DNA of 56,248 nt from a virus: positions 1 through 56,248 of the IMG/VR virus record IMGVR_UViG_3300027917_000053; one strand, written 5' to 3'. The notes under the pieces were generated by a model that saw only the letters and a list, made by a program, of their open reading frames with translations, did not search any database and had not been told where the DNA came from. Positions 1 through 56,248 of the stretch are shown here, piece after piece. Within the stretch, counting starts at the first letter, position 1. Each line of letters starts with the position of its first letter. Made by a program: the position numbers and the translations under genes.

Positions 1-687
1 ACAAGAAGGGATTGTATAGGAATAATTGATAATAGTGATAACTCCACGGTTGCAAACGAGTTAACGGATAGGACAAATTCTCATACATATAATAATTATT
101 ATATGTCACTCTTTTGCAACTTTAATAAGGTTTATGATAACTTCACTGGTCAGGATATGTGGGTTAGTCCGACTTGGCATGCTTCTTATTTATTACCAAG
201 AAATGATTCAGTGAGAGAAGTATGGGCAGGTTTTGTAGGATTCCCCGGAGGAACTTTGGATGGAATTAAAGAACTTCGATATAACCCAACTCTAAGTGAC
301 CGAGATGATATGTATTTGAAGCAACTTAACCCAATTGTTAAGTTCGCTCAGGGTTATGTATTCTGGGGTCAACTAACTTCCCAGTCCAAACCAAGTAGTT
401 TACAAGACCTTAATGTTGTTAGAATGATCCTTTATGTTAAAAAGGCATTGGAACAATATTGTAGATATTTTATTTTTGAGTTAAACGATGCTGAAACTTG
501 GGATAGAGTTGCTTCAGACATTACTTTATTCTTAGAAGACATTAAGCGAAGAAGAGGTTTGTATTCTTATGGTGTTGAAGTTGGGGCAACCGACTATGAA
601 CTTAAAACCAAACAGTTCCATGTCAATATTGAGCTTCAACCAATGAAATTAGTTGAAAAGATTAATTTGAATTTCTTTATTTTATAA
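1..687 (+). CDS. Tail sheath protein, C-terminal part (5' end outside window)
   Basis: The frame is open from base 1, so the gene enters from the left; the ATG at 103 is probably internal. The visible 229 residues match the C-terminal region of contractile tail sheath proteins. These show a segment ending PRN, then LNPIVKF, a GYVFWGQLT stretch (the GxxVWGxRT signature region), LNVVRMILYVKKAL, FIFELND and a closing IELQPMKLVEKI strand. In the family this domain forms the core that packs on the tail tube and contracts. A long hairpin (700-753) follows the stop. The call rests on family motifs seen by eye; the N-terminal half is not visible. Confidence 0.88.
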   Translation, partial: TRRDCIGIIDNSDNSTVANELTDRTNSHTYNNYYMSLFCNFNKVYDNFTGQDMWVSPTWHASYLLPRNDSVREVWAGFVGFPGGTLDGIKELRYNPTLSDRDDMYLKQLNPIVKFAQGYVFWGQLTSQSKPSSLQDLNVVRMILYVKKALEQYCRYFIFELNDAETWDRVASDITLFLEDIKRRRGLYSYGVEVGATDYELKTKQFHVNIELQPMKLVEKINLNFFIL

Positions 688-699
688 ATTGTTCACCAA

Positions 700-753
700 C
701 CTTTTCCCTTTCCCTCTCTCTTTAATCTGTTTCTTGAGGGGGAAAGGGAAAGG
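700..753 (+). terminator. Long hairpin after tail sheath gene
   Basis: A pyrimidine-rich arm (700-716) is complementary to a purine-rich arm (736-753), giving a stem of about 16 pairs with small bulges and a 19-nt loop. No strong T-run follows, so it may be an attenuator, processing site or mRNA 3' stabiliser instead of a full terminator. It separates the sheath gene from the small Cys-rich genes. Confidence 0.5.
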
Positions 754-777
754 CCTCTTAAGAAAGAAGGAATTTTT

Positions 778-999
778 ATGTACGAACGAAATTTTATGGA
801 TAAAGTTTGTGGAGAATGTGTATTTTGGGATAATTGTTGTAGAAAAAATCCTCCAACCATCAATGAAGCAGGAACACCGATTTATAGTCCGGTTTCGTAT
901 AACCAAAAGGCATGTTCTAATTTTCAAGAAAAATCTAAACCTACTCTTATCCATGAGCAAATAGAAAACTATGAAACTTGGGGACATTTAAATGAATAG
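778..999 (+). CDS. Small Cys-rich protein, unknown function
   Basis: Encodes 73 residues, with a ribosome site AAGAAGGA 8 nt before the ATG. Cysteines cluster as CGECVFWDNCC plus a later ACSNF, suggesting metal binding (zinc or iron-sulfur), although no family was recognised. Its last 8 bases overlap the start of the next small gene, so the two are likely translationally coupled. Competing open frames over the same bases (from 689) lack a comparable ribosome site. It sits between sheath and tube genes, so it could be a small virion or assembly factor. Confidence 0.7.
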   Translation: MYERNFMDKVCGECVFWDNCCRKNPPTINEAGTPIYSPVSYNQKACSNFQEKSKPTLIHEQIENYETWGHLNE

Positions 1000-1231
1000 A
1001 ACTAAGGAGTCTATTTTTCCAGTTGACTCTGTGTCCAAAGAACCAATGGGACCATGCCAAAATCTTCCTAAATGTCCCTTATTTGAAAATATCCCTAGTC
1101 CAGAAGCAAGACATAGTATTCAAGAAGCTTATTGTAAAAAGAGATGGGATTTATGTAGAAGAAAACAAATGTCAGATCGTGGTGAAAAAGTTTCTCCTAC
1201 TATGCTACCTAATGGTAGAGAAATAGAATAA
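992..1231 (+). CDS. Small Cys-rich protein with CPLF motif
   Basis: Encodes 79 residues and overlaps the previous gene by 8 bases. Cysteines are arranged CQNLPKCPLF then YCKKRWDLCRR, a spacing seen in short uncharacterised bacterial and phage proteins that probably bind a metal. There is a weak AAATG-type overlap start and no membrane segment. It ends about 65 bases before the tail tube gene, in an intergenic stretch containing the AT-rich element at 1259-1271. Confidence 0.65.
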   Translation: MNRTKESIFPVDSVSKEPMGPCQNLPKCPLFENIPSPEARHSIQEAYCKKRWDLCRRKQMSDRGEKVSPTMLPNGREIE

Positions 1232-1258
1232 TTAGAAATATTGAACAAATAAATAGTG

Positions 1259-1271
1259 AGATATTTATATA
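1259..1271 (+). promoter_or_regulatory. AT-rich 13-mer shared with 9016-9028
   Basis: AGATATTTATATA occurs identically here and at 9016, both in the intergenic gap before a new block of + strand genes (tail tube at 1298; gp26-like at 9110). This suggests a phage promoter element. It resembles AT-rich late promoters of large phages only in general character. No transcription data are available. Confidence 0.3.
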
Positions 1272-1297
1272 TCACATAATTAAGGAGGTATATTAGC

Positions 1298-2026
1298 ATG
1301 CCAAGTTCTAACGCTTTTAATTCAGCAATAGTCAATCGCTTTTCTAGGAACTTTGGAGGTACAAATGTAGGTGTTGCTGATCCTTATTTAACTGGATATT
1401 TCTTTGTAGCCTTTACTCCGACAAGTATTTTCACTGAGATAGCAAAAAATATTGCTGGAGACGGAGTTATCAGTTTGGATGCTCCAAATATTCCTTTACT
1501 TCTCCAAGGGTGTTGTACTGGGGTGACTCCTCCAGGGGGAACATTGAATACAGTAGAATTCCCGGGTCTTGGTGGGATTAAATGGGGTGTTCCTGGAAAT
1601 ATCGATTACGGGACTACAGTAACTCTAAAATTTATGGAACTTCAAGGTCTTCCAATTTATCATGTAATGCATAATTGGTTTAAGATTATCAGAGACTATC
1701 GGTTTGGAGCAACTCGATTGCCTGATACCGATCAATCTGGTTATTCTAAAGGTAAATACGCAAGTGAACTTTATTATTGGACAACCGCCCCAGATGCACA
1801 AACGGTTGAGTATGCTGCGTGTTATGATGGTGTTTATCCAACTAAAGACCCAGCAGACTTATTCTCAAGTGATCTGGAGACAATTGGACGATTAGATGTA
1901 GAAATCGAATTTCATATTGACTACATTTGGTCAGAGAATTGGGTTTATACTAAGTGTCAGGAATTATCAACTAGAGTCAATGAAATTAGAGGTCAGATCG
2001 AAAATCGTTATGGATCTCATGGTTAA
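1298..2026 (+). CDS. Probable tail tube protein
   Basis: Encodes 242 residues with an excellent ribosome site (AAGGAGGT, about 8 nt before ATG). Placement directly after the sheath gene is the standard myovirus order sheath-tube. The sequence is beta-rich, begins near SNAFNSAIVNRF and contains a PGNIDYGTTVTLKF segment and a DVEIEFHIDYIW strand near the C-terminus, typical of T4 gp19-like tube proteins. The product would stack as hexamer rings inside the sheath. The identification rests on context and overall pattern. Confidence 0.65.
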   Translation: MPSSNAFNSAIVNRFSRNFGGTNVGVADPYLTGYFFVAFTPTSIFTEIAKNIAGDGVISLDAPNIPLLLQGCCTGVTPPGGTLNTVEFPGLGGIKWGVPGNIDYGTTVTLKFMELQGLPIYHVMHNWFKIIRDYRFGATRLPDTDQSGYSKGKYASELYYWTTAPDAQTVEYAACYDGVYPTKDPADLFSSDLETIGRLDVEIEFHIDYIWSENWVYTKCQELSTRVNEIRGQIENRYGSHG

Positions 2027-2032
2027 GGAATA

Positions 2033-3121
2033 ATGGATAAAAGAATTCTCGATACCTATCTTTTTTTAGACACCGCTAGAAAGACTTTAGCGGAGTTTTT
2101 CAATGATTTACCTACGAAAGAAGAACGATTCATTTTTAAGAAATTCATAATGAGCGAAGCAACTGACTTCGAAGTAATCCATTTATTATTTGAAGGAAAA
2201 TTACCTGAGAAAAAGAATGATTACATTATGGAGTCATTTTATTTAGATAGTTTAAGAAAGATAGGATCTATTTTCAATTTTGTACCTCTATGTGAATTTA
2301 ACTTATCATCTCAACCCGGAGTTATGAAATTTGTTTTTGAAAATAACTTAGTCTTAGAGCAAACTGATTCTGAGACTAAATTAAAACTTGAATTAGATAA
2401 GGCTAAGAGAGAATTAACTGACGAAAGGTCTAAACCTGGGACAACTAGAGAAAAAGTTGATTTAGCTGAGAAAAAAGTTAACTATGTTCAAGCTAAATTG
2501 AATAAGGCTAAAGCGAAAGAAAATCTCGTAGATGCTACGAAATCTGGAACTAATATCGAGAAAGCTCAGGCCCAAGTTGACCAGGCAGAAAACCAGGTTG
2601 ATTCCAGTCAGAGTGAACTTCAGTCAGCTAGAAAAAGTGTCACTACTATGGGCGGGAATATAGTAAGTGGTGGTGTTCAAATGGCAGGAACTCAGTATGC
2701 TGCTGAGAAATTTGGAAAAGTATTCCAAAAAGGTGGTACTATAGTAAAAGGTATGGTTAAGGGACTTTGGACAGGTGCTAAACAAGGATGGAATATTTTA
2801 AGACCATTATTGATTAAAGCATTAACTAATCCTTATACCCAAGTTGCTGCAGGTGCATTATTAGTAGTTTTATTGGCTTATGTTGCTAGAAAAGCATATT
2901 TAAGAGCATTTAAGCAAGCAGAAATGGCATGTAGAGGTTTATCAGGATCTGAGAAATCAGATTGCATTAGACGATATAAACTTAACGCATATAGACAACA
3001 ATTGAATAACCTTAAAGCAGGATTAGGGATGTGTAAATATTCTAAAAATCCTGATAAATGTTCAACTAAGGTTAGGAAAAAGATTGCTGATATTCAAAAT
3101 AAGATGTCAAAGATAGGATAA
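2033..3121 (+). CDS. Paralogous TM/four-Cys protein 1
   Basis: First of nine paralogs. The 362 residues divide into four parts. The N-terminal shared domain (about 1-110) has LDTYLFLDTARKTL, SEATDFEVIHLL, LPEKKND and VPLCEFNLSSQP. Then comes the hinge FENNLVLEQ and a long charged coiled-coil middle (about 115-200). A hydrophobic segment follows (AAGALLVVLLAYVA). The C-terminal basic domain has CRGLSG...DC and MCKYSKNPDKCS. It starts 7 bases after the tail tube gene (AAGGA before ATG). Function is unknown; position among tail genes suggests a virion or ejected protein. A prohead-protease-like site (V-x-E) ends the shared domain. Confidence 0.85.
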   Translation: MDKRILDTYLFLDTARKTLAEFFNDLPTKEERFIFKKFIMSEATDFEVIHLLFEGKLPEKKNDYIMESFYLDSLRKIGSIFNFVPLCEFNLSSQPGVMKFVFENNLVLEQTDSETKLKLELDKAKRELTDERSKPGTTREKVDLAEKKVNYVQAKLNKAKAKENLVDATKSGTNIEKAQAQVDQAENQVDSSQSELQSARKSVTTMGGNIVSGGVQMAGTQYAAEKFGKVFQKGGTIVKGMVKGLWTGAKQGWNILRPLLIKALTNPYTQVAAGALLVVLLAYVARKAYLRAFKQAEMACRGLSGSEKSDCIRRYKLNAYRQQLNNLKAGLGMCKYSKNPDKCSTKVRKKIADIQNKMSKIG

Positions 3122-3149
3122 TTATTTAATACTAGGAGGAGTCACAAAA

Positions 3150-4382
3150 ATGACACTACAAGAATCTTATCAATTTATGGCTATAGCAAGAAAGACTCTT
3201 TCTGAAATGGTCATGATGGATGAAAGTATTACTCAGAAAGAGAAAACGGAAACTTCAGATTTCTTACTCAACGAAGCAACTGATTACGAAATTCTTCATT
3301 TATTAGTTACCCAAAAACTTCCCCATCAAAAATATAACACTGAGGGAGAAATCCTTTGTATGGGTTATGTTAATAATTTTCTTGAAGAAAATAAGGAATT
3401 ATTTGATGGAATGGGAGTTGTGTTGAATGAAATGGCTCCTCTTAGTTTTTGGAATATGTCATCTCAACCCGCAGTTGCTCAATTTATGTTAGAGAATGAC
3501 TTAATTAGTGAAAGAATCTATGGAAGTAAGATAGTTAAGGATATCCCCGAATATACTAAAGAAAAAGTAGGAGCGGGGGTTAGAGCGGTTAAAAGAGGGG
3601 CAGAAAAAGTTGAAACTAGAATATCTCAAAAAATGCCTTGGTATAAGAAAACCGCTGGAGAAAAACTTAGTGCTGCTGGAGCAAAAGGAAAAGAAATTGG
3701 TGGTGCTGTAGCAGAAAAGGGAAAAGGTTTTATACAGAGTTTTTTGGATAAAATTGATGCTCTAAAAGAACGTCATAAAATCACTTTAGATACTATTAAT
3801 AGAGCAGAAATCAAGAAAAAAATGCATGCGACTGAATTAGCTAATGCAACCGATCCTGCCCAAAAAGCAAGGATTCAAAAGCTGATTGCTAATCAGGATC
3901 GAATTATTTCGATGGCCAAAGAAAATGCTCAGAAGATCACCAAGGCCATATGGGATGTTCAACAAAAAATGGCTGCTGCTAGGAAAAAAGCGAGTCAATT
4001 AGCCCAAGCAGGTAAAGCAAAAGTACAACAAGCATATACTCAAGCAAAACCTAAGGTTCAAGCAGCTTTAGGGAAGGCAAAAGAATTTGCTGGTCAACAT
4101 AAACTTGCTGTTGGTGCTGGACTTTTAGGAAGTGCTTTAGCTTTAGCCGCATGGAAAAAGTATAAGGCTTATAAAACTAGGTATTCTAAAGCATGCGGAA
4201 ACTTGACCGGAGAAGCCAAAAAAGCATGTGAGAGAAAAGCAAATATCGCTGCTATTAATGCCCAAATTTCTGGACTTAAAGCAGGTTTAAGTAAATGTAA
4301 TCAGGATAAGAACCCAGAGAAATGTAGGAAACTTATTGGGAATCAGATTGCTAAACTTCAGAAGAAGTTGACTAAGATTTAA
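3150..4382 (+). CDS. Paralogous TM/four-Cys protein 2
   Basis: Encodes 410 residues, the longest of the family. The shared N-terminal domain (NEATDYEILHLL, then PLSFWNMSSQP) ends at ENDLISER, where ISE fits a [LI]xE-type processing site. The middle is long, Ala/Lys/Glu-rich and largely helical. A hydrophobic segment (AVGAGLLGSALALAAW) precedes the basic tail with CGNLTGEAKKAC and KCNQDKNPEKC. The ribosome site AGGAGG precedes the ATG by a normal distance. The Ala/Lys-rich middle resembles phage internal or DNA-associated proteins in composition only. Confidence 0.85.
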   Translation: MTLQESYQFMAIARKTLSEMVMMDESITQKEKTETSDFLLNEATDYEILHLLVTQKLPHQKYNTEGEILCMGYVNNFLEENKELFDGMGVVLNEMAPLSFWNMSSQPAVAQFMLENDLISERIYGSKIVKDIPEYTKEKVGAGVRAVKRGAEKVETRISQKMPWYKKTAGEKLSAAGAKGKEIGGAVAEKGKGFIQSFLDKIDALKERHKITLDTINRAEIKKKMHATELANATDPAQKARIQKLIANQDRIISMAKENAQKITKAIWDVQQKMAAARKKASQLAQAGKAKVQQAYTQAKPKVQAALGKAKEFAGQHKLAVGAGLLGSALALAAWKKYKAYKTRYSKACGNLTGEAKKACERKANIAAINAQISGLKAGLSKCNQDKNPEKCRKLIGNQIAKLQKKLTKI

Positions 4383-4396
4383 AGGGGTCTATACTT

Positions 4397-4945
4397 ATGA
4401 AAGAAGAAATTCTTAACTCTAAAATCTTTCTTGCTTGTTGTAGAAAGACTTTGGCAAACATGGTTCCTAGTCAAAAGAATTTTTTAATGAACGAAGCAAC
4501 GAATTATCAAATTCTCCATATGATATATGAAAATACAGTTCCTTCTCAAAAAGAATGCTCTATACTTGAGAATGCTTATATAACTAAATCGAATATTATA
4601 GTATCTGAATTATTAGAACAATACTATGGAAGTAATGTGCATGTGGTAAAGAAGCCAATTAACTTAACGAACTTTCTTACTGTAGCAGCAATATCTTACA
4701 TTGTAACGATGTTGATAATTAGACATAAACGTAAATCTTTTATGAAAAAAGATAAATGTAAAGGTCTAAAAGGCCCAAGTTTACAAGCATGCAAGAACCA
4801 AAAACGAATTTCTGATATAAAAGCGAGAATTAAAGCATATGAGAAAGGAAAGTCTCTTTGTAATAGGACTAAAAACCCTGAGAAGTGTAAAAGTACTTTT
4901 GATAAAAAGATTGCCAAACTAAAAGTTGAGTTAGCTAAGATTTAA
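4397..4945 (+). CDS. Paralogous TM/four-Cys protein 3 (short form)
   Basis: Encodes 182 residues. It keeps the start of the shared domain (FLACCRKTL, NEATNYQILHMI, VPSQK) but lacks the VPLxEF...SNP segment found in most relatives. It then has a membrane segment (FLTVAAISYIVTMLII) and the four-Cys tail (CKGLKGPSLQAC, LCNRTKNPEKC). The loss of the central piece shows that the N-terminal unit and the TM-Cys tail are the retained elements. Function is unknown. Confidence 0.8.
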   Translation: MKEEILNSKIFLACCRKTLANMVPSQKNFLMNEATNYQILHMIYENTVPSQKECSILENAYITKSNIIVSELLEQYYGSNVHVVKKPINLTNFLTVAAISYIVTMLIIRHKRKSFMKKDKCKGLKGPSLQACKNQKRISDIKARIKAYEKGKSLCNRTKNPEKCKSTFDKKIAKLKVELAKI

Positions 4946-4972
4946 CCCTAACTATATGAGGAGAAAAGAGAA

Positions 4973-5713
4973 ATGGTATCAAAAAATGTTATAGAGACTA
5001 TTAAGTTTTTAACCTGTTGTAGGAAAGAATTGGCTGAAAATAGTCCCTCTAAAGCAAACTTTTATCTCAAAGAAGCAACCGATTATCAAATTTTAAGTAT
5101 GATTTTTGAGGACAGACTTCCTAGTGAAAAGAATGATCCCATTCTTGAGTCTGCTTATATAGTTAAAGCTAATATGGGTCTTTCTGAACTTTTAGATAAT
5201 GTTAATTTAGAAAAAGATGGATTTGTCCCTCTTTGTGAATTTGGATTGACTTCAAACCCTGTAGTTTTGAAATATTTGGTTGAGAATGATATTGTCTCGG
5301 AGGCATTTCCTGGATACGAAAAAACTAAGGGTTTTATAAAAGATGTGAAAAGATCGAAGGCAATGTATGATGCTCTAGGTAGAATTCCTTGGCTTGGACC
5401 AAAAATTCAGAAAGATTTTCGAAAAACTGGGGAAGCAATATTAGGTGTTACCGCATTGATGGGTCTAGCTGGATATTTAATGGGAAAAGCTATAGAGAAA
5501 GATTTTAGCAAAGCTAAAGTGATATGTTCTAAATTCGAAGGAGAAGAAAGAAAGGCTTGTTATAGGAAATTCAAAATCGATTCTTATAAGACTCAAATTT
5601 CTCTTCTCCAGAAACTGAAATCTAACTGTTCTAAATCTAATGATCCTAAGAAATGCTCAGCTAAACTGGATGCTAAAATCTCTAAGATTAAAGCTAAGAT
5701 GGTTAAAGCTTAA
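4973..5713 (+). CDS. Paralogous TM/four-Cys protein 4
   Basis: Encodes 246 residues in the full family layout: FLTCCRKEL, KEATDYQILSMI, LPSEKND, FVPLCEFGLTSNP, hinge ENDIVSEAF, hydrophobic segment (GVTALMGLAGYLMG), and tail CSKFEGEERKAC with NCSKSNDPKKC. A GAGGAG ribosome site lies upstream. The short middle makes this a minimal version of the family. The C-terminal region ends in alternating Lys and Ile/Leu typical of an amphipathic helix. Confidence 0.83.
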   Translation: MVSKNVIETIKFLTCCRKELAENSPSKANFYLKEATDYQILSMIFEDRLPSEKNDPILESAYIVKANMGLSELLDNVNLEKDGFVPLCEFGLTSNPVVLKYLVENDIVSEAFPGYEKTKGFIKDVKRSKAMYDALGRIPWLGPKIQKDFRKTGEAILGVTALMGLAGYLMGKAIEKDFSKAKVICSKFEGEERKACYRKFKIDSYKTQISLLQKLKSNCSKSNDPKKCSAKLDAKISKIKAKMVKA

Positions 5714-5728
5714 GAAAGGTTTTTAAAA

Positions 5729-5902
5729 ATGGGACGAAGCAGAGTTACTATGGGTAGACTAAAGGCAAATTTAAATATCCAAATACTTGATCGTGGGAGA
5801 AAAAAAGTATTTGGGGGGAGATTTGTCCACGGTTCCCATAAGAAGAGAAGTCCAACTGATATTACTAAATCTAGGAAATTAAAAGGGGTAAAGTTTGGAT
5901 AA
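5729..5902 (+). CDS. Short basic protein, 57 residues
   Basis: The ATG at 5729 follows AAGAAAGG (5712-5719) and the frame ends with TAA at 5900-5902. The product is strongly basic (about 18 Lys/Arg) and has a conserved-looking FGGRFVHGSHKKRSP core. It lies inside the paralogous TM/four-Cys cluster on the same strand but shares no obvious sequence with those proteins. Possible roles include nucleic-acid binding or a virion cofactor; nothing in the sequence decides this. The surrounding gap would otherwise be an unusually long 222 bases for this operon, which supports a real gene. Confidence 0.6.
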   Translation: MGRSRVTMGRLKANLNIQILDRGRKKVFGGRFVHGSHKKRSPTDITKSRKLKGVKFG

Positions 5903-5935
5903 TTTACCTCTTTTTTAAAGTGGGAGAATCATAGT

Positions 5936-6652
5936 ATGAAAGAAAACATTTTAGAGACTATTTCCTTTCTTACATGTTGTAGGGAAGTATTATGTGATAG
6001 TATTGATAAGTTAGATTTAACTGGATCCCAGAAAAAATCAGGGAGACGTTTTCTTACTAAAGAAGCAACTGACTATCAGATTCTACATTTAATATATGAA
6101 GGTAAATTCCCAGAAGATAAGAATAATAAACTTCGTGAAACAATATATATTAAGAAATCTAATGAATTAATTAACGAGTTTGAAATTCTCCCTAAAACTA
6201 AAGTTGAGTTTATTCCCTTATGTGAAATAGGACTTACTTCGAATCCAATAATTCTTAATTTTTTAGTTGAGACTGATTTTTGGGGTCGTGAGGGATTATT
6301 TAAAAAAATACTTACAGGAAAAACTAACTTCAGTCAGGAAGATCTAGATAAATTAACGGCAACAGCAAATATTGGTGGAACTGCTCTTTTAGCACTATTA
6401 GTGTATCTGGGGGTTAAAGCTGCTAAACTTTATAGTACTAAAGCAAAAAGGGCATGTTCTCACTTAAAAGGTAAGGAAAGAGAAGATTGTATTAAGAAGT
6501 TTAGAATTAATGCTTTAAAGGTAAAAATAGCTATTTTACAAAGAGGAAAGTCTAAGTGTTCTAAAACTAAGAATCCTCAAGAATGTAAAAATGCTATTGA
6601 CAATAAGATAGATAAGATAAGACTCAGACTTAGAGCACTAGAAAATAAGTAG
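5936..6652 (+). CDS. Paralogous TM/four-Cys protein 5
   Basis: Encodes 238 residues, very similar to the next gene in length and N-terminus (MKENILETISFLTCCRE), so the pair is a recent duplication. It shows KEATDYQILHLIYEGK, FIPLCEIGLTSNP, a hinge with ETDFWGREG in place of the usual VSE, a hydrophobic stretch (GGTALLALLVYLGV), and a tail CSHLKGKEREDC with KCSKTKNPQEC. Its ribosome site is GGGAG. The changed hinge is the main deviation in the family. Confidence 0.85.
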   Translation: MKENILETISFLTCCREVLCDSIDKLDLTGSQKKSGRRFLTKEATDYQILHLIYEGKFPEDKNNKLRETIYIKKSNELINEFEILPKTKVEFIPLCEIGLTSNPIILNFLVETDFWGREGLFKKILTGKTNFSQEDLDKLTATANIGGTALLALLVYLGVKAAKLYSTKAKRACSHLKGKEREDCIKKFRINALKVKIAILQRGKSKCSKTKNPQECKNAIDNKIDKIRLRLRALENK

Positions 6653-6682
6653 CATTTTTATCCTTAAAAAGGAGTTCATAGT

Positions 6683-7399
6683 ATGAAAGAAAACATTTTA
6701 GATACTATTTCATTTCTAACTTGTTGCCGAGAAACTTTATGTGATATAGTCGATAAGTTAGATTTAACTCAATTTCAAAAAAACTCTGGTAAACTTTTCC
6801 TTACGAATGAAGCGACTGATTTCCAAATACTCCATTTAATATATGAAGGTAAGTTACCTAAAACTGAAAATGATAAGAATCTTGAATCAAAGTATATAGA
6901 ATTATCAAATCGAATGATGCATGAATTTGAAACTCTACATAAATCTAAGGTGGAGTTTGTTCCATTAAGCGAATTTAAACTAACTTCAAACCCATCAGTT
7001 CTTGGATTTTTAGTAGAGAATAATTTAGTTAGTGAAAAATTAAAGCTTCGAACACCTTGGTCAACCGGCCCAACTCCAGAAGAAGCAAAAAGAGCAGGAA
7101 AATTCATGCTTGGAGCAACTGCGATTTTAGCAGGATTAGGATTTCTAGCAACTAAGGCGGCTAAACGCTATTTGACTCAAGCAGGAAGAACTTGTGGTCA
7201 TTTAAAATTCAAGGAAAAGCAAGAGTGTATTAAGAAATTTAAAGTTAATGCTTTAAAGGCTAAAATTAGTATTTTAGAGCGGGGAAAGTCTAAATGCGCT
7301 AAATGTAAAGATCCAGAGAAATGTAGACTTGCTATTGACGATAAGATAGATAAAGTTAATGCTCAAATCAAAGCATTAGAAAGACCCGAGGTGGGATAG
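6683..7399 (+). CDS. Paralogous TM/four-Cys protein 6
   Basis: Encodes 238 residues and is the closest relative of the preceding gene; even the upstream bases (GGAGTTCATAGT) resemble it. Layout: FLTCCRETL, NEATDFQILHLIYEGK, FVPLSEFKLTSNP, hinge ENNLVSEKL, hydrophobic segment (GATAILAGLGFLAT), and tail CGHLKFKEKQEC with KCAKCKDPEKC, which adds a fifth Cys. It ends two bases before the next ATG, suggesting coupled translation. Confidence 0.85.
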   Translation: MKENILDTISFLTCCRETLCDIVDKLDLTQFQKNSGKLFLTNEATDFQILHLIYEGKLPKTENDKNLESKYIELSNRMMHEFETLHKSKVEFVPLSEFKLTSNPSVLGFLVENNLVSEKLKLRTPWSTGPTPEEAKRAGKFMLGATAILAGLGFLATKAAKRYLTQAGRTCGHLKFKEKQECIKKFKVNALKAKISILERGKSKCAKCKDPEKCRLAIDDKIDKVNAQIKALERPEVG

Positions 7400-7400
7400 G

Positions 7401-8264
7401 ATGGATAATCTTTTCACCTTTTCTTGTAGAGAAGCACTTCTTTTAATGATTAAGGATATGAATGTATCTAAATCTGATAAATTAAAGATGTTTAACTTTG
7501 TAGTAAATGAAGCAACTGATTATCAGATTCTCCATATGGTATATGAAGATTGTTTACCTGAAAAAAAGAACGATATAATTTTAGAAAATGCTTATTTGAA
7601 GAAATCTATCTTAGTCTTAGAGAATACATTCCTTTTGGAGAAAAGAAATACTTCCGCTTCTGAATACCTTAAAAATTCTATAGATAAATTAAAAGAATTA
7701 AGTCATAATATAATGAATGAACTTCGTTATTCTAGCGACGAAATTCTGAGACTAAATGCTAAGGCAGATGAAGTATCAAAAAAACTTAAGGGAGAGTCTA
7801 ATCCAGGAGTAAAAGAAAGATACAAAAAAGAATTAGATAGATTGACGGATTTAACTATTGATTATATAGCTCGAAAGGAAGGTTTACTTGCTAGAAACCG
7901 AGATATTAGTGAAAAAATGTTTGAGTTGGGGCAAGAATTAGATAATGCTAAAAAATACGATATCTCTTATGGAAGATATAAAATAGCTACTAATGTTGCT
8001 ATTGGAGCTTTAGTAGCAGGAATTATAGCTCTTTCATGGAAAATTTATAAGAATCGTTTTTCCAAAGCAGCTAGAGCATGTAAAGGTTTAAAAGGTTGGA
8101 AAAAAGATGAATGTATGGAAAAGTTTAAAAATGATGCTTTAAAGGCAAGAATTGCTGCTATTAAGAGTCAAATGTCGAAATGTTCTAAGTCTAGCAATCC
8201 AGAGAAATGTAAGAGATTACTAAATGCTAAAATCTCTAAATTAGAAGCAAAGATTAAGAAATAA
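7401..8264 (+). CDS. Paralogous TM/four-Cys protein 7
   Basis: Encodes 287 residues. The N-terminal unit is present (FSCREALLLM, NEATDYQILHMVYED, LPEKKND) but the VPLxEF...SNP segment is replaced by a long charged coiled coil (about 75-185). A hydrophobic segment (GALVAGIIALSW) and the tail CKGLKGWKKDEC with KCSKSSNPEKC follow. Replacement of the middle by coiled coil parallels protein 1. Unknown function; probably acts with its neighbours. Confidence 0.83.
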   Translation: MDNLFTFSCREALLLMIKDMNVSKSDKLKMFNFVVNEATDYQILHMVYEDCLPEKKNDIILENAYLKKSILVLENTFLLEKRNTSASEYLKNSIDKLKELSHNIMNELRYSSDEILRLNAKADEVSKKLKGESNPGVKERYKKELDRLTDLTIDYIARKEGLLARNRDISEKMFELGQELDNAKKYDISYGRYKIATNVAIGALVAGIIALSWKIYKNRFSKAARACKGLKGWKKDECMEKFKNDALKARIAAIKSQMSKCSKSSNPEKCKRLLNAKISKLEAKIKK

Positions 8265-8276
8265 GGAGAATTGATA

Positions 8277-9017
8277 ATGGACAATCTTTTAGATAGCTAC
8301 TTGTTTATGTCTTCTTGTAGAGAAGTGGTTTCTATTTGTGTTGAGAATTCAAAATTGTCTAAAACTGAGAAAAATGAAGTTATAAACTTTATTCTCAAAG
8401 AAGCAACCGACTACCAAGTATTATCTCTTTTAATAGAGAATAAAATTCCCAAAAAGAAATACCATAATCTCAAAGAAATGATTTACTTATATATATGCAA
8501 TGAATCTTTAAGAATGGTTGAGAATGAATATGGGGTAACTAAACATACTGAATTAGTTCCTTTATTTGAGTATAATATGTCTTCCAATCCAACTATAGCT
8601 AAGTATATGGTTGAGAATAATCTTTTGGAAACGACTGAAAAAGGTGTTGAATATAAATATGTCGAACAGTTAGTAAATCCTAAGAAGGAGTCTAAAGTTA
8701 AAAAACTTGGAGACCAAATCCGAAAAACTAAAGGTGGTTCTTGGATTGCTGCAGGTGTTGTTGGACTTGCGACTGGAGCCATAGCAGCAGGAATTATCTT
8801 TGGTGCTAGGAAGTTAGCCGAAAAACTTAAGGAAAAGTATAAAGATAAAGGTAAGAAAGTTCCCCCCGAAGTAGTAAAGAAGTCAATTCAAGCGCAAATT
8901 AGAGCTTTAACTTCTTCTTTACATCTTTGTAATAAATCAAAAGAACCAGCTAAATGTCGAGCAATTGTTCTTAAGAAAGTAGGTAAACTCAAAGAGAAAC
9001 TTTCTAAGATTAAGTAG
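8277..9017 (+). CDS. Paralogous TM/four-Cys protein 8 (two Cys lost)
   Basis: The start chosen is ATG 8277, 8 nt from AAGGAG; an upstream TTG at 8271 is too close to that site. Encodes 246 residues: FMSSCREVV, KEATDYQVLSLL, LVPLFEYNMSSNP, hinge ENNLLETTE, and a hydrophobic segment rich in Gly/Ala (about 160-180). The tail keeps LCNKSKEPAKC but has lost the first Cys pair. This suggests the two Cys pairs are separable units, perhaps two disulfides or metal half-sites. Confidence 0.82.
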   Translation: MDNLLDSYLFMSSCREVVSICVENSKLSKTEKNEVINFILKEATDYQVLSLLIENKIPKKKYHNLKEMIYLYICNESLRMVENEYGVTKHTELVPLFEYNMSSNPTIAKYMVENNLLETTEKGVEYKYVEQLVNPKKESKVKKLGDQIRKTKGGSWIAAGVVGLATGAIAAGIIFGARKLAEKLKEKYKDKGKKVPPEVVKKSIQAQIRALTSSLHLCNKSKEPAKCRAIVLKKVGKLKEKLSKIK

Positions 9018-9028
9018 ATATTTATATA
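9016..9028 (+). promoter_or_regulatory. Second copy of AT-rich 13-mer
   Basis: AGATATTTATATA, identical to 1259-1271, starts in the stop codon region of the preceding gene and lies 82 bases before the gp26-like start. It could mark a promoter for the baseplate gene block. Two copies only, so support is modest. Confidence 0.3.
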
Positions 9029-9109
9029 GAGTCAAGCAGCACTAAAAGGTTATAAATCATTTTAGATAAGGGATTGAATTAAACCAATCTTTAAAAGGAG
9101 ATAGAGGAA

Positions 9110-9916
9110 ATGTTTAAAGGTTACGAAAACATTGCTTTACCCGAATATGAAGTAATAACACCACAAACTTTACTCTCATTTACTGTCAGAAGTATGACGG
9201 TTCAAGAAGAGGAAAGGCTAAAATCAAGTTTAGTCACTCCTACCAAAATTACCGAACATTTGAATAGATGTATCTATGATCTCATAGTAAGGAAACCTGA
9301 AGAAATAGTTGACTTCAAAGCATTTGAGCGATTATTGACTACTAAAGATAGAGAAGCCTTATTATTTGGTATTTATCATACTACTTACGATGAGTTAAGG
9401 AATTATGATATCACTTGTAAAGAATGTGATAAAGTATATCCAGTTACGGTAAAAGCAACTTCTACCTTTAATATAGAACTTTTTCCAGAGGGGCAAAAGG
9501 TTTTGGATGTAAAAGTTCCTATAGATTTAAAAATCTTAAAGGGTGTTAAAGTTACTATTAAGCAACCTAGTTTAGCAGATGAAATGGATGTTCTTTCGGC
9601 TTTTAGCTCAAGTAAAAATAGCGAGGTAGTAACTGATAGTATTCCTGTTGAAAAGATTGAGCAAATTATTCCTAGTAAACAAGGTGAAAAGGAAAAACCA
9701 CCTTCTGTTTGGACTGAACGTCATGATATTATAGATGCTATAATGGCAATGCCTCCATCCGATAGAAGGTTAATAAATAAAGAGTATGAAGACAATTTTG
9801 GGAAATATAGTATAAGTCTCAAAATGAAGTCTTATTGTCCATTTTGTAGGGCAGAGCAGGATTCAAATATTGATTTGGTAACACAATTTTTTCGTATGGT
9901 GTACGGATCCGCGTAG
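9110..9916 (+). CDS. Baseplate hub assembly protein, T4 gp26-like
   Basis: Encodes 268 residues with an AAAGGAG ribosome site. The pattern fits the T4_baseplate family (gp26-type): a helical first third, a CKECDKVYPVTV knuckle in the middle, a KVTIKQPS strand, a helical MPPSDRRLI segment, and a C-terminal CPFCRAEQDSNIDLVTQFFR knuckle. The two CxxC pairs probably bind one zinc. In T4 this protein helps assemble the central baseplate hub. The frame ends shortly after a T6 run at 9887-9892, where a +1 shift would join it to the next reading frame. Confidence 0.6.
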   Translation: MFKGYENIALPEYEVITPQTLLSFTVRSMTVQEEERLKSSLVTPTKITEHLNRCIYDLIVRKPEEIVDFKAFERLLTTKDREALLFGIYHTTYDELRNYDITCKECDKVYPVTVKATSTFNIELFPEGQKVLDVKVPIDLKILKGVKVTIKQPSLADEMDVLSAFSSSKNSEVVTDSIPVEKIEQIIPSKQGEKEKPPSVWTERHDIIDAIMAMPPSDRRLINKEYEDNFGKYSISLKMKSYCPFCRAEQDSNIDLVTQFFRMVYGSA

Positions 9917-9962
9917 AATCGAAGAATACCGAAAGGTACTTTCTGACAATATCTTCGCGGCT

Positions 9963-10091
9963 ATGGAGTTGATGCATCTTCAATATTCTGAAGTTATGTG
10001 TATGCCAGTAAAAAGGTTTTATGATATGTTGGAATGGAAAACTAAACTTGAAGATGAGAAAAAGAAACTTTTACAGGAGAAAAAGACTTGA
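9963..10091 (+). CDS. gp51-like baseplate piece, likely reached by +1 frameshift
   Basis: This +1 frame is open from 9882 to the TGA at 10089-10091. From the first ATG (9963) it would give 42 residues, but no ribosome site precedes that ATG. The upstream open part (PRRIEEYRKVLSDNIFAAM) also looks coding. The frame contains MELMHLQYSEVMCMPVKRF then a charged helix, a pattern like the short gp51-type hub proteins that follow gp26 in T4-like phages. The simplest reading is a fusion made by a +1 shift at CAA-TTT-TTT-CGT. The coordinates given are the conservative ATG form. Confidence 0.5.
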   Translation: MELMHLQYSEVMCMPVKRFYDMLEWKTKLEDEKKKLLQEKKT

Positions 10092-10513
10092 GTGGTATAG
10101 TTGATAGGTTTAACGCTTTAGTTAAGGGGAAAAAGAAAACTCCTCAAGACTTTTTAGCAAATATTTCTTCTGGAGGAGATTTTACACGAGTTGAAGGAAT
10201 TAATGCTATTCTTAACTCTTGGAATAATATATTATTAACTCCTTTGGGATCGTATTTGGATGATCCTACTTATGGATCAGAGTTATACAGTATGATTTTT
10301 GAACCTGCAGACATGGATACACAAGAAAGAATAATTACCGAGGTTAGGGATAGACTAACTAGAGTTGACGATAGGGCTAGTATTATCAATATTGATGTGA
10401 TTTGGAAAGCTAATCAAAAAGCATTTGATGTTACTATTTTAGTTTCCTATTTGGGAGAAGAGCAAGAGTTAGTAGTTACTATTTCTGAAGGTTCTTATAT
10501 TAAGTATATGTAA
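10088..10513 (+). CDS. Baseplate wedge protein, gp25-like
   Basis: Encodes 141 residues from a TTG start that overlaps the previous TGA (TTGA), with AGGAG upstream; the two are likely coupled. It matches the GPW/gp25 family: NSWNNILLTPLGSYLDDPTYGS, IFEPAD, an ITEVRDRLTRVDDRASI segment and C-terminal strands. In T4 and P2-like phages this protein joins the baseplate wedge to the sheath initiation complex. Length is normal for the family. Confidence 0.88.
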   Translation: MSGIVDRFNALVKGKKKTPQDFLANISSGGDFTRVEGINAILNSWNNILLTPLGSYLDDPTYGSELYSMIFEPADMDTQERIITEVRDRLTRVDDRASIINIDVIWKANQKAFDVTILVSYLGEEQELVVTISEGSYIKYM

Positions 10514-10527
10514 AGGGGAATAATATA

Positions 10528-11073
10528 ATGGATAAGTTATACTTTGCTGCAGTTAAAATGTATAAAGGACTTTTCAGGAAAAAGTTCGAAAAAAATAATA
10601 TGATTCTTGTAGTCCCTACCAAGGGAAGATTCAGCTTAGTTTTGGGGTACATGGGAAATTTTGAAAATCTTAATACTGGAGAAGATTATAAGTTAGCAGT
10701 ACTTATCCAATATTTACCCAAAGTGTTAATAGATAATTTCTTTACTACAGTTAAAGAAACTTATTCTGAAAATTTTGTAATGTTAGACGATGTAAAAGTC
10801 ACTTCTATTAAAGCTAATCCTGATGGTTCTTCAGTTCAAGTGAAAGTTGAGAAAGGAAGTTATCTAAAAGGAAGTTTAACCTTTAACTATCTACCTAATA
10901 TCTCAGATACTTCACATAGAATATATTCAGTAGAAGGATATATGCCTGATTTATTTTATGAAGAAAATCTAGAGATGCATACTATCCCATTGAAAGCAAG
11001 TGATATTAAGAGTCAATACCATGCTTTTCTCAATATGACTAAAGCAGGAACTGAATTTAATATTAGGAAATAA
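10528..11073 (+). CDS. Putative baseplate protein, unknown
   Basis: Encodes 181 residues with an AGGGGAA ribosome site. It is a mixed alpha/beta protein with many beta-type segments and no membrane segment or Cys motif. It lies between gp25-like and gp6-like genes, so a baseplate or tail-fibre-attachment role is inferred from position alone. No family was recognised. Confidence 0.6.
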   Translation: MDKLYFAAVKMYKGLFRKKFEKNNMILVVPTKGRFSLVLGYMGNFENLNTGEDYKLAVLIQYLPKVLIDNFFTTVKETYSENFVMLDDVKVTSIKANPDGSSVQVKVEKGSYLKGSLTFNYLPNISDTSHRIYSVEGYMPDLFYEENLEMHTIPLKASDIKSQYHAFLNMTKAGTEFNIRK

Positions 11074-11077
11074 TATA

Positions 11078-11299
11078 ATGGAAAACTTCGATAAAGTATT
11101 CAATGAAGTATTAACCGAGTTTCTTAGATATCAAGGACCTACAGGGGATGAGAATTTTTCAATGCCCTTTATAAGGTATAAACTTGAAATGCCTCAAAGT
11201 GAAAGAGATAGTATAGCAGGAGTATTGAAGAAAGATTTACAAGGTAAACCTGACTATATAGTTAAATCAATTGACTTAAAAGACCAAGTGCTTTTTTAG
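11078..11299 (+). CDS. Small acidic protein in baseplate operon
   Basis: Encodes 73 residues, 4 bases after the previous stop (TAATATAATG). It is mostly helical with FDKVFNEVLTEFLRY at the N-terminus. No conserved motif was recognised. The tight spacing shows it is co-translated with the neighbouring baseplate genes; it may be a small structural or chaperone protein. Confidence 0.6.
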   Translation: MENFDKVFNEVLTEFLRYQGPTGDENFSMPFIRYKLEMPQSERDSIAGVLKKDLQGKPDYIVKSIDLKDQVLF

Positions 11300-11318
11300 A
11301 ATAGGATTTTAGAAAAAT

Positions 11319-11969
11319 ATGAATACACAACTTTGGTTAAGGCTTTATGATTATATAGATGACTATCTCCATTTGGTATATAAATACTATTCTAAAGACG
11401 CAGTTGCCTATCCAGTTACCTATTATAATTTAGATACAGTAAACACAGTTTGGGAAGATGAGAAACTTATGGGTGGTTCATATGACTTAGTGGGTCAGTA
11501 TACTGGAGTAAAATGGAACAAAATATTACTACTTCCTGTGTATTTCCCAGAAGAGATAAGAACTGCTTTCAACGCAGAAGAAAGAGGATTAATTAAGGAA
11601 AACGAAACCACTATAGTTATTCCCTCAGAGTATGGGATAACTCCATACGCTCATGATATGATTAAATTGTCTCAAGATGTTCTTAGACCAACGAATGATA
11701 TATATCCAATATTTGAAGTGACTGGAGTAGAGAAATCGGTAAATACAGATTTAACTTTTTGGAAAATGCGTGTTGAAATACATGAGTCAATTACTGCTAC
11801 TCAAATAAGTAATCAAGTTTCAGCTAGGTTTGTTTTCTTTAATTATACCAAGAAAATATATCCGATAGCAACTGCTCAATTTTTACAGAAACTGATGACT
11901 AAGTCAGATACATTAAACACTAGGTTAAAGAACCTTTATGATGAAAATAGTGGACTTTATTTTTTATAA
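11319..11969 (+). CDS. Putative baseplate or neck structural protein
   Basis: Encodes 216 residues. It has a helical start, then TVWEDEKLMGGSYDLVGQYTGVKW and KILLLPVYFPEEI strands, and a long C-terminal helix. The mixture resembles structural proteins of T4-type phages, but no exact family can be named. It is placed between the small acidic gene and the ninth TM-family paralog, in the baseplate cluster. Confidence 0.55.
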   Translation: MNTQLWLRLYDYIDDYLHLVYKYYSKDAVAYPVTYYNLDTVNTVWEDEKLMGGSYDLVGQYTGVKWNKILLLPVYFPEEIRTAFNAEERGLIKENETTIVIPSEYGITPYAHDMIKLSQDVLRPTNDIYPIFEVTGVEKSVNTDLTFWKMRVEIHESITATQISNQVSARFVFFNYTKKIYPIATAQFLQKLMTKSDTLNTRLKNLYDENSGLYFL

Positions 11970-11983
11970 AGGAGGAGAATTAA

Positions 11984-12436
11984 ATGCACCCGATTACCGA
12001 AACATATCAATTTCTAAGTGATGCCAGGTGTGCTTTAGGTATTGCTACAAAAAAAGAAAAGTTCTTCACGAATGAAGCAACTGACTATGAAATTCTATAT
12101 TATATTTTCGAAGGAAAGTTACCTAATCATAAAAATGATCCTATAATGGAGTCAGCTTATTTGGAGCAAATCAATAAAGAATTAGGTCTTTCTCTAGTTC
12201 CTTTGAGTGAGTTTAAGTTAACTTCTCAACGAAATATTATGGAACATATAGTTAATAATAATTTACTGAGTGAAGGAATTATTAAACCTTCCGTAGCAGG
12301 ACCAAGTGAAAAGACTATGGAGATCATTAGAAGATGGAGAGAAAGATCTAAAAAGATGAAAAAACCAGGAACTACTTTTGCTTCAAGATATGGTGGTGCT
12401 TTACAGAGACTTCAAAAGATTGCTAAAGTTGATTAA
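11984..12436 (+). CDS. Paralogous family protein 9, N-terminal domain only
   Basis: Encodes 150 residues. The shared N-terminal domain is complete (FLSDARCAL, NEATDYEILYYI, LPNHKNDPIMESAYL, LVPLSEFKLTSQR) and ends at NNNLLSEGI. After that comes only a short basic tail (RRWRERSKKMKK); the membrane segment and four-Cys domain are absent. Finding the domain alone, inside the baseplate operon, shows it is an independent module. A GGAGGAG ribosome site is present. Confidence 0.82.
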   Translation: MHPITETYQFLSDARCALGIATKKEKFFTNEATDYEILYYIFEGKLPNHKNDPIMESAYLEQINKELGLSLVPLSEFKLTSQRNIMEHIVNNNLLSEGIIKPSVAGPSEKTMEIIRRWRERSKKMKKPGTTFASRYGGALQRLQKIAKVD

Positions 12437-12470
12437 TTTTATAGTATAATACATATAAAGGAAATAGAAA

Positions 12471-15032
12471 ATGACAGTACAGTCTACCCAGATTTACTCG
12501 TCTCGAGATAATACTAGAAACCAAATTATCTCGTATTTACAAGACTATTTAGAGTTAGAAAATGTTGATTTAACTAAGTCTTCTTTTTTGTCTTATTTGA
12601 TTAATATATTCTCTACGTTAACTAGTAATCTAATGTTTTTCTCCTCATCCGCTTATCAAGAGCAATTCATGACTTTAGCTCAATTACCTGAGAGTGTTTA
12701 CAATTTGTCAGCATTCTTAGGTTATAATGCTCAGATAGCAAATGCTACTCCTGCCGATGTAAGTGTTTTGTTTACCATTCCTTTGACTTTTACTTCAAGT
12801 TATGGTGATGGTCATATATCTTTTACTATCCCTGAGAACCATAAGTTTTATGCTGGAGATGTTATTTTTATTCCAACTTACTCAACCACAGTTACTATCT
12901 ATAATAATGCTACTGCCTCAATCGAAGCCACCAAGGATAATAAGAAATATAGTTTACCATTTACTATGGATACCACAAGTGCAAATTCTTTATATTTTGT
13001 ACTTCCCCTTGAGCAAAAAGAACCTAGAACTTCCTCAGAAGGGAATTCTTTTCAGTATACTATTCCTAATGATTTAGAGACTTATCAGTTTATTACTTTA
13101 GATGTCCCCTTTACTGAAGGAGAATTGACTGACATTGAAGTTTATGTCACCAATCCAGGTGAACCTAAAACTAGGTATACTAGGTATAGTAGTATTTATT
13201 TAATGGATTCAGAATCTGATGGATATGTCCTCCAAATTATCTCTTCTGGATATAGAATAATATTTGGAAATGGACTTATGGGAACTCAACCAAGAGCAGG
13301 AGCAATTGTTGATATTGAAGGTTATAAAACTTATGGAAGTAATGGAAATATTATTGCTGGATCACTTAGTTCTATGGACACGGTGTTAGTTGACGATGGT
13401 TCTACAACTGAAAAAGTTTTGGCTTATACTATAACTAATCCTTCCCCTGCTTCGGGTGGAGATGACTCAGAAGATATTGAAGAAGTAAGAAGTAGAGCAA
13501 TAGCAGGAATAACCACTTTAAACCGATTAGTTACTAGTGATGATTATTCAAAGTTTGACGAAATAGCTCCTACAACACCTATAACTGATCCAATAGCGAT
13601 TCTTAAGAGAAGTGATTTAAAAGTAAATGAAATCCAACTTTACACGAGGATAGATTTTAACGATGCTTTAGTTCCAACTAAAAATGCTATTCACACAGTT
13701 GCCGCTGGAGTGACTGAAATTCCAGCAGGAACTACAATTCCTATCACTACTTTGGACCCAGATACCAATACCTATGTAACTAATTATTATAGAAATCTAT
13801 TTGACATCACTATTGATAGGACTATTAATAATATCGCTTATTATGAATATGTAGTTGACGATGTTACTACTACTCCAGTTATTGACACAACTTATGACAT
13901 TTCCCCATTGTCATCTGATTTAATTTGCACAAGTGCTCGATTTGTAAGAACTGGTTATAGTATTGACGTTTTAGCCCCTTATTCTACCGAAGAAGCATTA
14001 ACTGGGATAACTGCAGTTTTAGTAAATAGAAATACTGGAGCAACTTATAATATGACTTTAGATGCTCCAAATGAGAGATTTACTTATACTTTTAGTAGTT
14101 ATCTACAACTTCAAGATTCACCAATTCAGTTTTATATCCAATTTTATAAAAATGGAAATCTATTTGTAAGATATACTACTACGGTTACTATTCGTCAAGA
14201 TTTAGATTATATGATGATGAGTAATATATCAACTGACTCTACTTCAACTATTGTTTACGATATTCCTGCTGTAAGTCGAGTTTGGTATAATAATTTAACT
14301 ACAACTCAACAATCTCAATTTGAAAGTATAGTTTTACAATCTTTAGTTGGTGATTTGGATTTAACTAATTATAGAATGTTAACAGATTTTACAAATATCA
14401 AATTTACCAATACCACTGGTTATATGTTTAATATGCTTTTAAATAGAACTTCGCAGGCTCAAGTTTTGGATATTGGATTGACTGCAATCCCAGTTTCTCC
14501 ATCAGTTGGTGATCGATATATAGTCACAGGAAATGAAGGTGGAGAATGGGAAAATCATCCTGGGGAGATTGCGGAATGTACTGACGCAACTGCAGTTACT
14601 TGGGCCTACACAACCCCAACTACAAATGACGTAGTATATATAGTTAGTAAGGATACAAGATATGTTTATAGTGAATTTGGATGGATTAAACCCACTTATA
14701 GTATCCCATTAATTATTAGCCTTGATGTATTCAAAACTAGAGACTACACAGGAACTGCAGCAGAGTTAATTAGTGCTATTAAAACTCAACTATTAGCAGA
14801 CTTTACTTCAAGATTTGGCTCAAATGTTGACATTTATCGAAGTGAAATAATAGAAAGTGTTATGGGTGTTACTGGAGTTTCTTATTGTAGACTTTTGAGA
14901 CCAAAATCAGATATTTTCTTTAATTTTGAAACTACTGATTTAACTCAAGCCCAACTACTTAGGTATAGTCCAGAATATGTTTATTTCACTTCTTCTTCAA
15001 TAAATGTCAACGTAGTTGGAGCGACAAGTTAA
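12471..15032 (+). CDS. Baseplate wedge protein, gp6/J-like
   Basis: Encodes 853 residues. The N-terminus (RNQIISYLQDYLELENVDLTK across two segments, then STLTSNLMFFSSSAYQEQF) and the central EEVRSRAIAGITTLNRL with VTSDDYSKF match the baseplate J/gp6 class. Members form the ring of dimers that holds the wedges together and changes shape on contraction. Beta-rich insertions (about 420-720) look like extra Ig-like domains. The gene ends with TAA just before the next ATG. Confidence 0.78.
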   Translation: MTVQSTQIYSSRDNTRNQIISYLQDYLELENVDLTKSSFLSYLINIFSTLTSNLMFFSSSAYQEQFMTLAQLPESVYNLSAFLGYNAQIANATPADVSVLFTIPLTFTSSYGDGHISFTIPENHKFYAGDVIFIPTYSTTVTIYNNATASIEATKDNKKYSLPFTMDTTSANSLYFVLPLEQKEPRTSSEGNSFQYTIPNDLETYQFITLDVPFTEGELTDIEVYVTNPGEPKTRYTRYSSIYLMDSESDGYVLQIISSGYRIIFGNGLMGTQPRAGAIVDIEGYKTYGSNGNIIAGSLSSMDTVLVDDGSTTEKVLAYTITNPSPASGGDDSEDIEEVRSRAIAGITTLNRLVTSDDYSKFDEIAPTTPITDPIAILKRSDLKVNEIQLYTRIDFNDALVPTKNAIHTVAAGVTEIPAGTTIPITTLDPDTNTYVTNYYRNLFDITIDRTINNIAYYEYVVDDVTTTPVIDTTYDISPLSSDLICTSARFVRTGYSIDVLAPYSTEEALTGITAVLVNRNTGATYNMTLDAPNERFTYTFSSYLQLQDSPIQFYIQFYKNGNLFVRYTTTVTIRQDLDYMMMSNISTDSTSTIVYDIPAVSRVWYNNLTTTQQSQFESIVLQSLVGDLDLTNYRMLTDFTNIKFTNTTGYMFNMLLNRTSQAQVLDIGLTAIPVSPSVGDRYIVTGNEGGEWENHPGEIAECTDATAVTWAYTTPTTNDVVYIVSKDTRYVYSEFGWIKPTYSIPLIISLDVFKTRDYTGTAAELISAIKTQLLADFTSRFGSNVDIYRSEIIESVMGVTGVSYCRLLRPKSDIFFNFETTDLTQAQLLRYSPEYVYFTSSSINVNVVGATS

Positions 15033-15033
15033 A

Positions 15034-16149
15034 ATGAATATTGAGGAAATTAAAGAGGGTATATCAGAGAAAGGTCGGCAACTTCGATCTTATATTATCA
15101 GAGTAACTAGCGAGGAATTAAGTCAATTATCAGAACCTTGCTATTATCCAAAATTACATAGGTATTATTATGAACTATTAAATCTTTGTAAACTCACAGA
15201 AAAAGAATTAAAAATCTTTATTAAAGATACTTACTTTGATACTAAAGCAAGACATTTCTTATTGATTAATGAACCTTATACTAATCTTATACTTATAATG
15301 TATAAGTATTTTTTAGATGGAAAAGATTTAGTGGCAGCTCAAACTTGTATGATATTTCTTCATCTTAAATTCTATTCCAGTGTTATGAATATCAATATTA
15401 AGTATTGTAATCCCCCCGTTTTTAAAGCTGCTTTAGATAATGTTTCTCGAGCCCACCTATTTAGAAGGGAAAAAACAATTGCTAATTCTCTAATGTATTT
15501 ATCCGACCAGATATCTAGAGCATATAGAAAAGATATAGAAGAGTGGGATGTTGAAAGAATAATCCGACTAATTCAAGAGGCTAGAAGTAGAATATCTCAA
15601 AGTGTAAAATCATTTGCTAAAATCTATTATGATATAGCAAAAGGAAAAGGTGGATATAAAGCACCCCCTGAGTATGAAGAAGAGGAAGAACCATTTTCCA
15701 TGCAAGCTGAAGAGCAAGGAAGAAGACTTATAGATGGGGTAGTTCAAGACATCACTATGTATAAGAATATTGATTTAAGGGCAAGAGATGAGGCAAAAAA
15801 ATTAACGAAGATTAGTTCCACTACAGCCAAAAGATTGACTGAAGTGATGGGAAATCCAAAATTCTCTGAAAACATTTCATTATGTTTAAGTCTATTTCTT
15901 AGAGGACTTAAGAATATTTCCAACCTATGCAAGAGTGACTATTTTGATTATGTAAGAGGGTTAATGGCAGTAAAAAGATCAACTAAACCTATTTACTTTA
16001 AGCAGGAAGTGAATAAGTTAACTAAACTTTTATGCGCTGAATTTCGTTATCTCTCTACATATGAGAAACTTAGTGCTCAGTCAAAATTTATGACCAACCT
16101 ATTTATCGCTTTTTATATTACTATGTTTCTTAGAAATAAAGTATGTTAA
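15034..16149 (+). CDS. Large helical protein at end of + operon, unknown
   Basis: Encodes 371 residues from ATG 15034; GGAG at 15018-15021 favours this over the in-frame TTG at 15016. It is mostly helical with a charged EYEEEEEPF linker near the middle. Its position at the end of the baseplate operon suggests a virion or assembly protein. Its stop overlaps the stop of the convergent gene on the other strand (16146-16149), leaving no room for a separate terminator. Confidence 0.65.
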   Translation: MNIEEIKEGISEKGRQLRSYIIRVTSEELSQLSEPCYYPKLHRYYYELLNLCKLTEKELKIFIKDTYFDTKARHFLLINEPYTNLILIMYKYFLDGKDLVAAQTCMIFLHLKFYSSVMNINIKYCNPPVFKAALDNVSRAHLFRREKTIANSLMYLSDQISRAYRKDIEEWDVERIIRLIQEARSRISQSVKSFAKIYYDIAKGKGGYKAPPEYEEEEEPFSMQAEEQGRRLIDGVVQDITMYKNIDLRARDEAKKLTKISSTTAKRLTEVMGNPKFSENISLCLSLFLRGLKNISNLCKSDYFDYVRGLMAVKRSTKPIYFKQEVNKLTKLLCAEFRYLSTYEKLSAQSKFMTNLFIAFYITMFLRNKVC

Positions 16150-17432
16150 GCAGTTGCAGTTTTCAAATCATTTATAACTTGAGGGTTTTGAGCTTCTATA
16201 TCATTTTTTCTTGTTAAATCGTTTGAAGAAGTCCTTGTTCCTGGAGGAGTTGACATATCTGCTGGTGTCTCGGGAACTCTAGCACTGGAAATCTCAGGAG
16301 TATATTTTATTTCTTGAAAAGTAAATTGCTGACTTCCATTAAGAGTTTTAGCATAATTAACCAAAGTTGGAAAATCTAAAGCATCACCAGGACCTTGGAC
16401 TAAAGTTCCATAAAGATTTCCAAATTCTATTCTAACATCAATCATTCCTATACCTTTATTCATTCCATAAAGTCCTTGATCACCACCTTTAATTATATTA
16501 ATACTTGAGACAAAAGCTGATGGTAATCCAAAAACTCCAGGACAATCAACTTTACATAAATAAGGATAATGGAATACTCCTTGGACTTTTTCGCCAGTAT
16601 GTTCATCAGTTGGAGCTTTTGGTAAAACTAATAAAAGTAAAGCTATTAAAGGAGCAATAATAAATCTCTCAGTTGCCGATTTACTTGCTGGGTTAGGATT
16701 ATATAATCTAACCGTTATAGCATACGAAACACTATAATTACTATTTTTCCAAACTTGAGGCAAATCAATTCGTCCACCAGCTAAAACTCGACTCCCTGCA
16801 CTTATTAGACTTCTAAAACTTCTACCTAAATTAGCATTTTGTTTCCCTATATTTTCAGCAAGAGTATTCAAACCCGATGTCGCAGCATTTTCAACTACCC
16901 CCACACCTTTTCCTATAAGTCCCCCAAGACCAGCCTCTCCTTTTCCTACAAAAGCATTTTTAAGTTGCGAAAATGCACTTCCTATATCAGTGGAACCTAA
17001 CATAAAACTTAATTCTCCAACTCCACCCGAAACAACATCAGCCATCTTCTCAAGAAAAGATTGACCGTATTCTGAGGAGAAAGTTTCTGAGGGGAAATTC
17101 TCTGCTAAAAATCCCACATGTAGTGGATAATTTACTGGAACCCATGTTTCTAAAACTTCACGTATAGTATCGTAATAGTCTTTCTTAAAATCTTTTTTTC
17201 CTTCTTCTTTATCTAAAGTAAAAACATGAATTCCTCCAGTAAGATGTTGTCTGCATGGATAAATTTTTACTATAGGTAACATGTTTAATCTTATTTGCTC
17301 GGAAGCATTCAACTCTGCGGCAGGAGGAAGTCCAATTGGATTAGTTGGCGATCCTATTGATTTTTGGTTAAATCCAACTTCTCTATTTCTTAATGGACTT
17401 GATTTATCAAGTGGTAATTTATAGGTTGCCAT
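16146..17432 (-). CDS. Baseplate tail-tube junction protein, gp48/gp54-like
   Basis: Encodes 428 residues. The segment VWKNSNYSVSYAITVRLYN, then SATERFIIAPLIALLLLVLP, then a PGVFGLPSAFV and MIDVRIEFGNLY stretch, is the layout of baseplate tube-initiator proteins in T4-type and jumbo phages. These cap the baseplate and start tube polymerisation. A Gly/Ala-rich middle (about 120-210) may insert into the tube lumen. Directly upstream is the tape measure gene, as expected for proteins of the tube-baseplate junction. Confidence 0.6.
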   Translation of the reverse strand: MATYKLPLDKSSPLRNREVGFNQKSIGSPTNPIGLPPAAELNASEQIRLNMLPIVKIYPCRQHLTGGIHVFTLDKEEGKKDFKKDYYDTIREVLETWVPVNYPLHVGFLAENFPSETFSSEYGQSFLEKMADVVSGGVGELSFMLGSTDIGSAFSQLKNAFVGKGEAGLGGLIGKGVGVVENAATSGLNTLAENIGKQNANLGRSFRSLISAGSRVLAGGRIDLPQVWKNSNYSVSYAITVRLYNPNPASKSATERFIIAPLIALLLLVLPKAPTDEHTGEKVQGVFHYPYLCKVDCPGVFGLPSAFVSSINIIKGGDQGLYGMNKGIGMIDVRIEFGNLYGTLVQGPGDALDFPTLVNYAKTLNGSQQFTFQEIKYTPEISSARVPETPADMSTPPGTRTSSNDLTRKNDIEAQNPQVINDLKTATA

Positions 17433-17469
17433 CCTTTTATTTTCCTTTTAAATCCTAGTTTTTAATAAA

Positions 17470-20163
17470 TTAAGGTGCATTATTTGGATTAACTGCTCCA
17501 TCTATTATGTCATCTGCCCAACCATATGCTTTACCTCCCGCTTCGGTTACTGCATTGGTTATTTGCTGAGCCATATTTTGGGTATTGGTTATTTGAGCAA
17601 TACTTAACCCTGCCATTTGTTTCTGGAATTTCTCCCATCCCTTCATAGTTCCACCGGAAATTTGTTCATACAATTTCCTCATTTTTTCTTCCTGAGCCAT
17701 AGCATAACCAGTGGACGTTTGTGCCACATCTCTTAACTTTTGATGCCAAAAAGGAATCTTTTCTTGAACATAATTATATCCTTCTACGACTTTACCTTGA
17801 GCATAATCATAGATAGGCATTCCATATTCACCAATTTTTTCTATCGTTTCATCGTATAAAGGTTTGTATTCTGCTATTAATTCTTTTCCTTTCTTTTTTG
17901 CTTCATTAACAAAGAATTCTGGACCTTTCTTTCCTTTTATGCCCAATTTGATGTATTCATCAGCTGTGTAGAATTTTGATCCATATTTTCTGATGGCTCC
18001 ACTTTCTCTCAGTGCTAGTCTTGTAGTTCTCAAATCCATTGGGGTCATTCCATCAGTATTACCCATTAGAGCCCAAGCGGCAGGAGTCATTTCAAACATC
18101 AATCTTTTGACAGTTGCATCTGTGGTCGATTTCATCGCTTCTTCATAGCCTTTTTTGACTCTAGTTTCTTCCCCTAATGTTGCTAAATATTCACCAAGAG
18201 TATTTTCTCCAGTAAATTTCTTTATTCCTTCATTTATCCAATTATTGATATATCCACCTACTTTATATCCAACCATTCCCGCCCCAAGAACTGCAGCAAC
18301 TTGCCCGGTAGCTTGTAAAACAGCAGGATTAGTTAAAACCGCAGTTAAACCTTCTTTTACGTTCCCTGCTATATTCTTTAACGCATCAGCGGCTTTTCCG
18401 AATAATCCTGCAGCACCTTCTTTTCCTTTTTCTTTTAAACTAGCCAATCTTTCTTTTAACTTTTCCCATCTAGTTTTTTCTCTATTTTCTTCTAATGTTA
18501 TTCCTGACCAATGACGAATTTGGGATACATCTTCTTGAATTTTCATTAAACTTTGGGCAGTTAAAACTTCGGGTGAAACATTGGCAGCAACTCCCAGTTT
18601 TGCTTGGGCACTTTTTCTTTCTTTACTTGCTTTAGTCCCCGGAATGAAACTAGAAACTTCCCTACTTAAAACACTCATTCCCATTTTGTTGACTAACCAA
18701 GATAAGCCTCGACCCCCAGTTTTCCTCCAAATAGTCCAACCGCCTTTTTCTGGGTCTTTCATCTCTGCCCCTTGAGCTTGACCAATTTGTTTTAGATAAA
18801 AGTTAACTTTATCTAACTGAGTCATAACTCCTGTGTATATCATCCCAAGTAACACTGAGTTATATTGAGCAGGAGATTGTGCTTTTTTCGGAGTAGGGAC
18901 TTTATATTTAATACCAAACTTCTTAAAGAATATAAGTTTAAAAGGAGACCAAACCCATTTAAAAGCAGTAGTAAAAGTTTTTCCTATAGTTTTCAATGTA
19001 GACATTAAAGTTCTAGCAAGGACTGATTTAGCAACTGCATATTCAAAAGCTCTTCTAATTCCTCCAAGTAATCCAATTTTTTGAGATTCTTTACTTGCTA
19101 AAGCATCCCTAAGTTGATAAAGAATTAAGAGGACCTGGTCATTAAATGATCGTCTCATAGGGAAGAGTTCATGGAAAAGTAAAGTAGTAAATTCTTTTCC
19201 AAAACCCATCTTTCTTGGGGCCATTTGGGCACGTTTTCTTTTACTAAACCAAGTTCCAGGAGAAGTTAATTTAAATCCTCTTCTTTCTTCCCCGGTAACA
19301 TTATAACCAAACATTGTCCAATCTTTTTGAGTTTGGGTTTTTGTATATTCTCCAAAATGTTGGACAAACTTTTCAAATATGTCGGTTTTTGCTCCACCAT
19401 ATCTCTCTAATTGTCGAGCATTAATAATGACTTGATTAGCAGTAATGTGAATTGTGGCTTTTCCCCCAGCCCTCTTCATCTCATCTAATTCGCCACGTTC
19501 ACTTGGGCCTGCTCCTGAGCCAAGATCCGACATTACTCCTTCAAAATCAATCGCTCCACCCCCACCACCTTTTCTCTTGGAATATCTAGCCCCTCCCATT
19601 CCTGGGGTCCCACCTTTTCTTCTTTTTAAGAAACCTCCAATTGACGAAAAGAAGGCCCCTGCTTTTTCTTTCGCTCCACTAAACATCCTTTTCCATATAT
19701 CCATCTCAAAAACTTTAGAGACGAAATATCCCATAAGAGGACTAGAGCGAGCTAGCATGAGAGAAACGAAAGTTTTCTTATTTACATTGATGTCTTCTTT
19801 AATAGCACTTGTGTATTGAGAAACTGCGTCAATAGATGCTTTTCCTACTGCTTGAGTCGCTTTAACCGCACCTTCCGCAAGACTCTTTACTACTATTCCC
19901 ATTTTAGCAAGAAATTTATGACTTTCTTTTACGACTTTATCGACATCAGTGGCAAGGGTTTTTAGTTCGGATTGTTGTTTTTTGATATCATTTATGGCTT
20001 TAGTGGAACCAATAGAACCACGACCTTTTCCTACTGCTTTAGTATAGTCAGACTCAACTTTTCTTGCTTCATTTATGGCTTTATTAATATTAAAGTTTGC
20101 TCCGCCTGGTCTTCCACCCCTACCAGCTGAGCGAAAAGAAGCGTCTAACTTATTAATTGCCAT
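17470..20163 (-). CDS. Probable tail tape measure protein
   Basis: Encodes 897 residues, largely helical, with long Ala/Lys/Glu-rich stretches, a Gly/Arg-rich patch (about 185-215) and a short hydrophobic segment near GQVAAVLGAGMVGYKVGGYI. Length, composition and position between the tube-junction gene and terminase fit a tape measure protein, which sets tail length and may help DNA enter the cell. If each residue spans about 0.15 nm, the tail would be roughly 130 nm; this is inference. The preceding gap holds a hairpin (20210-20230) and an AT-rich TTAATATATATAGT element. Confidence 0.6.
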   Translation of the reverse strand: MAINKLDASFRSAGRGGRPGGANFNINKAINEARKVESDYTKAVGKGRGSIGSTKAINDIKKQQSELKTLATDVDKVVKESHKFLAKMGIVVKSLAEGAVKATQAVGKASIDAVSQYTSAIKEDINVNKKTFVSLMLARSSPLMGYFVSKVFEMDIWKRMFSGAKEKAGAFFSSIGGFLKRRKGGTPGMGGARYSKRKGGGGGAIDFEGVMSDLGSGAGPSERGELDEMKRAGGKATIHITANQVIINARQLERYGGAKTDIFEKFVQHFGEYTKTQTQKDWTMFGYNVTGEERRGFKLTSPGTWFSKRKRAQMAPRKMGFGKEFTTLLFHELFPMRRSFNDQVLLILYQLRDALASKESQKIGLLGGIRRAFEYAVAKSVLARTLMSTLKTIGKTFTTAFKWVWSPFKLIFFKKFGIKYKVPTPKKAQSPAQYNSVLLGMIYTGVMTQLDKVNFYLKQIGQAQGAEMKDPEKGGWTIWRKTGGRGLSWLVNKMGMSVLSREVSSFIPGTKASKERKSAQAKLGVAANVSPEVLTAQSLMKIQEDVSQIRHWSGITLEENREKTRWEKLKERLASLKEKGKEGAAGLFGKAADALKNIAGNVKEGLTAVLTNPAVLQATGQVAAVLGAGMVGYKVGGYINNWINEGIKKFTGENTLGEYLATLGEETRVKKGYEEAMKSTTDATVKRLMFEMTPAAWALMGNTDGMTPMDLRTTRLALRESGAIRKYGSKFYTADEYIKLGIKGKKGPEFFVNEAKKKGKELIAEYKPLYDETIEKIGEYGMPIYDYAQGKVVEGYNYVQEKIPFWHQKLRDVAQTSTGYAMAQEEKMRKLYEQISGGTMKGWEKFQKQMAGLSIAQITNTQNMAQQITNAVTEAGGKAYGWADDIIDGAVNPNNAP

Positions 20164-20209
20164 TAATCTATCTCCTTTTAACTTCGACTATATATATTAA
20201 TATTAAACG

Positions 20210-20230
20210 AGTCCGAAGGACTTTCGAGAT
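20210..20230 (-). terminator. Short repeated hairpin AGTCC-GGACT, copy 1
   Basis: On the - strand AGTCC-TTC-GGACT forms a small stem right after the stop of the HExxH gene, followed by an A/T-rich tract. Nearly the same sequence, with CGAAAG before it, is at 38151-38170 after another stop codon. It may be a weak terminator or a processing signal. Confidence 0.4.
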
Positions 20231-20234
20231 TTTT

Positions 20235-21146
20235 CTATAACCTCTTTATTACTGAGTAAAATTTAGGACCTGGTTTTGCTGCAGCTATACATATTACTTC
20301 ACTTGGAATTCCAAATTCTTGATAAGCATATGTAAATCTAGTTGCTCTAATACCAAATACTTTTTGGTATGCTTGGTAAAGTAACACAAATAATTCTCTA
20401 TAGTCTCTTCTAGAATACATTTGGTCAATAACATCTTCATTCCAAAAATTAGCAATATAGATAAATTGAATTTTCTCAACACGATCCTGGAAAGCATCTG
20501 GATTGAAGTAAGACTTAGATTTATAGGACCTAAGTAAATCACCAAATCCTTCTATATCTCTTTTATTCATTTTATCAGCTTTTAATTCCATATTTTTCCA
20601 CATATACTCTACTAAAGGTAAAGAGTCAAACTTTACTCCTGCTTCGATCCCTAAAGCCCCAGAGAAAACAAAATTATAGAAATCTACTAAATCACCTTTA
20701 AAAGTATTCCAAAAGTCATTTGATTTTCTAGTGGCTGCCATGTGCATACATTCATGAACTACAGTATAAGATAACACGTCATCTGAAGTATAATTAAATA
20801 TATTACTATTAGTATCAACGAGGATAAATATCTTATCTTTATTAGGAATATAAAATCCTGCTACTCCCTCCATTTTATCACCAAAGGCTTTAATAGCAAA
20901 GTATTTAAAGAAACCACTTGAAATAAAGGCAGGAGTAATTTGGTCGTTCCAAATCATATCTATAAGTTTTGGAGAGACAGAACGAGTCATATTATTTTTC
21001 ATTAACATTTTAGAAAACTTCTTTTTTAATCCTTTGGATGAAAAAAGTTTAAATTTTCCATCTAACACTGCTACGACTCTAAGTCTAAAAGGCATAGCCC
21101 AAAACTCATTTAGAAAATCTGATTGGCGATCTATATCGTTTTTCAT
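20235..21146 (-). CDS. HExxH metallopeptidase-like protein
   Basis: Encodes 303 residues. The segment LSYTVVHECMHMAA is a zincin active-site helix (HExxH, here HECMH, about residue 147-151), with an acidic region downstream that could give the third zinc ligand. The rest is not recognised. It lies between the tape measure and terminase genes, so a role in virion maturation, host lysis or cell-wall passage is possible; none is shown. Expressed in the same - strand structural operon. Confidence 0.55.
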   Translation of the reverse strand: MKNDIDRQSDFLNEFWAMPFRLRVVAVLDGKFKLFSSKGLKKKFSKMLMKNNMTRSVSPKLIDMIWNDQITPAFISSGFFKYFAIKAFGDKMEGVAGFYIPNKDKIFILVDTNSNIFNYTSDDVLSYTVVHECMHMAATRKSNDFWNTFKGDLVDFYNFVFSGALGIEAGVKFDSLPLVEYMWKNMELKADKMNKRDIEGFGDLLRSYKSKSYFNPDAFQDRVEKIQFIYIANFWNEDVIDQMYSRRDYRELFVLLYQAYQKVFGIRATRFTYAYQEFGIPSEVICIAAAKPGPKFYSVIKRL

Positions 21147-21163
21147 TTTTTGATTTTATCCTC

Positions 21164-22906
21164 TTACTCTCTATTATAAAAAGAAAGAATGTCGACCCAA
21201 CCTTGATAAGCCTCTGGGGTGTTTTTAATGTTATCTCTTATGTTGGAATTAGTTACTTCCGCTAAGAAATGAGGGGTATTAAAATTCATAATTTCTTGGA
21301 AACTAGCCATACTCTCATAATTTTGTTCAATCTCTAAGACTGGGTCATATTTTCGTACATAGGCACAAAAACTATAAGCTAAAGCTAAGTCATCCCTACA
21401 ATCTTTATCTCCCTCAACTCTTCCATTTGGTTTTTCTACTAATCCTATCAATTCAGTTACTAATCGACTTGATTTAATAGTTTCAGGAAAACCGCTTACA
21501 TATGAGTATAAACCATCGATAACTAAAGGTCGAGTCATCGAATCTATGTTAAGACCAGGGGTAACTTTTCCTTTTCTATTTTCAGCATAAACCATTGAAG
21601 CGACATCTGACCGAGATAAAGTCTCCATTACTTGATTTCCAACACTATTTCTTTCTATAACTATAGTTCCTCGATATAGTGATGCTGCGGTCATAACTAC
21701 TTTACAAAAATCAGTTACTGGTAACTTTCCTTGGTATTCCCAGACTTGAGTAAAAGTTCTATAATCCAACACGACTATAGCACTTTTGTCTTCTCCAAAC
21801 TCAGTCGCTGTGTCAACTCCTATAATATAGTGATTCCCCACAATGGGTAAATAATATTGCCATGCTTCACCGTTAAAGATTTTCATTATTTCAATAGGTT
21901 TATTTTTTCTAGCATTATCTTGAAGAGCCAAACAAGTTGCCTCATTAAAGAAACTACCCCCAGAAGGTAAGAATTTTAACTCTAATTCTTGTTCTATCTT
22001 TTTTAAGTCATTTCCAAATAATTCACATTGATTTCTATACCAAAGGGGATCTTTAGAGATTTCATCAACATCTTTCCAGTGAATGATATAAGGGTTAAAT
22101 ATATCAGTTCCAGAGATCGAAGATTGATAACGAGAATAATACCATTTACCCACACCAGTAGTTTTATTTGGAGTTGATAGAACCACAGTTGCATAAGGAA
22201 CGTTTGCTTTTCTAGCTTGCATTTGATTAGTAGATAAAGCGGGGACTATACCTGTGTATGCTTCATCAATATGGTTGACAAAAGCTGCTTCATCGATGAT
22301 TAAAACAGTTACTGCCTTCCCCCTCAAAGTCTTTTCTGGATTATTTGGGTTAACGGTACAAGCATGACATTTACATCCATTTTCCAAGATAAAACTTTGC
22401 TCAGTCTTTTTCTTAAACTTTGGACGAATCCAAGGGGGTAAATTATCAATCATAGTTATTACACATCTATTAAAATCAGTTGCTTCAGAGGCATTCTTAG
22501 AGATAATCCCTACTACCACATTTTTATAGAAAATACATAACCAAACTATAAACGCCTGGATAACTGTGGTGATACCTATTTGTCGGGACTTAAGAACTAA
22601 AACATACTTTTTATCTTGTACTGTTTTTATTAATTCTAACTGGGGTTTATAGGGGTTCATTAAAGTATTACCACCGGGAAGTTCCAAGTATACAAAATTC
22701 TTACAAAAGTATTCAAAATCTTCTTTAGCTTGAAAGTATTTTCTTAGTCTTTCTTCATCTTTATCAGCTAAAATTTCCTCTATTTCTTCAACTTCATTTT
22801 CTTCTAATTCAAGTTCGCCCAGAACTATCTGTGCTTCTGGTTCTTCGGAATAAAAGGTTTCTTCTGTAAGAAACTCATCACATTCCATTATTCTCATATC
22901 ACCCAT
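21164..22906 (-). CDS. terL: Terminase large subunit
   Basis: Encodes 580 residues. ATPase part: Walker A-like KSRQIGIT (about 106-113), Walker B VLIIDEA (about 201-207) and the coupling STPN motif (about 244-247). Nuclease part: GVDTATEFGEDKSAIVVLDY supplies the first acidic residue, and the later RDDLALAYSF the last. This is the motor that cuts and pumps concatemeric DNA into the prohead. An acidic N-terminal extension (about 1-55) precedes the ATPase domain. GGGG ribosome site before ATG. Confidence 0.95.
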   Translation of the reverse strand: MGDMRIMECDEFLTEETFYSEEPEAQIVLGELELEENEVEEIEEILADKDEERLRKYFQAKEDFEYFCKNFVYLELPGGNTLMNPYKPQLELIKTVQDKKYVLVLKSRQIGITTVIQAFIVWLCIFYKNVVVGIISKNASEATDFNRCVITMIDNLPPWIRPKFKKKTEQSFILENGCKCHACTVNPNNPEKTLRGKAVTVLIIDEAAFVNHIDEAYTGIVPALSTNQMQARKANVPYATVVLSTPNKTTGVGKWYYSRYQSSISGTDIFNPYIIHWKDVDEISKDPLWYRNQCELFGNDLKKIEQELELKFLPSGGSFFNEATCLALQDNARKNKPIEIMKIFNGEAWQYYLPIVGNHYIIGVDTATEFGEDKSAIVVLDYRTFTQVWEYQGKLPVTDFCKVVMTAASLYRGTIVIERNSVGNQVMETLSRSDVASMVYAENRKGKVTPGLNIDSMTRPLVIDGLYSYVSGFPETIKSSRLVTELIGLVEKPNGRVEGDKDCRDDLALAYSFCAYVRKYDPVLEIEQNYESMASFQEIMNFNTPHFLAEVTNSNIRDNIKNTPEAYQGWVDILSFYNRE

Positions 22907-22918
22907 GGTAATTCCCCA

Positions 22919-24157
22919 TTATATGGTCTTGTTAGTTCTAAAAAGATATAGGTTAACAGATGTTCCCCATTCTTTATTCCTAACTTGTTGGATTACAATA
23001 TCTGAGGCCCTTAAAATATAATCACCACTTAACTCAGTATATGTATCAACATATGGAGCAAAGAGAACTGTTTTTCCTATATCAAAAAATCTAGCAATAT
23101 CTAAAAAACCATTTAAAGTTACTTGTAAACTTGATAAATTACATATCATTCTACTAAGTCCAGAAATAGCAAAAGATTCACTATCTCTATTATTAGTACT
23201 ATAACCAGGTTTATCTACTTCGTATCTTTCTCTAGATGTTGAAGAATCAAACTTAACATCTCTATTTTTGAAAATAACACCATATTCTTTACATATATCA
23301 TTTAAATTCATGTTAACTGTAGAGTAAAGTCTATCAGATGGCTTTGTAATGTAATGAATGTCAGAAGCAACCGACGAAAATTTTTTATTCCCTTCATATC
23401 CTGATTGAATAGGTAAACTAGTATAGAAATGTTGACCATCAGTACATTTATCCATTATTTCTTTAGATGTTGTTTGATTACTAGCTACATAAAAAATGAC
23501 TATGTGAGATGACTTATTTATTTGTTTTGATAAATTAGTTATAAAGACTTTATTCTCATAGTTACAAAATATTGCCATTGGTCCATTAAATATACCAAAT
23601 GTATCATTTAGATATTTTATAGCTCTAATATAAGTCACTGGAGGAATAAGTATTTGGTCTATTTTTTCAGAATTAATTCCTTCATCTACTAACTCCAGTG
23701 TTGCTCCAGGATTTACTTTATTAGTTAAATCCTGTATAACTTCTTTTATAGTCTTGTTTTCGTAAACTTCATTGACTAATCCGGTTATAGTTTTATATGA
23801 TTGTCGACACACAGTGAGAATTTGACTTCCCCCACGATCTGACATATTTTGCTCAGCATTCATAGTTTCTGGAGCTAAACCAAAGTTAGACTGAATATAC
23901 ATTAACTCCATAACTATTTCTTGTCTTGGAAAACCCGATTGCTTTAAAGTCAATTTTAGATTAATAGGATTCTGACCAAATAGTTGATCTTTTAATATAT
24001 CCTTAGAGTCTATAAAAAGACCTAAACTGACTAAAGGATATACATTAGCTAAAGCTGAACCTATTCGTATTCTTCTTATTTTATCGGAATAGTCAGTTCC
24101 TCCTATTTCTAAGAAGACCTGAAAGTTTTCAAAAGATCCAGAATTTGTTTTTTCCAA
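22919..24157 (-). CDS. Baseplate hub protein, gp27/gpD-like
   Basis: A GGAGG site at 24164-24168 is 6 nt from a TTG at 24155-24157, which is chosen over the upstream TTG at 24172. Encodes 412 residues. The closing part (GKTVLFAPYVDTY, SGDYILRASDIVIQQVRNKEW, then SVNLYLFR) has the strand pattern of hub proteins that sit under the tube and hold the spike. The first 250 residues carry two alpha/beta hub-like domains. Gene order terL-hub is unusual but the cluster is clearly structural. Confidence 0.6.
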   Translation of the reverse strand: MEKTNSGSFENFQVFLEIGGTDYSDKIRRIRIGSALANVYPLVSLGLFIDSKDILKDQLFGQNPINLKLTLKQSGFPRQEIVMELMYIQSNFGLAPETMNAEQNMSDRGGSQILTVCRQSYKTITGLVNEVYENKTIKEVIQDLTNKVNPGATLELVDEGINSEKIDQILIPPVTYIRAIKYLNDTFGIFNGPMAIFCNYENKVFITNLSKQINKSSHIVIFYVASNQTTSKEIMDKCTDGQHFYTSLPIQSGYEGNKKFSSVASDIHYITKPSDRLYSTVNMNLNDICKEYGVIFKNRDVKFDSSTSRERYEVDKPGYSTNNRDSESFAISGLSRMICNLSSLQVTLNGFLDIARFFDIGKTVLFAPYVDTYTELSGDYILRASDIVIQQVRNKEWGTSVNLYLFRTNKTI

Positions 24158-24237
24158 GGTTTTCCTCCACAAATGTACAAAAAAATTTAAGGAAGTATTT
24201 ATTATTTGTTCAAATAATTCTGAAATTGCGCAACAAA

Positions 24238-24263
24238 GGAGGGCGGGGAAAACCCCACCCCCC
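24238..24263 (-). terminator. Terminator after methyltransferase gene
   Basis: On the - strand GGGGGGTGGGG pairs with CCCCGCCCTCC around a TTTT loop; two of eleven pairs are G-U only in the - strand RNA and would be mismatches in the + strand RNA. A TTTGTTG tract follows. It lies 28 bases past the methyltransferase stop and separates it from the hub gene. Confidence 0.75.
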
Positions 24264-24290
24264 TTCCCCGATAGACTTACTAATTTTTAA

Positions 24291-24923
24291 CTAGGGTCTA
24301 CTGGCAATTATCTTTAAATACGGCCTATAGTCAAGATAAGTCGAATTTCTCCCTACAGATGTTATTTCTTTTATTTGCCAGTATCCCTCAAACTCCAGGT
24401 AATATTTAGCAAGGTTTTCCGTCCAGATACTTCCATGAGGATCGTACGGTTCATTACAGAATTCCGTAGTTATTTCTAGAAGTCTATTTAAGAAATCTTT
24501 ATTGATTTCTCCCACGGGTAAAACCTTATCTAAACCAATGAGGGTTTCAGCATAGTACCTATGATCAGGCACGAGGATTTCTAAAATCCCGTCCTTCTTA
24601 CATGAATTATGAAGCAAGTAAATAAAGGAAATTAGGTCTTTAAGAGGAACATGTTCCATGTAACGACTACATGTAATTTTGTCCACTTTAAACCTAAATG
24701 AGTCGAGAAAGTCAACCGCCTTACTTGAGCAAAAGAATACGAATCCCTCAGTAAAAGGTTTCACATTACTTACTGCTTTCATAAGATGGTTTTCTATCTC
24801 TGCGATTGAGCTACAGGATTTAACCGAGTAGGAACAATCAACATTAACCAGGAAATGGGAATCAGGAAGTTCAGTTTTATCAAAAGGAACTTTTCCCGAC
24901 CCAATATTCAATTCTAGATGCAT
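24291..24923 (-). CDS. Class I SAM-dependent methyltransferase-like
   Basis: Encodes 210 residues. LNIGSGKVPFD is the SAM-binding loop (motif I) and NVDCSY follows as the acidic strand. RYMEHVPLKDLISF with the later KKDGILEILVPDH matches the EHI...LKPGG...VPD pattern of type-11 methyltransferases. The substrate is not evident; DNA, RNA, protein or sugar are all possible. The gene stands alone, followed by its own terminator (24238-24263), and is separated from the upstream genes by the 25.2-25.4 kb repeat array. Confidence 0.72.
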   Translation of the reverse strand: MHLELNIGSGKVPFDKTELPDSHFLVNVDCSYSVKSCSSIAEIENHLMKAVSNVKPFTEGFVFFCSSKAVDFLDSFRFKVDKITCSRYMEHVPLKDLISFIYLLHNSCKKDGILEILVPDHRYYAETLIGLDKVLPVGEINKDFLNRLLEITTEFCNEPYDPHGSIWTENLAKYYLEFEGYWQIKEITSVGRNSTYLDYRPYLKIIASRP

Positions 24924-25178
24924 GTTTCCTCCCTTATTCTAAAAGTTAATTAAAAGAAAACTCTAAGTAAAACAACTAGAACTACTCCTCTGTTAGGATT
25001 AATATTATCATGAGTGATATCCTTGTTATTGGGTTTTTCCTTTATTTACTATAATCTATAAGTTATAGTACTATACGTTTTAACACCCCATATCTTTATT
25101 AGTATGGAGTAAAATTCTATTCGGCTAGTAAGCAACTGATAGAATTTTTTATATTTGGTTACTTAGCTTAACTCAAAC
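24924..25178 (-). other. Non-coding gap with one hairpin
   Basis: No gene seen. AAATTCTAT (25112-25120) and ATAGAATTT (25139-25147) form a 9-pair hairpin that could end transcripts leaving the repeat array. A possible motif copy (TGGTTACT near 25156) lies just outside the regular cadence. The rest is AT-rich and contains the promoter/leader of the methyltransferase gene (TCCTCC ribosome site complement before 24923). Confidence 0.4.
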
Positions 25179-25442
25179 GGTTTTCTTCGGGCATATTATA
25201 CATTCCATTACGGTGGGTTTCTGAAAGTCAATGATACGTTTGTTTCCAGTGGGTTTCTATGGATGAATGATACATTCTATTTGTATGGTTTTTTCATAGT
25301 ACGACGTGATACATTAAGATAAAGTGGTTTTCTTCCTTAGAATGATACATTTTGAACTCGACGGTTTTCTAAAGCTCATTGATGCATTATTTTTTAGTGG
25401 TTTTCTAGGATGGTAAGATACGCTGTGTTCGAGTGGGTTTCT
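25179..25442. repeat. Alternating 18-nt array, GATACATT type
   Basis: GGTTTTCT/GGGTTTCT and GATACATT-like 8-mers alternate. Their starts are at 25179, 25197, 25215, 25233, 25251, 25269, 25287, 25308, 25326, 25344, 25363, 25381, 25399, 25417 and 25435: steps of 18 nt except for 21 and 19 once each. Spacers of 10 nt look unrelated. The last copy overlaps the stop codon of the 25441 gene. It is a sister of the main array at 29.2-35.5 kb, with GATACATT replacing GATAAACT. Confidence 0.9.
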
Positions 25443-26310
25443 ATACCCTTTCCAGAATATTTTTTTCTAACTCATCGTCTACTACACTGACATTAAGATC
25501 AATTTCCTTAGAATTCAGAGGATACATGTTTTCAGGAATCAGTTTAGATATTTTATCTTTTTCTACTAGCAGCATCCGATTTATAACATTTATTGTCTTC
25601 TGAGGGGGGTATATGAGTGATTTGCTTCCGGGTTTGGGGTCACATAATAAAAATACCCTTTCGTTTTGTGAGAACTCCATTGGTAATAACAACTCTACTC
25701 CACGTATTTTGCAACATAAAGTTGCTAAAAGTTTAACTGAAATGTTGGGAATCACCTCAACATAGGGAGAGTTAATACTTTGTAATATTATTGTAGAATT
25801 GTCCTCCTTTTCAGGACCATATTTTGGAACCTTTCCAGTTGTTTCTATGCTATGTTTTAAAAATGAATAGTGTTCGTCCAGTGATGTGTTAATATCTTTA
25901 GCATATTTTTCAAACTCTTCATCTATCTTTACCTCATAAAATAATCCATTCTCTGTCCTTCTTAAATTTGAGGTTCCCTCTTTTAAGTTAAAAGAAACCT
26001 CATTTTGTTTATGACCATAAAAGGGATTGTTAACTATCAACTTTTTTAGTATCTCTGGTGTCTTAGAGACTAAAATTTTGTCTATGATTAGCGACATTTT
26101 CATCGGAAATTGTGTTTCATCTCGAAATATCGAATTTTGACATAATTTAAATATCCAAACCTGTTCATTCTCAGAATCTTGATTGGAGCAATAAATAATC
26201 CTGGCACTAAATTTAATTCCGTTTATGACTAAATCTAAGATCGAGTAGACATACGGAATCCCCTCTCTTATTTTACAACAACTACTATGGACTAGTCCTA
26301 ATTTAATCAT
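25441..26310 (-). CDS. Hypothetical protein, possibly two copies of a small domain
   Basis: Encodes 289 residues; AAGGAG ribosome site. The C-terminal third (IRGVELLLPMEF, INVINRMLL, DLNVSVVDD) resembles the next two genes, and the N-terminal third (VINGIKFSARI, MKMSLIIDKIL, NEVSFNLKEG) looks like a diverged second copy. Function unknown. The similarity was judged by eye and is weak, but three adjacent genes with the same closing strand make a local family likely. Confidence 0.65.
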   Translation of the reverse strand: MIKLGLVHSSCCKIREGIPYVYSILDLVINGIKFSARIIYCSNQDSENEQVWIFKLCQNSIFRDETQFPMKMSLIIDKILVSKTPEILKKLIVNNPFYGHKQNEVSFNLKEGTSNLRRTENGLFYEVKIDEEFEKYAKDINTSLDEHYSFLKHSIETTGKVPKYGPEKEDNSTIILQSINSPYVEVIPNISVKLLATLCCKIRGVELLLPMEFSQNERVFLLCDPKPGSKSLIYPPQKTINVINRMLLVEKDKISKLIPENMYPLNSKEIDLNVSVVDDELEKNILERV

Positions 26311-26420
26311 ATCTTACTCTCCTTAAAAGTATATCCCAAGAAAAACCAATTTACTTTTTTGGGTTAACTCTTCTATTTTTGGAAACATTTTACTTGCAAC
26401 GGGTTTCTTAGAAATTATGA

Positions 26421-26741
26421 TTAACTATCAGAAATAGTTACGTTAACATCCTTTCTTTCTGATAATTGGAATACTTTAGGTAAATCTTTTACTATTCCTG
26501 GACTTATCTCTCTAAGTGTGTCATTTATTGAAGCCATTATTGGTTTCCACTTAGTATTAGAATAATTAATACCTTCCCTCATACACTCCACGGGGTTAGT
26601 TTCAAAATATCCAAATATGTTTATTAAAGGAATACTAAAATGACTTCCGTCGACTATGATTTTTAACCTACCTTTAACTATCGCTTTCCCTCCATAATCA
26701 ATACTTACAAATATGTTCTCAAAATACTCGATTTTAACCAT
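26421..26741 (-). CDS. Small paralog of the 25441 gene family
   Basis: Encodes 106 residues. It has a VDGSHFSIPLI strand pair, an IMASINDTL helix and a final DVNVTISDS strand, shared in outline with the flanking genes. AAAGGAA ribosome site. A single GGGTTTCT-N10-GATTAACT repeat unit (26401-26426) overlaps its stop codon, so the repeat element also reaches this cluster. Function unknown. Confidence 0.65.
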   Translation of the reverse strand: MVKIEYFENIFVSIDYGGKAIVKGRLKIIVDGSHFSIPLINIFGYFETNPVECMREGINYSNTKWKPIMASINDTLREISPGIVKDLPKVFQLSERKDVNVTISDS

Positions 26742-26743
26742 AT

Positions 26744-27136
26744 TTAGAATTCCTTTTCTTTATCTTCGCCTGTGTAAACAGTTATAGCATTCGAAACATT
26801 CATTTTTTCTATATCAATAGAGTTAACATGAAAGAACCTCGGAATACTCTGTAAACAAATCCAATTACATAATTTAAGCCATTTATTAATGCTATCAATC
26901 ACCTCCTGAGGCATTTTATTTATAAATCCAAAATTAGGATCATCGTCGGGAATAAGGGGATTAATTACTAAAACGCTTCCTGCTGAAACTAGAGGGAAAA
27001 TTCTTTCATCCCCGTCCACTGTGGTTCTCAGGAAAGCATAAAGATGACAATTATAAAATGGATCAGTTGGAGCTCTTCCATTAACCTGTGTTAGCATAAG
27101 TCGAATATGTGAAAGTTCTTTTACTTTGACCTCCAT
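26744..27136 (-). CDS. Small paralog of the 25441 gene family
   Basis: Encodes 130 residues. Contains VDGDERIFPLV, a VIDSINKWL helix and a closing SNAITVYTGED strand, aligning in outline with the 26421 gene. The gene pair is separated by two bases, so they are co-translated. No catalytic motif is visible. Confidence 0.65.
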   Translation of the reverse strand: MEVKVKELSHIRLMLTQVNGRAPTDPFYNCHLYAFLRTTVDGDERIFPLVSAGSVLVINPLIPDDDPNFGFINKMPQEVIDSINKWLKLCNWICLQSIPRFFHVNSIDIEKMNVSNAITVYTGEDKEKEF

Positions 27137-27150
27137 TTTAACCTCCCATT

Positions 27151-27558
27151 TTAATAAGACATGAAAATTAACGGGTGCTTATTTCCATCAATTCCTACTT
27201 TCTGAAGTTCGGATAAAACATACATCTTAAATTCGTGAAAAGTTTGATCATCTTTCATTTCATCAGTGCTTACACCAATCCTAATTCTATTTGGAAATAG
27301 ATGAAATTTAAGCTTTCTTTCTCTAAATCTATGATGCTTCCATTCGATTAGATGATAAATATTTCTGGAACTTTTTAAGAACTTATCTCTGTTGACTATA
27401 TTAGTTCGTAAACTAAAATACTCAGACGATATTTTTTTGGTGAACATAAGTGTCTTGAGTGCTTTTATAACATCTGGATATCTCCAAGGACTAACTATGT
27501 ATATCCCAAAAATAACTGATGAAGTACCATAATATACATCTTTTTCATATCCTGTCAT
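27151..27558 (-). CDS. IGV/QTxxEF-family small protein
   Basis: The start chosen is ATG 27558 behind a clear AAGGAGG site, not the longer frame that would overlap the upstream gene. Encodes 135 residues. The C-terminal unit IRIGVSTDEMKDDQTFHEFKMYV (given here as one motif region), followed by LSELQKVGI, defines a family shared with the next four genes and with the 43.0-44.8 kb cluster. N-terminal half is variable. Function unknown. Confidence 0.7.
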   Translation of the reverse strand: MTGYEKDVYYGTSSVIFGIYIVSPWRYPDVIKALKTLMFTKKISSEYFSLRTNIVNRDKFLKSSRNIYHLIEWKHHRFRERKLKFHLFPNRIRIGVSTDEMKDDQTFHEFKMYVLSELQKVGIDGNKHPLIFMSY

Positions 27559-27577
27559 TTTAACTACCTCCTTAAAA

Positions 27578-27916
27578 CTATGTAAAAAATACCATTCTAA
27601 ACCCTTCGGTATCAATTCCAAAATCTTCTAGTTGTGAACGAACATAACTATCAAATTCCTTAAGTGTTTGGTCTCCTTTCATTTCTTTCACATTGACTCC
27701 AATTTTCATATTTTTAACATATAACATGATAGTTAATTTTCCACGGGTCATTTTTATTTTAGGTTCGGAAATGAGTTTTCTCATTTTATAGTATAAATTT
27801 TCTTTTATTTCAGGAAACTCAGATAGGAGTAATTCTTTTATTTTTGGTATTAAGTATTCGAATGTATAGATGTCAGTAAAACTAATACCACAATAAGTAA
27901 CTTCAGGTATTCCCAT
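27578..27916 (-). CDS. IGV/QTxxEF-family small protein
   Basis: The start chosen is ATG 27916 (AAAGG site 7 nt before); a TTG upstream at 27931 has no site. Encodes 112 residues: N-terminal TYCGISFTDIY, a basic middle strand, then MKIGVNVKEMKGDQTLKEF and QLEDFGI, ending in VFFT like the 28311 gene. It is the sister of that gene. Confidence 0.72.
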   Translation of the reverse strand: MGIPEVTYCGISFTDIYTFEYLIPKIKELLLSEFPEIKENLYYKMRKLISEPKIKMTRGKLTIMLYVKNMKIGVNVKEMKGDQTLKEFDSYVRSQLEDFGIDTEGFRMVFFT

Positions 27917-27933
27917 TTTTCTACCTTTCAATT

Positions 27934-28287
27934 TTAATAACCATTTACGTATATTGCCATATCATCTCTTGAGAATTTGGGTTCTGTTATCTTTCCTAAT
28001 TCTGAGATAACGTAATCTTTGAACTCATTCAGTGGGGTATTTGGATTTTTCATTCCAATCCCGATATAGACTTTTTTTACAAATACTTCAAAGTTTAAGT
28101 TTTTATGAGTTAAACTTATATAAGATAATTTTTTACGTGACTGAAAACGTATCCCACTTTTATATTCCGTCCTTGGAAGGAATGAGTCTAATCTAAGAAG
28201 ATATAGTATATAAATAAAGTCACGTATTTCTTTATATTCGTTTATATTATCTATAACTACTCCCACTTTAGCATTATAACACCACAT
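27934..28287 (-). CDS. IGV/QTxxEF-family small protein
   Basis: Encodes 117 residues. N-terminal VGVVIDNINEYKEIRDFIY, then a basic strand NLNFEVFVKKVYIGIG, then TPLNEFKDYVISELGKI. It is closest to the 28666 gene (same N-terminal layout). Alternation of the two subtypes along the cluster suggests duplication of a gene pair. Ribosome site is weak, a G-run well upstream. Confidence 0.7.
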   Translation of the reverse strand: MWCYNAKVGVVIDNINEYKEIRDFIYILYLLRLDSFLPRTEYKSGIRFQSRKKLSYISLTHKNLNFEVFVKKVYIGIGMKNPNTPLNEFKDYVISELGKITEPKFSRDDMAIYVNGY

Positions 28288-28310
28288 CTTTTAAAGACCC
28301 CCCCTTTTTT

Positions 28311-28652
28311 CTATGTAAAGAAAACCAAATGTCTTTTTACTTTAATTTTGATCTTAAATAATTCTTCAGTAACAATTCTTTCAAAGTCAAGAAGAGATTG
28401 ATTATTTTTCATTTTATCTACATTGACTCCAATTTTTATATTCCTACTGAATATTATATAAGTTAACATTCCTTTAGTTATAACTATTTTATTGAGAGGA
28501 ATAAGACCTCTTATTTCTTGATACTCCAATCCAAATCCTACTAATCGTGAGAACTTAGCTTCAAGTAAATCTTTTATTATAGGCAATAATTTCTTATAGC
28601 TATAAATATCATAAAAGTATACTCCACAGTAAACTTCTTTGGTTTTCTTCAC
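28311..28652 (-). CDS. IGV/QTxxEF-family small protein
   Basis: Encodes 113 residues from a GTG start with a GGGGGA site. N-terminal VYCGVYFYDIYSYKKLL, then IKIGVNVDKMKNNQSLLDF and a closing HLVFFT. Sister of the 27578 gene. The QTxxEF motif has become QSLLDF. Function unknown. Confidence 0.7.
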   Translation of the reverse strand: MKKTKEVYCGVYFYDIYSYKKLLPIIKDLLEAKFSRLVGFGLEYQEIRGLIPLNKIVITKGMLTYIIFSRNIKIGVNVDKMKNNQSLLDFERIVTEELFKIKIKVKRHLVFFT

Positions 28653-28665
28653 TTTTCCCCCTTTT

Positions 28666-29019
28666 CTAAAATAGTCGACTGGTATATAAAATCATATCCT
28701 TCTTTTTAAATCCAGTAAAACCAAGATCTTTTAATTCTTTAATGACAAAGGATTTAAAGTCTTTTAGAGGAACATTGTTTCTTTCTACTTCAGTCCCTAC
28801 GTAAAGTCTTTTTACATAAATCTCAAAGACTAAATTTTTATAAGGAGTTCGAATGTAATTAAATTTACTGCATTTTTCCACATATAAATTATTCTTATTG
28901 GCTATTCTATGTCGACTAATAGCTTTTTTATTAAGATATAAACAATATACAAATTCCCTTAGTTCTTTATGCTTAGATGCGTCTACTACTATTCCTACAA
29001 ATAGTTTATCATTCCACAT
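28666..29019 (-). CDS. IGV/QTxxEF-family small protein
   Basis: Start ATG 29019 with GGGGAGG 6 nt upstream, inside the end of the previous gene, so translation is coupled. Encodes 117 residues, the same length as its sister at 27934: VGIVVDASKHKELREFVYCLYL, then YVKRLYVGTEV and VPLKDFKSFVIKELKDLGF. Function unknown. Confidence 0.72.
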   Translation of the reverse strand: MWNDKLFVGIVVDASKHKELREFVYCLYLNKKAISRHRIANKNNLYVEKCSKFNYIRTPYKNLVFEIYVKRLYVGTEVERNNVPLKDFKSFVIKELKDLGFTGFKKKDMILYTSRLF

Positions 29020-29227
29020 CTTTTTCCTCCCCTTTATATCCTTCACAGTTAACCGGTTTCTGAGGAATAAAACCCTCAGAAGTCCTTTTATCAATATACT
29101 CTTTTGCTTTCTTATTAAACTTCATACAATGATAACCTTCACCTCCGAAAGTTAGATATCTACATCTTTCTTTTTCAGAGTAAAGTTTACATATATTTTC
29201 TAGTTGCTCTTTTGGTAAAAGTGACAT
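29009..29227 (-). CDS. Small Cys-containing protein
   Basis: Encodes 72 residues; AGGAG site. Cysteines in ICKLYSEKERCRYL, YHCMKF and VNCEGY suggest a small metal-binding fold, similar in style to short regulatory proteins. It is the first gene of the 25.4-29.2 kb - strand cluster, immediately next to the large repeat array. No family recognised. Confidence 0.6.
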   Translation of the reverse strand: MSLLPKEQLENICKLYSEKERCRYLTFGGEGYHCMKFNKKAKEYIDKRTSEGFIPQKPVNCEGYKGEEKDVE

Positions 29228-29242
29228 AATTGGACTCCTGAG

Positions 29243-30545
29243 GGCTTAAACTAACAATTGGTGGGGTTCTCTAAGGTGTTGGTAAACTTCTTGATCCTGG
29301 GTTTCTAAATGAATAAGATAATCTGTCTCGAAATGGGTTTCTCCGTATTCACGAAAAACTATATATTGATGGGTTTCTAATGAATATTGGTAAACTATAT
29401 CGGTACGAGTTATTAGTAATTCTGATAAACTTAAAGAAGATGGGTTTCTTAATTCTAATGATAAACTCTTTCCTGGCGGATTTTTACTTTTGTTTGGAAA
29501 ATGTTTTGGATTTGGGTTTCTATGGAATCGTGATAAATTATATGGGCGAAGGGTTTCTGTTATACCATGATAAACTTATACATTTAGGATTTCTGCGATG
29601 TAGAGGTAAACTAGCTCGGGGAGGATTTCTTCCTACCGCGGGTAAACTCATAATTAATGGGGTTCTAAATTAGAGTGGTAAACTTTTCTCATCTGAGTTA
29701 AGTTTGATTACTTGAAAAACTAGATTTTCATGGGTTACTAGCAGTACCTGATTACTATGTTCCAATGGGTTACTTAGAAATCAAGATAAACTTTCATTAA
29801 TGGGGTTTCTATTTATATATGCTAAACTAATTATTTATGGGTTTCTCTCACGAGGGGTTTCTAATATCTCTTTAGAAAAACTCGCAGATTGTGGGGTTTT
29901 TGTCAATTATGATAATTTGTCCTTAAGAGGGTTTCTTGGATTTTTCGGAAAACTCAATACCATTGGGTTTATTTCGAATTATGAAAATCTATTACTAATC
30001 GGGTTAAATTCTTTGGATAGGATAACTAGTCCAATGAGGGTTTCTTTCCAATTATGGTAAACTATGCAGATTGTGGGTTTCTAATCTTTCCTGGTAAACT
30101 ATGCAGATTGTGGGTTTCTTTTCAAATATGGTAAACTATTTTGTCATGGGTTTCTTACTCTTATCGGAAAACTAATCTCACATGGGTTTCTAGGATTTCC
30201 AGGTAAACTATTTTACTTAGGGTTCAGTTTTTAGTCTAGGAAAACTATATTTCTAAGACTTCTCCTTTAGCCAGATCACTGAGTAGTAAACTATTTTGTA
30301 ATGGGTTTCTTCTCCTTTATGATAAAAACTTATCATATTTGGATTACTATGAAATAGTGAAAAACTGTTTACGAATGGGTTACTTGATATTTTAGATAAT
30401 CTTTATAATTTTGGATTACTATTATTTATTGAAAAACTATTTAGGAGTGGGTTACTTGATATTCCAGATAATCTAAATTAACTAGGGTTTTATACGATGG
30501 TAATGAAAAATTTGCGATTTTAGGGTTTCTTAATATATAGGCTAT
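29243..30545. repeat. Main alternating 18-nt array, block 1
   Basis: GGGTTTCT-like and GRTAAACT-like 8-mers alternate with 10-nt spacers. At the left end eight consecutive motifs start at 29281, 29299, 29317, 29335, 29353, 29371, 29389 and 29407, exactly 18 nt apart; occasional steps of 17 or 19 occur later. Spacers are not conserved, except where a unit was recently duplicated (30056-30082 and 30093-30119 share an identical 11-nt spacer). Short open frames with a 12-residue period arise here only because 36 is a multiple of 3. No gene was recognised. Confidence 0.95.
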
Positions 30546-30889
30546 TCGTCGACTATAATATAAAGGTCGTATAAATATCTCCAACTCAAACTATCATATA
30601 TTTGGTTGAAGTTTATGCTATTCTTAGACTTTGCTAAATAAGCACAATAATAATGTGATACTTTACTAGTCAACATATATTTTCTCATAGTTTAACTAGA
30701 TTCTCTTGGGTTAAAATATTAAATGGAGGTAGTCTAAATATCTCTTTGGTGTTTTATGATGTGCGTAAAGTTTTCTTACATAGATAGAGTATTTCTCAGA
30801 AGCGTCAACTTCATGCGATTTTAAGAAATATAATGAATGTTTATGATATGATAAATAATGAAGAAAAACTATATCGTACATTTCTTTTT
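30546..30889. other. Non-coding gap inside array without clear repeats
   Basis: About 345 AT-rich bases with only scattered partial motifs (for example GGGTTAAA near 30710). No coding frame with a ribosome site, no tRNA and no strong hairpin seen. It may be an old array segment that decayed or the functional core of the region (promoter or origin). Confidence 0.5.
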
Positions 30890-32712
30890 CTCATTGGGTT
30901 TCTAGAAGTATTTAAAATAATCTTTATGTCAATGGGTTTCTCACACCTCCAGTAATTCTAGTTATAATACATCATTTATTTAGTTAACTAATATTAGGGG
31001 GGTTTCTAGGAAGTTTAGATATACATTACATTATTGTATTACTAAGAAATTATGGTAAACTCGTGGGTTTTCTGGGTTAAATAACTTGACTAGATACATT
31101 AAAAATTTTAGGGTTTCTTTTCTGCCAAGATAAACTAGTCCGAGTAAGGGTTACTATATATCTTGTGAAAAATAACTCACCTCCTTTAGGATTTCTAGAT
31201 GTACATGATAAACTAATCTCCTCTGGGTTACTTAAAAGATGTGATAATCTCTATTAATTAGGGTTTCTACGAAGTAATGAAAAACTAGGTTGGTCGTGGG
31301 TTAAATATTTCCCAATGATAAACTGCATCAGTTTGGATTACTCTTGCAGCACGGGTAAACTCTTGCTTATTGGATTTCTCGGCTTCAAAGATAAACTTAA
31401 ACGGAGTGGGTTAGTATAAATTAATTAGAAAAAATATCATCTTCTGGGTTTCTCCTGCCATAATGTTAAACTTTACTCTTTCGGAGTTACTATTCACAAT
31501 GGGTTAACTTACACTCACTGGGTTACTTATACATAGTGGTTAACTTACACTCACTGGGTTACTTTATAGTTGTGGTAAACTTACGCTACATGGGTTACTC
31601 TGTACATATGGTAAACTCGATAATTAAGGGTTTCTAATCTAAAAAGATAAACTTATGTTTTAAAAGTTAAATCTAAATCAAAGGTTAAATTTTAAGTATG
31701 TGGGTTTCTTCTCCTTTATAATAAACTTTAACATATTGGGTTAAATTAGAGCCCATGGTAAACTTCAGATACAAGGCTAATGGGTTAACTTTCCCCCTTC
31801 TGGGTTACTAGCTTTATGTGGTTAACTTCTCCATCATGGATTACTGACTTTTAAAGATAAACTTCGGTATTTCGAGTTGAATATAAATATGAGGTAAACT
31901 CTCTCGTTCTGGGTTATTGACCTTCCAGAGTAAACTTTAGAATGCTGAGTTAAATAATCAATATCAGTGATAAACTATCTGTCCTTGGATTTCTTTGTAG
32001 AAATGATAAAATCTTTGATTCTGGATTTCTATGCCTTATAGATAAAAACTATATTTCTATGGGTTTCTGATTTTTTTAGATAAACTTTTTCTCCTCGGGT
32101 TACTTAAAAATGTAAGATAAATTTATTCTCTCTGGGTTATTTAAGTGATTTAGATAAACTCTTCCTCCTCGGGTTACTATAGCGTGATAGTAATCTTATC
32201 CAATTCGGGTTTCTTTGGAGGGTTGGAAATCTCTTGGCCTGTGAGTTAATTTTCCTTAGTGAAAAACTTAAAACCGGTGGGTTACTCGCCGTTTTTGTTA
32301 AATAAACTATAAAATAGTGTACTAATTTGTTCTAAAGGTAAACTTTAGGTGTCTGGGTTATTTGGTGTATATGATATATAAATTTATCAAATTTACCAGA
32401 TTTGGGTTTCTTAATTTCAATGATAAACTCTATTAATTAGGGTTTCTACGAAGTTCTGGTAATCTCCTCCACCCGGGATTACTTACGACTTCAGGAAAAA
32501 ACTCAATTATTCAAGGGTTAATTTCGCTATTCGATAAACTCAGCTGTTCAGGATTACTTGCGGTTTAAGATAAACTCATCGTATCTGGTTTGAGTCCTTT
32601 TTCTAGGAAAACTCTCTTTGAATGGGGTTAAATATATAATCTTGATAACTTTATATAATTGGGTTTCTTATCGCAATGGGTAATCTTCTATGAGAGAGGG
32701 TTAATAAGTAGT
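30890..32712. repeat. Main alternating 18-nt array, block 2
   Basis: The same pattern with more GGGTTACT forms and partners GATAAACT, GGTAAACT, GATAATCT and GGAAATCT. Recent duplications are visible, such as GGTTAACTTACACTCACT at 31502 and again about 37 nt later. No open frame of credible coding character. Together with the other blocks the array occupies roughly 4.3 kb, so on the order of 200 half-sites (estimated from length divided by 18). Confidence 0.93.
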
Positions 32713-33032
32713 ATTGAAAATTAACAACGCATTTTACTTGTGTATACATTAAGTCTATCAAAAGTAGAATGTATAAAACTTGAATATGAGTGAAACCAAG
32801 AATGGTGTTTCCATCCAGTCATAATTAAATATATTATGTACTCTTTTTCAAGACTCATAATAATTCCTTAAAGTTTAGATATATCAAGATGAATTTCTCC
32901 AAAATACATTGCTCGACATGAATAATACCAATTGTTCTTAAATCGGGATAAATAACCAATATAATAAATAATCATGTCCATTATATTATCTGATTCGGTT
33001 TGGGTTAGTTGATTTCCATAGAAAACTTAAAG
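32713..33032. other. AT-rich non-repeat segment beside tRNA
   Basis: 320 bases with no gene and no clear repeat motif apart from GGGTTAGT at the right end. It is downstream of the - strand tRNA and may hold its terminator, although none is obvious. Contains GTATACATT and AATGTATA, which echo the GATACATT form of the sister array; this may be chance. Confidence 0.4.
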
Positions 33033-33105
33033 TGACACCGTAGGGATTCGAACCCTAATGACCGACTAGAAAGGCCGGTATCCTAAACCATTAGATGACG
33101 GTGCC
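33033..33105 (-). tRNA. tRNA-Glu (UUC)
   Basis: A full cloverleaf: acceptor GGCACCG with CGGTGTC (one G-U), a 3-pair D stem, anticodon stem CCGGC/GTCGG around loop CTTTCTA (anticodon TTC), 4-nt variable loop, T stem TAGGG/CCCTA with loop TTCGAAT, and discriminator A. No CCA is encoded, so host enzymes must add it. Position 37 is T where tRNA-Glu normally has A. It stands alone within the repeat array. Confidence 0.93.
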
Positions 33106-33124
33106 ATAAAATAGTATGTTCTAA

Positions 33125-33358
33125 AAACTAGTAAGGTAAACTTTACTCTTTAAGGGTTACTTCCCCTAATCGGTAAACTTTCTTTTTCGGGGTTACTTCA
33201 TTTTACGGGTAAACTTGCCTGTTTTGAGTTAATTAGGGATTGATGACAATCTTGTTTAACTAGAGTTAATTATAACTTATGAAAATTTTACGAAGTGTGG
33301 GTTACTTTCACTTTACGAAAATCTTATTACTCCTGAGTTAATGCTCATGAAGGGAAAT
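33125..33358. repeat. Main array, block 3
   Basis: Motifs at 33135, 33154, 33172, 33190, 33208 and 33226 (steps 19, 18, 18, 18, 18), with GGTAAACT alternating with GGGTTACT/GAGTTAAT, continue through GAAAATCT forms up to the stop codon of the 33359 gene. The array therefore resumes on the other side of the tRNA. Confidence 0.93.
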
Positions 33359-33940
33359 CTAATTCTTTGAAGAAGAACTTGGATTTTCCTCTTCCTTGGT
33401 TTCATGAATGATTAAAGGTTCGCTTCCAGGATATTGATCTTGTATAAAAGATTTTACTCCACCAATCATTTTTTTCATATCGTCCCTAAATCCTTCACTT
33501 TTTTTAGTCCAAGGAAGACCTTCGGCTTTACATGATAGATATTCTCCAATATCATACATGCAGTCGACTTTTCGTCCTTCTTCGATTTTTTCCAAAAGAG
33601 TTTTAAATTGTTCTTCTGTAAAAACTCCTTCCTTATGTAGGTTGGTAACAAATTTTTGAACTATGTCGAAAGATGAATCACCGTGACTCCATTCATAATT
33701 ATAAGAAAATCCTGGTCCTAAAGCAGACATATTTCCCATTTTTTCATTACATCCAAGATACCAAATAACTAAATCTCCAGGAATAAGATTCCCTGCCTCA
33801 TCAAAGGCATGTCCACAATCGGATATAAGAAAATTAAATAATTGGTCTCCTGTGGTTTCTTGAGCAATCATATCTTGAGGAAATGTATCGGTATAGATTT
33901 TAGCATAAATATCTACAGATATCACTGTTTTATTGTTCAT
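33359..33940 (-). CDS. Hypothetical protein inside repeat region
   Basis: Encodes 193 residues; strong GGAGG site before ATG. It has a beta-rich start, a mid segment DLVIWYLGCNEKMGN, a helical second half and a Ser-rich acidic tail (ENPSSSSKN). No family recognised. Overlaps the upstream gene by 11 bases, so the pair is co-translated. As one of the few genes in the array, it is a candidate binding partner for the repeat, by position only. Confidence 0.65.
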   Translation of the reverse strand: MNNKTVISVDIYAKIYTDTFPQDMIAQETTGDQLFNFLISDCGHAFDEAGNLIPGDLVIWYLGCNEKMGNMSALGPGFSYNYEWSHGDSSFDIVQKFVTNLHKEGVFTEEQFKTLLEKIEEGRKVDCMYDIGEYLSCKAEGLPWTKKSEGFRDDMKKMIGGVKSFIQDQYPGSEPLIIHETKEEENPSSSSKN

Positions 33941-34169
33941 CAGAATCCTCCGAAAGTATACTTTTTGAGACAGTAAAGCGAGCTAATCCTTTAAGAGCAG
34001 GATTTTTTAGCATTTCTTCTAATTCCCTTTGTTTTTGCTCTTGCTCAGCAAGATATTTCTTTTTCTCCTCTTTGGTCATTTGTTGAAATAATCTTTCTTC
34101 TTCTTCCAGTTTTTCGGTAATGTCTTTCAGTAAATCGTCAAAACGCATAGCTTTAACTCTCTCGACCAT
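33930..34169 (-). CDS. Small coiled-coil protein inside repeat region
   Basis: Encodes 79 residues, dominated by Glu/Lys/Gln heptads (about 10-55: DITEKLEEEERLF then EEKKKYLAEQEQKQRELEEML). This predicts a coiled coil or long helix, likely a dimer. It precedes and overlaps the 33359 gene. A helical small protein beside an iteron-like array could be an adaptor, but no DNA-binding motif is visible. Confidence 0.6.
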   Translation of the reverse strand: MVERVKAMRFDDLLKDITEKLEEEERLFQQMTKEEKKKYLAEQEQKQRELEEMLKNPALKGLARFTVSKSILSEDSDEQ

Positions 34170-34189
34170 TTTTTATACCTCATATTTAT

Positions 34190-34615
34190 GGGTTAGTATA
34201 ATATTATCTATTTCTACAAGGGTTACTAAGCATCATTGAAAAACTCTTTTAAGAAGGATTTCTACCTTTTAGTGATAAACTTTTTTACGGTGGATTACTT
34301 ATCGAAATTGATACATTCACCTGGGAAAGGGTTACTTTATCCAATTGATAAACTAGATATGGGTGGGTTACTATTTATTCCTGATAAACTTCACTTTTCT
34401 GGGTTACTTATATTTGAAAGATAAACTAAACTATTATGGAGTTATAAAATAATTAGTTTTGGTTAACTTAGATCTTGTGAGTTAATTGGAGGCGATGGAT
34501 AAACTTTTCCATATAGGATTTCTTTACTCAAATGATACTCTAAATAGAAGTGGGTTACTTTGCGTATAGGGAAAATCTACAGTTGAATGGGTTACTACCC
34601 GTTTTGGGAAAAATA
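34190..34615. repeat. Main array, block 4
   Basis: Alternating GGGTTACT/GGATTTCT and GATAAACT/GGAAAATC motifs fill the gap between two genes; the last motifs start at 34589 and 34607 and the next gene's stop codon begins at 34616. Frame-by-frame reading gives a GLLxxxDKLxxx pattern that is a by-product of the 36-nt period. Confidence 0.92.
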
Positions 34616-34969
34616 TTAACACTGTCCACCAGGGCCAGTTGCTTTATGTAATTCTTTTTCTGTCTTTTCCCACGCTTTTAAGTCAATCATATCAGTGACA
34701 TCATACATTTGATCACTATACCAAACATAGCAATGCTTACATTTAGTACATACATTCACGCAGAGTGAATCAGTAGTGATATGCTGGGTTTTGTCTGCTT
34801 TAAGATAGGGCATAACAGATTCAAGATACCCAGCGTGACGAAAATGGACATTCCCACATTCTGGACATCGAAAAAGGAATAACTCTTCTGCAGTTATCTT
34901 TTTCGGTTTAACTTTGTCTTTAAAACAATTAGGTATACTTACTTCTTTCCCTTCTTCCTTTTTGTCCAC
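34616..34969 (-). CDS. Zinc-ribbon-like small protein
   Basis: Encodes 117 residues from a GTG start (GGAG site). CPECGNVHFRH (about 35) and CTKCKHCYVWY (about 94-104) form two knuckles of a likely zinc ribbon. Such folds often bind nucleic acid or act as small regulatory subunits. It ends in GPGGQC. The gene is flanked on both sides by repeat array. Confidence 0.65.
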   Translation of the reverse strand: MDKKEEGKEVSIPNCFKDKVKPKKITAEELFLFRCPECGNVHFRHAGYLESVMPYLKADKTQHITTDSLCVNVCTKCKHCYVWYSDQMYDVTDMIDLKAWEKTEKELHKATGPGGQC

Positions 34970-35006
34970 CTTTAAACTCCTTTTTTAAAGTTATCTGTTA
35001 TCTTTA

Positions 35007-35481
35007 GGGTTTCTGTCAATGATTGGAAATCTTCTCGTTCATGGTTTACTACGGAATCATGAAACTTTATTTTGTTATGGGTTACTACTTTCAATTGAAA
35101 AATTTGTTATAAATGAGTTTATTCACTCACTCAGAAATCTTCTCTTGTAAGGGCTAATACACATATCTATGGAAATAATGGATTATTTATTTTCAAAGAA
35201 AATCTATATTTCGTAGGGTTACTGTTCGTATAAGGAAATCTCTATAACTATGGATTAATGCACAAACAAGAAAAAATCTTTTTTTCCAGAGGGTTACTTT
35301 CCGTATAGGGAAAATCTGTATAACGATGGGTTAATGCACAAACAAGAAAAAATCTATTTTGCAGTGGGTTTCTTACTCATAGTGAAAAACTATTAACATA
35401 CGGGTTAAGTTGTTATAATAAGGAAATCTTACATCCTTTGAATTTCTATTTTTCTGGGTTACTCGACATAGAAGAAAATTA
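35007..35481. repeat. Main array, block 5 (end of array)
   Basis: The array continues with many GAAAATCT and GGATTAAT variants and stops at 35474-35481, eight bases before the hairpin at 35490. Two units around 35230-35290 and 35301-35355 are near-identical and 72 nt apart, a recent duplication of two periods. Confidence 0.92.
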
Positions 35482-35489
35482 TAAAAATA

Positions 35490-35558
35490 GGAGGCTCTTT
35501 TGATATAAAATGATCCCGTTGTCTTAGGGAATACTACTTTCATACTAAAAGAGCCTCC
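35490..35558 (-). terminator. Strong hairpin terminator at edge of array
   Basis: GGAGGCTCTTTT (35490-35501) is perfectly complementary to AAAAGAGCCTCC (35547-35558), with a 45-nt loop that holds a smaller CCC/GGG stem. In the - direction it follows the 35602 gene by 43 bases and is followed by TATTTTTAT. It appears to stop transcription of the accessory genes before the array. Confidence 0.7.
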
Positions 35559-35601
35559 ACAGAAAGATAAAAAGTCATTAACTTTTTACCAAGGGGCCAA
35601 A

Positions 35602-36036
35602 TTAAGATCTGCTATGTTTATACTGTTTTCTGTCTGCTGGTTGCTGATTTTGTGGTTTTTCAGCATTATTTAACTCAACAGTAATATCAAACATAACAGG
35701 GACTGGAAGTTGAGAAACCCAAATAGTACTTGGAATTAACTCGGTATAGACGAAATCTTTTCCTTCCAAAAGTTCATTAATCCTTTTATAAACTATTTCA
35801 GGAAGGTCTTTTGATTCCTGATATTTTCGAACTTTCGTCATCTCCTCTTTATCAACCTTGAGATACTTCCCTCCATCTGAGCAAACAGGTAAGCGGTATT
35901 CTTTTTCATCCATTCGGATTCGAACTTCTCCATATAAAGTCCCTGTTACTAAAATATCACGATGACTATTATCGTTTTTATCAACATTCAAAAAAAGATC
36001 ACTCAAAGATAAAACTTCGATTGATTTAGTAGACAT
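35602..36036 (-). CDS. Hypothetical protein
   Basis: Encodes 144 residues, AGGAGG site. It shows beta strands (RDILVTGTLYGEVRIRM), a LPVCSDGGKYLKV segment, a helical centre and a basic, Gln-rich tail. No family recognised. It is the last gene of its transcript before the terminator at 35490-35558. Confidence 0.6.
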   Translation of the reverse strand: MSTKSIEVLSLSDLFLNVDKNDNSHRDILVTGTLYGEVRIRMDEKEYRLPVCSDGGKYLKVDKEEMTKVRKYQESKDLPEIVYKRINELLEGKDFVYTELIPSTIWVSQLPVPVMFDITVELNNAEKPQNQQPADRKQYKHSRS

Positions 36037-36069
36037 ATATGTCCTCCTTCGTTACGAACACCTTGAATG

Positions 36070-36795
36070 TTATGAGTATTCTATGAGTATAGAATCAGTG
36101 AATGGTTTTAAATAATGATCAAAATACCATTCCTTATCTATATCGGTGATCTTTAGTAATCTTACAGTTCCTTCCTTTATATTGACGAAACCGTGTCTTA
36201 CTAAACATACATCGTAAGATTTAGAGTCTTTTGTAGGAATACAAAAAACTCTGATTTTCTCACATTCAAAGAGTTCTTTCTTTATAAAATCTAACTTCTT
36301 AAATATTGCTATTTTACTTAAGAAGTTGATTTCTGCTAATTTTTGATAGAAATTATTTATGCCTTCATATCGTCTAGAAATTCCTTTAACTAAAACCTCG
36401 TCTGAACCACTTTTAATAGCTAAATAGAAATCTCTTCCTGGAGATATTATCAAATCTCGGTATTTAGTACATTTCATTATATCAATCACAGTTCCGAGTT
36501 TTCTAGTAACTATAAAACCATCAAATTGTCTTGTTATTAACTCCTCCTCTTTTTTAACATTATTTTGAGTTAAACACTGGTCAATTATATTTATAACCAT
36601 TGATCTAAGAATCTTAGTCAAATTGGGGTTTTCCCTCTGTAAAAGTCCTATAGCAATGTTTCTTTGTTCCTTTTCCAATGGGATATTACTTACATCATAA
36701 CCTAAAGATATAAGCATATTGTAATTACATTTCTCTATATCATAATTGTATACATCCTTTAAGCAAAGTTTACAGTTTTTATTTATTTCCATCAT
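36070..36795 (-). CDS. Hypothetical protein; C-terminus weakly like family B DNA polymerase thumb
   Basis: Encodes 241 residues. N-terminal CKLCLKD is Cys-containing. The latter part reads FYLAIKSGSDEVLVKGISRR and ends DIDKEWYFDHYLKPFTDSIL. That resembles the strand plus thumb segment and final helix of family B DNA polymerases (YALxxxGKxxxKG... and DYxYYxxxxLxPxLxxIL). No polymerase catalytic motif (DxxSLYP, DTD) is present, so if related it is only a fragment or a separate subunit. Overlaps the next gene by 4 bases. Confidence 0.45.
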   Translation of the reverse strand: MMEINKNCKLCLKDVYNYDIEKCNYNMLISLGYDVSNIPLEKEQRNIAIGLLQRENPNLTKILRSMVINIIDQCLTQNNVKKEEELITRQFDGFIVTRKLGTVIDIMKCTKYRDLIISPGRDFYLAIKSGSDEVLVKGISRRYEGINNFYQKLAEINFLSKIAIFKKLDFIKKELFECEKIRVFCIPTKDSKSYDVCLVRHGFVNIKEGTVRLLKITDIDKEWYFDHYLKPFTDSILIEYS

Positions 36796-37091
36796 TTTGA
36801 CTTTCTAGCTCTAAAAAGCTGGAAAACACAAATAATTACTCTATCAAACCATTCTTTATATGCATAAAACCGCATTTCGTTTTTACGAATAGCTAAATGT
36901 AAACAATAGGGGAGATATTTATCTATACATTCAGTTAATGCTAAGTCTAAATGATAAGAGTTAAAATAGTCAAGTCTCTGATTACTGAACCTATCTATCC
37001 ATTGGTCAAAAGATTTAAATCTCCCTACTGATTTAAAGTAATATAGATAATTATAATAGCTCCTATCAGCTAAGTTTTTTGTTTGGTTCAA
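36792..37091 (-). CDS. Small helical protein, unknown
   Basis: TTG at 37091 is 7 nt after AGGAG and is preferred; a longer frame from a GTG at 37130 would begin inside the terminator hairpin. Encodes 99 residues, Tyr/Phe-rich and helical. It overlaps the following gene start by 4 bases and probably works with it. No family recognised. Confidence 0.5.
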   Translation of the reverse strand: MNQTKNLADRSYYNYLYYFKSVGRFKSFDQWIDRFSNQRLDYFNSYHLDLALTECIDKYLPYCLHLAIRKNEMRFYAYKEWFDRVIICVFQLFRARKSK

Positions 37092-37116
37092 TGAAACACT
37101 CCTATTAAAATAAAGT

Positions 37117-37163
37117 AATGGGATACCCACTAATCAAAACTTACGAAAAGTGAGTATCCCATT
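37117..37163 (-). terminator. Hairpin terminator after the 37199 gene
   Basis: AATGGGATAC (37117-37126) pairs with GTATCCCATT (37154-37163), and an inner CACT/AGTG extends the stem with one mismatch. In the - direction a T-rich tract (ACTTTATTTT) follows. It lies between the 37199 stop and the next gene start. Confidence 0.65.
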
Positions 37164-37198
37164 GGAGGAACATCTATAGAATTATTATTTACGAAAGT

Positions 37199-38050
37199 TT
37201 ACTGAAACATAAAAGCGATGGCATCGTCGATTTGATATAGATGAGCTATATCAAAGATTCCTTCTTGTTTTTTCAATAGAAAGGAAATTACATCTTTGCA
37301 ACTTCTCAGGTCTTTGGATTGACTGGACAACTGAGAATACTTTTTGATGATCAAATCTTCCAATGGTGCCGGATCATCTAATCCAGACAATAATGTGGGA
37401 GAATCCATACTTTTGCAAAGATCCAAGGAAATACTCATATTATCTCCAAACTCCGCTTTATTAAATTTTGCCGTATTCACAGGAATATAAACTTGACCTT
37501 CACTATCAGGAATGACACTAGCGGAGTCAACGGGAATACAAACCGTTGCCATTATTGTAGGAAGACGAACTATGGTTGATTTTTGGGGAAGAGCATGATA
37601 GATTTTGAGAACTCTATCTTCAAGACCATAAATGATAGCAATTCCGGTTGGGAAAATCTTTACATCAATGGGGGAAAGATTTGGAATGAATAGAAGAGTT
37701 GGTTTGCTCAGGATATTTATTTCTCTTCTATCTTCTCCATCATTGGTTTTTCCACCTCTTAAAGCAGGGGTGGTGACGACCACATAATCACTTGGCTCAA
37801 TACCCTGTAATTTCAACCCAACTGTAAAGATTTTTGAGGATTTTGCAACTGAATCTTTATAACTACACCACCAATCGTAAAGGTTGGTAAGTTGGATTGA
37901 AGTTAAGGATGGATTAGGTTCTTTTCCTGTTCCATTTCCTGGGGGTGTAAAAATCTTTGGTTCAAGAATGCTTGTTTCGATGGTTTCTGCTTCAGTTTCC
38001 TGAACTTTTTCATTTTCTACTAAATCATTAATATTAACATTATTATCCAT
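37199..38050 (-). CDS. Hypothetical protein
   Basis: Encodes 283 residues with an AAGGAG site. It has an acidic N-terminus (about 1-35), then a long beta-rich domain (GLKLQGIEPSDYVVV, LLFIPNLSPIDVKIF, VCIPVDSASV) and a helical end. It ends in FMFQ. No family recognised. It has its own leader (about 120 bases) and terminator, so it is probably a separately regulated gene. Confidence 0.6.
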   Translation of the reverse strand: MDNNVNINDLVENEKVQETEAETIETSILEPKIFTPPGNGTGKEPNPSLTSIQLTNLYDWWCSYKDSVAKSSKIFTVGLKLQGIEPSDYVVVTTPALRGGKTNDGEDRREINILSKPTLLFIPNLSPIDVKIFPTGIAIIYGLEDRVLKIYHALPQKSTIVRLPTIMATVCIPVDSASVIPDSEGQVYIPVNTAKFNKAEFGDNMSISLDLCKSMDSPTLLSGLDDPAPLEDLIIKKYSQLSSQSKDLRSCKDVISFLLKKQEGIFDIAHLYQIDDAIAFMFQ

Positions 38051-38150
38051 TAGTTTTTTTCTCCTTTAAGTTTGACTTTTCTCTCCCTTTTTATTACTTT
38101 TTTTATTAATTTATCATATCTCACCCCCTTCTTATATATATTTATGTATT

Positions 38151-38170
38151 AGTCCGAAAGGACTTTCGAT
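38151..38170 (-). terminator. Short repeated hairpin AGTCC-GGACT, copy 2
   Basis: Same element as at 20210-20230 with a TTTC loop, sited 9 bases past the stop of the 38179 gene. Followed on the - strand by an AT-rich ATATATATA tract and a long leader to the next gene. Two copies at 3' ends suggest a terminator or RNA-processing signal. Confidence 0.4.
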
Positions 38171-38178
38171 TTTTTAGT

Positions 38179-38649
38179 TTAGAATCTAGATTCTAAGATC
38201 CGCTCAACTTTTCTCAACCATTTCAAATAATTATCTATTCTTGTTATTATTATATTATAATCAGTCCCATTTGTACTGGGGTATGGGCATCTTTCTCCTA
38301 CTTCTAATTTCGCTAAACATTTTTCACAGAAATAACTCCCTCCACAATGTTTCATAGCATGTTCGCAAAGAGGAGATAAACGATGTCCATAACGAATTCT
38401 AAAAATTTCAGTCCTTAGTTTACCTTTTTTATTTCTTGAAACTTCCCGTACTAAAATCTTATCGTTAGTGTCAAATCTGAATTGACCAACTTTTTGTGGT
38501 CCAAGAAGGTCTTTAGCAATACTTTTATTGACTTCCCAAAATTTCCTAGTTTTTCTGATTAAATCTAGAGTTTTTTGTATGGCGGTATACTTTTCAGAAA
38601 TCATGGATTCTGTCAACTCTACCTGCTTTTTAGTTGGAACTCTATACAT
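38179..38649 (-). CDS. Zinc-binding-type hypothetical protein
   Basis: Encodes 156 residues. A cluster of Cys and His (CEHAMKHCGGSYFCEKCLAKL and a later RCPYP) suggests a structural zinc site in the second half; the first half is basic and helical. No enzyme motif. It could be an RNA- or DNA-binding protein; it lies next to the RRM protein gene on the same strand. Confidence 0.55.
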   Translation of the reverse strand: MYRVPTKKQVELTESMISEKYTAIQKTLDLIRKTRKFWEVNKSIAKDLLGPQKVGQFRFDTNDKILVREVSRNKKGKLRTEIFRIRYGHRLSPLCEHAMKHCGGSYFCEKCLAKLEVGERCPYPSTNGTDYNIIITRIDNYLKWLRKVERILESRF

Positions 38650-38675
38650 TTAGTCTTCCTTTTCTCTGGTGAAGT

Positions 38676-38721
38676 AGAGAAAGCGGGAAGGGAAAATAAT
38701 CTCCCTCCCCCTTTTCTCTCT
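38676..38721 (-). terminator. Hairpin after RRM gene
   Basis: The - strand segment from 38721 to 38676 folds into a purine/pyrimidine stem of about 17 pairs with a short AT loop. It lies 21 bases past the RRM stop and could end or stabilise that short transcript. Confidence 0.55.
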
Positions 38722-38742
38722 AAAAATTAGGATTGAGTCAGA

Positions 38743-38979
38743 CTATCTCTTAGGTCTGGCCTTATCTATACGTAGGGACCTTCCTAAAAATTTCACTCCA
38801 TTTAAATCTTTAATGACTTTATCAGCTTCTTCTGGAGTGGAAAATTCTATAAAACCAAATCCTTTATCACTAAAAAGATTAACGGATTTAACGGTATATT
38901 CCGAAAGTAAATCCTGGATATCGGCCTCTTTAGTTTCATAGTTAAGGTTACCAATATAGACTTTTGAATCCTGAGACAT
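38743..38979 (-). CDS. Small RRM RNA-binding protein
   Basis: Encodes 78 residues, a single RNA recognition motif. RNP2 is VYIGNL (about 7-12) and RNP1 is KGFGFIEF (about 40-47), with the aromatic residues that stack on RNA. The closing LRIDKARPKR gives a basic tail. Such short RRM proteins are common in cyanobacteria and some other bacteria but uncommon in phages. AAGGAG ribosome site. It may bind phage mRNAs or the hairpin-rich RNAs noted elsewhere; this is inference. Confidence 0.92.
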   Translation of the reverse strand: MSQDSKVYIGNLNYETKEADIQDLLSEYTVKSVNLFSDKGFGFIEFSTPEEADKVIKDLNGVKFLGRSLRIDKARPKR

Positions 38980-39015
38980 TATAGAAACTCCTTTTACTTA
39001 AAAATGGTTAGAAAT

Positions 39016-40365
39016 TTAGGAGAGAATGACTCCTAAAGTCTCTGCCAACATTTTAAGTATGTTCAGAGTTTTCTCCGGGTCATCTCCAAGATACGATTTC
39101 AAATCTTTAACTAATGAACGAATTTTGGTCTTTTTCTCATTATTAGACCTAATCCAATCTTTATCCACCTTTTTCATATAACCCATTAATTGAGTATAGA
39201 AAAAGATTGAAGATGACTCGGTAAAAATATCCACTCCCTGAGGAATACTCATATCAAATACCTGCTCAATCTCTTCTTTAGTCCGATCAGGAAAATCTCC
39301 CTCGGTCGGTTTGAGTGGAGCAGGTAATGGTTTTCCTTTTTCTGGAGGTCCAATCTTTCCTTTTCCTTGATAATCTCTCTTATAGATTGCTATGGATTTT
39401 TCAAGGTCAATGGGACTAAATACACCCTTAACTATATACTGGAAAGATTTCGGCTTGTCGGGATTCTCTCGTTTTATAAATTTATGAAAACAAGGAGAAT
39501 CTTTAACTTCAGAAAGAGCAATTAAAGCCCTACAGATTAAAAAAATCGGACTTACTGAACACCCAATGTCCTTAGCAATCTCTTTTGGAGTAGTTGCTTT
39601 ATTGAGGTTCTTTCTTGACCATATTACAAAAGCTTGATTAATACTCACACCAGCGTAATCACCTGTTTTAGGTTTTGGTGCACCAGACATTCTTTTACTC
39701 CTTTCATCCCTCCCCTCTTTTTCATCTCCGACCCTAAACATAATATGAGGTCTATACCACTTATTTCTAGGGTTATGCTTTTCCTCAATCGCTTTCAACT
39801 TTTGTTCCAGAGAAAGAAGGGATACCTTTTCTTCCTCATTTAAATCTCTTGAGCCTAATTTCTTTTTCAGATAATTTGCCTCAAAAGTATCTAAACTGAG
39901 TCCACACAATGCGATATCAACCTCATCGAATTTCTTTCCCAAAGACAAACGATAAAGTTTAACATCACCGTCTCTATAAACTTCCAAAAGCCCAACTTTC
40001 TCTAACTTCAGAAGCGCTAATGAAACTTTACTCCTTATTTCCTGGAGTGAGAATTGCTCCCAATCCCCTACATTAATCAAAAGAGTAATCGACCTTAAAT
40101 CAAAAGGTGAAAGGTTTCGACTTGAAAAGAAAACACAAATCTTTGCTATAGATCTCTCAAAACCAGTAACTTGTCCAGGAAAACTAGTACTTTCTTTTTC
40201 CGGAACATGCAAACCTAGTTTACTAATGATTGGAGATTTCCTTCTTTTAACCTCAGAATGTATAACTCCAGGTAAATCTGAGGCAAACTTCTTTTTTTGA
40301 TACTCATTAACAGAAAGAACCTCGCCTTCTCCTGTGGTTATAGTTACATCTTTTAAATCTCCCAT
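39016..40365 (-). CDS. Protein with two winged-helix-like regions
   Basis: Encodes 449 residues, AAGGGG site. Residues about 70-150 (FERSIAKICVFF through KVGLLEVYRDGDVKLYRLS) and about 245-310 (INQAFVIWSRKNLNKATTPKEIAKDIGCS, given as separate segments) look like winged helices. A Pro/Lys-rich linker follows. This pattern suggests a DNA-binding regulator or replication-initiation-like protein, but no family signature was recognised. Confidence 0.5.
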   Translation of the reverse strand: MGDLKDVTITTGEGEVLSVNEYQKKKFASDLPGVIHSEVKRRKSPIISKLGLHVPEKESTSFPGQVTGFERSIAKICVFFSSRNLSPFDLRSITLLINVGDWEQFSLQEIRSKVSLALLKLEKVGLLEVYRDGDVKLYRLSLGKKFDEVDIALCGLSLDTFEANYLKKKLGSRDLNEEEKVSLLSLEQKLKAIEEKHNPRNKWYRPHIMFRVGDEKEGRDERSKRMSGAPKPKTGDYAGVSINQAFVIWSRKNLNKATTPKEIAKDIGCSVSPIFLICRALIALSEVKDSPCFHKFIKRENPDKPKSFQYIVKGVFSPIDLEKSIAIYKRDYQGKGKIGPPEKGKPLPAPLKPTEGDFPDRTKEEIEQVFDMSIPQGVDIFTESSSIFFYTQLMGYMKKVDKDWIRSNNEKKTKIRSLVKDLKSYLGDDPEKTLNILKMLAETLGVILS

Positions 40366-40461
40366 TTCTCGTACCCCTTAGAAAAAAGATTACTTAGCAA
40401 AATATCAAGTTATCATTAATAAGCATACCTCCTTCTTTACTTCTTAGTAAAACCATTAGAA

Positions 40462-41463
40462 TTAGGTAAAATCGAATGGACAATTAGATGGATTTTTACT
40501 CAATAAATTCCTTGCTTTTAAAAACGGGGGAGCATTTTTCCAAACTTCAACCATACTTCTTTTACTTATATCAACTCCCCACTCATCGTGATCAGCAAAT
40601 GAACAAGGCATAAATTTCAAGTCTGGACTTATATAAGCAGACTTCCTTCCTGCTTCACAAGTGTCTAAAAAAACTTGCTCTTTCTTAGTAAAATTTAACT
40701 TTAAAGACATAATTTTATTTACTAAACATGAGTCCATTCCCAACTTAAAAGGACTCTTAGATTCTCTCAAACCAGCAAGGAAAAGTTTTATCTTATCATC
40801 ACTTGGAACTAGGTGAATAAGATTTTTTCCTCTTCCTTGGGGTTTGAAAAGAAGAAAAATAACTGCGTTAAGTTTATCTCGGTTAACTTTTTTATTCCAG
40901 ACGTCTTCACCTTTAGCAATTTGTATACACTTGTCAACTGATTCTGAAGTTACTACTATATGTATATTAGTTTTCATTTCATATGACTGAAGTAACTTAA
41001 TTGCTTCAAAAGTGAAATCTTTACTATAATCAGAAACCGCTACCGCTCCACAAAATTCCTTCGCAATCTCAACTTTTTCCTTAGTTAATTTTCTCCCGCT
41101 TGTAGTGAAATTAGGAACTACTTCGTTTTCCCTACAATAAGAAACTATTTCTTTATAATGTTCATGGAGTTCTGGATCTCCCCTCCCTCCAAGAGCACAT
41201 TGGTTTACGAGTTTTTTAGTCTCATTTATAATTCTTTTAAAACCATCCAAAGTCATATTTGGTTGGTCTTTATCTCCTTGATAACATATAGAGCATTTAT
41301 TTTCACAATGACCCATTATTCCAATATCTAGCATACATGGAAAATAGAGACTAAATGGGTCTTCATGACCATTTATTCCTGAAGTTATTTCCATCCCAGT
41401 TTCAGTATCGAATAGAATGATATAGTTTTTATTTGCTATAGTTTTTATCATTTTATTTTTCAT
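40462..41463 (-). CDS. Radical SAM protein with SPASM-like C-terminus
   Basis: Encodes 333 residues. CENKCSICYQ is the CxxxCxxC iron-sulfur site (about 53-60), and a GGRGDPELH segment fits the SAM-binding GGE-type region. The C-terminal Cys residues (DTCEAGRKSAYI, FMPCSF and NCPFDF) resemble a SPASM/twitch auxiliary cluster. Such enzymes often modify peptides. Its partner genes are two small proteins directly upstream. The start is uncertain between ATG 41463 and an internal ATG at 41451. It is not a QueE type. Confidence 0.8.
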   Translation of the reverse strand: MKNKMIKTIANKNYIILFDTETGMEITSGINGHEDPFSLYFPCMLDIGIMGHCENKCSICYQGDKDQPNMTLDGFKRIINETKKLVNQCALGGRGDPELHEHYKEIVSYCRENEVVPNFTTSGRKLTKEKVEIAKEFCGAVAVSDYSKDFTFEAIKLLQSYEMKTNIHIVVTSESVDKCIQIAKGEDVWNKKVNRDKLNAVIFLLFKPQGRGKNLIHLVPSDDKIKLFLAGLRESKSPFKLGMDSCLVNKIMSLKLNFTKKEQVFLDTCEAGRKSAYISPDLKFMPCSFADHDEWGVDISKRSMVEVWKNAPPFLKARNLLSKNPSNCPFDFT

Positions 41464-41470
41464 TTCCTTT

Positions 41471-41851
41471 CTATGTTTGTACTGAAAAAAATCTGTTGGT
41501 GTCTACTACGTAAGCCAAAGCACATAGTATTTTGATGTCTTTTACTTCAGGAACATCATCTAATTCGTCCATTACTTTTTTAGCATGGATAAATTTAATA
41601 TACATAGGCATATGTTTAAAAACCATATCTGATTCCTCATCATCTTCAACTCTAACATCTTCATTGATTTCAAAATAGTCTTGAATCCCCCTACTATATA
41701 AATCAATTATGACTTTTTTGGCTTTAAGAGTTGGTGGAGTTTGTATGCCTTTTTCCATACATAACTCTGATATTAGATTTATAAAACCTTTTTCATCTTT
41801 TATGTTATCAGAGCATTTTATAAAAACTCTATATGTCAAGATGGTTGCCAC
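41471..41851 (-). CDS. Small protein paired with radical SAM enzyme
   Basis: Encodes 126 residues from a GTG start with GGGGGA upstream, overlapping the end of the previous gene's ribosome-site region. It shares an outline with the 41853 gene (an initial YRVFIKC strand, a centre rich in acidic residues, a PPTL..., KHMPMYIKFIH and KVMDELDDVPEVKDIKIL ending), so the pair is probably paralogous. Possible substrate or chaperone of the radical SAM enzyme; no precursor motif is evident. Confidence 0.6.
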   Translation of the reverse strand: MATILTYRVFIKCSDNIKDEKGFINLISELCMEKGIQTPPTLKAKKVIIDLYSRGIQDYFEINEDVRVEDDEESDMVFKHMPMYIKFIHAKKVMDELDDVPEVKDIKILCALAYVVDTNRFFSVQT

Positions 41852-41852
41852 T

Positions 41853-42164
41853 TTATTTTTCCCCCTCTTCTTGAATTGCTAAACTGATGTCTTTAATAGA
41901 TTTTACCTCTCCAAGTCTCCCCAAAGTCTTCATTGATATTAAAAGGCTCATATAAGGAGGAGTTCTATCAATGTCCAATTCCTCCATTTCAATTTCTTCT
42001 CTCACTTGGAAGGTATTTGGCTTATGTTCTTTTGAGATGGTAACTGTCCTATGGTGACTTATTTCTCTATTAAAAGTTTTACAAATATCAAGGAATAAAG
42101 TAGTAAAATCTTGCCATGATAGATCATCTTTAGTTTTCACATTCAGAACATATTTATACCTCAT
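41853..42164 (-). CDS. Small protein, paralog of 41471 gene
   Basis: Encodes 103 residues, AAGGAGG site. KYVLNVKTKDD, a middle VREEIEMEELDIDRTPPYMSLL and a LGRLGEVKSIKDISLAI ending parallel the next gene. The two genes and the radical SAM gene form one operon downstream of the hairpin region at 42.2-42.6 kb. Confidence 0.6.
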   Translation of the reverse strand: MRYKYVLNVKTKDDLSWQDFTTLFLDICKTFNREISHHRTVTISKEHKPNTFQVREEIEMEELDIDRTPPYMSLLISMKTLGRLGEVKSIKDISLAIQEEGEK

Positions 42165-42189
42165 TCTTTTTTTAACCTCCTTCTATTTA

Positions 42190-42570
42190 AGGTTATGGTT
42201 ATGGATATAGGTAGAGATGGGGGAGTAAATCCATTAGGATTTTTAAACTCCCCCACTTTACCCTGTTTAAAAATTTATGGAGTTGTACTCAAAGAGAGGA
42301 ATAATCGCATAAACCTCTCCTCAAGATTTGAGACTTTATAATAGGTAAAGATGGGAGAATACCTATCAACGTAATATTCTCCCACTTTAACCTAGCCAGA
42401 GTAAGAAAACCCAAAACAATATAACTAAACCCATATCATGGAAGGTGATAAGAAATGATACTTCCTGACATGATAAAGTGACCAATAATGAATATTAGTC
42501 AGTAAGGGAAGAGAAACCCCCTGGCATATTTCTCTCCGAATAATCCAGGAACCCAACCTGGATTATTTTC
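42190..42570 (+). ncRNA. Candidate structured RNA, six hairpins with + strand terminator
   Basis: Consecutive hairpins: TGGGGGAGT/ACTCCCCCA (42218-42255, inner AAATCC/GGATTT), CTCAAAGAGAGG with CCTCTC/TTTGAG (42288-42332), TGGGAGAAT/ATTCTCCCA (42352-42384), TATCATG/CATGATA with inner GAAG/CTTC (42434-42475), AGAGAAA/TTTCTCT (42510-42535) and AATAATCCAGG/CCTGGATTATT (42539-42567). The last is followed by TTTTC only on the + strand, like an intrinsic terminator. The first and third are copies of one element (flanks TAGGTAxAGATGGG and CCCACTTTA). Flanking genes are all - strand. No known family. Confidence 0.5.
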
Positions 42571-42670
42571 GTAGAAAAAATAGATAAATAAAAAATTCCT
42601 TACAATAAAGTGACAAACCTTTTCTTAATAACCGTTAATTAATATATATAGTATGTTAAAACTTTTCCAA

Positions 42671-42970
42671 TTAGGAAGCGGGATCTACAAGTTCAAAATC
42701 GGTTCCCACCAAGTCTACGGCATCACTCGTCCACTCCCAAAAAGTCATTTTATCTCCGCCTTCCTCCTTGGACTCATCTTCGTTGAAGTTTACATAACCT
42801 GACTCGTGGGCCTTTAAAAGCAAGTCTTTTGTTTCGGCGAAAAGAGGATGAATTTCTTCATCAAAACCTTCCAACGTTTCTATATCTTCGAGTTCAGAAA
42901 TCTCAGTTAAATTATCATTCAACTTCTTTAACTCCTCTTTTGACATCCTTTCCATTGTTTCCACTGACAT
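42671..42970 (-). CDS. Small acidic protein
   Basis: Encodes 99 residues, highly acidic (Glu/Asp-rich throughout), AAAGGAG site. Mostly helical N-terminus (MERMSKEELKKLNDNLTEI), then an acidic tail with EWTSDAVDLVGTDF. DNA-mimic or anti-host roles are possible from charge alone, but nothing specific supports them. Lies just upstream of the hairpin region on the - strand. Confidence 0.6.
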   Translation of the reverse strand: MSVETMERMSKEELKKLNDNLTEISELEDIETLEGFDEEIHPLFAETKDLLLKAHESGYVNFNEDESKEEGGDKMTFWEWTSDAVDLVGTDFELVDPAS

Positions 42971-43025
42971 AAAATACTCCTTTCTTAACTTTTCAAAACC
43001 ATAAAATAAGTCACTTTATTGTAAG

Positions 43026-43448
43026 CTATCCAGTATTGACTTCAGTTGAATGACATTCCAGTGTTCCTTCAAACGGGGTATGTAAAAATAACTCAGCGGT
43101 TTTCTTTTTAAATTCACCAAAGGTTTCGTCTTCTCTCATATTCCAAGGAGATCTTCCAATAAATACCGAACTCATTCCCCCCGAAACTATACAATCAAAA
43201 CCTAAAGTGTTACAATAATTATGTAAAGCCATTTCAGAAAGTTCATAATCTTTACAAAATTCAGAAAACCCTTTGAATTTAATAAGATACCCCTCTCCTT
43301 CAATGCGTACTCTAAAAGCAATAGAATATAAATATATGAATTTCATTATCTCAGAATTCTCAAATATTTTCTCATCTGCGATAACCATACCATAAGCGCA
43401 AAAAACTTCAGTTGAACTATTTGTTATAAAAGAAACTTTTACAAACAT
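43026..43448 (-). CDS. NSSS-motif and IGxxPW-family protein
   Basis: Encodes 140 residues; GGAG site. The start MFVKVSFITNSSTEVFCAYG carries the FxTNSS-type N-terminus found in many uncharacterised bacterial and phage proteins. The C-terminal FIGRSPWNMREDETFGEF is the same unit as in the 27-29 kb family. So the cluster combines a short N-terminal motif with the shared C-terminal domain. Function unknown. Confidence 0.7.
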   Translation of the reverse strand: MFVKVSFITNSSTEVFCAYGMVIADEKIFENSEIMKFIYLYSIAFRVRIEGEGYLIKFKGFSEFCKDYELSEMALHNYCNTLGFDCIVSGGMSSVFIGRSPWNMREDETFGEFKKKTAELFLHTPFEGTLECHSTEVNTG

Positions 43449-43449
43449 T

Positions 43450-43905
43450 TTAATACTCCACTCTTTCGTCTATAGCATATGGTTTTACAGTTATTCCTAA
43501 GAGACTTTTTAACTTTTTCTGGACTTTATCTCTAAATTCTACTCCCGTTTCATCATTCCCTATTTTAAAAGGATTCATCCCAATAAAGATCTCTCCATAA
43601 GTATTTACGATACTTTCCATCCCAAAAATAGCACGAATCATCGATTCTGTTGAATTTATAAGTACTGAATTATGACCTTTAGTATTATCTAAAAGATCAT
43701 TCATAGAAACAAAATCAGAACCTTTCCATGATCCATCGGTCTGAGGAAATTTTCCTACTTCCCGATATGGAGAGCATAAATAATACACATATACTAAGAT
43801 ATGGATATTATTCATTAGTAAGAAGTTACTAAATTTTACTTCAATACCATATACACAAAAGTTAGTGGAAGAACTATTAGTTACAAAATCAAGTTTAGTT
43901 TTCAT
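43450..43905 (-). CDS. NSSS-motif and IGxxPF-family protein
   Basis: Encodes 151 residues: DFVTNSSSTNFCVYG at the N-terminus, an extended middle, and EIFIGMNPFKIGNDETGVEF near the C-terminus. Start overlaps the previous stop by 11 bases. Same domain layout as the flanking genes; unknown function. Confidence 0.7.
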   Translation of the reverse strand: MKTKLDFVTNSSSTNFCVYGIEVKFSNFLLMNNIHILVYVYYLCSPYREVGKFPQTDGSWKGSDFVSMNDLLDNTKGHNSVLINSTESMIRAIFGMESIVNTYGEIFIGMNPFKIGNDETGVEFRDKVQKKLKSLLGITVKPYAIDERVEY

Positions 43906-44317
43906 AATAACTCACCAATTCACCGATCTCTTTAAACTCGAAATCAGAATTTAACACTTCTTTTATTGAATCATAAACTCTTAACCGAAATTCCTTTCCT
44001 GTTTCATTATCCCCAATATCGAATGGACTCACTCCTATATAAACCATCATATTACTATACTCTGAAAAAAGATCATATTTAAGTTTTAGAAGCGACTTTA
44101 TTCCAATCACCATATTTCTCCTATTTGTAGGACATGTGAAAGTTTCTTTAGAAGGAAAGTCGACTCCTGTTCTCCTAGAAGTATAAGAAAAACGAAAATC
44201 TCTTAGAGGAATGAGAGGATTTACTATATAAGAAATATAAACAAAATCGTCCATATTTTCTATTTCTAAAAACTTTTGAATATCTATTTTAGTTCCAAGA
44301 ATAATAACAGCTTTCAT
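43895..44317 (-). CDS. IGxxPF-family protein lacking NSSS motif
   Basis: Encodes 140 residues. It keeps VYIGVSPFDIGDNETGKEF and a closing region with LVSYYEN but its N-terminus (MKAVIILGTKIDIQKFL) has no NSSS motif. AGGAGG is 14-15 nt before the ATG, a long spacing. It is therefore the same family with a replaced or decayed N-terminus. Confidence 0.65.
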   Translation of the reverse strand: MKAVIILGTKIDIQKFLEIENMDDFVYISYIVNPLIPLRDFRFSYTSRRTGVDFPSKETFTCPTNRRNMVIGIKSLLKLKYDLFSEYSNMMVYIGVSPFDIGDNETGKEFRLRVYDSIKEVLNSDFEFKEIGELVSYYEN

Positions 44318-44342
44318 TTCGTCGATGGTAATCCTCCTTTAT

Positions 44343-44792
44343 TTAATATCGAACAACTTCTTCAACTGCTCTTGGATGATAATCCCCAAAACCTATATCT
44401 TTCAAATCATCTCTAACATCACATTGAAATTCTCCGAGAGTTTGTGTTTTACACATAGACCAAGGAGATCTTCCTATAGCAATATAAACTGCTGCAGGTT
44501 CTTCTCCATACATTTCCCATAAAAAATGATTAATAACGGCATAATAACGAATAGTTTGAAAAAGATAACTTTCATATTCTTCAACGAATCTTTCTTTAGT
44601 AACAGGAAAATCAAATTCCAAAAGTCGATCATTACAGTAATCAGAAACTTCCCTCCAATAAGCAATTAAAACTAAATATAAGTATTTAATTAATTTTGAA
44701 TTTTCAACTAAATCTGTTAATTCTATATCCACCCCGTAAACACAGAATGCTTCGCTAGAACTATTTGTTATAAAATCAAGTTTTATTTTCAT
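44343..44792 (-). CDS. NSSS-motif and IGRSPW-family protein
   Basis: Encodes 149 residues: DFITNSSSEAFCVYGVDI, then YIAIGRSPWSMCKTQTLGEF and VRDDLKDIGFG. It is close to the 43026 gene in its C-terminal motif. AGGTGAGG site before ATG; the first bases overlap the end of the DUF932-like gene by 4, so it is coupled to it. Confidence 0.7.
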   Translation of the reverse strand: MKIKLDFITNSSSEAFCVYGVDIELTDLVENSKLIKYLYLVLIAYWREVSDYCNDRLLEFDFPVTKERFVEEYESYLFQTIRYYAVINHFLWEMYGEEPAAVYIAIGRSPWSMCKTQTLGEFQCDVRDDLKDIGFGDYHPRAVEEVVRY

Positions 44793-45754
44793 TTTACCTC
44801 ACCTGTTTGGTCAAGTAAATTGAGTATTTGTCCACCGACTTCTTCTAATTTATGACCAACTTCGGCAGGGATCTTTTTAAATTGTGCTGCTCGGGTATAA
44901 GCATTTACGATATGAAACATTGAATCGCCTTGCTCGATTATCCAACCCCATTTTACTGCGTCTCTCTCGAGTTTACTCAACTGAAATCTTTTATTAAATG
45001 ATTCTATAGTTACTTGGGGGTCATGAATTTTAACATTAGTTGCTTTCTCTAAAAGTTCTTTTTCCGATAACCAACGTCCAGACAATTCTTTTGCTATCTC
45101 AGGAAATTGAGCTAATATAACTTCTGGCTCAGTTATATGTTTAAATGATTTAGTTAGTCTTTGTTTTGATATCATTCCATTAGTACATGAGAGTCTGTAT
45201 ACTAAAACTGACATTCCGATTTTAGTCAATCCTACTTCTGAGTTAAAAAATGACATTCCCCCCATCATTCGATCACCAGAGATTGAAAAAGTCTGCTGAT
45301 CATTTGGGATATTAATTTGGAGGAAATTTTCATTTTGGAAACACTTAACCTGAGTACTTGGAGGAATACCTAATTTTTTCTCAACAGCGTCTAAAAGCAT
45401 ATCGTCATTAGTTGGTTTATAGGTGGGAGTAAAGATCGCTCGGACTTTATCACCATTAAACCTAACTAATAACTTCTCATTCTTTTCTTTTTCAATCCAA
45501 TAATTTAGATTCCTTGCTTGTAACTCAGGTGGGCATTTTCGGAGATATTGTAATGGAGTTCCTGTTCTATAGCATGCTGAGGATTGAGCAATCTGAGTCA
45601 TTTGAAATACTTTATCGCCCATTCTAACTGCCTCTAAAGACATAAATTGGATGGATTTTACTTCTATTTGCTCATCCACAAAATTCTTACTAATTCTTGC
45701 ATAATTTTCACGAACATTCTCTAACGATGTAATATAAGATTGTCTATCAGACAT
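44789..45754 (-). CDS. DUF932-like phage/plasmid protein
   Basis: Encodes 321 residues. The segment GDRMMGGMSFFNSEVGLTKIG (split by family position about 170-190) and YRLSCTNGMIS match the DUF932/phage-plasmid protein pattern (G...F.NSEVG...LyrL.C.NG). Members are common in phages and plasmids; function is unknown, often near DNA metabolism genes. AAGGAG site. A GC-rich hairpin precedes the gene on its leader side. Confidence 0.65.
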   Translation of the reverse strand: MSDRQSYITSLENVRENYARISKNFVDEQIEVKSIQFMSLEAVRMGDKVFQMTQIAQSSACYRTGTPLQYLRKCPPELQARNLNYWIEKEKNEKLLVRFNGDKVRAIFTPTYKPTNDDMLLDAVEKKLGIPPSTQVKCFQNENFLQINIPNDQQTFSISGDRMMGGMSFFNSEVGLTKIGMSVLVYRLSCTNGMISKQRLTKSFKHITEPEVILAQFPEIAKELSGRWLSEKELLEKATNVKIHDPQVTIESFNKRFQLSKLERDAVKWGWIIEQGDSMFHIVNAYTRAAQFKKIPAEVGHKLEEVGGQILNLLDQTGEVK

Positions 45755-45773
45755 GATAATATCTCCTTTTTTT

Positions 45774-45805
45774 AAAGGGGGAAATCATAAAAAATTTCCC
45801 CCTTT
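45774..45805. terminator. 12-pair perfect hairpin
   Basis: AAAGGGGGAAAT (45774-45785) pairs with ATTTCCCCCTTT (45794-45805) around an 8-nt loop, between the 45815 stop and the DUF932-like start. In the - direction it is followed by A, not T, so it may be a processing or stability hairpin; in the + direction a T-rich tract follows. Confidence 0.5.
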
Positions 45806-45814
45806 TGTTAAATG

Positions 45815-46489
45815 TTAAAGTTTAAAAGATTCTATCTCTTCATCTAATTTACCATTTCTATGTAAGTAATAAGTATAACGAAATCCATTCTTGAATTTAC
45901 AATGATAACTTTCAGGAGTAACTGAGAGAGAAACTCCAAATTTTTTATGTAATTTAGATAGAACGTTTGAATATGGTGCTAAAGAAAAACACTGTTCCAT
46001 AGTTTGTACTAATTTCTTTTCTTTTTTTGAAATAGGTTCATATATAAGATTGTAATAACCATCAGAAGGCAACTTTGTCTTTCCAAATTCTAACCATCTC
46101 AAAAAAGGAACTCTATTATCCTTTATTATCTTTTCTGAAGTCCATGTCAATGTTTGGTATGTCAAGTCAATTATTGAATCTTCTTGGATAATAAAAGAAT
46201 TAGTACAAATAGGATTTTCATCTATATTAAAATAGATGGTATTTAATCTTAGACCTTCATTATACTCCTCAGGTATTATAGAAAGAAGTTTTACTTTTTC
46301 TTCAAAAAGAAAACTAATTCTTTCTAGACCTTTTTCCGTCTCTACAAGTCTTTCTTCGAGTAACTTTTCAGCTTTATAATAACAATATCTTCCTCCAATA
46401 AATCCTCCCACACCTACTAAGACAATAATTATTAACGTTGCTATGCTGATTAGACCTTTACTTCCTAATGCTTTTAGGTTTTGAAGCAA
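45815..46489 (-). CDS. Membrane-anchored protein with coiled coil
   Basis: GGAGG at 46497-46501 is 7 nt before TTG 46489, which is chosen as start. Encodes 224 residues: one N-terminal membrane segment (SIATLIIIVLVGVGGFIGG, about 12-30), then a charged coiled coil (about 40-75) and an outer or cytoplasmic domain with three Cys. Likely a type II membrane protein in the infected cell. Overlaps the gene upstream by 32 bases. Confidence 0.6.
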   Translation of the reverse strand: MLQNLKALGSKGLISIATLIIIVLVGVGGFIGGRYCYYKAEKLLEERLVETEKGLERISFLFEEKVKLLSIIPEEYNEGLRLNTIYFNIDENPICTNSFIIQEDSIIDLTYQTLTWTSEKIIKDNRVPFLRWLEFGKTKLPSDGYYNLIYEPISKKEKKLVQTMEQCFSLAPYSNVLSKLHKKFGVSLSVTPESYHCKFKNGFRYTYYLHRNGKLDEEIESFKL

Positions 46490-47630
46490 TTGATTTCCTC
46501 CCTCTTTGTTTCTGAGCAAACTTTTCAGAAACGGTTATAGATTTTTGGTAAAATCTATAAAGGAGGGACACTCCAAACTTTCCAACTGTGGGTTGAAAAA
46601 GAACTAACCTATTCCATTTTTTTCTTCCTTTGGGGAATCTAAAATCTCTTTCCCAAGAAGAGTTTTTAATCCAAGAGGGAAATAACTCAACTCCATTTGA
46701 AAATCCATATTTAGAAAAAGCCAACTCAGTTGCTCTAGTATGAAAACGAACTTTTGGTAATAACTTCCTTTCTATTTTCCTCTTATCTTTAAATAACCTT
46801 CGTAATTCATCAGAGTGTAATCTACATGGAACAAAAGTAGACTCACTTTCAGGGAAGTCAATAATAGATTCAAAAACGTCAAGTTTTACCTGAGTACCTG
46901 ATTCCTTAGTTCTTTTAGGTAGTTCTCTTTTTTCCCCAGGCGGTAAACGTATACCCTTTTTAATTAATCGTGAAATCTCATTCTTATAAAACTCTTTTTG
47001 CTCTTCAAGTCTAACTTCAGCTCGTTTCAATAGGAAATAAGGCATGCCATAAAACGACGTCCATCGACCAGGAGCAACAAAGAATTTAAATATAATACTA
47101 TTATTTGATAATATATTTGATTTTATAATAAATTCATTTTCCGCTGCAGAAGGAATAATTTGAATGGTACTCCAACCTTTATAAAAATCACCGTTAGCAT
47201 CAAGAATTGAGTAAACACGAAAATCGCCAACGTCTTCAGAGGAGATAACATTCGCATCCATAATTCTTATGGAAAATCCAAAAGTCACTTTATTGGACAA
47301 AACAGCAAGAACTTTTCCATGCCTATTTTCGGAGGAAACAACCATTTGACCTTCTTTATGGCATTTAGGAGTAAAAGTTTCATATTGCGGGATATTTATT
47401 ACAGCATTTCTCTCAGCTAACTCAGATAAAAAACATGCTAAATCCAAATCAGTAAACTGTAATATCCCATCGTGAGTATAAGCAGGTCCAGGTTTTCGGG
47501 AAAATAAATCAAATTTCCAATCCTCCAATAATCTTTCTACTACTGGGATTGGGTCTATTTTTCGATCCTGGAGTAAAAGAAAATCTTCATCTTTCAATAT
47601 GTTTGTTAAACTTTTAGCTACCTTTTTCAT
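46458..47630 (-). CDS. Hypothetical protein
   Basis: Encodes 390 residues, GAGAGGA site. Mixed alpha/beta with a basic C-terminus (KFAQKQRGRKSIASKPKSIRK region). No family or catalytic motif recognised. Lies between the membrane protein and a small acidic gene, and ends within the start region of the membrane protein. Confidence 0.6.
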   Translation of the reverse strand: MKKVAKSLTNILKDEDFLLLQDRKIDPIPVVERLLEDWKFDLFSRKPGPAYTHDGILQFTDLDLACFLSELAERNAVINIPQYETFTPKCHKEGQMVVSSENRHGKVLAVLSNKVTFGFSIRIMDANVISSEDVGDFRVYSILDANGDFYKGWSTIQIIPSAAENEFIIKSNILSNNSIIFKFFVAPGRWTSFYGMPYFLLKRAEVRLEEQKEFYKNEISRLIKKGIRLPPGEKRELPKRTKESGTQVKLDVFESIIDFPESESTFVPCRLHSDELRRLFKDKRKIERKLLPKVRFHTRATELAFSKYGFSNGVELFPSWIKNSSWERDFRFPKGRKKWNRLVLFQPTVGKFGVSLLYRFYQKSITVSEKFAQKQRGRKSIASKPKSIRK

Positions 47631-47650
47631 TGGTTTTTCCTCTCTCTCTT

Positions 47651-47812
47651 TTATTCTTCTTCGTCAGGATTTCCAGAGTATTCCAATATAAACAATGGAG
47701 AAAGCTCAAAATTTCCATCTTCCTCTTTATCCAAATCGTATAACTCTAGAACTTCTTTTTGTTTGTCTTCTTTCAAATCTTTAAAGTAAACTTCTAAGGT
47801 TTTTGTTTCCAC
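47651..47812 (-). CDS. Small acidic protein, 53 residues
   Basis: GTG at 47812 follows GAGGAG; the frame ends with TAA at 47651. The product starts ETKTLEVYFKDLKEDKQKE and continues through a FELSPLFILEY segment to an acidic tail. Short proteins with the VYFxDLxxxxQKExLE start are widespread in Firmicutes and their phages but uncharacterised. It is short but well formed. Confidence 0.65.
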   Translation of the reverse strand: METKTLEVYFKDLKEDKQKEVLELYDLDKEEDGNFELSPLFILEYSGNPDEEE

Positions 47813-47961
47813 AAAATATCTCCTCTTTTAAAATTTTATTAGTTAAAAAATTTATACTCTCATACAACATCCCCCCTTCCAAAAATTAAGAAAAAATAAA
47901 TTGACTAAAATGCACGAACAACTCCTGATTACTTTATCCGAAAATTAATATATATAGTTAG

Positions 47962-48822
47962 CTATACCAAGAAATAATCAGGACTAAGTCCGCCAGGAAC
48001 TCCTTTTGAAAGAATACAAACCGCTTCATGTGTATGGATAGACTCAAAGTGTTCACATTTAAGAAGCCAATCACAAATCCTATCATTTCTATCCAATTTG
48101 TCAGCTATTTCTCTAGCTGCATCTTCTACAAACATTGGATATTTAGCCGCCCGGATTGCTAAGAATTGCTCATCCTTTCGTTTAATAATAGGATATGGAA
48201 TATTTACAACAGCTTTCTCTACATCCCATATTACATTCTCTAACCATACATTTCTTGGAGGAATAGTTTGAACAGTTACGGTTGCTAAACTTCTTTGAGC
48301 ATGAGGAAATCCTTTTACATTGTCATTCTTTAAAGCATATTCACTTAATTCTGCTGAACATGGACAATAAGAAGCATAAGGAACTTTTACTATTTGAAAA
48401 AAGTGATATCCGAAAGAACCGAGTCTTCCCTCAAAAGTACAATTATAAAACTCAGGAAATTTTTGCCAGGTTTCTGGGGATTCTTTTACTATTGAGATAT
48501 CAAAATTAAATTTAGCATAAGCACAATTACATATAATTCCAATATCTTTTATTACTGCTTCTAACATTTCTTTTATTGAATTATTATTTAAATTAGTATG
48601 TCTCCATCGATCCAGACATCTCACAAATCTTGACATACTTACACCTTTTACATCTTTTTCTAAATCAGTAAAAATATCTACTTTTGCTTTAACTTCATAT
48701 GCATCTTTGCCATTTACTCCTGACTGAATACTTAATGGAACGGAAACATTCTGAACACCTACTCTATGTAAATGTCTTGGACAATTGGGCCTCATATCTT
48801 GTTGGACATCTGGGAGATTCAA
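47962..48822 (-). CDS. folE2: GTP cyclohydrolase IB (FolE2)
   Basis: Encodes 286 residues from a TTG start that overlaps the previous stop (TTGA), with AGGAGG upstream. The N-terminus (LPDVQQD), the VGVQNVSVPL strand, the SMSRFVRCLDRW region, YCPCSAELSEYAL (metal-site Cys) and a final CEHFESIHTHEAVC segment match the COG1469 family. FolE2 makes dihydroneopterin triphosphate from GTP, the entry to folate and to 7-deazaguanine (queuosine, archaeosine or phage DNA-modification) pathways. No other queuosine genes are visible here. Confidence 0.9.
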   Translation of the reverse strand: MNLPDVQQDMRPNCPRHLHRVGVQNVSVPLSIQSGVNGKDAYEVKAKVDIFTDLEKDVKGVSMSRFVRCLDRWRHTNLNNNSIKEMLEAVIKDIGIICNCAYAKFNFDISIVKESPETWQKFPEFYNCTFEGRLGSFGYHFFQIVKVPYASYCPCSAELSEYALKNDNVKGFPHAQRSLATVTVQTIPPRNVWLENVIWDVEKAVVNIPYPIIKRKDEQFLAIRAAKYPMFVEDAAREIADKLDRNDRICDWLLKCEHFESIHTHEAVCILSKGVPGGLSPDYFLV

Positions 48823-49151
48823 TTACTTCCACCTCCTTTCTTTTTAGAAACCTTATTGCTAAATAAAGGAGGTCTTTCTAGTCCAACAAATAATGTCTTA
48901 CCTGTAGCAGTTTCTAACATTTTGATAAAGTTAGGAAATTTAAGTACTATAGCACTGGGTTTTTGCTTAAAATATACTTCTAGGGATTGTTCTATATCTT
49001 TTGTGTCCATTCGAGACATAGCAGACCTTACTAAATCATATATATCCTTAACTATCTCAGTTTTCAAAACATGGGGACTTCCCGAGATTGCCATAAGGAA
49101 TGGATAACATTCAGTTAATGGTATTTCTAAAGTCAATTCATCGTTTTCCAA
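48819..49151 (-). CDS. Hypothetical protein between RNA polymerase and FolE2
   Basis: Encodes 110 residues from TTG 49151 (AAGGAG site, 8-nt spacing), overlapping the end of the beta subunit gene. Mostly helical with a Lys/Gly/Ser basic C-terminus (SKKKGGGSN). No family recognised. Co-translated with its neighbours, so it may belong with transcription or FolE2. Confidence 0.55.
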   Translation of the reverse strand: MENDELTLEIPLTECYPFLMAISGSPHVLKTEIVKDIYDLVRSAMSRMDTKDIEQSLEVYFKQKPSAIVLKFPNFIKMLETATGKTLFVGLERPPLFSNKVSKKKGGGSN

Positions 49152-52100
49152 CGTTTGATCTCCTTACTCCTATCTGGGTAAAATAGGCATCCATGAGTTT
49201 AACAGATTCTGCTTTCTCACAAAAATCCTCTTCTTTTGTGAGATAAGATAACTTTTCACTAGTTATAATTTCGTTGATATGTTTATTTTTCCTATCAATA
49301 CAGTCGCTTTTAGTAGTAGCAAATTCATCTAAATTCTTTTCACCTTCCATTGCTATAATCGCCTGGTTTTCCATTTCTCCTAATCTTTGACCACCTTTTG
49401 ACTTTTTCCCTGAAAGTGGTTGCAATGTTCTTCTATTATATAATCCTATTCCTCTAGCAGATATTTTTTCTTCTGCTATATGGATCATTTTAAAGAAGTA
49501 ATTATAACCAACTGCTATTTCATTTTGAAAGTGAATATTCCCAACTGGATCAAAGGTGGGAAAAGAATACTCAGTATTAGTATACTTTAAGGCTTCTTTT
49601 AATGCTTCTTCGTTACATGATTTAAATGGTGCTTGAATTATTGTCAAATCCAGTATGAATTGTTTGTCTACAATAATAGGATCAATAATTTCAACCATTT
49701 GCTTGTAATACCATCTATCATCTGTTTGGTCAATAATTTTAATATAATCCAGTAAATATTTCTTCATGTTTTCCTGAGTCTCGCCATTAGAAAGAAGATC
49801 AAGCATAGTCTTTTTCAAATCATGTAGAGACATGGATAGATGTAATTCAAATAACTGACCAATATTCATTCTAGAGATAACACCCATTGGATTCATTATT
49901 ATATCAACTCGTCTTCCATCAGGTAAATAAGGCATTCTCTCTTCAGGTATTATTCGTGATATTACTCCTTTATTTCCATGTCTATTCCCTACTTTATCTC
50001 CCACTCTAATTGGTCGTAAATAATAACCTGCCATTTCTACATAGATTCCCGGAAACTCTTCACCTTTAATCTTATATTTACTAGTAGTAAACTTATTTAA
50101 ATTATACGACTTTATGATTTTGAATGCTTCTTTTTTTCCTAGAAGGTCTATAAAAAAGTTCTGTAATTTTACTTCTTCGTCTTTTTGCTTAGCTACTTCT
50201 TCTTCTACCCATTCCCTGTATTCTGGGATATCAGTAAAATAACCATTAACATAAAGACTTCTTTCAAAAACTGTAGTTGTTTTATGAACTATTAATTCAC
50301 TAACATCTTCAAATATCTTATAACCCTCCATACTTGATAAATCTTTCATTTTTGCATATGGATGACCAATTTTTATGGATTCATATAAGTCGGGTAGGAA
50401 TTTTAATGGTTCCCCATACTTATTTAATGAAAGTAAAACCTTATCTGGAGGAATCATAAATGACATATCGTTATAATGAACTGAAGTAAAAACTCCTTCT
50501 TTTACTAATCTTTCTGATATTACTATTCCGTCTTCATAATTAAAACCATAATAAGTAATAAAAGCAGTTAAAAGATTCTTTCCAAATCTTGTGGCACCAT
50601 TTTTCATATACTGACTTTCTGCTAGAATATCTCCCTTTTTAAATGAATCTCCTATTTTTACATAAACTCTCATAATATCAATGTTGTCAGTATAAGTATT
50701 TCTGGGACCAATCCAAAATACTTTAACCTCTTTATTAGTAGAGTATTGAACTATTAAAATTTTACCATTACAAAATAATACATCTCCATCATGCTCAGCA
50801 ACACAACAAAAAGAAGTATATCTACTATAAAGATGTTCGCATCCTGATTGAACATATGGTTCATCAAATTTTTGGAGCATAATGGCTTGCCTCATTTGAC
50901 TAGCCGCCATTTGTAATCTGGTTTGATCGTCATGCTCTAAAAATGGAATCATTGAGATTGCTACTGAAGTTGGAGATTCTATAATTCTTTCTTTAGTAAA
51001 TTTAAAATTCTCATCTAGCTTTGAATTTACTAAAAGTGATTGTTGAACTCCACAATTTTCTCTATCGGGTGTGTCTACTGGGCAAATTCTTCCAAACATA
51101 CTTTCTGAGATATCTCTCAGATATGCTGGGACATTTTCCTTATTAAATCCTCCGGGGCCTACAAGTGTACATCTGGAAAGTTTAGTTAACTCTTCTATTG
51201 GATTAATGGCGAAATCAAATTGAACTATGTCAGAAACATTACAATTATTAACAATTTGAGCAGAGTTAACATTAAATTTGGGTTTGGTCATTCGTAAGTT
51301 CGTAACACATAAATCATAAATTACCTTTGCTATTCTGGATGTAACTATGTATTCAAAACATCTTATTCTTTTATTTATCAAGTCAGTATCATCTAACCTT
51401 TTAGACCTTATAGCCTTTCCGATTTCCAATACTACGTCAGTACTACCTAAAAGTCTGGCTGACATAATATCACATTTAAGTAAGATTTTCAAAGCATATA
51501 TTGCTGTTTCTCCCTTACTCTTTTGAAAACTCTCAGAGAAAGGTTTTCCTACAATTCTTACATACTCCTCTTGAGTCAGACCTCTATTCATATTTGCGGT
51601 TAAATCAAGTGACCATTTATAAGGTCTTCCTGCTGGAAAACTAAATTCCAATTCTTCTTTAAATATCTCTTCTATTTCTTGTTTAGTATAGTAAGCAAAA
51701 ACTATGTCAGCTAAATTAAATGATTTCCCCATAAAGAACATATGCATATATGGAGAATTATCATTTTCTCTTATAGAAATAGAAGAAATAGAAGTTCTTA
51801 TCTTTATCATCTTTCGGTAAATTAAAGGAATATCAAATAATTGAAATAAAGGAACTTTTCTTTTTCCATTGATAAAGATATAATTATCGTTAATTAACTG
51901 AGGGATAGCCATACTTAAGTCTATTAGTTTTCCATTCTTCTCCAATCGAATTATGAATAAATGTTTTAAAGTATAAGCCAATTCCGATGCAACACTTTTA
52001 CTTTCTTTTATGCCAAATTCTTTAATCTCAAATCCTGCCTCTTCCGCTACCTCTAAAATCTTTCTCGCATCAGTTTCTAGTCTTTCATAATCCTTTTTCC

Positions 52101-52164
52101 TAATAAGAAAACTATTACATTCTAAATCAGGTTTGTAATAAGGATTTATCACTCTTGTCATCAT
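49138..52164 (-). CDS. RNA polymerase beta subunit, single polypeptide
   Basis: Encodes 1008 residues, compact compared with about 1200-1340 in bacteria. Matching regions include LVGPGGFNKENV with GRICPVDTPDRENCGV (fork/rifampicin region), GKNLLTAFITYYGFNYEDGIVISERLV, VGDKVGNRHGNKGVIS and MNPMGVISRMNIGQLFE, and the C-terminal KGGQRLGEME. It is uninterrupted, in contrast to the split subunits of phiKZ-type phages. Start ATG overlaps the end of the beta-prime gene by 38 bases. It catalyses transcription with beta-prime. Confidence 0.96.
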   Translation of the reverse strand: MMTRVINPYYKPDLECNSFLIRKKDYERLETDARKILEVAEEAGFEIKEFGIKESKSVASELAYTLKHLFIIRLEKNGKLIDLSMAIPQLINDNYIFINGKRKVPLFQLFDIPLIYRKMIKIRTSISSISIRENDNSPYMHMFFMGKSFNLADIVFAYYTKQEIEEIFKEELEFSFPAGRPYKWSLDLTANMNRGLTQEEYVRIVGKPFSESFQKSKGETAIYALKILLKCDIMSARLLGSTDVVLEIGKAIRSKRLDDTDLINKRIRCFEYIVTSRIAKVIYDLCVTNLRMTKPKFNVNSAQIVNNCNVSDIVQFDFAINPIEELTKLSRCTLVGPGGFNKENVPAYLRDISESMFGRICPVDTPDRENCGVQQSLLVNSKLDENFKFTKERIIESPTSVAISMIPFLEHDDQTRLQMAASQMRQAIMLQKFDEPYVQSGCEHLYSRYTSFCCVAEHDGDVLFCNGKILIVQYSTNKEVKVFWIGPRNTYTDNIDIMRVYVKIGDSFKKGDILAESQYMKNGATRFGKNLLTAFITYYGFNYEDGIVISERLVKEGVFTSVHYNDMSFMIPPDKVLLSLNKYGEPLKFLPDLYESIKIGHPYAKMKDLSSMEGYKIFEDVSELIVHKTTTVFERSLYVNGYFTDIPEYREWVEEEVAKQKDEEVKLQNFFIDLLGKKEAFKIIKSYNLNKFTTSKYKIKGEEFPGIYVEMAGYYLRPIRVGDKVGNRHGNKGVISRIIPEERMPYLPDGRRVDIIMNPMGVISRMNIGQLFELHLSMSLHDLKKTMLDLLSNGETQENMKKYLLDYIKIIDQTDDRWYYKQMVEIIDPIIVDKQFILDLTIIQAPFKSCNEEALKEALKYTNTEYSFPTFDPVGNIHFQNEIAVGYNYFFKMIHIAEEKISARGIGLYNRRTLQPLSGKKSKGGQRLGEMENQAIIAMEGEKNLDEFATTKSDCIDRKNKHINEIITSEKLSYLTKEEDFCEKAESVKLMDAYFTQIGVRRSNVGKR

Positions 52165-54871
52165 CGCCTATTCTCTCCCCTCCCATTATTCTGTCAAGAA
52201 CACCAGTATATTTTCCTTCATTAAATAAACCTCTAACCATATGAAACTTAGGTCGGTTAAAAGCAAAACCTAAAATCCAACTTTCCTGAGAAGGAACATT
52301 AAGAACACTTTTAAACTGAGGAGCTTTTCTACTTCTATTTTCGACCAATCTCCATTTCTCATCACCATACCACATTAATTGAGAAACCACACATTCAAAA
52401 TGTACTAAGTGGATTTTTCGATTCATATTGTATAAATCAAATAAGTTTCTAGTTAGGTTTTCACAATTAGTTCCCTCTGGAAATTTGTGGAGGAGACTTG
52501 AAATTTGGCTTAAATCCCCGATGATATCACATTGAATCATTTTTTTCTGCTCTTTTCCCACTTTAGCAACACCGCTTGTATGGAATGTCCTAAGTACTAA
52601 CTGGGTATTACATTCTCCTAAGGATTGAGCAGCTATGATTCCAACGTATTTAGAATTTACATATTTATAAAGATTACCATAACATTTTCTACATAAAGTT
52701 TCTCCCAAGCAATATATTGGACTTCTTATTTTAATTTTCGAACCAATGAGAGATTCGTAATTCTCTGGAGTAATTTCATGAAGTTCTTTATCTTCTCCCA
52801 AATAGTATCGAAACAATAAACATTGAGCAATTCTTTCATTATCAACATCTACTTCTAAATAATCTGTACTTCCGCAATCTTCTTCTTTTCCTAAAGTTAG
52901 ATTGACACAAGTAAATATAAGTTTTCTACTTAAATAACCCGATTCTCCCGTATTTACAGCAACATCCAAAAGCCCTTTTCTACAACCATAAGATGATAAA
53001 AAGAATTCTCTTGGTGTGAGTCCATCAAGAAGAGAATGTTTAATTGGTTCCAAGTGAATATTTCCCCTAAAATCAGAAACAAATCCCCGAGCCATAACTA
53101 CTTGTTTTACTTGATCCCAACTTCCTCTTGCTCCAGAGTCTACTATATAAGAGTAAGTAAATGCTTTTTTCAAGATTTTCTTAATTTTATCATCAGCAAA
53201 ACTTTGAAGCATTTCTACTGGTTTCTTAGAATCTGAGAAAATCTCATTTATTATCTCATTTTTATTTGGAATCATCATTTTGTCCAAAGACATTGTAACT
53301 CCAAATGAAGTAGAGAATTTAAAACCTAATTTTTTAACTTCATCTAATACCCTCCTTATTTCTTCTTCAGAATAATTATTTTTTATTTCAGTTAATATCT
53401 GAATAAGTTCTTTGGATCCAACTTGGTAATCAATAAATCTGAAATCTTTTGGTAAAACAGAATTAAATAAAACTAAACCTTTTGAGTATTCTCCATCATT
53501 ATGTTTTACTAATTCGTCATATCCATTTATTTTCCCCCCAGTTAATAAATATATTCCTAATACTATATCCTGATTTGGTTTGGTAGAAAGACTGGTATCT
53601 GTGGGATTAGAGAGATTTTTTGTTACTAAAAACTTATCAATTATTTCTTGCTTGGTTTCCTTAGTTAAGGGTATGTAAACAGCCATTTGGTCACCATCAA
53701 AATCTGCGTTATAAGGATCACAAATTAATGGATGAATTTTTATAACATGACCGTCAGTTAACTTTATCTTAAACCCTTGAATTCCAAGTCTATGAAGTGT
53801 AGGTTGTCTATTTAGTAAGCAATATTCTCCTTCTATCACTTCTTCACATAAACTATATAAGCATTTATGATTAACTTCAATACATCGATCAATAAAAGTA
53901 ATTGCTTCATTGATTAGTTTAAACCTACTCGCTTCAATTAATTTTCTTGCTATTACTAATTTGTACAGTTCTAATACCATAACATAAGGCAGTTTACACT
54001 CATCTAAATTAAGAGTAGGGTCGGGAACAATAACTGCTCTACCTGAAAAGTCTATTCTTTTTCCTAATATATTTCCCCTTATTAATCCTTTTTTCTTTGC
54101 CAATTTAGCTTGAATATGATCATATAAATTATTAACTTCTTTCTGCAATTGCCTATAGTGATGAAAATATATTTTATTATCCCTCATGATATTAAGTATT
54201 ATTTTTTTAATAAGTTCATTCTTATTAATAATAGAGGTATAAATTCTATTTATTTCATCAGTATTATGGACATTTCTTGTCGCTGATTTTCCAATTGGTC
54301 TTAAATCCGCAGGAAGAACTATTACATTACTACAAGTCATACAATCAATATTATCTAAGACTTTTTTCCATTTAGAAACACTTTGATTCTTAATAGCCAT
54401 TTCTCGAATTACTTCTTTTAGTCCTTCCGTTCTAATATATATTTTAGAACCAGTTGGAACTTCACTTCTATTTTCAGCGATTTTATAACTTTCTGTATTC
54501 TGTCTTTTATAAATTATAGCATTCTCATTTCTCATTACAAAGTCTAAAAGTGATTTAGTATGCTTTCCTCCTACATAACATAATAAATCATAAAAAATGG
54601 GATTAATAACAGGAAGACTTAATTTAATTTTAGCAAACCTTTCTCTTCTAACTCTTGTATCTAATGCTTGAACTTTACAATGTGGACACTCAAATCCCTT
54701 TTGAGACATTCCATATGTTATTCCACATGAGCAAGTAAACTTTTTTATCGGGCCAAAAATCTGCTCAGAAAATAACCCCTCCTTATGGAATTTATTTTTT
54801 TGGAATATCTCATGAGTTGTTATTTCAGGTAGGTTTTCACAAAACAAGTCAATATTGAAAAGTTTTGGCAT
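52127..54871 (-). CDS. RNA polymerase beta-prime subunit, single polypeptide
   Basis: Encodes 914 residues, about two thirds of the E. coli length but complete. N-terminal zinc knuckle (Cys48, 50, 62, 65); lid/rudder region GKRIDFSGRAVIVPDP (270-285); LNRQPTLHRLGIQ; the catalytic NADFDGD (388-394), whose three Asp bind Mg; second zinc site (CGSTD and CLGETLCRKCYGN); bridge/trigger loop AAQSLGECNTQLVLRTFHTSG (about 747-767); and a final SWILGFAFN segment. The gene precedes the beta gene, the reverse of bacterial rpoB-rpoC order. GGAGGAG site. Confidence 0.97.
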   Translation of the reverse strand: MPKLFNIDLFCENLPEITTHEIFQKNKFHKEGLFSEQIFGPIKKFTCSCGITYGMSQKGFECPHCKVQALDTRVRRERFAKIKLSLPVINPIFYDLLCYVGGKHTKSLLDFVMRNENAIIYKRQNTESYKIAENRSEVPTGSKIYIRTEGLKEVIREMAIKNQSVSKWKKVLDNIDCMTCSNVIVLPADLRPIGKSATRNVHNTDEINRIYTSIINKNELIKKIILNIMRDNKIYFHHYRQLQKEVNNLYDHIQAKLAKKKGLIRGNILGKRIDFSGRAVIVPDPTLNLDECKLPYVMVLELYKLVIARKLIEASRFKLINEAITFIDRCIEVNHKCLYSLCEEVIEGEYCLLNRQPTLHRLGIQGFKIKLTDGHVIKIHPLICDPYNADFDGDQMAVYIPLTKETKQEIIDKFLVTKNLSNPTDTSLSTKPNQDIVLGIYLLTGGKINGYDELVKHNDGEYSKGLVLFNSVLPKDFRFIDYQVGSKELIQILTEIKNNYSEEEIRRVLDEVKKLGFKFSTSFGVTMSLDKMMIPNKNEIINEIFSDSKKPVEMLQSFADDKIKKILKKAFTYSYIVDSGARGSWDQVKQVVMARGFVSDFRGNIHLEPIKHSLLDGLTPREFFLSSYGCRKGLLDVAVNTGESGYLSRKLIFTCVNLTLGKEEDCGSTDYLEVDVDNERIAQCLLFRYYLGEDKELHEITPENYESLIGSKIKIRSPIYCLGETLCRKCYGNLYKYVNSKYVGIIAAQSLGECNTQLVLRTFHTSGVAKVGKEQKKMIQCDIIGDLSQISSLLHKFPEGTNCENLTRNLFDLYNMNRKIHLVHFECVVSQLMWYGDEKWRLVENRSRKAPQFKSVLNVPSQESWILGFAFNRPKFHMVRGLFNEGKYTGVLDRIMGGERIGDDDKSDKSLLQT

Positions 54872-54904
54872 TTCTCCTCCTTCCTTATTTATAAATATTA
54901 TATA

Positions 54905-55186
54905 TTATTTCTTTTTTAAACTCAAATGTAGACTTTGATATTGAATTTGTAAATTATTAAAAAATCTCAGTAAATGTTTGCCTCTCTCTGTTATTGGACA
55001 TGACTTTTTCATAGTTTCTGGCATATGTTGATATACTTCTTTTTCTATGCATACTAATAAGAAATCGCATCCAGGATTTTTACATTTACATACTGGAAAA
55101 ATATCTCCATGAAAAGTAATATTCCCCCATTTCAAATTATGCTCTTTTAGTTTTTTTCTTAACATATAATTAGTTATAGGATTCAA
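54905..55186 (-). CDS. Small zinc-type protein, tandem paralog A
   Basis: Encodes 93 residues from TTG 55186, overlapping the previous TGA (TTGA) with GAGGAGG upstream. CKCKNPGCDFLLVC and a later SCPI give Cys pairs typical of a zinc knuckle; it starts with NPITNYML and ends helical. It is clearly paralogous to the next gene. Located directly upstream of beta-prime, so a transcription-related role is possible by position. Confidence 0.65.
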   Translation of the reverse strand: MNPITNYMLRKKLKEHNLKWGNITFHGDIFPVCKCKNPGCDFLLVCIEKEVYQHMPETMKKSCPITERGKHLLRFFNNLQIQYQSLHLSLKKK

Positions 55187-55458
55187 TCTTCCTCCTCACC
55201 ATATAGGAAAAGACTATATTCTCTTTTTATTCCTTGAAATACTTCCTGTAGATGTTTACTTTTCTTAGTAAATGGGCAAGTATGGTAATTTATGTAGTCA
55301 TAGACAAAAATTTTCTTATCTAATATAGTAGTAAACTCACAACCTGGATTAATACATCTATACTTTTCTATCATACCAAACCACGTCTTGGGATTTTTCC
55401 AGTCCATATTATGTTTTTTTAATTTTAATGATAAAACCAATCTAACTATGGGATTCAA
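55183..55458 (-). CDS. Small zinc-type protein, tandem paralog B
   Basis: Encodes 91 residues from TTG 55458 (GAAGGT site). Contains NPIVRLVLSLKLKKHN, CINPGCEFTTI and CPFTKKSKHLQEVF, matching paralog A in order. The NPGCxF signature is shared. Function unknown; probable metal binding. Confidence 0.65.
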   Translation of the reverse strand: MNPIVRLVLSLKLKKHNMDWKNPKTWFGMIEKYRCINPGCEFTTILDKKIFVYDYINYHTCPFTKKSKHLQEVFQGIKREYSLFLYGEEED

Positions 55459-55459
55459 C

Positions 55460-56017
55460 TTACCTTCTTTCTTTCTTAATAAGATTTGGATTATCGGGCT
55501 TATTTTTCATTAATTCAACTATTTCTTCAAACCAAAGTAGCTGATAATTATTATTATCAATACCAATATCATGACTTTTTCCGATTGAGGGGAGACTTCC
55601 ATGACTATGAGCATATAAATGCCAAGAGTTATAATGACTCTTTGGCCACACTCTCATACACCAATGACATAAAACTATATTTTGTTTTTCCCATTTAACC
55701 CGGCAAACCGAATCCATTATATCTATTTTGCTTCTAAACTTGGGGTTTCTTCGTAGAAATTTGATAAGGTCTCGGTCATGGTCACCGGGGATAAGTTTTA
55801 TTTTTCCCTTTAAAGTTGAAAGAAGGTAATGGACAAACCCATCATTATGCTTACAGAATACTAAATCCCCATTAATGTATATAATAGAGTTAGGGTCTGC
55901 TTTCATATTCCATGATGTAATAAGAGTCTCATTCATTTCCTCTTTATCTTTAAATGGTCTTTTGCAATAACCTATCACTTTAGAGTGATTAAAATGGAAG
56001 TCTCCTCCAAATAGCAT
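55460..56017 (-). CDS. Calcineurin-like metallophosphoesterase
   Basis: Encodes 185 residues; AAAGGAG site. The five-part dinuclear metal site is visible: GDFHFNH (about 5-11), GDL (about 50), GDHD (about 78-81), LCHWC (about 115-119) and AHSHG (about 135-139). Such enzymes cleave phosphodiesters or phosphomonoesters, for example 2',3'-cyclic nucleotides, ADP-ribose derivatives or DNA/RNA ends; the substrate is not decided. A structured RNA lies just upstream. Confidence 0.9.
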   Translation of the reverse strand: MLFGGDFHFNHSKVIGYCKRPFKDKEEMNETLITSWNMKADPNSIIYINGDLVFCKHNDGFVHYLLSTLKGKIKLIPGDHDRDLIKFLRRNPKFRSKIDIMDSVCRVKWEKQNIVLCHWCMRVWPKSHYNSWHLYAHSHGSLPSIGKSHDIGIDNNNYQLLWFEEIVELMKNKPDNPNLIKKERR

Positions 56018-56050
56018 GTTTTTCTCCTTTTTATAATGGAAAAAGAAAGT

Positions 56051-56248
56051 CAGAGGTGTACTTTTACGCCAAATGCTCTAAGGGACGTATATAGACATCC
56101 CAAGGGGATCAATTACTATGGTCATCTTTCACCCTGGTCAGCCCCGGAAGGTCCTCTCGTAATGTCCCGGGTATGGTCTACATACCGACTACTAAACGAA
56201 TCCCGAATAACTTTGTCACTCAAAGATAGAACCTCCCCCCTATTGCTA
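56051..56248 (-). ncRNA. Candidate GC-rich structured RNA (cut by window edge)
   Basis: About 200 bases of clearly higher GC than the surroundings, upstream of the phosphoesterase gene. On the - strand several stems form: CTTTG/CAAAG with a 5-nt loop (56211-56225), GTATG/CATAC (56171-56185), CCGGGA/TTCCGG around a 15-nt loop (56144-56170), GGGG/CCCC (56104-56145), GGGATG/CGTCCC (56082-56101) and TAGAG/CTCTG (56051-56080). G-U pairs in three of these are mismatches on the + strand, so the RNA is probably - strand. Frames open to the edge exist (+ 56037-56248; - 56122-56248) and cannot be ruled out. No known family was recognised. Confidence 0.55.

Follow-up and report, generated by a model that had tools for sequence, protein, structure and literature searches.

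The internal proteins (IPs) of phage T4 are targeted to the capsid by leaders of 10–19 residues, and the propeptides of phiKZ contain multiple cleavage sites, a redundancy which is thought to secure their removal (PMC9026906). For SPN3US, propeptides of about 125 residues are reported for gp53 and gp54 and one of 111 residues for gp47, which also carries a predicted membrane helix; all three are cut after AxE. The propeptides of the inner-head paralogs of phiKZ and SPN3US span 111–127 residues, and the number of paralogs differs among phages (PMC5694885, PMC10052503).

The DNA analysed here (the window) comprises 56,248 nt of IMGVR_UViG_3300027917_000053 and represents a 56-kb fragment from a large phage. 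Besides T4-like terminase, tail-sheath, tube, gp25-like and gp6-like genes it contains long ORFs which, from their sequence, we take to encode RNA polymerase beta and beta-prime. Nine co-directional ORFs between the tail-tube-like gene (1298–2026, plus strand) and the baseplate gp6-like gene encode a protein family of which no earlier description was found in the open-licence full-text literature. Most likely, the family functions like the T4 IPs and the phiKZ inner-head proteins, without being related to them in sequence; its members would be internal virion proteins synthesised as precursors.

The nine family members and their relatives

The original prediction joined the nine proteins by a common EATDYQIL-type N-terminal domain, which was borne out by sequence comparison and a profile search. 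The profile found all nine members with E-values of 1e-35 to 1e-53 and gave no other convincing match in the window; a one-sequence search recovered the same nine. Glu, Ala and Thr of the EATDY motif are invariant among them. Because of the profile E-values and the synteny conserved in relatives, the family stands above chance and is almost certainly real.

All nine ORFs lie on the plus strand, eight in a single block (2033–9017) and the ninth apart at 11984. Member 1 (2033–3121, 362 aa) consists of a putative pro-domain (2033–2359) ending VLE, a linker, a hydrophobic helix (2831–2887) and a four-Cys tail (2930–3061). Putative pro-domain, hydrophobic helix and four-Cys tail recur in member 2 (3150–4382, 410 aa; 3150–3512 ending ISE, 4098–4154 and 4194–4325, respectively), member 4 (4973–5713, 246 aa; 4973–5302 ending VSE, 5438–5494 and 5525–5656) and member 6 (6683–7399, 238 aa; 6683–7036 ending VSE, 7094–7150 and 7193–7324). 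Member 5 (5936–6652, 238 aa) has the full domain with GRE instead of [LIV]xE at the hinge and LVE just before it, followed by a hydrophobic helix (6359–6415) and a four-Cys tail (6455–6586). In member 8 (8271–9017, 248 aa), whose true start is probably the ATG at 8277, the putative pro-domain extends to 8630 and ends LLE; the hydrophobic helix (8745–8801) is followed by the second Cys pair only. Member 3 (4397–4945, 182 aa) and member 7 (7401–8264, 287 aa) possess only the first half of the domain and thus no defined hinge, with earlier-lying VSE and LLE in the former and VLE and LLE in the latter. The hydrophobic segment of member 3 (residues 93–109) was read from the sequence, as the hydrophobicity scan started at residue 101, and its four-Cys tail covers 4757–4888; in member 7 a long coiled linker leads to a hydrophobic helix (7983–8039) and a four-Cys tail (8079–8210). 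Member 9 (11984–12436, 150 aa) has a putative pro-domain (11984–12274) ending LSE and a 53-residue basic tail.

The hinges of six of the seven full-domain copies therefore read VLE, ISE, VSE, VSE, LLE and LSE, with GRE in the 5936 copy, exactly as claimed beforehand, and the membrane segment expected in all but one protein is present as a hydrophobic segment in 8/9. A Cys-rich tail had likewise been ascribed to all but one; all four Cys are found in 7/9, while member 8 retains one pair and member 9 none. Member 9, described originally as the domain alone, indeed lacks membrane helix and Cys, but its basic tail extends beyond the domain.

Two profile-guided scans of viral contigs yielded 26 and 66 loci, overlapping sets from uncultured phages. 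The final collection comprises the window and 87 loci, partly overlapping copies of one contig, with proteins clustered below 80% identity. Among the 122 resulting clusters, some of them cut by contig ends, 88 have both domains, 22 the membrane/Cys part only and 12 the N-terminal part only. A tblastn search with four members against 50,697 phage records gave no match, and none of 29 pattern matches in bacterial and archaeal genome contigs was a relative. Cultured phages linked to the window by terminase or baseplate genes (Flavobacterium, Ochrobactrum and PBS1 phages) were considered as relatives and set aside, being too distant and showing no family member in the stretches examined.

The gene order in the first 26 loci is tube, at least one family gene, the gp26-like baseplate-hub/assembly gene (9110–9916, plus strand, in the window), gp25, often small Cys-tail genes, a gene in the position of gp53, and gp6. 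It is only partly visible in loci cut short by contig ends, and L016 and L032 show family genes alone. Wherever both flanks are visible the family lies between the tube and gp26-like genes, which agrees with its predicted place among tail genes. In several genomes the family is represented by one copy, and the nine of the window are the richest set seen; five of them form one supported clade (SH-aLRT 96), which indicates a lineage-specific local expansion of part of the set.

Domain layout and charge

Sequence comparison establishes the layout as N-terminal domain, [LIV]xE hinge, variable basic linker, membrane-type helix and Cys-paired helical hairpin. The N-terminal domain is acidic, all-helical and about 115 residues long. 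Modelled alone by AlphaFold it is compact and helical (pLDDT 91.3, pTM 0.84), and in the model of member 4 (pLDDT 84.9) the N-terminal domain and a C-terminal part of three helices are folded, with hinge and linker of low confidence. Structure prediction, recommended at the outset for the shared domain, delivered a folded model but no significant match to a known fold: the best hits for the domain were E 6.5 in Foldseek and Z 3.2 in VIA-align (rmsd 3.7, 58 aligned residues, 38 chains). The whole model gave nothing significant in viral structures and the PDB, VIA-align returning mostly generic helical hairpins with Z up to 8.6, and sequence searches of Pfam, PHROGs and solved structures assigned no family.

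The charge is split along the chain in the 77 two-domain members evaluated below. The net charge of the N-terminal part is zero or negative in 74/77 and that of the remainder at least +8 in 76/77, and the median pI values are 4.6 and 10.2, respectively.

Behind the hinge, a hydrophobic 19-mer above 1.2 (Kyte-Doolittle) occurs in the presumed mature part of 63/77 members. The hairpin pattern is C-x10-C-x22-C-x8-C; of the 110 clusters with the membrane/Cys part, 66 keep this exact spacing and 102 have four Cys in a comparable frame. In the model of member 4, Cys185/Cys196 and Cys219/Cys228 each bracket a helix turn, and the first pair, where missing (e.g. in member 8), is lost as a pair; the paired Cys may form disulfides. 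The linker varies from roughly 20 to 270 residues. Since variation is confined to it, the C-terminal part (the payload) is to be considered as one module, and the originally proposed varied payloads give way to a single conserved combination of membrane helix and Cys hairpin shared across members.

A single membrane-type helix with a basic tail, encoded by tandemly duplicated genes, would also suit late membrane proteins which never enter the virion and act in lysis or phage exclusion under an N-terminal regulatory domain. We consider this very improbable, as no noteworthy match to holin or spanin families was obtained, the genes are linked to structural genes in relatives, and the protease-site pattern described in the following would be left unexplained.

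Putative protease-site motifs and the prohead protease

The hinge was analysed in 77 of the 88 two-domain clusters, namely those in which the N-terminal domain aligned to its end; 11 that ended early were dropped. [LIV]xE occurs within 15 residues of the domain end in 51/77 members (shuffle mean 19.5, maximum 30; 0 of 1000 shuffles reach 51), counted without the conserved PILEF motif and in segments picked after viewing their contexts. The controls [LIV]xxE, [LIV]E and the reversed motif are flat (23, 21 and 20 compared with about 18–21 after shuffling). In 26/77 members the segment contains no [LIV]xE. Some of these have the motif slightly outside it, which was left out of the count.

Inside the domain, 544 [LIV]xE sites compare with about 266 in composition-shuffled sequences, a 2.05-fold excess (reversed motif 1.24) that is found in 77/77 members and scattered across 26 alignment columns. 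The members are homologous and chain almost completely into one cluster at 38% identity, so that the counts depend on one another and, owing to common ancestry, these statistics overstate independence. The ratio is 1.87 in other N-termini attached to the same payload and 2.08 in the prohead protease. In the payload it drops to 0.44, a depletion not specific to the motif because [LIV]xxE is also depleted (0.49), and 59/77 payloads contain no [LIV]xE past the hinge. The capsid propeptide, a control of few residues, is enriched for several motifs and not for [LIV]xE alone.

A search for a prohead protease had been suggested as a check. The gp21 Pfam model (Peptidase_S77), applied to the window and 26 related records, gave hits above the cut-off in two records, which are also the largest; of 12 further records, three passed it and one narrowly missed it. 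A gp23-like capsid gene is present in 7 of 11 large records searched, and all seven have a prohead protease, six according to Pfam (one under the cut-off) and one (G005) by direct comparison; the four large records without a capsid gene gave no protease match either. Neither the window, a fragment in which no capsid gene was recognised, nor its near-twin G001 gave a protease match. The search thus failed in the window, which has no head genes, and succeeded in each capsid-bearing relative. Across six aligned head clusters the protease conserves E-[LM]-DHP and SMRG, presumably the stretches with the catalytic His and Ser.

The nearest cultured homologues of the capsid protein include those of phiR1-37 and AR9/PBS1 (25% and 22% identity). 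The annotated mature N-terminus of the phiR1-37 capsid protein is Ser87, directly after LQE, and the uncultured precursors have an invariant LLE-N, in the alignment one residue off this site. The capsid LQE/LLE sites lend outside support, by distant homology, to a hydrophobic-x-Glu specificity in this lineage.

The predicted removable propeptide ending at hydrophobic-x-Glu is well supported by the motif enrichment at the hinge and in the domain and by the gp21-type protease in relatives. Of the two site types originally put forward, the T4-type [LI]xE fits and the phiKZ SxE-type does not. Judged from sequence, the N-terminal domain is probably removed by the prohead protease and the protein probably resides inside the head.

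Probable location in the virion and comparison with known systems

The constant gene position between the tube and gp26-like genes may also be taken as a sign that the proteins are tail components, in which the N-terminal domain stays uncleaved and binds the tail tube or the gp26-like assembly factor, and in which helix and hairpin are housed in the lumen of the tail or in the baseplate hub and pierce the host membrane. Matches to tape-measure families point in the same direction, although they are weak and restricted to single members (best E 0.0007). The neighbouring tail proteins, however, lack the propeptide-like enrichment: the [LIV]xE ratio is 0.60–1.21 in the tube, gp26-like, gp25, gp53-position, gp6, u15016 and u16146 proteins, the exception being the tape-measure-like u17470 with 1.55 (n = 4). 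The latter, with 800–955 aa, is a separate tape-measure candidate, and the family is too variable for a ruler, both in protein length and in the number of copies (one to nine); its assignment as tape measure was discarded as improbable. In one related genome (G031), moreover, two payload homologues are located in the head gene cluster, one on either side of the prohead protease, a placement that favours the head over the tail. Ahead of the membrane helix these copies carry N-termini of their own, short or mini in form, which end LRE and VDE; the other five of the six head clusters contain no payload genes. Taken together, we regard a tail component as unlikely. The T4 core genes 67 and 68 sit near the protease gene, a position matching that of the G031 payload genes.

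The head-cluster copies and the predicted protease sites would equally be expected of a cleaved prohead-core scaffold, in which the membrane helix anchors the core to the inner membrane during its growth and the proteins serve assembly instead of acting in the next host; T4 proheads indeed leave the membrane after gp21 maturation (PMC9026906). Yet T4 core proteins are cut to short fragments (PMC5694885), which does not suit payloads mostly devoid of [LIV]xE past the hinge, and the strongly basic mature part rather befits DNA-associated internal proteins. A scaffold thus appears quite improbable.

For an internal virion protein, our preferred reading, the following course is probable. The acidic helical N-terminal domain would take the precursor into the prohead core, where a T4-gp21-type prohead protease would cut after the hinge [LIV]xE and at further sites within the domain. 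Clearance of the propeptide would leave a very basic mature protein composed of a flexible Lys/Ala-rich linker, a small-residue-rich membrane-type helix and the Cys-bracketed helical hairpin. The mature proteins would then probably be released together with the DNA and exert their action at the membrane of the host; ejection and membrane action are a guess, to which we hold only tentatively.

Short leaders of 10–19 residues are absent from the family itself; they are restricted to a part of the payload homologues encoded at other loci, and one of them ends NISE. YLxxL-like leaders are also borne by unrelated proteins, among them one encoded upstream of the tube gene that reads from its sequence as a HAD-type phosphatase. 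In a stricter test such a leader was found in 5/392 and 5/345 genes, where chance predicts about 1 and 0.7 and individual shuffles went as high as 5 and 4; the short leader is a lead whose statistical case is thin. We speculate that these phages possess exchangeable tags which a protease can remove (the folded 115-residue domain, a mini-domain of about 65 residues and a YLxxLxE-type leader of about 12–20 residues). Through these tags one to nine variants of the same membrane-inserting module, stapled by disulfides, would enter the prohead; once ejected, the variants would form a channel or an exclusion device in the membrane of the host. As a whole this scenario is rather doubtful. If the loading and trimming proposed for the family are borne out, folded loading tags the size of a domain, with destruct sites built in, are not confined to the phiKZ group but also serve a large uncultured lineage whose protease is of the T4 type, and a single membrane module is loaded via several kinds of tag. 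This would add a new variation to the known modes in which phages package proteins for injection into bacteria. The analysis also offers a rule that can be tested when internal virion proteins are sought in ungrowable phages: a domain boundary marked by [LIV]xE, with an acidic part ahead of it and a basic part behind.

Sequence searches found no relation to the phiKZ/SPN3US inner-head proteins: with the family A model (PF12699) none of 10 records exceeded the cut-off and the nine window members gave no match. Likewise, no family member was found in phiR1-37, AR9 or PBS1, either in the stretches examined or by tblastn. The family resembles T4 IPI–IPIII and Alt, whose capsid targeting sequences are cut by gp21, as basic, presumably internal proteins with an N-terminal part ending in hydrophobic-x-Glu, in the T4-type protease of its relatives, and in the use of related leaders on different payloads, as in the relatives described here. 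In contrast to the T4 IPs, with their leaders of 10–19 residues (PMC9026906), it has a folded acidic domain of about 115 residues, its genes adjoin tail genes, and it contains a membrane helix and a Cys hairpin, of which the available portions of the T4 IP descriptions make no mention. With family A of phiKZ and SPN3US it would share a long x-Glu propeptide, and it shares a variable number of paralogs and, considering gp47, a predicted membrane helix; the several internal protease sites of the phiKZ propeptides have a putative counterpart in the [LIV]xE excess in its domain. The site is AxE in SPN3US and [LIV]xE here, and the protease of the relatives matches the gp21 model (S77). The nearest cultured phages by capsid homology, phiR1-37 and AR9/PBS1, provide a further parallel in the annotated hydrophobic-x-Glu capsid maturation of phiR1-37.

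Head-cluster payload homologues and a short leader

In the head cluster of the large related record G031 (locus L121), the T4-gp21-type prohead protease gene is flanked on both sides by genes for membrane/Cys-tail proteins (n = 2; L121:2495-2905 and, on the opposite side, L121:3571-4113). The former begins with a short leader matching M..[DE]xYLxxL(Q/N/H)E, which also opens many unrelated proteins of related phages, as found singly at L109:1050-1388, L141:11270-11593 and L149:10162-10593 and in pairs at L123:993-1598 and 1608-1958 and at L126:37-279 and 1648-1992. This leader may serve as a capsid targeting tag in these phages.

Directly upstream of the tail tube, many relatives carry a gene named from its sequence as a putative HAD-like phosphatase (e.g. 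L034:3611-4117 and L099:5126-5632); its product combines a YLxx[LI]Q leader with a conserved ESIFPMDS stretch. The window lacks the HAD-like gene at this position.

Duplication of the family domain

Two family members of related contigs (L025:9788-11038 and L029:9511-10824) contain an additional N-terminal mini-copy of the domain, which indicates that the module is able to duplicate inside a single protein. Between copies 4 and 5 of the window (5713-5936) lies a possible, very basic ORF of ca. 57 residues.

Further genes and known phages

Tandem paralogs also occur elsewhere on the minus strand of the window: four side by side (43026-44792), most sharing TNSS..FC.YG and IG.SP-type motifs, and five similar small proteins in a row (27151-29094). 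Putative RNA polymerase β (1008 aa) and β′ (914 aa), assigned by sequence (49138-54871, minus strand), are each encoded by one undivided ORF and the two ORFs overlap, whereas the corresponding genes of phiKZ-like phages are split. Ribosomal protein bS21 is encoded in two of 12 records, G031 (44903-45055) and G005 (6394-6552), as in the bS21-encoding huge phages already described (PMC9723584).

Follow-up and report, generated by a model that had tools for sequence, protein, structure and literature searches.

A very large putative TIGR guide array, dispersed in blocks, in a phage with a T4-type terminase

Two short DNA motifs alternate about every 18 nt in a fragment of a viral genome, and the question is what kind of element they form. 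The window analysed here is the whole 56,248-nt stretch of the record IMGVR_UViG_3300027917_000053. An initial annotation, made from the letters alone, placed the array at 29243-35481, estimated about 200 half-sites, and considered a binding array for a filament or partition protein, origin iterons or a scaffold RNA. It knew of no described element with such a layout. That view no longer holds, as the tandem interspaced guide RNA (TIGR) arrays of a CRISPR-like guide system (Faure et al. 2025, PMC12045711) match it feature by feature. TIGR-Tas systems combine two alternating repeats of 8-12 nt, 9-nt spacers, 36-nt tigRNAs and a Nop-domain effector, and are found mostly in phages (PMC12045711). 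We consider it very probable that the window carries a very large TIGR array which, on the minus strand, would encode a guide precursor for Tas.

Anatomy of the repeat array

Over positions 29243-35481, autocorrelation is strongest at a distance of 36 nt (39% identity, z 5.7), with further peaks at 72 nt and, more weakly, at 18 nt. This period is confined to the array region; the rest of the window is without such autocorrelation. Decoding of the window with a path model yielded 244 half-sites, 119 of type A and 125 of type B, in eight blocks between 25.2 and 35.5 kb (Table 1). Shuffled sequence gave 15-18 scattered single matches and the opposite strand 19. The array is thus real and the initial count was of the right order, if low. 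Six of the blocks lie within the limits first assigned, and blocks 1 and 2 fall outside them.

On the plus strand, the half-site profiles read G-G-(G/A)-T-T-(T/A)-C-T for 8-mer A and G-(A/G)-T-A-A-(A)-C-T for 8-mer B. Two alternating repeats of 8-9 nt and unique spacers of 9 nt make up each 36-nt unit. The near-exact 18-nt rhythm noticed at the outset is borne out: most start-to-start steps between half-sites are exactly 18 nt (95 and 83 steps of 18; 32 of 19), and uneven spacing of 19-21 nt also occurs. There are about 120 tandem units overall, 102 of which are complete with both spacers. The spacers measure 9 nt in 177 of 220 cases (range 8-12, with the flanking T counted as repeat), and 216 of the 220 are distinct. 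Individual blocks have their own repeat variants, and two gaps (30531-30862 and 32706-32983) hold no half-sites.

Read on the minus strand, the repeats are AGTTTACCA (AGTTTA(T/C)CA) and AGAAACCCA (AG(A/T)AACCCA). Their GTTT and AAAC cores had been taken for inverted copies. In direct orientation the two repeats have five of nine letters in common (AG at the start, CCA at the end) but only three of nine in inverted orientation, so that the inverted look is limited to the TTT/AAA cores. The AG...CCA ends are near-perfect on both repeats of the related phage G003 (see below) and form the majority in the window. Such a direct match of repeat ends is as expected for an RNA held by a symmetric dimer. 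Covariation analysis, proposed earlier for the GTTT/AAAC cores, gave no pairing signal inside the repeats; the strongest link, between edge positions 2 and 4, mainly reflects the variant of the 25.2-kb block. An Rfam search returned tRNA only, with no match in the array, and a scan for sigma-70 promoters was not above chance.

The proposal that selection acts on DNA or RNA, not on protein, is upheld. A protein-coding repeat gene in a 36-nt (12-codon) frame is hardly conceivable: short open frames of 97 and 86 aa do run in phase with the period, but the frame is lost at steps of 19, 37 and 38 nt, none of the blocks contains a long spanning ORF, and the spacers are unconstrained.

Small genes and a tRNA-Glu lie between the blocks. 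Beyond the last block, a stem with a long loop and a T-rich stretch is a possible terminator insulating the array from the upstream gene; it was not picked up by a terminator scan whose loop limit was 8. All the genes neighbouring the array are also on the minus strand. Small paralogous gene families of that strand occur at 27151-29094, at 43026-44792 and at 59-61 kb in the extension of the genome described below, one of them directly beside the array.

Table 1. Features of the array-bearing island (window coordinates)
Feature	Position	Strand	Basis or remark
Accessory island with all array blocks	24924..36069	.	between genes 24291-24923 and 36070-36795
TIGR array block 1, 15 half-sites, diverged edge repeat AATGTATCA	25179..25442	-	path model
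TIGR array block 2, 3 half-sites	26382..26426	-	path model
TIGR array block 3, 70 half-sites	29245..30530	-	autocorrelation and path model
TIGR array block 4, 91 half-sites	30863..32705	-	autocorrelation and path model
TIGR array block 5, short and weak, 3 half-sites, adjoins tRNA	32984..33027	-	path model
tRNA-Glu (TTC) between array blocks	33032..33105	-	ARAGORN; Rfam tRNA
TIGR array block 6, 13 half-sites	33135..33360	-	path model
Two small genes, 193 aa (33359-33940) and 79 aa (33930-34169), between blocks	33359..34169	-	no strong family match
TIGR array block 7, 23 half-sites	34202..34614	-	path model
117-aa gene between blocks	34616..34969	-	family matches sub-threshold only
TIGR array block 8, 26 half-sites, recent 76-nt duplication at 35199-35374	34989..35463	-	path model
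12-bp stem (GGAGGCTCTTTT/AAAAGAGCCTCC), long loop, then T-rich stretch on minus strand	35487..35560	-	sequence reading

Repeats shared with a tas-linked array

Viral contigs were scanned for three consecutive repeats. The scan returned G001, which is the same virus as that of the window, the related phage G003 (IMGVR_UViG_3300040801_001951) and two single chance matches. The tail sheath of G003 is 66% identical to that of the window over the 192 residues available. In this phage, the repeats AGTTTACCA and AGAAACCCA recur as 33 and 15 half-sites which flank a 355-aa gene on both sides. The gene product matches the NCBIfam model NF052498 (TIGR_Tas_endo; E=4e-36, 125 bits against a cut-off of 100), PHROG transposase 4285, and PDB 9mty (Transposase IS116/IS110/IS902 C-terminal domain protein) together with TasH entries; a Pfam search gave no match. 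Its structure was predicted from one sequence with a mean pLDDT of 32, which makes a structure search with the model meaningless. By sequence, the G003 locus is a complete TIGR-Tas locus as described (PMC12045711). Since the layout of the window array agrees feature by feature and the same repeats flank tas in G003, its identity as a TIGR array is well supported. We infer that the window virus, too, owns a complete system.

Single exact-pattern matches in other viral contigs showed no 36-nt period in the autocorrelation of each locus, except at two loci (L019 and L103); those in genome contigs were all single and were taken as chance. A DNA search of the array against phage records gave no match, and a search for Tas relatives among the viral contigs found G003 itself only.

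The nearest Tas among sequenced phages is encoded by the Microcystis phage Mvi-JY20 (PP438412.1), where it is annotated as a hypothetical protein. Downstream of this Tas gene, in the same orientation, comes an array built from ATGCGAGCC and ACGAAACCC with spacers of 9 nt, and next a terminator; the edge repeat stands at both the start and the end of this array. The phage is unrelated to that of the window, its array is short (about 9 units) and directly follows the Tas gene, and its edge repeat is GC-rich. However, the loop repeat ACGAAACCC nearly equals AGAAACCCA of the window. From this likeness, AGAAACCCA is taken as the loop repeat, AGTTTACCA as the edge repeat and the minus strand as the sense strand. 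Truncated edge repeats at the array ends and a terminator are visible by eye in both G003 and the Microcystis phage, whereas the block ends in the window are indistinct. The G003 array starts at AAAGGAGGT, a ribosome-binding site located after a conserved promoter region and pointing along tas; relatives carrying other cargo genes at that place have kept the promoter region. Because of the Mvi-JY20 locus and this conserved promoter, the window array is most likely transcribed on the minus strand. The Mvi-JY20 array is itself unannotated (L173 4616-4960, about 22093-22440 of PP438412.1), and an annotated 141-bp CDS spans it on the opposite strand.

An array of binding sites for a protein that forms filaments or acts in partition, or a set of origin iterons, would account for regular spacing in a long DNA array. 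We nevertheless judge this reading very improbable. Partition or origin iterons need identical direct or truly inverted sites and a linked DNA-binding protein, whereas the window repeats differ from each other and are related directly, not invertedly; they surround a Tas gene in G003; the ORFs that were scanned yielded no recognisable partition or tubulin-like protein; and close syntenic relatives are without the island. Among the roles initially suggested, a scaffold RNA comes nearest, although the RNA of a TIGR array is expected to be cut into guides.

By analogy with the published system, the TIGR array would be transcribed on the minus strand into a long precursor. Where the Nop-domain protein Tas is present, cleavage halfway through each edge repeat (AGTTTAYCA) would release tigRNAs of about 36 nt from the precursor, each comprising half an edge repeat, the 9-nt spacer A, the loop repeat (AGWAACCCA), the 9-nt spacer B and another half edge repeat. 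A Tas dimer would hold one tigRNA via the matching ends of both repeats, and spacers A and B would base-pair with a single 18-bp DNA target, one spacer on each strand.

The window thus has in common with TIGR-Tas (PMC12045711) its alternating short repeats, 9-nt unique spacers, 36-nt unit, matching repeat ends and phage host. The novel aspects are the size of the array, its division into blocks interspersed with genes and a tRNA, and the lack of a tas gene found locally. According to the published text, arrays most often have 5-15 units (PMC12045711); against this range, the roughly 120 units in eight blocks are roughly ten times the usual number, which is not a claim to the largest array known. 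As a yardstick of size, 380 Patescibacteria genomes were examined: 15 have Tas-like genes, with no dual-repeat arrays nearby, by a simple period scan that also fragments the array of the window itself. The box motifs of the window are AG...CCA in place of the UG...CCA of TasR arrays, and the extra edge-repeat base pair of TasR arrays showed no covariation in the window array. CRISPR arrays likewise comprise repeats with unique spacers and a presumed guide precursor; however, they have one repeat of 25-36 nt and spacers of similar size, and the initial distinction from CRISPR was correct. Archaeal box C/D sRNAs also hold two guides between paired motifs which, by published analogy, bind a Nop-domain dimer, but the window array is without kink-turn motifs and without an Rfam match.

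Probable growth of the array and search for targets

The description of TIGR arrays lists their origin, growth and targets among its open questions (PMC12045711). With about 120 units, repeat sub-families, internal duplications and diverged spacers, the window offers far more material than the usual 5-15 units. Tandem copies span 72 nt (30330-30474) and 76 nt (in block 8; Table 1). Identical spacers occur in neighbouring units, and there is an excess of spacer similarity at a distance of two units (3.4%, compared with 0.45% at long distance). All other spacers are at background similarity, while the repeats stay conserved. As far as its history can be read from sequence, these observations point to local duplication behind the growth of the array, which would expand at least in part by local tandem duplication followed by spacer drift. 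This suggested route needs no adaptation genes.

Spacer targets were searched in the virus itself and in about 1.8 Mb of other DNA, nearly all from phages, with a target geometry derived from published cleavage data (spacer A, then the reverse complement of spacer B, gap 0-2). None stood clearly above mispaired controls: true spacer pairs gave 1 perfect and 8 one-mismatch matches, mispaired ones 0 perfect and 2-5 one-mismatch, and order-swapped ones 0 and 6. The single perfect match is an AT-only 18-mer and is not convincing. The likeliest use would be for the phage to keep a stock of about 120 guides directed at competing mobile elements or at loci of the host; regulation is another candidate role. 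We tentatively propose, at somewhat low confidence, a dispersed bank of dual-spacer guides that sits in its own island away from tas, interspersed with small genes and a tRNA, and that grows through local tandem duplication and drift instead of through a spacer-capture machine.

The virus, its variable sites and the search for tas

Besides a T4-type terminase, baseplate and sheath genes, the window virus encodes beta and beta' subunits of an RNA polymerase of its own. G001 (IMGVR_UViG_3300001687_000029) adds a 14.7-kb extension to the readable genome, to about 71 kb; no further array blocks lie in this extension. The record remains a fragment, and the window begins inside the tail sheath gene.

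Homologues of the genes bordering the island are about 0-40 bp apart in three related phages (G002, G041 and G050) and 0.3-0.5 kb apart in two others (G019 and G052); G014 and G010 have other DNA at this place. By this comparison of sequences, the array blocks fill a variable insertion site which in related phages has no insert or holds other genes. The G003 system occupies another variable site, flanked by two structural genes; in relatives, this second site has other minus-strand genes or nothing. Across L176-L185, this cargo site, located between homologues of the G003 genes L168:6522-7316 and L168:3677-4354, has a conserved minus-strand promoter and then varying genes: a ParB-like protein, radical SAM and helicase-like proteins, possible regulators, or TIGR-Tas.

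Neither the family model nor sensitive searches based on the Tas sequences of G003 and the Microcystis phage found tas in the 71 kb of the virus, that is, in the window and the 14.7-kb extension. The same searches found none in the records of 50 relatives, including fragments of 207 and 186 kb. This could mean that the virus or its lineage lost tas and that the blocks are decaying guide DNA without function. The broken blocks, the two gaps, the diverged edge repeats of the 25.2-kb block and the 19-21-nt spacing agree with such a relic. We regard it as unlikely, however: most repeats are near consensus despite fully diverged spacers, and were therefore under selection until recently. Moreover, the missing tas is weak evidence, because the window begins inside the sheath gene and the tas gene of G003 lies about 1.2 kb upstream of its sheath gene. 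For a functional array, we assume that tas belongs to the unrecovered part of the genome. The window array also suggests that tas need not be encoded close to its guides, at least within 71 kb.

Several other genes of the window were noted. Bacterial-type RNA polymerase beta and beta' genes are located at 49138-54871 in this phage with a T4-type terminase. A radical SAM gene and folE2 (GTP cyclohydrolase), at 40462-41463 and 47962-48822, may suggest a deazaguanine or other modified-base pathway. Finally, positions 2033-12436 of the plus strand hold near-tandem related genes, most of 150-410 aa, with a common domain; this family is probably tail- or baseplate-associated.

What the first reader, a model, noticed from the sequence alone, without database searches (positions are those of the whole stretch)
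49138..54871. Unsplit, compact phage RNA polymerase with reversed gene order
Beta (1008 aa) and beta-prime (914 aa) are single chains with complete catalytic and zinc motifs, in contrast to phiKZ- and AR9-like phages where they are split. The order is beta-prime then beta, with a 38-base overlap, opposite to bacterial rpoB-rpoC. Neither looks host-derived, given low identity and compact size. This could represent a separate lineage of phage polymerases.
Basis: partly seen in the sequence, partly recalled or inferred. Interest (0 to 1): 0.78.

Follow-up and report, generated by a model that had tools for sequence, protein, structure and literature searches.

The report
Phage's own unsplit RNA polymerase
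This virus of microbes carries its own complete two-part RNA polymerase belonging to a phage lineage described in 2020; what is less ordinary is that most of the close relatives checked carry a second such polymerase, and many carry a ubiquitin-like gene set next to the first.

Summary
Two intact ORFs, beta' (52127-54871, minus, 914 aa) and beta (49138-52164, minus, 1008 aa), overlap by 38 bases, and beta' is upstream. Catalytic and zinc motifs are complete. The window is a 56 kb tailed-phage fragment.

The "separate lineage" reading is right but not new. In trees of both subunits the window sits inside a clade of IMG/VR phage contigs outside all sampled bacteria. The chains meet the published criteria for the mReC phages (Weinheimer & Aylward 2020); placement against archaea and eukaryotes was not tested here.

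The reversed order is a lineage trait: 79 of 79 relatives, against 0 of 80 bacterial loci. No alpha and no sigma region 2 was found in the window or in 22 relative contigs.

Two points go beyond what I could find in print. (1) 19 of 22 relative contigs carry a second beta', with an unsplit beta2 found in 17 of 18 regions read, also beta' first. (2) In 52 of 68 relatives with enough upstream sequence, RNAP1 lies behind a full ubiquitin-like set (modifier, two E1-like, E2-like, JAMM). The window shows neither.

Verdict: new member of a known kind.

The parts
52127..54871 (-). RNAP beta' subunit, single chain, 914 aa
   Evidence: relatives; tree
53690..53710 (-). NADFDGD catalytic motif (beta' 388-394)
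   Evidence: invariant in A1; NADFDGD in 77 of 79 relatives, GADFDGD in the other two
54677..54733 (-). N-terminal zinc motif CxCx12CxxC (beta' C47, C49, C62, C65)
   Evidence: a CxC...CxxC pattern in 77 of 77 relatives not cut at that end
52682..52876 (-). second zinc site (beta' C666, C721, C727, C730)
   Evidence: invariant in A1; aligns with the Salmonella cysteines; C..CYG pattern in 79 of 79 relatives
53111..53137 (-). bridge-helix segment SGARGSWDQ (beta' 579-587; element name recalled)
   Evidence: alignment with Salmonella rpoC
49138..52164 (-). RNAP beta subunit, single chain, 1008 aa
   Evidence: tree
49966..50001 (-). GDKVGNRHGNKG catalytic-lysine segment of the beta barrel (beta 722-733; role recalled)
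   Evidence: GDKxxNRHGxKG in 79 of 79 relatives, counting five GDKMANRHGNKG
52127..52164 (-). 38-base overlap of the beta' end and the beta start
   Evidence: 20 of 79 relatives also overlap, 13 of them by 4 bases
47962..48822 (-). FolE2-type GTP cyclohydrolase downstream in the same direction; conserved neighbour
   Evidence: PF02649 9.5e-63; homologue downstream of RNAP in 63 of 79 relatives
48819..49151 (-). 110-aa ORF between beta and FolE2, function unknown, no convincing homologue
21164..22906 (-). large terminase subunit, PF03237, the TerL family reported for mReC
12471..15032 (+). baseplate-wedge-like protein (shows that the contig is a tailed phage)
   Evidence: phrog_219 1.9e-25
9110..9916 (+). 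T4-type baseplate protein
   Evidence: PF12322 1.7e-11, phrog_150

Best explanation
The window carries the two-gene operon of an mReC-type phage RNA polymerase: one uninterrupted beta' and one uninterrupted beta, beta' first. SHOWN: both chains are complete, keep the active-site and zinc residues, belong to one large phage clade outside the sampled bacteria, and the order is fixed in that clade. INFERRED: the two chains are made together from one message and form a core without alpha, like the AR9 and phiKZ non-virion enzymes; Mg is held by beta' D390/D392/D394, with catalytic lysines from the beta GDK...NKG segment. A phage-specific factor, not a recognisable sigma, should load it on phage promoters through the retained clamp helices and altered flap. 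Since most relatives carry a second, zinc-less, mostly unsplit polymerase (RNAP2), often near baseplate-like genes, the window's enzyme is most likely the partner made after infection (non-virion type), with RNAP2 the virion type. That last step is the weakest.
For: ORFs and domains. 79 of 79 relative loci (66 clusters at 90% beta' identity) have beta' upstream of beta on the same strand; beta' median 902 aa in 77 uncut loci, beta median 1006 aa. beta' tree: window in a 17-row phage clade (SH-aLRT 100), 27 bacteria on the other side (99). beta tree: phage clade 17 rows (100), bacteria 20 rows (100). Profile scores against PDB: beta 357-424 bits for bacterial-type (plastid included), 197 for an AR9-type viral chain (7s00), 158 or less for archaeal/eukaryotic (organism labels partly recalled). 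mReC markers: TerL PF03237 in the window; capsid PF07068 in 8 of 22 relative contigs. No sigma-70 region 2 and no alpha in the window or in 22 relative contigs of 62-312 kb (controls ring). Second beta' in 19 of 22 contigs, beta2 in 17 of 18 regions read, grouped with RNAP1 at 98 once the AR9 rows are left out. AR9 lacks alpha and omega, and its gp226 binds the core in the manner of sigma (PMC9209446, passages).
Against: No biochemistry. Records are fragments, so an alpha, sigma or second polymerase could lie outside them; the window shows only one polymerase. Sigma-70 region 4 family hits occur in 5 of 22 contigs (2 above cut-off; 17 hits in one 312 kb contig, which I read as helix-turn-helix parts of other genes). 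With the very long AR9 rows in the tree, the RNAP1-RNAP2 grouping is not recovered (the separating branch has support 32). The mReC capsid family was not found in the window, and no control genome rang in that search. RNAP1 also lies on the same strand as structural genes (TerL about 26 kb away in the window), so 'non-virion' rests on weak grounds. AlphaFold of beta alone was poor (pLDDT 64.7, pTM 0.43), so no structural support comes from it.
Confidence: 0.85

Rival explanations
1. A recent capture of host rpoB/rpoC that was shortened and rearranged in the phage.
For: beta' and beta score best with bacterial RNAP among solved cellular enzymes; much of the size difference is absence of bacterial segments.
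Against: All sampled bacteria form one side of a branch without the phage rows in both trees; nearest bacterial identity about 31%; beta' before beta in 79 of 79 phages against beta before beta' in 76 of 80 bacterial loci, none reversed, 4 undetermined.
Confidence: 0.03
2. A phiKZ/AR9-type jumbo-phage polymerase whose pieces were joined again, so that mReC and phiKZ-like enzymes are one radiation with two polymerases each.
For: Two polymerases in 19 of 22 relative contigs, as in phiKZ/AR9 (PMC7598289); a separate C-terminal beta' piece in 6-7 of 18 RNAP2 loci, comparable to SPN3US gp244 as described in that review; 7s00 scores above archaeal chains with the beta profile.
Against: AR9 branches are extremely long (4.4 and 4.8) and land in different places with low support, so nothing is shown; Weinheimer & Aylward left jumbo-phage enzymes out for this reason (as told in PMC7598289).
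Confidence: 0.2
3. RNAP1 is the virion-packaged enzyme and RNAP2 the one made after infection.
For: RNAP1 lies on the same strand as TerL and conserved unknown genes that may be structural.
Against: RNAP2 has baseplate-hub-like genes upstream in 11 of 18 loci, on the same strand in 10 (homologues of a gene with phrog_430 1.7e-08), and a separable beta' C-terminal piece, as in known virion enzymes (PMC7598289).
Confidence: 0.25
4. A cellular or chimeric contig mistaken for a phage.
For: Metabolic genes (FolE2, radical SAM) nearby.
Against: TerL, baseplate wedge, tail tube and T4 baseplate genes in the window; long syntenic phage relatives.
Confidence: 0.01

Closest known systems
mReC: multi-subunit RNAP-encoding Caudovirales (Weinheimer & Aylward 2020, PMC7481178)
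   Same: Unsplit beta and beta' of at least 800 aa with NADxDGD, clade apart from bacteria, TerL PF03237 and (in relatives) capsid PF07068, IMG/VR source.
   Different: The paper's main text does not treat gene order, alpha/sigma or two polymerases per genome (term searches); its supplement could not be read, so I cannot say whether this very contig was among its 97.
phiKZ / AR9 jumbo-phage virion and non-virion RNAPs (PMC7598289, PMC9209446, passages)
   Same: Phage-encoded double-barrel RNAP, no alpha found; two polymerases per genome in the window's relatives.
   Different: Those are split into several polypeptides; this one is two whole chains.
Cobetia phage Carin-5 and Yersinia phage YerA41 polymerases
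   Same: beta' then beta; unsplit in Carin-5.
   Different: Separate, distant branch; Carin-5 has a gene annotated as sigma directly upstream; YerA41 beta' is in two pieces.
Bacterial rpoB-rpoC
   Same: Same two subunits, same active site and zinc sites.
   Different: Opposite gene order, about 31% identity, extra bacterial segments absent here.
crAss-like fused and YonO-type single-chain enzymes
   Same: Phage double-barrel RNAPs (recalled and PMC7481178 introduction).
   Different: One chain there, two here.

Membership tests
mReC | Unsplit beta and beta', each at least 800 aa, on one phage contig | tested here: met
   1008 and 914 aa; criteria read in PMC7481178
mReC | NADxDGD motif in beta' | tested here: met
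   beta' 388-394
mReC | Phage clade separate from bacterial RNAP | tested here: met
   (SH-aLRT, quick searches)
mReC | Separate from archaeal, eukaryotic and giant-virus RNAP | tested here: inconclusive
   No such rows in my trees; only PDB profile scores
mReC | TerL of PF03237 | tested here: met
   window 21164-22906, 3.4e-09, above cut-off
mReC | Capsid of PF07068 | tested here: inconclusive
   None in the window fragment (no control rang); 8 of 22 relative contigs
phiKZ/AR9-type RNAP | beta and beta' split into several polypeptides | tested here: not met
phiKZ/AR9-type RNAP | No alpha subunit | tested here: inconclusive
   None found in the window or 22 contigs, all possibly fragments
phiKZ/AR9-type RNAP | Two RNAPs per genome | tested here: inconclusive
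   One in the window; second beta' in 19 of 22 relatives
Bacterial rpoBC | Placement within bacteria | tested here: not met
Bacterial rpoBC | rpoB before rpoC | tested here: not met
   bacteria 76 of 80 in that order
mReC | Active RNA polymerase in the infected cell | not testable with these tools
   needs expression and assay

The most novel reading that the evidence does not exclude
mReC phages, this one included, run infection with two complete, unsplit, alpha-less polymerases of common origin (RNAP1 with zinc sites, RNAP2 without and packaged in the virion), i.e. the unsplit counterpart of the phiKZ/AR9 virion/non-virion pair; and in most of the lineage RNAP1 is expressed with a phage-encoded ubiquitin-like conjugation set (modifier ending in Lys-Gly, E1, E2, JAMM) that tags the polymerase, its factor or host proteins.
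Probability: 0.4. Interest if true: 0.82.

Novelty: new member of a known kind. Interest (0 to 1): 0.5.

Why it matters
An unsplit two-chain phage core without detectable alpha would be a minimal multisubunit RNAP and a cleaner test of how such enzymes assemble than the 4-5-piece jumbo-phage enzymes. The pair of mostly unsplit polymerases found in the window's relatives makes the origin of the phiKZ/AR9 virion/non-virion pair testable, and a phage operon joining RNAP to an E1-E2-JAMM-modifier set, if confirmed, would place ubiquitin-like chemistry beside viral transcription.

Tried and rejected
Rejected: recent host capture; cellular contig. AR9 half-chains in the tree: very long branches, no usable placement, so I dropped these two rows, with L064, L147, L148 and L154. 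itself had been thinned to 16 of the 27 bacteria and 14 of the 17 RNAP1 rows. In one search the five isolate phages no longer form one group (2 changes). Trees used 'quick' searches only, no bootstraps; mReC rows were 16 chosen of 79, bacteria 27 chosen of 80 and 20 of 21 chosen (one dropped by the length filter). Sigma region 4 hits judged uninformative. Candidate third subunit after beta (110-aa ORF): no homologue beyond a chance hit. AlphaFold of beta too poor to search. TGT/DpdA-type family PF01702: 0 of 22 contigs, so a DNA-modification pathway is not closed. Rfam of 29000-56248: only the tRNA. Ubiquitin-like module: absent from the window and from the 22.7 kb L002 locus of a near-identical contig by profile. 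Paper searches: the lineage and two/unsplit polymerases, ubiquitin-like sets in phages, Cobetia phage; for phage ubiquitin-like genes I found only lambdoid/T1 tail Ub-like/JAB pairs (PMC1779556, passages). Other passages read by term search: PMC7824862, PMC13282480, PMC11835377, PMC9123017, PMC12153180. Of PMC7481178 I read parts 1-3 of 6 plus term searches; supplements were not available.

Full report
What is there. The window is a 56,248-base virus record at 32.4% G+C. On its minus strand beta' (52127-54871, 914 aa) is followed by beta (49138-52164, 1008 aa), overlapping by 38 bases. Pfam assigns Rpb1 and Rpb2 domains. Tail, baseplate and terminase genes make it a tailed phage.

Completeness. 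Aligned with Salmonella rpoC/rpoB, the window keeps NADFDGDQM, both zinc sites, the clamp-helix region, the bridge-helix segment and the trigger-loop motif in beta', and the GDK...RHGNKG segment in beta (element names recalled). Missing are mainly Salmonella beta' about 946-1125 and 1150-1226, and several stretches of beta (among them about 230-350). I recall part of these as lineage-specific bacterial inserts, so 'compact' is in good part absence of inserts. The flap region of beta differs and holds a stretch that looks helical.

Relatives. A scan of 2.9 million viral contigs found 180 relatives; the best 80 were kept. One (L002) is a 62 kb contig that is identical over the polymerase genes and further downstream but diverges upstream. 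The other 79 are about 39-55% identical in the best segment. In 79 of 79 both subunits are single chains (beta' is cut by a contig end in two, L066 and L080), on one strand, beta' first; 20 overlap, 13 by four bases; the median gap is 178 bases. They fall in 66 clusters at 90% beta' identity. In bacteria the order was beta first in 76 of 80 loci, 4 undetermined, none reversed.

Trees. With 49 rows, beta' puts the window in a 17-row phage clade (100) against 27 bacteria (99). With 39 rows, beta gives phage clade 100 and bacteria 100. Isolate phages with their own polymerase (Carin-5, YerA41, RHph_Y65, Va2, 1.031) are distant. Archaea and eukaryotes were not in the trees; profile scores against PDB chains fall from 357-424 bits (bacterial type) to 158 and below (archaeal, eukaryotic).

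Known lineage. This matches the mReC phages of Weinheimer & Aylward (PMC7481178; parts 1-3 of 6 read): unsplit subunits of at least 800 aa, NADxDGD, deep separate clade, TerL PF03237, capsid PF07068. The window meets the length and motif criteria, sits outside bacteria and has that TerL; the capsid is in 8 of 22 relative contigs and was not found in the window fragment.

Partners. Sigma-70 region 2 and the alpha dimerisation domain were not found in the window nor in 22 contigs of 62-312 kb, while most control genomes ring. AR9 nvRNAP likewise lacks alpha and omega and uses a sigma-like gp226 (PMC9209446, passages), which sequence searches would hardly recognise.

A second polymerase. Searching the 22 contigs with the beta' profile gave a second, weaker beta' in 19; none in the L002, L055 and L079 contigs, a cut one in the L068 contig and pieces in the L078 contig. 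The L031 and L074 contigs look alike, so they may not be independent. Of 18 regions read (the 19th, G022, was not fetched), 10 have beta' of 999-1390 aa in one piece, 6 have about 780 aa plus a separate 220-249 aa C-terminal piece, one is cut by the contig end with a separate piece, one is in pieces; 17 of 18 have a beta of 1358-1399 aa, always after beta'. NADFDGD is kept in 16 of 18 (the best pieces of the other two did not show it), and the N-terminal zinc pattern in 0 of 18. Baseplate-hub-like genes lie upstream in 11 loci. RNAP1 and RNAP2 group together at 98 when the long AR9 rows are left out, and do not when they are in. The mReC paper's main text shows no mention of two copies or of a virion enzyme under the terms I searched.

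A ubiquitin-like module beside RNAP1 in relatives. Clustering ORFs of 79 loci showed five neighbours upstream of beta': an E1-like protein (ThiF 3.1e-18) with a Cys in 64 of 64, a second ThiF-like protein (2.1e-13), a Prok-JAB protein (8.8e-05, below cut-off) with HxHx7SxxD residues in 96-98% of 64, a small protein with weak ThiS/TGS matches in which a C-terminal Lys-Gly is almost invariant, and an E2-like protein with HPN (94-100%) and Cys (100%) in 69. All five occur in 52 of 68 loci with more than 4.5 kb upstream. An AlphaFold model of the E2-like protein (pLDDT 91) has Foldseek's first ten hits all from E2-enzyme entries or complexes, but weakly (E 0.14-0.81); in VIA-align the 50 rows listed are E2/UBC entries or their complexes, best Z 5.1, which is a middling score. 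The window and L002 show none of the five.

How it most likely works. Both subunits are translated from one message and form an alpha-less core; a phage factor recruits it to phage promoters; it probably serves after the start of infection while RNAP2, where present, enters with the virion. Shown are the anatomy, order, phylogeny and co-occurrence; assembly, promoter factor and timing are inferred.

Noticed in passing
L007:6024-10017 and the matching stretches upstream of beta' in 52 of 68 relative loci: Ubiquitin-like conjugation set (JAMM-like, E1-like, modifier ending in Lys-Gly, second ThiF-like, E2-like with HPN and Cys) on the RNAP strand. Not in the window.
   Followed up: partly
L186-L203 (second-polymerase regions): A second RNAP, beta' then beta, without the zinc patterns, in most relative contigs; beta' C-terminal piece separate in 6-7 of 18.
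   Followed up: partly
window 47962-48822, 40462-41463; L002:2-1579: FolE2, a radical-SAM protein and, in the near-identical contig, a glutamine-amidotransferase-QueC fusion: parts of a 7-deazaguanine route, perhaps for DNA modification; QueC in 11 of 22 relative contigs, TGT-type PF01702 in 0 of 22.
   Followed up: partly
window 54905-55186 and 55183-55458: Two adjacent, similar small ORFs (93 and 91 aa) with cysteine pairs directly upstream of beta'; no family match.
   Followed up: no
window 55460-56017: Phosphoesterase gene intact here (phrog_547) but read as two shorter ORFs in the near-identical contig L002, which diverges upstream of beta' after 481 bases.
   Followed up: no
window 43450-44792 and L002:4029-5858: Several small proteins in the near-identical contig begin with the same motif (DFITNSS or DFISNSS); window ORFs at 43450-43905 and 44343-44792 match the same profile.
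   Followed up: no
window 33032-33105: Single tRNA-Glu (TTC) gene on the minus strand.
   Followed up: no
L060 contig (312 kb): Seventeen weak sigma-region-4-type helix-turn-helix hits spread over the contig in ORFs mostly about 180-290 aa, probably a mobile gene family.
   Followed up: no
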